This document shows, piece by piece, positions 1 through 24,872 of a DNA stretch of 24,872 nucleotides. The notes under the pieces were generated by a model. That model saw only the letters and a program-made list of their open reading frames with translations. It did no database searches and was not told the origin of the DNA. The first letter of the stretch is position 1, and the number at the start of each line of letters is the position of its first letter. The position numbers were made by a program, and so were the translations under genes. The stretch is from a virus, in the IMG/VR virus record IMGVR_UViG_3300034520_000190, positions 1-24,872 of that record, one strand, 5' to 3'.

Positions 1-99
1 TGCCGCAACTGCGGTGCACCGCTGTCCGAATGTGGCCCGGAGTTGTGGGAGAAACAGAAGAAGTGTTGCCCTGAATGTACCCATTGGGAGGAATCCTAA
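1..99 (+). CDS. C-terminal fragment of a small zinc-ribbon protein (5' end outside window)
   Basis: Frame 1 is open from the window edge to TAA at 97-99 and gives 32 residues. It contains a CxNC pair near the start, a single Cys, and a CCPEC cluster near the end, a spacing typical of a four-cysteine zinc ribbon. The downstream gene starts one base after this stop, and its ribosome binding site (GGGAGG, about 86-91) lies inside this coding sequence, so the two are probably translationally coupled. Function is unknown. Small zinc-ribbon proteins are common in phage early and middle regions. The reading frame is clear, but the fragment is short. Confidence 0.6.
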   Translation, partial: CRNCGAPLSECGPELWEKQKKCCPECTHWEES

Positions 100-100
100 C

Positions 101-433
101 ATGCTTGACCGGGATGTTAAGTTGCAGATAATTTCCGCCGCGTGCAAAGATTACCAGGACAAACTATGCAAGCTGCGGAAGATGGAAGAAGCGGTAAAGC
201 AAACAGAAACAGCAATCACTTCGCTTTGGAAATACTTTGACCTCTGCCCCATGTGCCGTGGGCAGAAGGAGTATTTCCAGCGCTCCTGCGCCGAGGACGA
301 GGGGGAAGTGCGCCCCTGCAAGTGCTGCGGGGGCACCGGCAGGTTCCCGGAGCACGGCGTGCCTGAACTCTACCGCAACAGAATGTTTTGTTCGGCGGGT
401 GGTGACCGTGAAACTGAAGGTAGTGCTGACTGA
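101..433 (+). CDS. Small CxxCxGxG zinc-motif protein, function unknown
   Basis: This 110-residue protein starts at ATG 101, preceded by TTGGGAGG. A longer frame opens at 14, but it has no ribosome binding site and would overlap the upstream zinc-ribbon gene. The N-terminal half is charged and helical (coiled-coil-like). The middle has CPMCRGQ and, about 28 residues later, CKCCGGTG, two halves resembling the zinc-binding CxxCxGxG repeats of the DnaJ cysteine-rich domain, with one more Cys between them. There is no J domain, so this is not a DnaJ. It may bind nucleic acid or protein through one zinc site. The 3' end overlaps the next gene by 26 bases, as expected in a compact phage operon. Confidence 0.65.
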   Translation: MLDRDVKLQIISAACKDYQDKLCKLRKMEEAVKQTETAITSLWKYFDLCPMCRGQKEYFQRSCAEDEGEVRPCKCCGGTGRFPEHGVPELYRNRMFCSAGGDRETEGSAD

Positions 434-824
434 CCATGCCATCCAGCGCTGGCGCGAGCGGGCCGGCAGGGAACCGGGGGACCTGGAGAACCTTCTCCGG
501 GTCCTCCTGAAGAACCGCCTTGCCGCCGGGCTGGAGGTAAAGAAGGGCAGGGCGCTCCTGCCGCTGGACGCGGAGGACCTGGACCTGCCGGAGGACCTCA
601 TCGCGTGCCTGGACCTGCCGTCTGAGGACGGCACCTGGCCTGTGCTGACATTCCTGCGGGGAGGCGAGCACATGAACAGGAAGGAGAAACCTGAATATAA
701 GGCCGTGATGCTCCACCCGTTTGAAAGGCTTTTGATAGACTTCCTGCGCCGGGTACGCAGGGGCAAGGTGGAGGTGCAGGTGAAGGACGGCCTGCCGGTA
801 TTCCCCCTGCATAGCCGCAAATAA
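408..824 (+). CDS. Hypothetical phage protein (138 aa)
   Basis: I do not recognise this protein. GTG at 408 is the preferred start because GGGTGGTGA lies just upstream; GTG at 399 and 402 are also possible. The frame is open further left to 237, but that part is antisense or shadow to the previous gene. The N-terminus contains TDHAIQRWRERAG, reminiscent of the start of small DUF4258/RelE-fold-like proteins, but the rest (acidic centre rich in Leu/Asp, basic C-terminus) is not diagnostic. There are no membrane segments. It is the last gene before the non-coding region carrying the late promoter. A late-gene regulatory role would suit the position but nothing in the sequence proves it. Confidence 0.55.
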   Translation: MKLKVVLTDHAIQRWRERAGREPGDLENLLRVLLKNRLAAGLEVKKGRALLPLDAEDLDLPEDLIACLDLPSEDGTWPVLTFLRGGEHMNRKEKPEYKAVMLHPFERLLIDFLRRVRRGKVEVQVKDGLPVFPLHSRK

Positions 825-839
825 CAGGTATTTGTTTAG

Positions 840-868
840 TTGACAGACGGGAAAGAATGTTCTATTTT
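840..868 (+). promoter_or_regulatory. Sigma-A type promoter before the structured RNA and late operon
   Basis: A perfect TTGACA (840-845) is followed after exactly 17 bases by TATTTT (863-868), which matches four of six consensus -10 bases. Transcription would start near 875, upstream of the long helix and of terS. No other equally good forward promoter was noticed before the structural genes, so this is the best candidate late promoter. Confidence 0.65.
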
Positions 869-874
869 GGTAGC

Positions 875-1070
875 AGTGAAGCATCCCGGCGGGGCCGGGA
901 AATAAGCTGCGGAGGAGCTGAGAGCCCACTAGCTTTCTCGAACAACCGGAAGAGCGCGAATTTGGACGGAGCTTTCTCCCCCTTTCTCCGCCGTCCCTCT
1001 ATAACTTTGTCCATCCCAGGGTATATTACGCGCTCTTCCGGGTGTTTCGAGGGAGCTGGTGGGCTTTTAT
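875..1070 (+). ncRNA. Candidate structured RNA / structured 5' leader upstream of terS
   Basis: The predicted transcript begins with a perfect 7-bp hairpin (884-890 with 894-900, loop GGG). It continues into a helix in which 919-958 pairs with 1029-1069: about 39 base pairs interrupted only by one A-G mismatch (945/1042) and one bulged U (1045). The five non-Watson-Crick pairs in the helix (930/1058, 935/1053, 936/1052, 922/1066, 920/1068) are all G-U in a forward transcript, whereas the reverse transcript would have A-C mismatches. The 70-base apical part (959-1028) holds a further hairpin (964-971 with 986-996, with bulge). The 3' flank is TTTTATGTTT, terminator-like. It is either a discrete small RNA, an RNase III processing site, a leader controlling late transcription, or a packaging signal. 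I recognise no known RNA family. Confidence 0.6.
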
Positions 1071-1087
1071 GTTTGGTGGTGGTAGCT

Positions 1088-1525
1088 GTGGCCGAGACGA
1101 TGAAAAAACGAACCCGGAAAATCATCCTGGCCGAGACCTACGTCCTGAGCGGCTACGACCTCACCGCCGCCTGCCGGGCCGCCGGGTACAAGAACCGGGC
1201 CTGGGCCTACCAGTTACTGCAGGACCCGGAGGTTCGAGAGCATATCGCCTGGGTCGAGGAGATGCGCAGGGAACAGACCATCAACCTGCGCAAGGCCATC
1301 GACGCGGACGCCGCCGAGGCCAGGCGCAAGCTCCAGGAGCAGCGCGCCAGGCTGGAGGAGTTTCTGGAGCGCAACCCGGGCACGGCCTGGGCGGAAAGGC
1401 TTCTGAAGGATATTTATGTTTACCTGATCGACAAGTCTATTCCGAACCCGCCGCAGAAACACGAGCACTCCGGGCCGGACGGCGAGGCGCTGCAAATCAT
1501 CATCAAGGCGCCAGATGAGGCATGA
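1088..1525 (+). CDS. terS: Terminase small subunit
   Basis: The 145-residue protein recognises phage DNA for packaging and hands it to TerL. The N-terminal third has the helix-turn-helix pattern of Terminase_2-type small subunits: LSGYDLTAACRAAGY, followed by a second helix ending DPEVREHI. The middle is a charged helical segment, as expected for the oligomerisation core, and the C-terminus is a flexible tail. GTG 1088 follows GGTGGTGGTAG at good spacing; ATG 1100, in frame, has a poorer site and is the alternative. The frame stays open back to 857, but that stretch is the structured non-coding region. The stop overlaps the ATG of the large subunit (ATGA), the usual coupling. Its position directly before terL supports the call. 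Confidence 0.88.
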   Translation: MAETMKKRTRKIILAETYVLSGYDLTAACRAAGYKNRAWAYQLLQDPEVREHIAWVEEMRREQTINLRKAIDADAAEARRKLQEQRARLEEFLERNPGTAWAERLLKDIYVYLIDKSIPNPPQKHEHSGPDGEALQIIIKAPDEA

Positions 1526-2880
1526 GGTGGGAGGCGCAGCCGAGGCAGGCTAAGTTCCTGCTGAACGTCCTGGACCCGGACGGGCCGGACGAGATTCTTT
1601 ACGGCGGGGCCGCAGGCGGAGGAAAGACCGAATCCCTGCTGATTGCCTGCATCGTTTGGTGTCAGAAATACCCCGGCACGTGGGTACTGTTCCTGCGCCG
1701 CACATATCCGGAGCTGGAAGCAAAGCCGATACCCCGGTCAAAGGAGCTCATCCCCCGCCTGGTGGCGCAGTACCAGGAAGTCAAGCACAGGTGGACGTTT
1801 GCTAACGGCAGTGTGCTGCAGTTCGGGAGCCTGGATAAGTCCGGGGACGAGTACAAATACCAGGGAGCCGAGTTTTCCCTGATCGCATTCGACGAACTGA
1901 CGCACTTCCAGGAAGGCCAGTACCTGTACCTGCTTTCCCGGAACCGCACCACCAACCCGGAAATCAGGCCCAAGGTTATTGCGGCCACCAACCCGGGAGG
2001 GCCAGGACACGCATGGGTTAAGGCGCGGTGGATTGACCCGGCAAAACCAGAAACCGTATGGGAAGCGCCGCAAACTCCGGAGCAGGCTGCGGCTGGACTC
2101 CCGCCGAGGAAACGGTGCTTCATCCCAGCCAGGGTGCAGGATAACCAGATTCTTTGCCGGGCGGACCCGGGCTATGTGGCCAGGCTGATGGAGTTGCCCG
2201 AGGCGGAACGCCGGGCGCTCCTGGATGGCGATTGGGACGTGTTCGCCGGCCAGGTGTTCAAGGAATTCAGGCGGGACGTCCATGTGATAGATCCATTCCC
2301 GATTCCTCCAGAATGGCGGCGCTGGCGGGCGCTGGACTTCGGTTACACGAACCCGGCCTGCGTGCTCTGGCTGGCCCTGGGACCGGACGAAACGGTTTAT
2401 GTTTACCGGGAGCTTTATGTTACCGGAATGAAGGCCAGCGAGCTGGCCCAGAAGGTTGTCGAGTTGAGCCGGGGCGAGCATATTACCCTGACCCTGGCGG
2501 ACCCGGCGGTATTTGCCAAGACCGGGCATGAAGGGGAGAGCATAGAGCGGACCCTGCGGGAGAACGGCCTGCCCGTTCAAAAGGCCGATAACGATAGATT
2601 GGCCGGCAAGCAGCGGGTGCACGATTACCTGACTGTCTTTGAGGGGTGGGACGGCAAGCCCACCAGCCGGCTGAAAATCTTCTCGACGTGCACCAACTTA
2701 ATCCGGACCCTGCCGCAGCTGGTGTACGACCAGAGCCGCCCGGAGGACGTTGATACAGACTGCGAGGACCATGCTTATGACGCGCTCCGCTACGCCCTAA
2801 TGAACCGCCCTGCGGTGAGGACGCAGAGGAGCAGGCAGCCCCGGGTGCAGCCCGGCATAAGCACAATCACCGGATACTAG
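1522..2880 (+). CDS. terL: Terminase large subunit (packaging ATPase/nuclease)
   Basis: This 452-residue motor pumps DNA into the procapsid and cuts the concatemer. The N-terminal ATPase has Walker A GGAAGGGKT (residues 28-36), an arginine pair at 59-60, Walker B ending IAFDE (D124, E125), and a coupling motif ATNPGG at 155-160. The C-terminal RNase H-like nuclease shows the expected acidic residues: D272 in ALDFGYTNP, D327 in LADPAV, and D416/D420 in CEDHAYDALRY. Length is normal for the family. It overlaps terS by four bases and is followed after nine bases by the portal gene. All key residues are present, so it should be active. Whether packaging is by headful or by cohesive ends cannot be read from this sequence. 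Confidence 0.96.
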   Translation: MRWEAQPRQAKFLLNVLDPDGPDEILYGGAAGGGKTESLLIACIVWCQKYPGTWVLFLRRTYPELEAKPIPRSKELIPRLVAQYQEVKHRWTFANGSVLQFGSLDKSGDEYKYQGAEFSLIAFDELTHFQEGQYLYLLSRNRTTNPEIRPKVIAATNPGGPGHAWVKARWIDPAKPETVWEAPQTPEQAAAGLPPRKRCFIPARVQDNQILCRADPGYVARLMELPEAERRALLDGDWDVFAGQVFKEFRRDVHVIDPFPIPPEWRRWRALDFGYTNPACVLWLALGPDETVYVYRELYVTGMKASELAQKVVELSRGEHITLTLADPAVFAKTGHEGESIERTLRENGLPVQKADNDRLAGKQRVHDYLTVFEGWDGKPTSRLKIFSTCTNLIRTLPQLVYDQSRPEDVDTDCEDHAYDALRYALMNRPAVRTQRSRQPRVQPGISTITGY

Positions 2881-2889
2881 GAGGCCGAC

Positions 2890-4746
2890 ATGGCACGCAT
2901 AGAAACCGCCGAGACAACCGGAGAACTGCTTGCCCGCTTTACCTACGCGGATTCGTGGCGCCAGCAGTACGACGAACGGGCGCTTGCCTGGTACAAGCTG
3001 TACGTCGGCTGGCGGGACGAGCTGCCTGCGGAGCTGAAGGGCCGGTCCAACCTGCACATCCCCAGGACTTACGAGGAAATCGACACGCTGCGGGCGCGCT
3101 TCCTGAAGGCCCTCTTTGCCAGCCGGCCGTACATCGACTTTTTGCCCAGGCCGCGGGGAGCGGATCCGGCCCTGATGCAGGAGCTGGAAGTAAAGGCGAA
3201 GCTGGCCGGCGCCCTGGTGGAAGACCAGCTGGCGGCGGCGGTGCCGGTGTTTTACGACTTCATCACCTGCTTCCTGGTCTACCCGGCAGCCATTGCCTCC
3301 GTGGGCTGGCGGTACGAGACCCGGAAAGTGCGCGTTCGCAGGCCGGTCTTCACCGAATCCTGGATTGAGCAGCCGGACGGCAGCCTGGCGACCATCACCC
3401 GGGTGGAGTGGGTCGAGGAAGAAGTTGAGGCTGTCGAGCGTGACGACAATGACATCCAGGTGGTGGACTTCTTCGACTTCTGGCCCGACCCCCGGGGGAA
3501 GGACATAGATTCCTGCCGGTTTGTGTTCCAGCGGGAGTGGTGCACGGAGCGGGAACTGCGGGACAAGCTGGAGCTGCTCAAACGCGTGGGCGGCGGCAGG
3601 GTGTACGAGCCGGACGACTGGGAGGCCCTGGTGGCGGCCGGCGCAAACCTCCAGGACGGCCGGGAGGACCGCCTGGCGGCTATCGGCCTGGGCAGCGAAA
3701 CCGGCCAGGGCTTCTGGCGCGAGCCCCGCAAGGGTTATCTTATAGAGCTCCTGCACTACTGGGAGGACGACCGGCACGCCATTATCGCCAACCGGCACGA
3801 GCTGGTCTACGACGGGCCGAACCCGTACCACCGGCACGGGAAAAAGCCGTTCATCGCCACGAGTTTCGACCCCCTGCCGGGCGAGTTTTACGGATTATCG
3901 GCGGTGCAACTCATCGAGCACCTGCAGCACGAGCTGAACACCACGCGGAACCAGCGCATAGACAACGTTTCGCTGGTCCTCAACCGCATGTGGAAGGTGC
4001 GCCGGTCGGCGGACATAAACCCGGACGAATTGATTTCCAGACCGCACGGCGTGGTTTGGGTGGACAGCCCGGACGACGTGACCGAGCTGGCCATGAACGA
4101 CGTGACGGCATCTTCATACAACGAGGAACGCATCATCAAGGAGGACATGGAGAACGTCATCGGCGTGCCGGCGGTGGTCCGGGGGGTCAACCCGGCCAGG
4201 CGGGAGACGGCCACCGAGGTCGTCACCAAGAACACCTCCGCCGGATTCCGCTTTGACGTCAAGGTTATGCTCTACGAGGCCCTCTGCCTGAAACGCCTGG
4301 CGTACCTGATGGACTGCAACAACCAGCAGTTCATCGACCAGCCCAGGCTGGTGCGGATGTTCGGGGACGCCGGGATTGAGTGGCGGCGGATTGAGCCCTG
4401 GGAAATCCTCGGCGAGCACGATTACATGCCGGCTGCTTCGTCGGTGGACCCGATGGCCAACAAGGAAATCCGCCGGCAGCAGCTCAACGAGGTCATGCAG
4501 ATCGTGCTCAAGACACAGAACCCGTTCATTGACCTGTACGAGCTGACCAAACTCTGGCTGGAATCTTACGACATCCGGTCAGTTGACAAGCTGCTGAAGC
4601 GGCCCGAAGAGCTGGCCCAGGCCGCACCGGCTGCGCCGGGAGCACCGATACCGCAGCCCGGGCCGGGGGCAGGACCTCCGATGGGACCGGAACAGGTGGC
4701 AGCCATACAGCAATTACTTGGAGGTGGGCAGGTTGGGCCAGGGTAA
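2890..4746 (+). CDS. Portal protein
   Basis: The 618-residue protein forms the ring at the capsid vertex through which DNA passes, and it docks TerL. The start follows AGGAGG. The N-terminal part contains a long helical clip/wing-like region (residues about 30-120). The central part has patterns seen in podovirus portals: a QLIEHLQHELNTTRNQRID helix and, later, ENVIGVPAVVRG followed by RRETATEV and a long helix of the stem/crown type. The C-terminal 45 residues are Pro/Gly/Ala-rich and probably disordered. Position directly after terL and before scaffold and capsid genes agrees. A reverse-strand HNH gene ends four bases after the portal stop; its insertion may have altered the original C-terminus or its coupling to the next gene. 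Confidence 0.88.
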   Translation: MARIETAETTGELLARFTYADSWRQQYDERALAWYKLYVGWRDELPAELKGRSNLHIPRTYEEIDTLRARFLKALFASRPYIDFLPRPRGADPALMQELEVKAKLAGALVEDQLAAAVPVFYDFITCFLVYPAAIASVGWRYETRKVRVRRPVFTESWIEQPDGSLATITRVEWVEEEVEAVERDDNDIQVVDFFDFWPDPRGKDIDSCRFVFQREWCTERELRDKLELLKRVGGGRVYEPDDWEALVAAGANLQDGREDRLAAIGLGSETGQGFWREPRKGYLIELLHYWEDDRHAIIANRHELVYDGPNPYHRHGKKPFIATSFDPLPGEFYGLSAVQLIEHLQHELNTTRNQRIDNVSLVLNRMWKVRRSADINPDELISRPHGVVWVDSPDDVTELAMNDVTASSYNEERIIKEDMENVIGVPAVVRGVNPARRETATEVVTKNTSAGFRFDVKVMLYEALCLKRLAYLMDCNNQQFIDQPRLVRMFGDAGIEWRRIEPWEILGEHDYMPAASSVDPMANKEIRRQQLNEVMQIVLKTQNPFIDLYELTKLWLESYDIRSVDKLLKRPEELAQAAPAAPGAPIPQPGPGAGPPMGPEQVAAIQQLLGGGQVGPG

Positions 4747-4749
4747 GTA

Positions 4750-5403
4750 TTAACGATTCCGGTAACGGTACTTATTGCGACAACTTCTTGAACAAAACCG
4801 CTGCTTACCATTCCATGGATGAAATTCTTTACCACACAATTCACATGTAAAGACTTTCAGGAGTTTGTTTTTGTGGATGCGTAATTCGTTTTTTAAACTT
4901 TGGCGGCTAGGTAATCTTGTGATGCACTCATGATATAACTGATGGCACCGCTTGCATAATACTTCCCAATTAGACCCATCTAATGGATTGTTTTTGCGGT
5001 TACCGTCAATATGGTGCACGAGCAAACTCTTCTCAGCGCCACAACGCATGCATTTAGCGCCATGAATTTTGAAGGCTTCGCGCCTATAGAATTGGGCACC
5101 AGAACCGTTTTTAAAAGCTGGATTGTCTTTACCAAACTTTTTGGTGTTTTGTGCCAGCCATTTGTTTTGACACGCCCGAGAACAAAACCTTGTTTTCCCA
5201 ATTCTGCTCGCAGTTATTTTGTATTCTTTGCTGCAGTATTCGCAGATTGCATATAAATCTTGCCTATTCCAGGCTTTTTGGCAACCTTTTAATCCTTTGT
5301 TCCAGCGGGGGCTTTTATAATAGCACTCCCTTGAACAAAACTTTCTTCCCGGTTTATCAGGAGTAAACAGATTGCCGCATGTAGCACACTTAACTTTATC
5401 CAT
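4750..5403 (-). CDS. HNH endonuclease flanked by FCSRxC zinc fingers (free-standing homing type)
   Basis: The 217-residue protein starts at ATG 5403 behind GGGGAGG (complement of 5413-5419). Three treble-clef-like CxxC...FCSRxC units lie at residues 6-27, 54-78 and 187-208, surrounding an HNH core: CMRC at 118-121, VHHIDGN at 129-135, CKRC at 150-153, then His 154 and His 158. This is the layout of free-standing HNH endonucleases of phages, which nick DNA and spread by homing. It lies opposite to every neighbour in the late operon, is visibly AT-richer (21 of 60 bases are G or C at 4861-4920 versus 35 of 60 at 4681-4740), and has its own promoter. It is therefore an insertion and not part of the virion programme. 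All metal and catalytic motifs look intact. Confidence 0.9.
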   Translation of the reverse strand: MDKVKCATCGNLFTPDKPGRKFCSRECYYKSPRWNKGLKGCQKAWNRQDLYAICEYCSKEYKITASRIGKTRFCSRACQNKWLAQNTKKFGKDNPAFKNGSGAQFYRREAFKIHGAKCMRCGAEKSLLVHHIDGNRKNNPLDGSNWEVLCKRCHQLYHECITRLPSRQSLKNELRIHKNKLLKVFTCELCGKEFHPWNGKQRFCSRSCRNKYRYRNR

Positions 5404-5425
5404 AATAATTAACCTCCCCTTATTG

Positions 5426-5455
5426 ATGCTACCATATGGTGGCGGCAACTGTCAA
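5426..5455 (-). promoter_or_regulatory. Promoter of the HNH gene
   Basis: On the reverse strand TTGACA (5455-5450) and TAGCAT (5431-5426) are separated by 18 bases, 23 bases upstream of the ATG. A short palindrome, ACCATATGGT (5431-5440), fills half of the spacer and could be an operator or simply chance. The same TAGCAT -10 recurs in the promoter of the reverse-strand membrane protein gene at 22166-22171. Confidence 0.55.
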
Positions 5456-5470
5456 TGCAAGGGAGCGAGA

Positions 5471-5671
5471 ATGATGCCATATAAGTCCGAGGCCCAACGT
5501 CGTTGGGCGCACACACCTTCCGGCATGAAAGCTCTTGGAAAATCTAAAGTAAAAGAATTTGACAGGGCCAGCAAAGGGCTTAAATTGCCGGAGAGGGCAG
5601 GTTCAAGCGCGAAGCAGATGGCCGAATGGGCCGCCGCCGCGCTGAAAAAAGCGGGGCGGAAGAAGAGATGA
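5471..5671 (+). CDS. Small basic phage protein (66 aa), function unknown
   Basis: It begins ATGATG at 5471 after AAGGGAG. The sequence opens MMPYKSEAQRRWAHTPSG and is rich in Lys/Arg with Ala-rich helical stretches. Similar short proteins opening MP[YF]KSxAQ and containing an LPER motif are frequent in phage structural regions, but I know of no assigned role. It lies between portal and scaffold and would have followed the portal directly before the HNH gene inserted. Its TGA stop overlaps the ATG of the next gene, so translation is coupled. Confidence 0.75.
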   Translation: MMPYKSEAQRRWAHTPSGMKALGKSKVKEFDRASKGLKLPERAGSSAKQMAEWAAAALKKAGRKKR

Positions 5672-5925
5672 ACCCGAAGACCGCAAGGGACATCAAGATT
5701 GGCGAAGAACTGGAGGCCATGGCCCGGACTGCCGGGTGGAAAATCGTTGATGAGTACATCCAGGACCAGATCGCGGCCAGGCTGAAGGAACTGGAACGCA
5801 CCGAGTTTGACAACCTGGCCCGGGTGGCCCGGCTGCAGGGTGAAATTGCCGGGCTGAGGGCGATAACGATATTCCTGCAAGACCGCCTGCGCAGATACCG
5901 CGAGGCGCTGCAGAAAGGAGAGTAA
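5668..5925 (+). CDS. Small helical phage protein (85 aa), function unknown
   Basis: ATG 5668 overlaps the previous stop (ATGA); the frame extends to 5626 upstream but without a start signal. The protein is almost wholly predicted helix. Residues about 30-80 form heptad-like repeats (KELERTEFDNLARVARLQGEIAGL is an example, given here as a description of the coiled-coil region), so it probably dimerises. It lies just before the scaffold gene. It may assist capsid assembly, but no family was recognised. Confidence 0.7.
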   Translation: MNPKTARDIKIGEELEAMARTAGWKIVDEYIQDQIAARLKELERTEFDNLARVARLQGEIAGLRAITIFLQDRLRRYREALQKGE

Positions 5926-5931
5926 AACTAC

Positions 5932-6732
5932 ATGCCGACCCCTGAAGAATTGGTCAACAGCATTTTCGGCGGGGATACCGGCGCAACAGCCGCCCCCGAG
6001 GAAAGCAACGACGATAACCCCGAGACCCGGGAAACCCCGGAGGCCCCGGAGAACCAGCCGGACACGCCGGAGGGTGAGGGTAAGGGAGATAAGCAGCCGG
6101 AGAAGCTCCTTGCCGGCAAGTACAGGACGGTGGAAGAGCTTGAGGCGGCCTACAAGGAAGCCGAGCGGAATTTCCATGGCAGCCGTCAAGAGCTGGCTGA
6201 ACTGAGGCGCGAGTTCGAGGCGCTCAAGCAGCTGCTGGCCCCGAAACAGCCGGAGCCGGACCTCAAGCAGTACAGGGAAAAACTGCTTGAACGATTGTAC
6301 GAGGAACCCGACGCAGTGATTGCGGAGCTGGCGGAGCGCATTGCCGACCGCAAGCTGCAGGAGCACCTCGGGCCGATCATGCCGGTCATCCAGCAGCAGA
6401 TCATCAACAACCAGGTGCAGCAGTTTATGTCTGCTGTGCCGGACGCGGCGGAGTATGCCGGCGACATGGCAACCATCATCCAGGCCAACCCCGAGCTGGT
6501 CAACCAGCCCGGGTGGCTGGAAAAAGCCTACCTGCAGGCTAAGGTGGCCCGCCTGGAGGCCAAACTGGGCAAAAATGCCGCCGGGGAAAAGGCCGCGCAG
6601 GCCGCGGCGGCCAAGCAGGCGGCTGCCATGCCGAAAGGCGGTAAGGGCGAGCCGCCGGCGCCCAAGACGCAGGAAGAAAAACTCGTCGATGCCATCTTCG
6701 GCGGAGGCGGCGGAGGTGGCATATTCGGATAG
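5932..6732 (+). CDS. Capsid scaffolding protein
   Basis: The 266-residue protein has the usual features of a phage scaffold: an acidic, Pro/Glu-rich disordered segment (residues 15-60), a LAGKYRTVEELEAAYKEAE motif near 62-80 that is common in scaffold proteins, a coiled coil (about 80-130), then helical and Ala/Lys-rich segments. It sits immediately upstream of the major capsid gene, 12 bases apart, behind GGAGGAGTGATCC for the capsid start. It would direct procapsid assembly and be removed before packaging. An unusual point is that nearly the same peptide, LV[ND][SA]IFGG, occurs at residues 7-14 and again at 251-258, next to each end of the chain, suggesting two matching binding tags. Confidence 0.85.
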   Translation: MPTPEELVNSIFGGDTGATAAPEESNDDNPETRETPEAPENQPDTPEGEGKGDKQPEKLLAGKYRTVEELEAAYKEAERNFHGSRQELAELRREFEALKQLLAPKQPEPDLKQYREKLLERLYEEPDAVIAELAERIADRKLQEHLGPIMPVIQQQIINNQVQQFMSAVPDAAEYAGDMATIIQANPELVNQPGWLEKAYLQAKVARLEAKLGKNAAGEKAAQAAAAKQAAAMPKGGKGEPPAPKTQEEKLVDAIFGGGGGGGIFG

Positions 6733-6744
6733 GAGGAGTGATCC

Positions 6745-7881
6745 ATGCCGGTCTATACGACCAACCTGGACAGGGATAGGGTAGTCCTTGACGTTGCAAA
6801 GAAAATCGCCGAGTACGAACCGGACGAAACGCCGTTTACTGTTATTCTGATGCGGGCCAAGAAGCGCAAGACCATCAACCATGAGTACATCTGGTTCGAG
6901 GATTCCCTGGGTGCCCGCTGGACGCAGATCAACAACGCCACCGGGTACGCCTATGACGCCACAAGCATCGTGGTGGACGACGGTACGGTGTTCGCCCCGG
7001 GCGATATGCTGAAGGTCCCGCGCACCGGTGAGACTATGCGGGTCACCGCAGTATCGACCAACACTCTCACGGTAATCCGCGACTGGGGCCAGACCCGCCC
7101 GGCCGCTACGCCGACGGCTTACAACCTCCAGGACAACGACTGGGTGCTGAACATCGGCAACGCAATGAAGGAAGGGTCCACCGCGCCCCAGCCTAAGATC
7201 GGCCAGCCCACGAAGGTCAGCAACTTCGTGCAGATTTTCCGCACCCCGTTCGACGTGACCGGGACGGTAAACGCCGAAGAGCAGGTGACCAGCGAGCAGG
7301 AGCGGGCCAGGCTCTCCCGCACGAAGGGTAAGGAGCACCGCATCGACATCGAGCGGGCCATGCTGTTCGGCGAGAAGCGGGAGTACATCAACGGGAACGA
7401 AATTATCCGCACCACCGGCGGCGCGACCCAGTTCATCAAGACCAACGTCTACGATGCCGGCGGGGTCCTGACCGAAACCAACTTTGAGCGGGAGTTCCTG
7501 GTGAACGTCTTTAATTACGGCAGCTCCCGGAAGCTGCTTGTGGCCTCCCCCCTGCTGTTATCCGTCATCAACGGGTTCGGCAGGGACAAGATCCGGCTGG
7601 TACCCAAGGACGAAGCCTACGGGCTGCGGATTTCCCAGTACATCTCAACCTTCGGCGACCTGTACATGGTGCCGTCCAAAGTGCTGGTGAATTACTACAA
7701 CGGCTGGGGCTTCGTGTTCGACATGGACTATGTGAGCTACCGGCCCCTGCGGGATACCGTCCTGAAGCGCAACATCCAGCAGAACGATGAGGACGTTATC
7801 CGCGACGAATACTTCACCGAGGCCGGGTTTGAGCTGAAACTTGAGAAGGCGCACGGCATCATCAAAGGGGTCACCGGTTAA
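6745..7881 (+). CDS. Major capsid protein, SU10-like (HK97 fold)
   Basis: The 378-residue protein builds the head shell. Order and content match SU10-type (DUF5309-like) capsid proteins. The N-terminus is DETPF-containing, followed by a WFEDSLG segment. A beta-rich insertion includes VTAVSTNTLTVIRDWGQT, then a PFDVTGTVNAEEQ motif, the ERAMLFGE helix and a NYYNGWGFVFDMDYVSYRPL segment. The C-terminal stretch ends EYFTEAGFELKLEKAHGII. The ATG follows AGGAGGAGTGATCC. A strong hairpin lies eight bases after the stop. I see no N-terminal delta domain, which agrees with the separate scaffold gene. Confidence 0.9.
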   Translation: MPVYTTNLDRDRVVLDVAKKIAEYEPDETPFTVILMRAKKRKTINHEYIWFEDSLGARWTQINNATGYAYDATSIVVDDGTVFAPGDMLKVPRTGETMRVTAVSTNTLTVIRDWGQTRPAATPTAYNLQDNDWVLNIGNAMKEGSTAPQPKIGQPTKVSNFVQIFRTPFDVTGTVNAEEQVTSEQERARLSRTKGKEHRIDIERAMLFGEKREYINGNEIIRTTGGATQFIKTNVYDAGGVLTETNFEREFLVNVFNYGSSRKLLVASPLLLSVINGFGRDKIRLVPKDEAYGLRISQYISTFGDLYMVPSKVLVNYYNGWGFVFDMDYVSYRPLRDTVLKRNIQQNDEDVIRDEYFTEAGFELKLEKAHGIIKGVTG

Positions 7882-7889
7882 TTGAATGA

Positions 7890-7912
7890 CGGGCGGGGTT
7901 AATCCCCGCCCG
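7890..7912 (+). other. Stable hairpin directly after the capsid gene
   Basis: CGGGCGGGG (7890-7898) pairs perfectly with CCCCGCCCG (7904-7912) across a five-base loop. No T-run follows on either strand, so it is not a standard intrinsic terminator. It may protect the 3' end of the capsid message or slow transcription to favour capsid over downstream genes. Confidence 0.6.
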
Positions 7913-7933
7913 AATCTGAAAGGAGTGTCTTTT

Positions 7934-8146
7934 GTGGCGCGTTTTTTAAGCAGGTACACGAATTACAGGTTGACGGTGCAGGTAAACGGCGAGGAACTGG
8001 GCACCATCAGGTTCCAGGACGGCGTATTTGAGACCGAGAACGAGGACTTTATTAACTACCTGCGGCGCCATCCCGATTTCGGTGTTGCCATCTTTGAAGA
8101 CAAAGAACCAAAACAAGCGGAAAAGAGGCCGAGGAATAATGGCTAA
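7934..8146 (+). CDS. Small phage protein after the capsid gene (70 aa), unknown
   Basis: The GTG start at 7934 is chosen because AAAGGAG (7918-7924) precedes it by nine bases; the frame is open back to 7886, but that part covers the hairpin. The protein is a small mixed alpha/beta domain (TNYRLTVQVNGEELGTIRF reads as two beta strands) with an acidic centre and a Lys/Arg tail. Small proteins in this place can be head decoration or head-completion factors, but I recognise no family. It overlaps the holin start by eight bases. Confidence 0.6.
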   Translation: MARFLSRYTNYRLTVQVNGEELGTIRFQDGVFETENEDFINYLRRHPDFGVAIFEDKEPKQAEKRPRNNG

Positions 8147-8555
8147 TCTTGCAACTGTAAAATGGCTGCTTGTGACGGCCGGGACAGCCATCACGTCATT
8201 TCTCGGAGGTTGGGATATGGCGCTGCAGGTGCTGGTTATCTTCGTTATCGCGGATTACCTGACCGGCCTTGCAGCGGCCTGGTACGAGGGTAAGTTAAAC
8301 AGCAATGTGGGTTTCAAGGGCATCGCGAAGAAAATACTTCTTTTCGTGCCCGTGGCCGTCGGTTACTGGCTTGATCAGGTCATTGGTCAGAATATACTGC
8401 GGAACCTGGCCATCTGGTTCTACATGGCCAACGAAGGTTTGAGCATCCTGGAGAACCTGGGCAGGGCCGGCGTGCCGATACCAGCCCAGCTGCAGCAGGC
8501 TCTCGAACAACTCAAAAAGAAAGGCGATGGTTCCGGTGAAACGGGTATGCATTGA
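8139..8555 (+). CDS. Phage holin (phage_holin_4 / TcdE-like)
   Basis: This 138-residue membrane protein starts at ATG 8139 after GAGGAA. It has about three hydrophobic segments: residues 8-25, 29-48 with DYLTGLAAAWYEGK immediately after, and 60-80 (KKILLFVPVAVGYWL). The DxxTG...AW...L pattern followed by a GFKGIAKK loop is characteristic of the phi105/TcdE-type holin family of Firmicutes phages. It permeabilises the membrane at a set time to release the endolysin. It overlaps the amidase gene by 29 bases, making a classic holin-endolysin cassette, although the cassette lies unusually early, between capsid and head-tail genes. Confidence 0.88.
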   Translation: MANLATVKWLLVTAGTAITSFLGGWDMALQVLVIFVIADYLTGLAAAWYEGKLNSNVGFKGIAKKILLFVPVAVGYWLDQVIGQNILRNLAIWFYMANEGLSILENLGRAGVPIPAQLQQALEQLKKKGDGSGETGMH

Positions 8556-9273
8556 CGCCGGGCACGGCGGGAAAGACCCGGGCGCGGTCGGACCGACCGG
8601 CCTGCAGGAAAAGGTCGTCACCCTGGCGGTAAGCCTGCAGGTGGCCCAAATTCTGAAGGCGGCGGGCCTGGCTGTAAAGCTGACCCGCACGGATGATTCA
8701 TATGTCGTCCTGTCCCAGCGGGCCGACATATCCAACCAGTTCGGGGCGGATGCTTTCGTGTCAGTCCACGTCAACAGCGTGGATAACAACAAAGCCGGCG
8801 GCACGGAGACCTACCACCACACCATGAGCGCCCCCGGGAAGAAATTGGCCGCGGCAATTCAGAAAAGGCTGGTGTCCGCCCTGGGCCTGGCCGACCGGGG
8901 CGTTAAGAAAGAAAACTTCGCCGTGCTGCGGCTGACCGAGGCACCGGCGGCCCTGGCGGAGCTGGCGTTCATTTCAAACCCCACCGAGGAAGCCCTGCTG
9001 AAAAAGCCGGACTTCCTGGCGAAGGCAGCCCGGGCCATAGCGGAAGGGATAGCCGACTTCCTGGGGGTGCAGCTTCGACCGGCGGAACAGGCACCTGCGC
9101 CGGCGGCTCCTTCTCCGGCAAATGAGGACGCGGTGAAGATTGTGGCCGGAGAGAAAACCATCGAAGGCATTATGCTTAACGGTGTTACCTACGCACCGGT
9201 CAGGGCGCTGGCTGAGGCACTGGGCAAGCAGGTGAAGTGGGACCCGGCGAAAAGAGAAGTTGAAATTCTGTAG
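8527..9273 (+). CDS. N-acetylmuramoyl-L-alanine amidase endolysin (Amidase_3) with stalk domain
   Basis: The 248-residue enzyme cuts the amide bond between MurNAc and the stem peptide. Residues 5-183 form an Amidase_3 domain: the zinc ligands are H13 in DAGHGGKDPGA, E28 in LQEKVV and H81 in SVHVNS, with catalytic E145 in LAELAFISNP. A Pro/Ala linker (about 190-205) leads to a C-terminal copper-amine-oxidase-like stalk module (about 208-248: IMLNGVTYAPVRALAEALG...VKWDPAKREVEI), which is frequent on clostridial secreted proteins and probably binds the wall. There is no signal peptide, in agreement with release by the upstream holin. ATG 8527 is used; GTG 8536 is an alternative start with somewhat better spacing. 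Confidence 0.93.
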   Translation: MVPVKRVCIDAGHGGKDPGAVGPTGLQEKVVTLAVSLQVAQILKAAGLAVKLTRTDDSYVVLSQRADISNQFGADAFVSVHVNSVDNNKAGGTETYHHTMSAPGKKLAAAIQKRLVSALGLADRGVKKENFAVLRLTEAPAALAELAFISNPTEEALLKKPDFLAKAARAIAEGIADFLGVQLRPAEQAPAPAAPSPANEDAVKIVAGEKTIEGIMLNGVTYAPVRALAEALGKQVKWDPAKREVEIL

Positions 9274-9288
9274 CGGGGAGCGGTGGCC

Positions 9289-9804
9289 ATGACCGCTGGA
9301 GATATTATCGCGTTTGCTGCGGATCGCCTCGTTAAAAAGTCCATCGACCCAAACGATGGCATAGGTTGGCTGAACGACGCGCTGACCGACCTGGGCATTG
9401 ATGCGTTCAGGTTCAACGAGCAGGCAATTGTTGCCGTGGCCAACACCTGGGTCAACCTGCCCGCCGACTGCCTCAAGGTTTACGAAGTACGGGACAGCCA
9501 GGGCAAGGATTACCGCGATTGGGAAGCGGATGCGGCCCGGATCCGCTTCGCCGACGATGATACATTTACTGTCAGGTATTACCGGTTGCCGAACGAGGTC
9601 GTTTCAATCAACGACACTCCTGACTGTCCGGAAATATATCACCGCGCCCTGGCCTATTACATTGCCTACCGCTTCGAGGCCCGGGACTTTCCAGGGGAAC
9701 AGGATACCCTGGCCTGGCTCTCTGAATACCAGGCCCGCATGAATAGCGCCCGCAAGCAACTGCAGAAAAACACCAAGCTGGTAAATGTGCGTGTCGTGAG
9801 GTGA
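9289..9804 (+). CDS. Head-tail adaptor (connector) protein, SU10-like
   Basis: ATG 9289 lies nine bases after GGGGAG; GTG 9283 is closer than usual to that site. The 171-residue protein has an N-terminal helical segment with IGWLNDALTDLGID, a short beta region (WVNLPADCLKVYEVRD, VRYYRLPNEV), then CPEIYHRALAYYIAYRFEARDF and a final helix. This matches the helical-bundle adaptor proteins that bind the portal in podoviruses and SU10-type phages. Location between capsid/lysis genes and the tail nozzle supports the role. The exact family cannot be confirmed by reading alone. Confidence 0.72.
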   Translation: MTAGDIIAFAADRLVKKSIDPNDGIGWLNDALTDLGIDAFRFNEQAIVAVANTWVNLPADCLKVYEVRDSQGKDYRDWEADAARIRFADDDTFTVRYYRLPNEVVSINDTPDCPEIYHRALAYYIAYRFEARDFPGEQDTLAWLSEYQARMNSARKQLQKNTKLVNVRVVR

Positions 9805-9809
9805 CGGCC

Positions 9810-11210
9810 ATGCCGGTGGCTGAATGGGAGATAAGGGATTTTTCGGAGGGCCTGATCGACCGGGTTGACGACAACCTGCTACCCGAGAACGTGGCTATGG
9901 ACTGCCAGAACTTTATCAGCAGAAGAATCGGCAGTTTGGTCAAGCGGGCCGGGCAGGCGAGGTTGAACGGAAGCCCCCTTGGCGGCCCGGTCCAGGGGAT
10001 GCATGCCTACTACAAAGGCAGTCTCCGTCGGCTGGTGGTTGTCGCAGGCGGCGTAGCTTCTTACTGGGACCCGGGCACGTCCAGTTTTGTGACCTTAAAG
10101 ACCGGGCTCGACCCCTCGACACCGGTGTGTTTTGAGACCTGCGTTAACTACATGGTCAGCTTTAACGGGGTTAACGCCCCCTGGAAATGGGACGGCACTA
10201 CAGTTTCTACCTTGCTGGGGGCGCCAGGCGACGGCCAGTTTGCTGTACTGCATAAGGAGAAGCTGTTCACCGTTCCCAAAAGCGAACCGTCCACCCTCCG
10301 GTGGTCGGACAGTTTCCAGCCCGAAACCTGGCAATCCGTGAATTACTGGGACGTGAAGAAGGGGGACGGGGATGTAATAACAAACCTGAGCCAGTACCTA
10401 TCCGAGTTGGCGGTTTTTAAGCGCCGTTCCCTGCACGTCCTGCGGGGCACCAATCTGGACGATTTTGGCCTGGACGAGGTTGATTCCCGTACTGGCTGCG
10501 TGGGACCTTTCGCCGCAGTTTCTTACGGGCCGTACTTGTATTTTGTCAGCGACGAGGGTATATGCGTGTTCAACGGGACAAGGGTGTTCAACCTCTCCCG
10601 TGAACGGATCCCGGATTTCTGGAAGAGCATCAACAAAGAATACCTGCACAGGGCCGCCGCGGGCGTTTGGGACGGGTTGATCTGGTTCGCGCTGCCCGAA
10701 GGGGGCAGTTCATATAACAACGTGGTTCTGGTATATGTCCCGCCCGAAGAAGGGGCCGTCGGTGGGAAGTTTTGGGTGTGGCGGGGGATAAATGCTTCCT
10801 GTTTCCAGGTGTACGATGACGGCACCCGGCTTTTGTTTTACAGCGGGGATTCCACGGCCGGATACGTTAACCAGCAAGATGTGGGTACAGACGATTTTGG
10901 CAGCCCCATCGAAGCCTACTGGGTGGGCAGGACGTTCGCCATAGGCGAGGCTGACAGGAAAAACCGTTTCCTGCGGGCTTTTGTCCAGGACAGTCCCGGG
11001 GCCAACGATGTTGACCTGCAGGTTGCAATAGATTACGGTCCGTTTGAATCGCTGGTACCCGACGGCGGGGACGCTTTGGTAAGGCGGTACAACTTCTACA
11101 ACACGTATACAGGTCGGTACCTGCAACTCAAACTGACCCATTCAGCCCTTGGCTCCTGCGAGGTGCGGGGGCTTAAAGTGCTTTACAAGCCGATGAAAAG
11201 GGCTTCGTAG
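9810..11210 (+). CDS. Tail nozzle / stopper-type beta-propeller protein
   Basis: ATG 9810 follows GAGGTGA, a near-perfect site (GTG 9801 is the alternative). The 466-residue protein opens with the EWEIRDFSEGLIDRVDDNLLPENVAMDCQN pattern (a FxxGL...P..A....N module) typical of podovirus tail tubular/nozzle proteins. It continues with repeated beta strands of propeller type: YYKGSLRRLVVVAGGVASYWD, LHKEKLFTV, SELAVFKRRSLHVL, GPYLYFVSDEGICVFNG. The C-terminus turns into an Ig-like or barrel region. It would plug or extend the short tail below the adaptor. Together with the absence of tape measure and tube genes this argues for podovirus morphology. Confidence 0.75.
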   Translation: MPVAEWEIRDFSEGLIDRVDDNLLPENVAMDCQNFISRRIGSLVKRAGQARLNGSPLGGPVQGMHAYYKGSLRRLVVVAGGVASYWDPGTSSFVTLKTGLDPSTPVCFETCVNYMVSFNGVNAPWKWDGTTVSTLLGAPGDGQFAVLHKEKLFTVPKSEPSTLRWSDSFQPETWQSVNYWDVKKGDGDVITNLSQYLSELAVFKRRSLHVLRGTNLDDFGLDEVDSRTGCVGPFAAVSYGPYLYFVSDEGICVFNGTRVFNLSRERIPDFWKSINKEYLHRAAAGVWDGLIWFALPEGGSSYNNVVLVYVPPEEGAVGGKFWVWRGINASCFQVYDDGTRLLFYSGDSTAGYVNQQDVGTDDFGSPIEAYWVGRTFAIGEADRKNRFLRAFVQDSPGANDVDLQVAIDYGPFESLVPDGGDALVRRYNFYNTYTGRYLQLKLTHSALGSCEVRGLKVLYKPMKRAS

Positions 11211-11224
11211 GGAGTGGTATTGTC

Positions 11225-13846
11225 GTGGCTAGAGAACAAGATGTCTTTCAGCTGCCGGTGAGATTTTTCGACTACACGCGACAGGAAGATTTCGCCCTGG
11301 CGGTCCAGCGCTGTTTCCTTGAAATAGAACGAATGCTGCGCCAGCTTCAGATGTACGTCAAACAGGCCACCGGCGGGGCCGTGAAAGACCTGCCCAGCAG
11401 CGCGGAGGTATGGAACCGTGCGGCCAATATCAACCCGGACGGAACGTTCAGTTCCGAAAAGCTGGTAGGCGCTATAGAAACACTGCGGAACGAAATTATT
11501 GCGGGTCGCGGTGTTGTTACTATTACAGACGATGACGGCATTCTCATTGTTGATGATAAAGATAATCCAACGAAGGCCCTGCGGCTACTCGGTGGCACGC
11601 TCGCTATTGCCAACGAAAAAGACGCGAACGGCAAGTGGCTCTGGCGGACGTTCGGCACCGGTGACGGTTTTGTTGCTGATGAAATAATTACTGGCGTTCT
11701 CAATGCCGCTGCTGTCAGTGTCGTTGGTAAAGATGCATCTGGAAACCCGGTTGTCCAGATTGGTCACTATGAAACCCTCGGCGACCAGACCGCCACTTTC
11801 TCCCGCTCCTCCGTCGCCTATAAGCAGGACGGCCAGCAGGTTGCGGCCAATGTGCCGAGGTATGAGGCGGGGCAGTTTGGATCGGGCATTCTGGTGGAGG
11901 AAGGGACGACGAACCTCCTGACAAATCCAAGTTTTGAAGGTATTTACGTTTCGGGGGTTGCACCAAACTGGGCTGCATATTCTACTGGTTCAGCCACTGG
12001 CAGTTACGCAGAAAGTGCGAATGCACTGGCTGGTAGTAAGGCACAACGGATTACCAGAACTGGCGGCGCTACTAGTGACAGGTGGGGGATTAGAGCAACT
12101 AGTAGCGCCATAAATGCAACCAATGCTACTATCTCGGTTTATATAAAGGTGCTAAGTTTTACCCCTGGTGCAATTGTACGGTTATATGGAGATTTTACTG
12201 GTGGCCCATACGGTGTAGGTCGGTCCTATACTATTACTTCCGATGATGTTGGGAAGTGGATTAGGCTTCGAGGCAGCGCAACTGTTGATTCTACAGATAC
12301 TTGCAAATTTTATGTTTGGATTGAAGGCGCTAATGCAGATATATTAGTTGACTGCGCTCAGGTCGAAGCCAAGTCTTACGCCACCTCCTTCATCGACGGC
12401 ACCCGCTCCCCTGAAACCCTGACCATCCCTACGGCGGGGGTGCTGAACCCGCAGGAGTATACTGTTGAAATGTGGATTCGCCCAAGTAGAGCAAGAAGCG
12501 CATATTTAAACTACGAGCGTGTCATAGAGTTTTACGGAACGAGTGGTTTTAGTGGAGTATGGTTGAATAACCCATCTAATAGTGATGGGATAGCATTTGT
12601 AAAGAATAATGCCTCCAGAGTGTCTGCTAATGCTAATTGGAATGCCAATGATTGGATTTTTGTTGCTATCTCTCAAAAGAGTGATGGAATGCACCTTTGG
12701 GTTGGTGTTGCAGGTTCACAACTGATACACGTTTCTAATACTAATACAACTCCATTCAACGCTGAAGTCACCAAGATACTTTTAGGAAGTAATATATATG
12801 GTACTCAATCACTTAACGGCCTCATCGACGACCTCCGCATCTCCTCCCGCGCCAGGACGGATGAGGAGATAGCGGCGGCGTACCAGAGCGGGCAACCGTT
12901 GCCGGTGGATGAATTTACCACATACAAGTTACCCTTCGACAACCACCTCAAACCCACCGTGCGCCGCTTCGGTTTGTGGGCGAAGAACGGCGAAATTTCC
13001 CTTGTGGCCCCGCCGGTCGAAGGCGGCATCAGGGTGTACGATGCCCAGGGCAACCTGCGGACGCACATAGGCCAGTACGCGCCGGGGAAGTATGGGGCGA
13101 AGGTGATAAATGGGGAGATATATTCGACGAGGGTTAGAACGGGGTCAGAAACTGACACAGCTTACATTGAGTTAATGCCGCCTAACGGTTTGGTTGCTTA
13201 TTATAACAACAAAAAAGTGCTTGAACTGTTGGCTGATTTGTGGTTTGGCTATCTTAAATTTTATGATGAAGGAGTTGATACACTTACCATAAGAGCATCG
13301 AAAACTGGTGTTACGATAGATGCTGACTATCCGATGTCATTATTTTCAGCAGGTGATTTAAGATTAGAAGCAGATAATGAAGTAAGAATTAATCCTAGAG
13401 GCTCATCAGATTTTTGCGTAGTTGAAGGCAATATAGGAGCAACTGGTTCAAAACCTGCATTACACAGAACAGAAAATTATGGTCCTAGAACTCTATATGC
13501 CAGAGAATCTCCACAAGTACGATTTATTGACGAATCTATTGCACAGTTAACCAACGGTGAGTGTCGCATTGAACTTAACCCTGTATTTCTAGAATGCATT
13601 GAGCCAAATACTCCATCAACACCGTGGCTGATTAATCTTACCCCTTACGCTGATACATCACTTTATGTAGCTGAAATAGGAGATACATATTTTGTCGTCA
13701 AAGAATGCGGCGGTGGAACAAGTAACAGTAGCTTTGCCTGGTCATTGTCGGCCATAAGAAGAGGTTATGCCCAGTATTACCTGGATGAAAAAGATGCCGA
13801 GGGCGATTTGTTAACTTCAAACTGGGAGGATGAATTACTAACATGA
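11225..13846 (+). CDS. Tail fibre/spike with carbohydrate-binding and LamG-like modules
   Basis: The 873-residue protein starts at GTG 11225 after GGGAGTGG. Residues 1-190 look like a virion-attachment and coiled region. About 225-390 is a jelly-roll of the CBM type beginning TTNLLTNPSFEG and ending with DGTRSPETL. About 400-555 is a LamG/concanavalin-like domain (EYTVEMWIRPS...NGLIDDLRISSRARTDEEI). A beta-rich shaft with a VTIDADYPMSLFSAGDLRLEADNEV-type segment follows. The last 100 residues (NGECRIELNPVF, LTPYAD, GGGTSN, RRGY) resemble a C-terminal cap seen in many spike-like surface proteins. It probably binds cell-wall sugar. Base composition switches sharply between modules, indicating swapped domains. 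Its stop overlaps the next start. Confidence 0.85.
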   Translation: MAREQDVFQLPVRFFDYTRQEDFALAVQRCFLEIERMLRQLQMYVKQATGGAVKDLPSSAEVWNRAANINPDGTFSSEKLVGAIETLRNEIIAGRGVVTITDDDGILIVDDKDNPTKALRLLGGTLAIANEKDANGKWLWRTFGTGDGFVADEIITGVLNAAAVSVVGKDASGNPVVQIGHYETLGDQTATFSRSSVAYKQDGQQVAANVPRYEAGQFGSGILVEEGTTNLLTNPSFEGIYVSGVAPNWAAYSTGSATGSYAESANALAGSKAQRITRTGGATSDRWGIRATSSAINATNATISVYIKVLSFTPGAIVRLYGDFTGGPYGVGRSYTITSDDVGKWIRLRGSATVDSTDTCKFYVWIEGANADILVDCAQVEAKSYATSFIDGTRSPETLTIPTAGVLNPQEYTVEMWIRPSRARSAYLNYERVIEFYGTSGFSGVWLNNPSNSDGIAFVKNNASRVSANANWNANDWIFVAISQKSDGMHLWVGVAGSQLIHVSNTNTTPFNAEVTKILLGSNIYGTQSLNGLIDDLRISSRARTDEEIAAAYQSGQPLPVDEFTTYKLPFDNHLKPTVRRFGLWAKNGEISLVAPPVEGGIRVYDAQGNLRTHIGQYAPGKYGAKVINGEIYSTRVRTGSETDTAYIELMPPNGLVAYYNNKKVLELLADLWFGYLKFYDEGVDTLTIRASKTGVTIDADYPMSLFSAGDLRLEADNEVRINPRGSSDFCVVEGNIGATGSKPALHRTENYGPRTLYARESPQVRFIDESIAQLTNGECRIELNPVFLECIEPNTPSTPWLINLTPYADTSLYVAEIGDTYFVVKECGGGTSNSSFAWSLSAIRRGYAQYYLDEKDAEGDLLTSNWEDELLT

Positions 13847-14157
13847 AAAAGATATACGAATCTATTGACTGGGATTCTAAATACGGCAGATTAATTATTA
13901 CTAGGCAGGAGGCGCTTGATGTAAACGAAGCTGCTTCCATTAAAGATGCAAAAGAAAAGTTGCAGCTAAGACTAGAGAGCATTGTGCGTCAGGTGAAGCA
14001 GTTAAAATGGGAAGCTGAAAATATTAAATCCATCTTAAGCAAATTAGAAGGAAAAGCAGGGCCTACTGGCCCTGCTCCGTGCAGCCAGCAACAACATCAC
14101 AACCAGCACCAGCACGCCGAGTTTTCGCATAAGCATACCTCCTTTAGAAAGGGGTGA
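13843..14157 (+). CDS. Small coiled-coil protein with His/Gln-rich tail, unknown
   Basis: The ATG overlaps the fibre stop (ATGA). Residues 1-70 look like a genuine small helical protein: WDSKYGRLII followed by heptads (AKEKLQLRLESIVRQVKQLKWEAENIKSILSKLEG is described here only as a coiled-coil region). Genes of this size after a fibre gene can encode fibre chaperones, but no family is recognised. The last 32 residues (from GPTGPAPC, then a run of Gln and His) have a different character and are exactly antisense, in codon phase, to a hydrophobic reverse-strand ORF at 14044-14130. The original C-terminus may therefore have been replaced. AT-rich relative to the operon. Confidence 0.6.
   Translation: MKKIYESIDWDSKYGRLIITRQEALDVNEAASIKDAKEKLQLRLESIVRQVKQLKWEAENIKSILSKLEGKAGPTGPAPCSQQQHHNQHQHAEFSHKHTSFRKG
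14044..14130 (-). CDS. Possible 28-aa hydrophobic microprotein, antisense in late operon
   Basis: The reverse strand has AAAGGAGG (14145-14138), seven bases, ATG (14130-14128), 28 codons and TAA (14046-14044). The peptide starts MRKLGVLVLVVMLLLAA and ends with a short Arg/Ser/Cys tail, so it is a single membrane segment or a signal-peptide-like peptide. An intrinsic terminator for the same strand overlaps its last codons. The unit has a ribosome binding site, an ORF and a terminator, like a tiny moron or type I toxin-like gene, but no convincing promoter was found upstream, and the opposite-strand gene runs through the same bases. Real translation is uncertain. Confidence 0.4.
   Translation of the reverse strand: MRKLGVLVLVVMLLLAARSRASRPCFSF
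14055..14076 (-). terminator. Intrinsic terminator on the reverse strand
   Basis: AGCAGGGCC pairs with GGCCCTGCT (14055-14063 with 14068-14076, four-base loop). Read on the reverse strand the helix is followed by TTTCCTTC, partly overlapping the helix end T; on the forward strand CCGTGC follows, so it would act only on reverse transcripts. No reverse-strand gene other than the micro-ORF at 14044-14130 exists here. Confidence 0.5.
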
Positions 14158-14161
14158 TATT

Positions 14162-14272
14162 ATGCTTCTGGAAACATATACGACCATGCAAGCAACATCA
14201 AACTATGAAAACAACACGTCCTGCGAAGCTACTAGCTATGTCTACTACTTTGATTTTGCGTCTATTGATTAA
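14162..14272 (+). CDS. Possible 36-aa microprotein
   Basis: ATG 14162 follows AAAGGGGTGAT with ideal spacing, the same type of site that precedes the gene at 14370. The peptide is Thr/Asn/Tyr-rich and ends YVYYFDFASID. The upstream gene stops inside the ribosome binding site, consistent with coupling. A competing frame at 14154-14363 has no proper start signal. I do not recognise the peptide. The following 97 bases (14273-14369) are AT-rich and hold only the GGGGTGAT site of the next gene. Confidence 0.4.
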   Translation: MLLETYTTMQATSNYENNTSCEATSYVYYFDFASID

Positions 14273-14369
14273 TTTTTTGCTATACCACCCTCCCTCACGT
14301 TTTTGCCTATATTTTACCAAGCCTTTCAATCCAAAGCGAAGATTTTATTCCGAAATGGGGTGATTCATC

Positions 14370-15725
14370 ATGGCCTTTTGGGATCAGTACGGCGGTAAAG
14401 AGGCATACATCAAAAGCCAGCAGGAACGGTATAAACAGGCCGTTGCAAGTGGCGATACCGACCTGATCAACCGGTTGAAGGCCGACGCCGCCAGAGTGGG
14501 TTACAGCCTGCCGTCGGTTTCCGCGTCCAAGTCCACCAGTTCGTCGTCCGACTACTGGAGCAGGTACACCGGCGGCAAGGAAGGATACATTCAGAGCCAG
14601 CAGGAGCGGTACAGGCAGGCGGTATCCAGTGGGGACACCGACCTGATCAACCGGCTTAAAGCCGACGCGGCCCGGGTTGGGTATTCTTTGCCGAGTGTTT
14701 CAACAAACACCATGCAGCAAGCAACAACACAATATATTCCGGCCCAACAAACAGGCCGGACAGCTACCCAGAACGTCCAGGACATACTGAAAAGTTTCAG
14801 CAAGGAATTGCAGCAGTACCTCTTTCCTTACGAGCAGGCCATGCGGGACGTGCTGGCTTCCGCGCCGAGGTACACCCCTCCCTCGGAATCCGAGCTGGCC
14901 CAGCAGGCCAGGCAGTGGGCGGAGCTACAGATAAACCCGCAGATCCAGGCCCTCCAGCGGGCCGTGGAACAGGCCCGGCAGGCTTATGAGGCGCAGAGGC
15001 AGGCCACTGAATCGGCCTACGCCGGGTTTGAGGAGCAAACCAGTAGGATGCTGCAGGAAGCGGCGCAAAGAGCCCTGGAAAGCGCCATTGCCAGGGGCGG
15101 TGGGCGTTCCGGGCAGGTTGAGTGGTTCACCGCACAGCTGCAACAACCAATTGCCGAGCGGGCGGCCCAGGTGCAGGCCGAGAGAGCGGCGAGACTGGCC
15201 GACGTGGCGAACAGGCTTTCCCTGGTCGAACAGCAGGCCCGGGAGCAGGAGCAACAATTACAGGAGCGACTGGGGCAGCTTGAAGCCAGCCGCCTGGCCG
15301 AGCTGCGCGAACTTGCCCACGCAACCGCAGTGGGTGACTGGCAACGGGTGATGCAGGCCACACAGAATCTGGCCGCACTGGCCACCCAGGCCCAGCAGTT
15401 CGCGCAGAATTATGCGGCCAGCCTGCTGCCCTACTTCGCATTGACGGAAGCACAAAGACAGGCCCAACCGCTTGACTGGGCGCAGGTAATGGGCGAGGTC
15501 CCGGCTGCCCCGCAACCGCAAGCAACATTTTCCGGCGCGGTGCCTCTCAGGTCATACGCGACCGCCAGGGGCGCTGGGATTGATTACGACCCGGCAACTG
15601 GCACGGTTATTATCAACGGCAGACGTTATTCCGCGAGTGCCCTCCAGGGTATGGGCGGTTACCTGCAGAACGGGAGCTGGTACCTGCCTGCCAGTGTTGT
15701 TGATGCATTGATCGGGGGGTATTAA
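14370..15725 (+). CDS. Probable virion-internal protein with duplicated N-terminal module
   Basis: The 451-residue protein starts after GGGGTGAT. Residues 9-51 and 69-111 are a tandem duplication (39 of 43 identical) with the pattern GKEAYI.SQQERY.QAV.SGDTDLINRL. Residues about 125-360 are nearly all Gln/Ala/Glu/Arg-rich helix, a long coiled coil. Residues about 395-450 form a small stalk-like domain (GIDYDPATGTVIINGRRY...NGSWYLPASVVDALIG), similar in style to the end of the amidase. It is followed one base later by another unknown and then the giant transglycosylase protein, the order expected for the internal ejection proteins of podoviruses. That assignment is by context; no family was recognised. 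Confidence 0.6.
   Translation: MAFWDQYGGKEAYIKSQQERYKQAVASGDTDLINRLKADAARVGYSLPSVSASKSTSSSSDYWSRYTGGKEGYIQSQQERYRQAVSSGDTDLINRLKADAARVGYSLPSVSTNTMQQATTQYIPAQQTGRTATQNVQDILKSFSKELQQYLFPYEQAMRDVLASAPRYTPPSESELAQQARQWAELQINPQIQALQRAVEQARQAYEAQRQATESAYAGFEEQTSRMLQEAAQRALESAIARGGGRSGQVEWFTAQLQQPIAERAAQVQAERAARLADVANRLSLVEQQAREQEQQLQERLGQLEASRLAELRELAHATAVGDWQRVMQATQNLAALATQAQQFAQNYAASLLPYFALTEAQRQAQPLDWAQVMGEVPAAPQPQATFSGAVPLRSYATARGAGIDYDPATGTVIINGRRYSASALQGMGGYLQNGSWYLPASVVDALIGGY
14394..14702 (+). repeat. 180-bp-period tandem duplication inside the 14370 gene
   Basis: Segments 14394-14522 and 14574-14702 encode 43-residue copies with only four amino-acid differences, although many third codon positions differ. 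The duplication is thus old and kept by selection on the protein. Confidence 0.85.
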
Positions 15726-15726
15726 C

Positions 15727-16362
15727 ATGATCGATGAACTGATCAACTTCCTTTCAAGCGTGCGCCAGCCGCAAAATACCCTGACAAACCAGGTTTTCCA
15801 GGCGCTCCAGAGAACCAATCCACCGGTTTACGTAGTACCCGACGACCAGATGCCCCGGGTCAGGTATGGCGAAGAGGTGCCGCGCCAGAACTGGCAGCAG
15901 GCCCTCAGCTCCATCCTGGGGGCGTTGCAGGTGCACAGGGCACAGAACCCCGTTTATATCCCGTTCAAGCCCGGGACGCCGACGCAGCAGAGATTGTACC
16001 AGCAGGAGTCGCTGGCTTTGCAGCGCGAGCTTGGCTATCTCCCGTACCAGTATGTACCTGCTGATACCATGTTGAAAGCATCGTTACCCGACAGTTCCGA
16101 GACTAAATATACGAAGGATGATTACGAGGCCGACCTGTACGGGCTCCGCGAGTATTACGCGAGCGCAAAAGATTACCGGGCCAGCCTGGAAAGGAACGCC
16201 ACCGAAATCATCCGGCGGATAGGAAAGAGTGCTTACAACAGGTTGCTTGAGGAAGCCAAGGAGGCTGAACGGCAGGAGATGTCCGGTCAGCTGAAGTGGG
16301 TCAGGAGATACCAGGTTCAGGGCGATCCGATCCGCGAATACTTTAAGATGATAGGTGGTTAA
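15727..16362 (+). CDS. Hypothetical late protein (211 aa), possible internal virion protein
   Basis: ATG 15727 comes one base after the previous stop, with GGGGGG as ribosome binding site. The protein is soluble. Its N-terminal third is helical ([23 protein letters not shown]), followed by a Pro/Tyr-rich middle ([19 protein letters not shown]), then a charged helical C-terminal half with [22 protein letters not shown] do not recognise it. It lies between a coiled-coil protein and the giant transglycosylase protein and is coupled to both (TTAACATG occurs at both of its gene borders), so a role with them in DNA ejection is plausible but inferred only from position. Confidence 0.6.
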
Positions 16363-16363
16363 C

Positions 16364-19300
16364 ATGGCCTCCTTAAACCTGCTCATATACGAAAAAGCGC
16401 AGAAATACGGCCTGCCGCCGAAACTGCTTTACGAGCTGGTGCGGCAGGAATCAGGGTTCAACCCCAGGGCCAAATCCCCCGCCGGCGCCATGGGGCTGAC
16501 CCAGCTCATGCCCGCCACAGCCAAAAGCCTGGGCGTGACCGACCCTTACGACCCGGAGCAGAACCTGGACGCCGGGGCCAGGTACCTGCGCCAGCAGCTG
16601 GACAGGTTCGGGCGCATCGACCTGGCCCTGGCCGCCTACAACGCCGGGCCGGGGGCCGTCCAGAAGTACGGCGGCATTCCCCCGTACAAGGAGACGCAGG
16701 CATACGTCCAGAAGATTCTCAAGAACGCGGGGATACAGCCCGGAAAGCTGTACACTGCGGGAGAGGCCATGCATCTCCTGCAGTCCCAGAGCAAAGCGCC
16801 GCAGCAGAAACCCAACTACCTGGAGCAGTTCCGGCAGTTGTATGCAAAACCATATACGCCGCCCAAGCAGGCAGCAAAAGCACCTGCAGCCGAAAAGCCG
16901 CGAAAGAGCTGGTACACCTCCCTGGACGAGCGGCTGGGCGGGCTGCTGCCTTTCGGCGCACCAGTGGCCGGCACCACCACCGCACCGCAGAGAAGCCTGG
17001 GGGAAAGGCTGCTGCGCGGTTTCGAGCAGGCATCCGAGGGTCTAATCCGGGGCGTTACCCTGGGCCTGGGCGGCCAGGGCGGGCTCATCGAACGCGGCGT
17101 GGCCAGGCTGTTCGGGCAGGAACCACCACCGCCGCCGAAGCCGGAAACCCTGGGGGAAAGGATTGCCGCCGGTGCCGGGGAGCTTGCCGGGCCCCTGGTT
17201 CCCATCAGCGGGCTTTACGGCACGGTGGGGAAGGCTGCGGCCCGGCTCATACCCGAGACGGCTACCGGCCTGGCGGCCCGGGTGGGGCGCGCCTTCCTCC
17301 CCGGTGCGGCCAGCGGTGCTGTTTACGGGGCTGTTACAGGGGCCGCACAGGGGGAATCCCCGGCGGATGTGCTCAAGGAAGCTGCCCTGAATGCCGCGCT
17401 GTTTGGCGGCGGAGACGTGGCCTTCCGGGCGCTGGGCCGTGCCGCTTCCTCCGCCTGGCGCAGGTTGAGGGGAATACCGGAAACCCCGCCTGAAACTCCA
17501 CCCGTCCGGGAAGCCGTGCCCGTCGAACCGGACTTCACCGTTGAACCGGGCGGTACCGTCCATATCGGCAGGCCCAGGCTGCGCTTGCCGGAGGGCGAGG
17601 TGCAGCGGCCGGCGGCCCTCCCGGGTGTCAGGGCGCTTCCCCCGGCGAGGGAATTTACGCCGGACTTCACCGCCGGGCCGGAAGGTGTCGAGGTCGGCGT
17701 TTCCAGGCCGCGCCTGGCCGGCACCGATGCCATCGCGCTGCCACCCGCCCCCGAGGAGCACCTGGACATCTTCATGAAGTCCCCGCAGTTCCGGCGCATG
17801 GTGGACGACATCATTAACCGGCGCAATGCAGTGGCCTCCCGGGTGCTGGAAACCTTGAAGCCCGAGGTGGAAAGCCGGGTTGCCCAGCTGGGCCGCCCGC
17901 TGGAGCAGGGCGAGCTTTACAGCATCGTCCGCGAGGTTGGGCAGAACAGGGGCATCGACGTGGACCGGCTGCTTGAGAAGGCCAGCATGTCCCGTGAACA
18001 GGTTGCCGAAGAACTTGCCCTTGCCTACCGCAGCGGTGCCCGGGAACTGCCGTTGTTCGGGAGGGACTTCGAGGTGCCCGGGGCGGAGTTTCCGGCGCCT
18101 GAAAGGGCCGCACAGAGCAAAACGGCAGAAACCCCGGTCGCTACCGCCGGAAAAACACAACAACAGCGGCAAGCCGGCAATGTCGTTCCTCTTCCGCCCG
18201 CAAAGCCCGACGCGGCCAGAATAGAATCCCGCACGTTTGAAGAGGTGGGCAGCAGGAATGTAAAAGCCATTCAACATGAATATCCACAGCTCAAGCCATA
18301 CATTCAGGCCGAAGCAAGGCGGTTGCTACGGGAACTTGAGGATTCTGTAAAAGGCGAGCGGTTTTATACCCGTAACGAGGCTGGGGAGCTCATTATTACC
18401 GGCACGAAGCGGTTTACCAGCGAGCCCATTGAGCGGATCCTTGATACTACCGGTGCAAGTTATAAGGAAATCAGGGAGGCCCTTCAGCGGATTATTCACG
18501 ATGAGGGAGCGGAAAACCAGGCCCTGGCCAAGCGCATCGAACTGGTTATTGACGAGAACCTTACCCATGGCACCAGGACCATCGAGGGATATGAGATACC
18601 GCCCAACGAGGAATACATTCGCGCCAAGGGCGGGGAAGTAAGGCCGCCCGAAGAAGATATAGAAATCGACTGGGACGCCATTGACTTTATGCGGCGGCCA
18701 AGGCAAGCCCAGGGGGGGCGGATCGGATCTGCCGGCGTGCGCCAGCCGCAAGCGGAGCAGATGGCCAGGCCCGCCCAGCAGGCGGCCGCCACTTCCGCTG
18801 CCTCCACCACCCCGGGGCGGGAAATCAAGCGGCGCAAGATAATCAAGGACCTTGAGAAGGCCCTTGAGCTGCCCATCCGCGTGGGCCGCTACCGCCAGCA
18901 GGCTTACGGCATTTACAAGGTTAAGCCCGAGGTGGTCCGCACCCAGCTGGCCGAAGACATGCCGGTGATTGCCCACGAGGTAGGTCACCATCTGGACAAG
19001 ATGTTCGGTATTCGGAAGACCGTATTCCGCGACCCCGCAATGCGGGCAGAGCTTATCGCACTTGGCAGCACACAGCCGGACAGGGAAAGGTGGTTTACCG
19101 AGGGCATTGCCGAGTTCATGCGGCATTACCTGACAGGTGACGTGGCCGCGTTGAAGAAGGCCGCGCCGAACTTCTTCGACTGGTTCGAGAACACGGTGAA
19201 GCAGGAAACCCGGGTGTGGGACGCCCTGCAGAGGTTCCGGCAGGACTATCACGACCTGACGAACGCCCCGGCGGTGGCCAGGATCAAGGCCGGCATTTCA

Positions 19301-21829
19301 GTGAACGAGAAAACAAAGCGCCCGGTGACCTGGGACAGGCTGATGACGGCCATGGTGGACGACCTGCGGCCCATCGACAGCTTTGTGGAGAAAGTCACCG
19401 GCGGCGGGAGAGCCCGGGCTGAACTGAAAGCCACGGAGGACCCGTTCATTCAGGCCCAGCTGTTCCGGGGCTGGACCGGAAAGGCCCGCCAGGCCCTGTA
19501 CGACGGGGTTTACGACAGCAACTTCAACAAGGTGGGGCCGTCCCTGCGGGAAATCCTGAAGCCCGTGCGGGACCGGCTGGACGACTTCCGGGCCTACCTG
19601 GTGGCCAAACGCGCCCGGGAACTGCACGCCCGGGGGATTGAAACGGGCTACAGCCAGGCCGACGTGGAGCAGGCCATCAAGGAGCTGGAGAATCCGGTTT
19701 TTCAGAAGGCCCAGCAGGACCTGGTCAGGTTCCAGGACCAGATCCTTGACCGCCTGGTTGAATCTGGCGTACTCTCCCGGGAGCAGGCCGCCGCCATGCG
19801 GGCAATGAACAGGGAATACGTGCCCTTCTACCGGGTATTTGACGAGAATGCCGGCGGGGTGGGGTTCGGCAAGCGCGGTTTTGCCGACCTGGCGCCGCCC
19901 ATCCGCCGGCTGAAAGGGTCCAGCCGGACCATCGTTGACCCACTTGAATCCATCATCAAGAACACCTACTACCTGACCAACATCGCCGAGCGAAACAACG
20001 TGGGTCGCACCCTGGTGGAGCTGGCCGAGAAGTACGAGGGCATGGGCAAATTTGTCGAGAAGGTGGACCCGAAGCGGTACCCGGTTCAGTTCCAGGTTGG
20101 GGATATAGCCCGGAAGCTGGAGCAGCTGGGCGTAGAGGTACCGGATGATGCGCTCCGGGAAGTGCTTACCGTTTTCCGTCCGAACATGACGGGTTCCCCC
20201 GGGGAAAACATCCTGGCCGTCTACCGTAACGGAAAGCGGGAGCTGTACCAGCTGGACCCCGAGTTGTACCGGGCCGTGCTGATGCTGGACAGGGAAAGCA
20301 CAAATACCCTGATGCGGCTGTTAAGCGCCCCCGCCTCCTGGCTGCGGGCCGGGGCGACCCTGAGCCCCGAGTTCATGATCCGCAACCTCATGCGGGACGC
20401 CGTGAGCACCTGGGTCTACAGCCGGTACGGGTTTATTCCGGTTATAGACACCATCCGCGGACTGTTCCACGTTATCCGGCGGGACGACCTCTATCAAAAG
20501 TGGCTGGCCTCCGGCGGTGCGCAGGCCACACTGACCAGCCTGGACCGGGCCTACCTGCAGGAGGACATCCGAAAGCTGGTTGCGGACCGGCTGAAGGATA
20601 AGGCGTTCCTTTACCTGCGGAATCCGCTTGATTTACTGCGCAAGCTGTCCGAGTTCTCCGAGGAAGCCACCCGCCTTGGCGAGTTCGCCCGGGCGGTAAA
20701 GAAGGAGGGTATGACCCGGGAAGGGATCCAGAAGGCGGCCCTGGCCAGCCGGGACATCACCCTGGACTTCGGGCGGGCCGGTACTGCGGGCAGGTCTATT
20801 AACCAGGTTGTGGCCTTCTTCAATGCCGCCGTACAGGGGCTGGACAAGATGCGCCGGGCGTTTTTCAAGGGCGACCCGAAACAGATAGCCCGGCACTGGA
20901 TCCGGGCGACGACCTTCATCACCCTGCCCTCTGTGGCGCTGTGGGCCTTGAACCACGACGACCCGCGCTACCGGGAGTTGCCTGATTGGCGGAAGGACCT
21001 CTTCTGGAACATCCTGACGCCGGATTATATCATCTCCATCCCCAAACCGTTTGAGCTGGGAGTTATCTTCGGCACGCTGCCGGAACGGATCCTTGATTGG
21101 GCCTACAATACAGACCCGGAAGCGGTCAAGAAGTGGGCGCACACGTTCCTGGAGGCAACATCCCCGGGCTGGCTCCCCACGGCCCTGGCCCCTATCATCG
21201 AAGTCATAACCAACCACAGCTTTTTCAGGGGTCAGCCGATAGTGCCCATGAGCGAGCAGAACCTGCCGGCCAGTGAGCAGTACGGGCCGTACACCACCGA
21301 AACAGCCAAGCTCATCGGCAGGGGCATGGCGGCCATCACCGGCGGAGAAGGTGTGTCGCCCCGCAAGGTGGAAACCATCCTGCGCGGGTACGGCGGCGGC
21401 CTGGCCATGCACGGCGCGGCCATCCTGGACACCATCCTGCGTAAGACCGGGGCGGTGGAAGACCTGCGGCCCGCAAAGAGCCTTGCCGACTACCCGGGAA
21501 TCAAGGCCGTGGTCCAGGAACCATACCGGCAGGCGCAGAGCATTGACGATTTTTACAAGTACCTCGACAGGCTTGAAAGGAAAGCGGCTGCAACGAAGAA
21601 ATACCAGGAAGCCGGGAAGCCGGTCCCGCCGGTATACCGCTACAGCCCGGAAGAGCTGCGCTATGCCCGCAAAGTGGCCCGTGAGCTGTCCGAGCTGCGC
21701 AAGCAGCACAAGGCAGTTTTCATGAGCCGGGAACTTTCGCCGGAGCAGAAGAGGGAAGCGATGCGAAGAATCAATATGATGATGATCAACCTGGTGCGCG
21801 GGACGTTAGGAGAAAAGCCGGCCAGTTAG
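16364..21829 (+). CDS. Giant polyvalent ejection protein: lytic transglycosylase, HExxH zincin, LPD38-like region
   Basis: The 1821-residue protein starts at ATG 16364 after AGGTGG (GTG 16355 is the alternative). Residues 1-125 are an SLT domain with catalytic E29 in VRQESGFNP, then [12 protein letters not shown] and [12 protein letters not shown]. Residues about 205-330 are Gly/Ala-rich amphipathic segments that could insert in membrane. A Pro-rich linker region follows. Near 871 is a metalloprotease motif HEVGHH (H871, E872, H875), with E913 in WFTEGIAEF as likely third ligand. Residues about 1335-1535 ([33 protein letters not shown], and later helices) resemble LPD38 of polyvalent proteins. 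The probable role is injection with the DNA, to cut the cell wall and process host or phage proteins. It is the last gene of the late operon. Confidence 0.87.
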
Positions 21830-21840
21830 CGGCCGGCTTT
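21814..21840. terminator. Bidirectional intrinsic terminator between convergent genes
   Basis: A 10-bp helix (21814-21823 with 21831-21840, core GCCGGCC/GGCCGGC) with a seven-base loop has T-rich tails both ways: TTTCTTATT on the forward strand and TTTTCTCC on the reverse. It ends the late operon and the reverse-strand membrane gene. Both genes' stop codons lie inside the loop. Confidence 0.88.
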
Positions 21841-22134
21841 CTTATTCATCGTGCGGGGGAAGTGCTTGCGGAACCACGGGGGATAATTGGCGTAGGGGTC
21901 TGGCCTGAGCTTGCGTATCAGCCAGCGGATGGGGGCGTAAAATACGTAGTAGCACAGCCAGAACACGGCACAGAACAGCAGCCAGGCGCCAAAAGCCATC
22001 TGGAGCACCCACATGATGGGGTTCCAGCCCTCACCGGTGGCCGGGTCCACTACCTGGATGCATGAGGCGAACAACACAAGGGCGATGGCCACGGCTGCAG
22101 TCCAGCAGAGGACGTCCTTTTGCTTTTCGGTCAC
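21826..22134 (-). CDS. Small membrane protein, two transmembrane segments, unknown
   Basis: The GTG start at 22134 is preferred because AAGGAGG lies six bases ahead; an ATG 18 bases further upstream would put that site inside the gene. The 102-residue protein has a hydrophobic segment at about residues 9-31 and a second, long aromatic-rich one at about 46-75 ([21 protein letters not shown]), then a basic C-terminal tail. It is transcribed apart from the late operon, from its own promoter, next to the attP-like site, as phage genes expressed during lysogeny often are. A superinfection-exclusion or lysogenic-conversion role is possible; no family was recognised. Confidence 0.7.
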
Positions 22135-22165
22135 TCGATCCCTCCTTTTCATTTTCTTTGTTTAA

Positions 22166-22194
22166 ATGCTACCCTTCGCTTAACATTTTGTCTA
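22166..22194 (-). promoter_or_regulatory. Promoter of the small membrane protein gene
   Basis: On the reverse strand TAGACA (22194-22189) and TAGCAT (22171-22166) are 17 bases apart, 32 bases upstream of the GTG start. A short dyad TATTC/GAATA (22193-22197 and 22205-22209) touches the -35 and could be an operator. Confidence 0.55.
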
Positions 22195-22208
22195 TTCCAA
22201 TATAGAAT
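22180..22208 (+). promoter_or_regulatory. Possible forward promoter reading across the attP-like dyad
   Basis: TTAACA (22180-22185), 17 bases, TAGAAT (22203-22208): five of six consensus matches in each box. It overlaps the reverse promoter of the membrane gene. A transcript would cross the dyad at 22235-22282 and meet a GC hairpin (22299-22304 with 22311-22316, then CCTTTAG). No forward gene follows, so it may be fortuitous in AT-rich sequence or make a small RNA antisense to the integrase end. Confidence 0.35.
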
Positions 22209-22234
22209 AAAGGGTGAACAAAGGCGCAGGTGCC

Positions 22235-22282
22235 GGATACGTATTAGAAGCGACGGCCAGCCGACGCTACTAATACGTAACC
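22235..22282. other. Candidate attP of the serine integrase (48-bp dyad centred on CA)
   Basis: Counting outward from the CA at 22258-22259, 20 of 23 position pairs are complementary. The arms contain TACGTATTAG (22238-22247) against CTAATACGTA (22270-22279), AGCG/CGCT, and CGGC/GCCG next to the core. The only breaks are single A-A oppositions at 22253/22264, 22248/22269 and 22237/22280. A roughly 50-bp dyad around a non-palindromic dinucleotide is the known architecture of large-serine-recombinase attP sites, and it lies 38 bases beyond the integrase stop. The alternative is a hairpin of a small RNA. Confidence 0.68.
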
Positions 22283-22319
22283 TGATCGTTGGGGGAACCG
22301 GCGGGAAAATCCGCCGCCT

Positions 22320-23804
22320 TTAGTCCAGCAGCTGGACTTCCACGTTCCCCGGGTAGATAACAATCCTTTTTACAATAGACCTGATGAGCATTTTTCTTTC
22401 CTGGACGTCCGCGGCTTCCCACAGGCTACGGACGTTTTTTATTGCCTCGGCCACCTGTTTTAAAGTCATTTCCTTCGTCTCCAGCCTGGCAAGGGACGCC
22501 TCCAGTTCCTCAATTTGCCGCATTTTCTCTTCCTTTTCCCTGTTCAGCTGGTCCAGCCTCTCCCTGAAATCCGGGAAGCCAATACCGCCCTGCTCGTAGA
22601 GGTCGAACCATTTCTGCTTGCGCCTGTCCACCTCGGCCAGGGCCTTTCTGGCCTCTTCCAGGTATGCGGCCATGCTTGCGCCCTGTTCAATTTCTTCCCG
22701 CACGTTCCGGTATGCCTCCCAGTAGAGGGAGGAATCCCGGCTGTATTCCTCCAGGACGTCCAGGACCATGCCTTCCAGGCGCTCCGCCTGGATCGCGCTG
22801 TTCCTGCAGCTGAACCCGTGTTCCCTGCCGATGCAGCGGTAATACTTGACTATCCTGCCCGGCTTCTTCGCTTTGCGGAACCATCCCCGGTAGCGGCTGC
22901 CGCAAATCCCGCAGTAGACCAGGCCGCTCAGGGGGTACTGGCTGGCCACCTCCCGCATGTGCATGACAGACTTCTTCTCAATCATGTCCTGCACCTTCCA
23001 GAATAATTCCCGGTCGATAATCGGTTCATGTTTTCCTTCGACGATTACCCATTCCTCCCTGGGCCGCCTGATGGTCCTGGTCCCTTTCCTCTGTGTGCGG
23101 TTGTAGACCATGTAGCCGGCATACTCCGGGTTTGTGAGGATCTGGCGGACCGTAATGTTCGACCACTCGTTTCCCTTCCGCGTCCTTATTCCCGAGCTGT
23201 TAAGATGTTTTGCTATCGCCCGCATACCCGTGCCCCGGGCGTAGAGGTTGAACATCTGTTTAATCACTGCGGCTTCGTGGGGCACAATGACAAGCCGCTT
23301 GTCTTCGTTCATGTAGCCGTAGGGGGCCTGGTACGCGCCGCACCATTCACCGCTCCTTGCCTTGTGGAGCATGTTCACCTTCACCCGCTCTGCGATGGAT
23401 TCCCGCTCGAACTGGGCGAAGGCGACCAGCATGGACAGCATCAGCCGGCCGGCAATGGTGCCGGTGTCAAAAGGTTCGGTAACGGATTTCAAACAAACCT
23501 GGGCAGGTTCAAAGACTTCCTCTACCACACGCAAAAGGTCCACGGCCCGGCGGGAAAAGCGGTCCAGCCGGTAGACCAGGACGACATTGAACTTCTTTTG
23601 CCTCGCTTCCTCTATAAGCCTCCTGACGGCGGGCCTGTCCAGGTTTTTGCCGGAATATCCGTCGTCAATGAAATAGTCGTATATTTCCCAGCCCTGGGAC
23701 TTGCAGAAGGCCTCCAGCCGCTCTTTTTGGCTGGCGATGGAATAACCCTCGGCGGCCTGGTCCTCGGTTGAAACCCGCAGGTAAAGCGCGGCCCTGGTGG
23801 TCAT
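22320..23804 (-). CDS. int: Large serine recombinase (phage integrase)
   Basis: The 494-residue enzyme starts at ATG 23804 behind GGAGGGAACC. Residues 1-150 form the resolvase-type catalytic domain with nucleophile S12 in LYLRVSTEDQ and R79/R82 in YRLDRFSRR. Residues about 160-265 form the Recombinase domain (YGYMNEDKRLVIVPHEA, LNSSGIRTRKG, ILTNPEYAG). A zinc ribbon follows with C298, C301, C324 and C333, and then a coiled coil at about 380-445, used to join attP and attB complexes. All the parts of an active large serine integrase are present at normal length. It integrates the phage at attB without host factors; excision needs a directionality factor, not identified here. It is last in a reverse operon after repressor and repeat-protein genes. 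Confidence 0.96.
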   Translation of the reverse strand: MTTRAALYLRVSTEDQAAEGYSIASQKERLEAFCKSQGWEIYDYFIDDGYSGKNLDRPAVRRLIEEARQKKFNVVLVYRLDRFSRRAVDLLRVVEEVFEPAQVCLKSVTEPFDTGTIAGRLMLSMLVAFAQFERESIAERVKVNMLHKARSGEWCGAYQAPYGYMNEDKRLVIVPHEAAVIKQMFNLYARGTGMRAIAKHLNSSGIRTRKGNEWSNITVRQILTNPEYAGYMVYNRTQRKGTRTIRRPREEWVIVEGKHEPIIDRELFWKVQDMIEKKSVMHMREVASQYPLSGLVYCGICGSRYRGWFRKAKKPGRIVKYYRCIGREHGFSCRNSAIQAERLEGMVLDVLEEYSRDSSLYWEAYRNVREEIEQGASMAAYLEEARKALAEVDRRKQKWFDLYEQGGIGFPDFRERLDQLNREKEEKMRQIEELEASLARLETKEMTLKQVAEAIKNVRSLWEAADVQERKMLIRSIVKRIVIYPGNVEVQLLD

Positions 23805-23832
23805 CTGGTTCCCTCCGTCATTAAAAGATGAT

Positions 23833-23861
23833 GGCTTTGCAGGAGACGGTCCCGCAAAGCC
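23833..23861 (-). terminator. Possible intrinsic terminator/attenuator between repeat-protein gene and integrase
   Basis: GGCTTTGC (23833-23840) pairs with GCAAAGCC (23854-23861), with an extra GGA/TCC inside. Read on the reverse strand the helix is followed by ATCATCTTTTAATG. The T-run is delayed, so termination may be partial and would limit integrase expression relative to the repressor and repeat protein. Confidence 0.5.
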
Positions 23862-23869
23862 GTAAAACA

Positions 23870-24274
23870 TCAGAATCCATCATCGAACCAGGTATTTCCG
23901 ATGTAGCGCCCAACCGTACTCCTTCCCCAGCTGTAATCGGTGTAAAGGTTCCTGCCGAGCCAGTAGCTTGTTGCACTCGTCCCGTCGCTCCAGTTCGTGT
24001 AGAAGCGGCTGCCCAGCCGGTAACCGGAAGAGCTTAAACCGTTGCTGTAATCGGTGTAAATGCGGTTGCCGATGCGGTAGGTTGTCGCACTCAGGCCGTT
24101 GCTCCAGTCGGTGTAAAGACGGTTGCCTATGTAGTAGCTTTTTGCCGTGAGCCCGTTGCCGTAATCGTAGTAGTACGTCCTGCCGATCCAGTAACCGGTA
24201 CCGGCAAAAGCCGTTGCCGAGAGGGCCAGGACCAGCACGAGTGCAAGCACAAGTATTGCCGCCGTCTTTTTCAC
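23870..24274 (-). CDS. Secreted protein of 19-residue Tyr/Gly/Asn repeats
   Basis: The GTG start at 24274 is chosen because AAAGGAGGTGATC precedes it at ideal spacing; another in-frame GTG at 24283 lies inside that site. Of 134 residues, 1-24 form a signal peptide (KK, long Leu/Val/Ala core, ATAFA cleavage site). The mature part is five exact 19-residue repeats (28-46, 47-65, 66-84, 85-103, 104-122) and a partial sixth, with consensus Y-x-[IL]-G-[NSR]-R-x-Y-[TY]-[DN]-[YW]-x-x-G-x-[ST]. There is no cysteine and no anchor. The ribosome binding site begins right at the repressor stop, so it is expressed in lysogeny. The function is unknown; a lysogenic-conversion or surface-acting role is inferred from context. 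Confidence 0.85.
   Translation of the reverse strand: MKKTAAILVLALVLVLALSATAFAGTGYWIGRTYYYDYGNGLTAKSYYIGNRLYTDWSNGLSATTYRIGNRIYTDYSNGLSSSGYRLGSRFYTNWSDGTSATSYWLGRNLYTDYSWGRSTVGRYIGNTWFDDGF
23873..24193 (-). repeat. 57-bp coding tandem repeats in the secreted protein
   Basis: Five full units and one partial unit without length variation encode the IG-x-R-x-Y-T-D repeat. Unit-to-unit differences are spread through the sequence, so this is a protein-level repeat and not a recent DNA expansion. Confidence 0.85.
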
Positions 24275-24289
24275 CTGGATCACCTCCTT

Positions 24290-24872
24290 TCACTTGAATC
24301 TTTTTATAGCTTGAATAACCTCTCCAAGAACCATAATTTCGTCGGGCTTGTAGATTTGCAGGTCATAGTTCGGGTTTTCCGGTTTCAGGATTATCATGCC
24401 GTTTTGGCTATAATATTTCTTTACTGTTGCTTCGCCGGTTTCTCTTACCAATACCACGGCAATGCTGCCGTTGTCTACTAAAGACTGCTTGCGCACAAGA
24501 ACCAGGCTACCGTCAAATATACCCGCATTTCTCATGCTATCGCCTGTGACACGCAGAAAAAAGTATTCGCCGCCCATTATGTCCTCTTCGGACACCCAGC
24601 AATAGTCAATGATATTCTCCTCCGCGTATATCGGTTCTCCCGCCCTGATTATGCCATAAACCGGGACAGGCACAAGTTTGCCGGCGGGGTAGGTGCCCGG
24701 AATAAGAGAGATGTCGGGATTGCTGCCGCCCAGCAGGTAGTCTATTGAAACACCAAAAAATTGGGCAATGCGCTTTAGCATCTCAATGTCCGGCTTGCGG
24801 GTACCCCTCTCATACTGGCAAATTGTTGATTTTCCAACCCCGAGGATTTTACCCAGTTCCTCCTGGGTAATC
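24290..24872 (-). CDS. CI/LexA-type phage repressor (XRE + S24 peptidase), 5' end outside window
   Basis: The frame is open to the right edge, so the N-terminus is missing. The visible part begins ITQEELGKILGVGKSTICQYERG, the second half of an XRE helix-turn-helix, followed by FFGVSIDYLLGG. After a linker comes a LexA-like S24 domain. The self-cleavage Ala-Gly is in GIIRAGEP, catalytic Ser in TGDSMRNAGIFDG, and catalytic Lys in ATVKKYY. Such repressors hold the prophage silent and cleave themselves when RecA is activated by DNA damage. The motifs are intact, so induction should be SOS-dependent. The gene leads the reverse operon with the secreted repeat protein and the integrase. An internal ATG at 24781 is not the true start. 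Confidence 0.93.
   Translation of the reverse strand, partial: ITQEELGKILGVGKSTICQYERGTRKPDIEMLKRIAQFFGVSIDYLLGGSNPDISLIPGTYPAGKLVPVPVYGIIRAGEPIYAEENIIDYCWVSEEDIMGGEYFFLRVTGDSMRNAGIFDGSLVLVRKQSLVDNGSIAVVLVRETGEATVKKYYSQNGMIILKPENPNYDLQIYKPDEIMVLGEVIQAIKRFK

Follow-up and report, generated by a model that had tools for sequence, protein, structure and literature searches.

Long hairpins near gene starts in phage transcripts are familiar from the RNase III sites of the T7 early region, the lambda N leader and sib, and bacterial RNase III needs roughly two helical turns. In lambdoid phages, the PR′-tR′ late switch with its Q antitermination combines a promoter, a leader of about 200 nt and a hairpin with a U-rich flank ahead of the late genes (PMC6606751). 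Long hairpins visible on both strands, some of them near phage genes, also occur among the palindromic structured-RNA candidates described from human microbiomes, the majority being predicted terminators (PMC8040213). An RNA tied to packaging is exemplified by the packaging RNA of phi29. To our knowledge, packaging-gene control in temperate phages with SU10-type head genes has been little studied, and it is in such a phage that the long helix described here lies before terS, recalling each of these systems in part.

The helix is found in a linear virus record of 24.9 kb (IMGVR_UViG_3300034520_000190), the whole of which was analyzed and is referred to as the window (24,872 nucleotides). Its gene order is terS, terL, SU10-type portal and major capsid protein, holin and amidase endolysin, followed on the opposite strand by a large serine recombinase and an S24/LexA-type repressor. 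Judged by this gene content the virus is a temperate phage, and its host, to go by the CwlD-like amidase and the holin family, is probably Gram-positive. The recombinase gene (22320-23870, minus strand) has beside it an imperfect inverted repeat at 22235-22282, with 23-bp arms (87%) and a central 2 bp, a layout that would be expected of a serine-integrase attP site. Inside the same gene, 22812-22823 fits the Gram-positive SOS-box pattern GAACNNNNGTTC exactly, with the overall number of such matches at chance level.

The helix and its setting before terS

The features between the putative promoter and terL are as follows.

840-868, forward strand: sigma-70-type promoter-like site TTGACA-17-TATTTT, with 10 of 12 consensus matches
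884-900, forward strand: short G+C-rich hairpin opening the leader, 7 pairs in the MFE fold
905-912, forward strand: 5′ side of a weak basal closure, pairing with 1080-1087 beside the terS start in the predicted fold
915-958, forward strand: 5′ arm of the long helix, 43 pairs with 1029-1074; an inverted repeat at the DNA level
959-1028, forward strand: apical domain of 70 nt, holding small hairpins at 964-969/991-996 and at 1004-1009/1017-1022 as well as alternative pairings
1029-1074, forward strand: 3′ arm of the long helix, with a terminator-like foot, GTGGGC-TTTTATGTTT
1075-1087, forward strand: likely terS ribosome-binding region GGTGGTGG, as read from the sequence
1088-1525, forward strand: terS, small terminase subunit (PHROG phrog_51 terminase small subunit, E 1e-4)
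1522-2880, forward strand: terL, large terminase subunit (Pfam Terminase_6N, E 1.7e-15)

Given the site at 840-868, a consensus match that does not by itself prove use, transcription is expected to start near position 875. The 5′ end of the helix lies about 40 nt downstream of that start and its 3′ end lies at the terS ribosome-binding region, with 13 nt between the end of the helix and the GTG that is most likely the terS start codon. The terS reading frame is open upstream for 77 codons (857-1087), across the whole helix. A coding role for this region was set aside as chance, the ATG at 857 preceding the expected transcript start; an N-terminally extended TerS from 857 may nevertheless be conceivable. 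An SOS-like box within the promoter (851-862) was likewise dismissed as being at chance level.

A sequence-only reading of this stretch had described an almost unbroken helix between 919-958 and 1029-1069 in which all five wobble pairs are G-U solely in the forward RNA. Both statements are borne out by a pair-by-pair listing, which gives 39 pairs, interrupted by an A.G mismatch at 945/1042 and a bulged U at 1045, and five G-U pairs (920-1068, 922-1066, 930-1058, 935-1053 and 936-1052), all of which are G.T on the plus strand and become A.C in the reverse RNA. Outward extension to 915-1074 adds two further G-U pairs and a bulged U1070 and brings the helix to 43 pairs, beyond which it runs loosely on through 905-912/1080-1087. 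No other helix predicted in the window, whichever strand is taken, is as long as this stem of 43 pairs, the second longest having 35 pairs on the opposite strand, and none of 500 dinucleotide shuffles reached 43 (mean of the longest helix 14.8, maximum 34). The forward fold of 900-1090 has an energy of −92.8 kcal/mol (z −7.6, with none of 200 shuffles equally good) and the reverse fold an energy of −72.7 kcal/mol (z −4.2). The helix is therefore real and beyond chance. Folding energy by itself is unexceptional, several coding stretches of this G+C-rich window folding equally well; the exceptional property is the length of a single continuous stem.

The apical region offers a choice of partners that, as that reading had noted, can be read directly in the sequence, namely 963-967 with either 993-996 or 1009-1013. 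In predicted folds of the incomplete transcript, the pyrimidine-rich loop is the partner of the 5′ arm until the 3′ arm takes its place. At the other end, pairing probabilities in the predicted ensemble leave bases 1075-1079, which are Shine-Dalgarno-like, and the terS GTG mostly unpaired, while base 1080 is mostly paired and bases 1082-1087 are mostly paired to the leader. Because 1075-1079 and the GTG are mostly free in that ensemble, any translational gating would be only partial.

Relatives, strand preference and selection on RNA

For terS, the gene preceding it, terL and the capsid gene, one and the same contig, 3300033999_000100, is the single close relative. It differs from the window at about 40 positions in 107-223 and at none in 224-1428, after which divergence is about 2% (comparison from 97), and this mosaic boundary suggests recent recombination. 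The exact conservation of the helix in this contig was rejected as a sign of selection, the whole 1.2-kb block including coding sequence being identical. The helix is absent from the two nearest terL relatives beyond it, at 66% (L205) and 60% (L203). In the 66% relative, the place before terS is occupied by a terminator-like hairpin and a tRNA-Ser(TGA) gene. Upstream of these comes a gene that has a sigma-70-region-4-like domain and a weak Phage_antitermQ match (8668-9934, minus strand). No promoter is claimed in that relative, where TTGACA and TATACT are just 9 nt apart. tRNA genes also lie upstream of terL in a few other loci.

Further copies were sought with a covariance model built from the single sequence; as a positive control, it retrieved the sequence it was built from at 201 bits. 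Apart from the near-identical contig, no acceptable match was obtained in about 160-180 fetched terL loci. Nor was there an acceptable match in about 630 sampled genomes (196 from one class, 398 from one phylum, and two small classes), an empty result that is limited evidence in that the genomes were sampled by bacterial group, not by known host, and the model rests on one sequence. Two weak hits at 17-18 bits (L206 and L207) were taken as chance on account of matching over short stretches only. Patterns of the stem and arms gave no other copy in IMG/VR; some contigs share a 16- or 17-mer of one arm, but the surrounding stretches that were retrieved do not fit the covariance model. A blastn search of phage and plasmid records gave nothing past a chance 22-mer, and there is no second copy within the window. 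Consistent with the sequence-only reading, which knew of no described RNA family of this kind, Rfam 15 has no match in the window at the gathering score (the one hit in 820-1120 was a chance miRNA match at 18.9 bits, where the cut-off is 70), and a search of the open-access literature turned up no structured RNA described at terS. On these comparisons the element is restricted to a single lineage among the relatives found and has no known relatives. The proposal of a new leader class at terS is accordingly disfavored: no other terL relative examined has the helix, the two nearest genome relatives carry something else at the site, the covariance-model search of homologous loci that had been suggested gave no relatives beyond the near-identical contig, and the relatives found thus argue against a conserved terS leader class.

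The same reading had taken the direction of the wobbles to indicate selection on a forward transcript, and this claim stands in part. The helix is real, favors the forward strand and lies in the expected terS leader downstream of the 10/12 promoter-like site. The G-U asymmetry is, however, partly compositional, mutation bias could mimic it, and the sole relative is identical. The forward RNA of 900-1090 is 20 kcal/mol more stable than the reverse RNA, but in shuffles of the same DNA the plus strand is already better by 9.3 kcal/mol (−62.1 versus −52.8), so that almost half of the difference is base composition. A forward advantage of at least 20 kcal/mol occurs in 0.3% to about 1% of windows of the same size across the record, depending on sampling phase. 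The DNA-level core at 923-958 contains only three G.T differences and one A.G, while the remaining wobbles sit further out, where any fold permitting G-U is biased towards including them. In a two-sided sign test on wobble direction, the three core G.T pairs give p = 0.25 and the five pairs of the original claim 0.06. The strand-favoring signal for RNA is thus suggestive and not decisive, and selection on RNA is not demonstrable because the sole relative is identical over 224-1428, coding sequence included.

It is here that an explanation with no RNA role has to be weighed, in which the element is a DNA-level inverted repeat, either a MITE-like insert or a quasi-palindrome produced by template switching, that is decaying by strand-biased mutation. 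Its arms match at the DNA level over 36-37 bp (E 1.2e-6), it occurs in one lineage only, and relatives have the same place without it. Moreover, C-to-T change on the coding strand of a transcribed phage, acting on an originally perfect palindrome, could yield an equal G-U bias. Against such an origin, no further copy was found in the window, IMG/VR, phage and plasmid records or the genomes sampled by bacterial group, and there is no convincing target-site duplication: the only candidate, AGCTG (5 bp), is not directly adjacent to the arms and is expected by chance. We regard an origin of this kind as unlikely, while giving it real weight.

Possible roles in the terS transcript

Most simply, the helix would be a 5′-leader structure of the terS/terL transcript. 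As its most likely mechanism we tentatively favor, at something short of even confidence, a cis-acting leader hairpin whose processing by RNase III affects terS expression. Transcription from the promoter at 840-868 would produce a leader of about 210 nt, in which the 5′ arm would pair loosely with the pyrimidine-rich loop and then be captured by the emerging 3′ arm. The result would be a 43-bp double-stranded stem reaching the terS ribosome-binding region. This stem, predicted to lie well above two helical turns or so, would be an excellent substrate for the host RNase III. Cutting would trim the 5′ end and free the ribosome-binding region from its weak pairing (905-912/1080-1087); left uncut, the stem would shield the 5′ end and dampen terS translation. 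Counted in support are a forward stability beyond composition (z −7.6 against −4.2 for the reverse), the promoter-like site immediately upstream, the status of the helix as the longest in the window and its spacing from terS. The stem is not essential to operons of this type, because the 60-66% terL relatives lack it.

Behind the RNase III leader we rank an accidental or inserted inverted repeat, then a terminator or attenuator, a DNA site and lastly a trans-acting RNA. As a leader terminator or attenuator, the stem with its U-rich 3′ flank would halt transcription about 197 nt from the start, and a phage factor or the pairing of 5′ arm and loop would let polymerase pass, as in the lambdoid PR′-tR′ late switch. 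Several features point this way. The stem base GUGGGC is G+C-rich and is followed by UUUUAUGUUU, giving a d'Aubenton-type tail score of 4.0; the folds open to the growing transcript are mutually exclusive; and a near-consensus promoter before the late genes of a temperate phage would need some brake. The 66% relative, in addition, has a terminator-like hairpin before terS with the sigma-70-region-4/weak Phage_antitermQ gene upstream. On the other hand, the U-tract is interrupted and is itself paired within the stem, the arms are 70 nt apart, unlike those of ordinary terminators, the element, with a stem/loop shape beyond what a standard terminator scan covers, is absent from that scan, and no Q-like gene was recognized among the genes scanned in the window and the close relative, where several upstream genes are without assigned function. 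Termination is to our mind distinctly unlikely as the main role. A related proposal, a lineage-specific leader in which a co-transcriptional switch between 5′-arm/loop pairing and the 43-bp stem controls the packaging genes, appears improbable; if true, such a switch would be of a kind for which terS operons offer no described example.

Packaging sites are commonly found within or adjacent to terS, and the element adjoins terS, so that a DNA site has to be considered, be it a cos or pac site or one bound by another protein such as TerS, with the symmetry serving a dimeric protein. This would leave the preference for one RNA strand unexplained, relatives of the same terL type are without the element, and no cos or pac site known to us resembles a stem of 43 bp whose arms stand 70 nt apart; we think a DNA site quite improbable. 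A discrete trans-acting RNA, for example a packaging RNA as the sequence-only reading had entertained, found no positive evidence. The location at terS would suit such a role, and either termination or RNase III could set free a leader of about 200 nt. There is, however, no Rfam match, and relatives with the same motor show no conservation; that motor, a Terminase_6 type in which terS and terL are separate, has no RNA requirement known to us. A trans-acting RNA is therefore very improbable.

Comparison with known systems

A long leader hairpin beside a near-consensus promoter provides a concrete candidate site at which RNase III processing, attenuation or gating of translation may take place, in what is at present a single-lineage element that leaves the general picture unchanged. 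The terS-leader helix is longer and more regular than the RNase III sites of T7, and its cleavage is predicted only. Compared with phi29 packaging RNA, it is without an Rfam match, and the packaging motor and architecture differ. The palindromic RNAs of microbiomes are recurrent families (PMC8040213), whereas the terS helix is confined to a single lineage. With the lambdoid PR′-tR′ region it shares the arrangement of promoter, leader and U-rich-flanked hairpin before the late genes, but neither a Q gene nor a Q-binding element was recognized here, and its stem is far longer than that of tR′ (PMC6606751).

Follow-up and report, generated by a model that had tools for sequence, protein, structure and literature searches.

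The window, i.e. the whole 24,872-nt stretch of viral DNA analysed here, is an incomplete virus record in which the virion genes lie on the plus strand and include an SU10-type portal and capsid, a terminase, an amidase and a 1,824-aa transglycosylase protein (16355-21829), whose transglycosylase domain is N-terminal and is accompanied by a C-terminal LPD38 domain. A 232-aa ORF on the minus strand (4750-5448), between the portal gene and the next virion genes, resembles an HNH-type zinc-finger endonuclease and is possibly a homing endonuclease. The viral contig IMGVR_UViG_3300033999_000100 (L012, positions 3384-11120) is 98% identical to the window over 7.7 kb (125-7864), with abrupt divergence before position 125, and extends approximately 6.5 kb further upstream, where a DnaC/IstB-like ATPase and a phage metallopeptidase are encoded, indicating that the window is without the early region.

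The minus strand carries a large serine recombinase (integrase) gene at 22320-23804, assigned from Pfam, PHROG 95 and alignments, for which the ATG at 23804, preceded by GGAGGG, was adopted as the start (the ORF caller places it at 23870). The predicted protein is complete, with resolvase (N-terminal), recombinase and zinc-ribbon domains (PF00239, PF07508 and PF13408, all above the Pfam cut-off), matches the PHROG 95 integrase at E = 5e-148, and is related to the solved integrases of A118 and SPbeta. The motifs YxRVST...Q, YRLDR and ERE..AERV, which hold the catalytic serine and arginine residues, are invariant across seven aligned integrases. Upstream on the same strand lies an S24-family repressor (24290-24781, minus; PF00717, E = 8e-29; PHROG 4 transcriptional repressor), and between the two is a 137-aa ORF (23870-24283, minus) with a signal-like start, approximately four repeats of 19 aa that correspond to 57-nt DNA repeats at 23930-24184, and no match in Pfam or PHROG. 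The integrase stop codon (22320-22322, minus) is followed immediately by a small G+C-rich hairpin on the same strand (22300-22315, from RNA folding and direct reading), which has no T-run on the integrase's strand and whose status as a terminator is uncertain. On the far side of the non-coding gap is a 108-aa ORF from the ORF list (21826-22152, minus), apparently with membrane segments and with no family match in Pfam or PHROG.

Within this gap, starting 37 nt past the integrase stop, is a 48-bp pseudo-palindrome (22235-22282, with no strand assigned) that reads GGATACGTATTAGAAGCGACGGC CA GCCGACGCTACTAATACGTAACC. The repeat finder returned exactly these arms, 87% complementary and 2 nt apart, corresponding to a half-site distal to the integrase gene (22235-22257, plus) and a proximal one (22260-22282, plus). 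They pair at 20 of 23 positions, each of the three breaks being an A opposite an A; the repeat finder and the dyad scan thus found the sequence-only reading, which had described a 48-bp dyad with 20/23 pairs, A-A breaks and a CA centre, accurate in every detail. The non-palindromic character of that centre was likewise borne out by the repeat finder, and the CA at 22258-22259 forms a two-base axis; in the integrase's orientation it is TG, and the site reads GGTTACGTATTAGTAGCGTCGGC TG GCCGTCGCTTCTAATACGTATCC. A scan of the whole window for dyads with 23-nt arms and centres of 0-4 nt ranked this site highest, the runner-up independent site pairing at 17/23, and none of 200 full windows simulated with a first-order Markov model scored above 18, a value attained in two, compared with 20 for the real dyad. 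A serine integrase requires an attP site, the natural location of which is beside the integrase gene.

The regions 3' of related integrases were surveyed over their first 110 nt, at a cut-off of 16/23 pairs. Eleven of the 31 distinct regions contained a two-base-axis dyad at or above this cut-off, beginning 2-23 nt past the integrase stop, and no odd-axis dyad of at least 16/23 was present among the 31; among 1550 windows drawn at random from these loci, 9 reached the survey score. The even axis matters because the cut made by serine integrases falls on a central dinucleotide, a centre for which a hairpin or an operator has no need. No dyad of at least 16/23 was found in the other 20 regions, many of which may be prophage hybrid sites or may come from elements with an attP located elsewhere. 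Forty of 78 prophage records end at the integrase stop and were excluded as boundary evidence, since trimming at gene edges would yield the same ends. In the Geobacillus phages PK5.2 and E2, Parageobacillus phage NIIg3.2 and Paenibacillus phage Riker, whose integrases are 33-36% identical to that of the window, the dyads lie 7-14 nt past the integrase stop, with the order repressor-integrase-dyad in all four and with the centres TT, CA, TT and TC, respectively. These phages thus have the gene order, the two-base axis and the dyad right after the integrase stop in common with the window, whereas the arms and most of the centres differ, E2 being the one with the same CA.

An alignment-based scan of viral contigs recovered the phage contig IMGVR_UViG_3300033149_001645 (L036), whose integrase is 54% identical to that of the window and which has an S24 repressor upstream of it, as in the window. 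Its dyad (18/23, at +23 after the integrase stop) reads GTTGTCTTACTAAAAGCGTCGGC TG GCCGACTTTTTCGGAAAGACAAC and has 15 bases identical to the window dyad, AGCGTCGGCTGGCCG (22254-22268 of the window, minus, from the alignment), in the same register over both axes and with the TG centre included. This is the longest stretch common to the two gaps, compared with at most 13 in 1000 shuffles, and the part that is kept is the inner part of the site, whereas the outer arms differ. The conservation of the core alongside an integrase of 54% identity indicates that the dyad goes with the integrase, the behaviour expected of a recognition site; the capsid protein of the window phage had no detectable match in L036, a possibly partial record. 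The core had 44 matches in the viral contigs, among which only L036 combines a dyad above 15/23 with a nearby integrase.

The sequence-only reading had proposed the junctions of integrated relatives as a check, and this comparison gave a split at the dyad for Riker (L029) and contig L078, the phage and the prophage form, respectively, of one relative, with 99.8% identity between their integrases. The two sequences match at 30/30 bases on the side of the axis nearer the integrase, at the TC centre and over the next 9 nt; from there they diverge, and L078 enters a host gene (prkA) encoding a protein with a match to the PrkA AAA domain (E = 4e-34). The dyad score at the Riker axis falls from 16 to 8 in L078. 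The Riker integrase is approximately 36% identical to that of the window, so this direct view of the split comes from a distant relative, and, with several bases around the axis common to phage and host, the cut cannot be assigned to a single dinucleotide from the junction alone. The L078 prophage, from approximately position 4480, is inserted in the prkA-like gene at the stretch coding for GCPMHEEP. Contigs L072 and L087, whose integrases are approximately 64% identical to that of Riker, enter similar sequence at the same place as L078 and appear to use the same insertion place. In a separate group, comparison of L044 and L046 with L065 (integrases 76% identical) placed the divergence just after the AC centre. 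As judged from these sequence comparisons, the dyad in the relatives is the meeting point of phage and host. For the window phage itself the same check returned no integrated form, attL, attR or attB in the genome and viral collections; the sequence of the window runs uninterrupted through the dyad, in agreement with a free phage genome.

The exact half-site pattern had no match in the viral contigs, and a shorter half-site pattern had one, within a coding ORF of an unrelated-looking contig (L013) with no integrase match, which was attributed to chance. The nearest integrase in the genomes (58% identical) lies in an integrative element of MAG MES5 (L002), which was dropped as boundary evidence because the element edges were not placed. 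Two trmH-like gene copies, 97% identical and with different flanks, occur in MES5 (L002 12435-13592; contig C4 of G001, L015, L020); one adjoins the serine integrase of the integrative element, and the duplicate on the other contig was rejected as an empty site because its flanks do not match the contig of the element. With one mismatch, the 15-bp core gave scattered matches in unrelated genes across 398 genomes, and no attB was identified among them; three matches in a sigma-factor-like gene were set aside as attB candidates, being similar sequences in separate genomes that were not clearly beyond chance given the number of matches. A speculative and rather unlikely extension would be that the core mirrors a conserved host sequence, with both phages using the same attB, perhaps in a conserved coding gene, and their integrases forming a subfamily that reads this gene in many bacteria.

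Other explanations for the dyad were considered against the same observations. One is a transcription terminator or RNA hairpin serving to stop integrase transcription or to keep it separate from the 108-aa ORF. In its favour, the dyad region gives a good RNA fold (-46.5 kcal/mol over 106 nt; z = -3.9) and is located past the integrase stop. However, neither strand has a T-run after the dyad, and the site is absent from the output of the terminator scan. Pairing within an RNA would also not call for a two-base axis kept in place across many phages, for a 15-bp core conserved through the loop, or for prophages to break at the axis, making this explanation very improbable. An operator for the S24 repressor or another regulator, controlling a promoter of the 108-aa ORF, is given almost no weight, since the promoter-like sites nearby (22166-22194, minus, and 22180-22208, plus) are about as many as chance would give (2 against an expected 1.8) and, although repressor sites are dyads, a continuous 48-bp dyad is long for a single repressor dimer and its conservation tracks the integrase in L036, the contig without a detectable match to the window phage's capsid protein. 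The record being an incomplete virus contig, the dyad could also be a recombination site of the same integrase in another role, e.g. the attL or attR of an integrated copy, or a decayed site, but the two halves in the window match at 20/23 where the split site in L078 scores 8, and the window showed no recognisable host gene to the left or right of the dyad, leaving this reading scarcely credible as well.

The preferred reading is that the dyad is the predicted attP of the adjacent large serine recombinase, with a probability of roughly 0.93, based on the 20/23 pairs, the simulations and the equivalent dyads 3' of related integrases. The same interpretation had been put forward in the sequence-only reading and is supported by the position of the site, its two-base axis, the core in the 54%-identical relative and the phage/prophage split in the 36%-identical relative. 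A structure has been solved for the LI integrase-attP complex, in which attP is pseudo-palindromic with 25-bp half-sites, approximately 50 bp are contacted by the dimer, and the zinc-ribbon domain lies on the outer nine bases with the recombinase domain inside (PMC3783163). The attP of Listeria phage A118 and LI integrase (PMC3783163) resembles the window site as a pseudo-palindrome of approximately 50 bp with a central dinucleotide, paired with an integrase of the same domains, but its sequence and centre differ, and the window attP is a prediction from sequence. The earlier claim of a match in size and position to known serine-integrase attP sites also held, with 48 bp compared with approximately 50 bp (PMC3783163) and a location 37 nt past the stop, the relatives being alike in this. 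The large serine recombinase catalogue of Durrant et al. 2022 (PMC10083194) covers the same enzyme class and follows the same site logic, with the core dinucleotide in a short identical centre, but its att sites were predicted from integrated/empty genome pairs, whereas the window site was predicted without such a pair.

Under the attP reading, an integrase dimer would bind both half-sites over 48-50 bp, the recombinase domain probably contacting the inner bases and the zinc ribbon probably the outer GGWTACGTA. The integrase would then pair attP with a host attB, expected to have the same central dinucleotide, and all strands would be cut at the central CA (TG as read along the integrase gene), followed by rotation and rejoining, the orientation being fixed by the non-palindromic centre. 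Strand exchange at this CA (22258-22259, plus) is highly likely, given its position on the dyad axis and the identical dinucleotide on the axis in L036. The circular phage genome would thereby open at the dyad, producing a lysogen in which the integrase and repressor occupy one end and the 108-aa ORF and virion genes the opposite end.

The site is a fresh example of a well-known kind of site. Serine integrase pairs serve as genome-engineering tools, and the locus offers a concrete integrase-attP pair, with a predicted attP, from an uncultivated phage without a close relative in the collections searched; the predicted crossover is testable in vitro. The results also suggest a rule, namely that in phages without an integrated relative attP may be located by seeking a dyad with a two-base centre shortly after the integrase stop.
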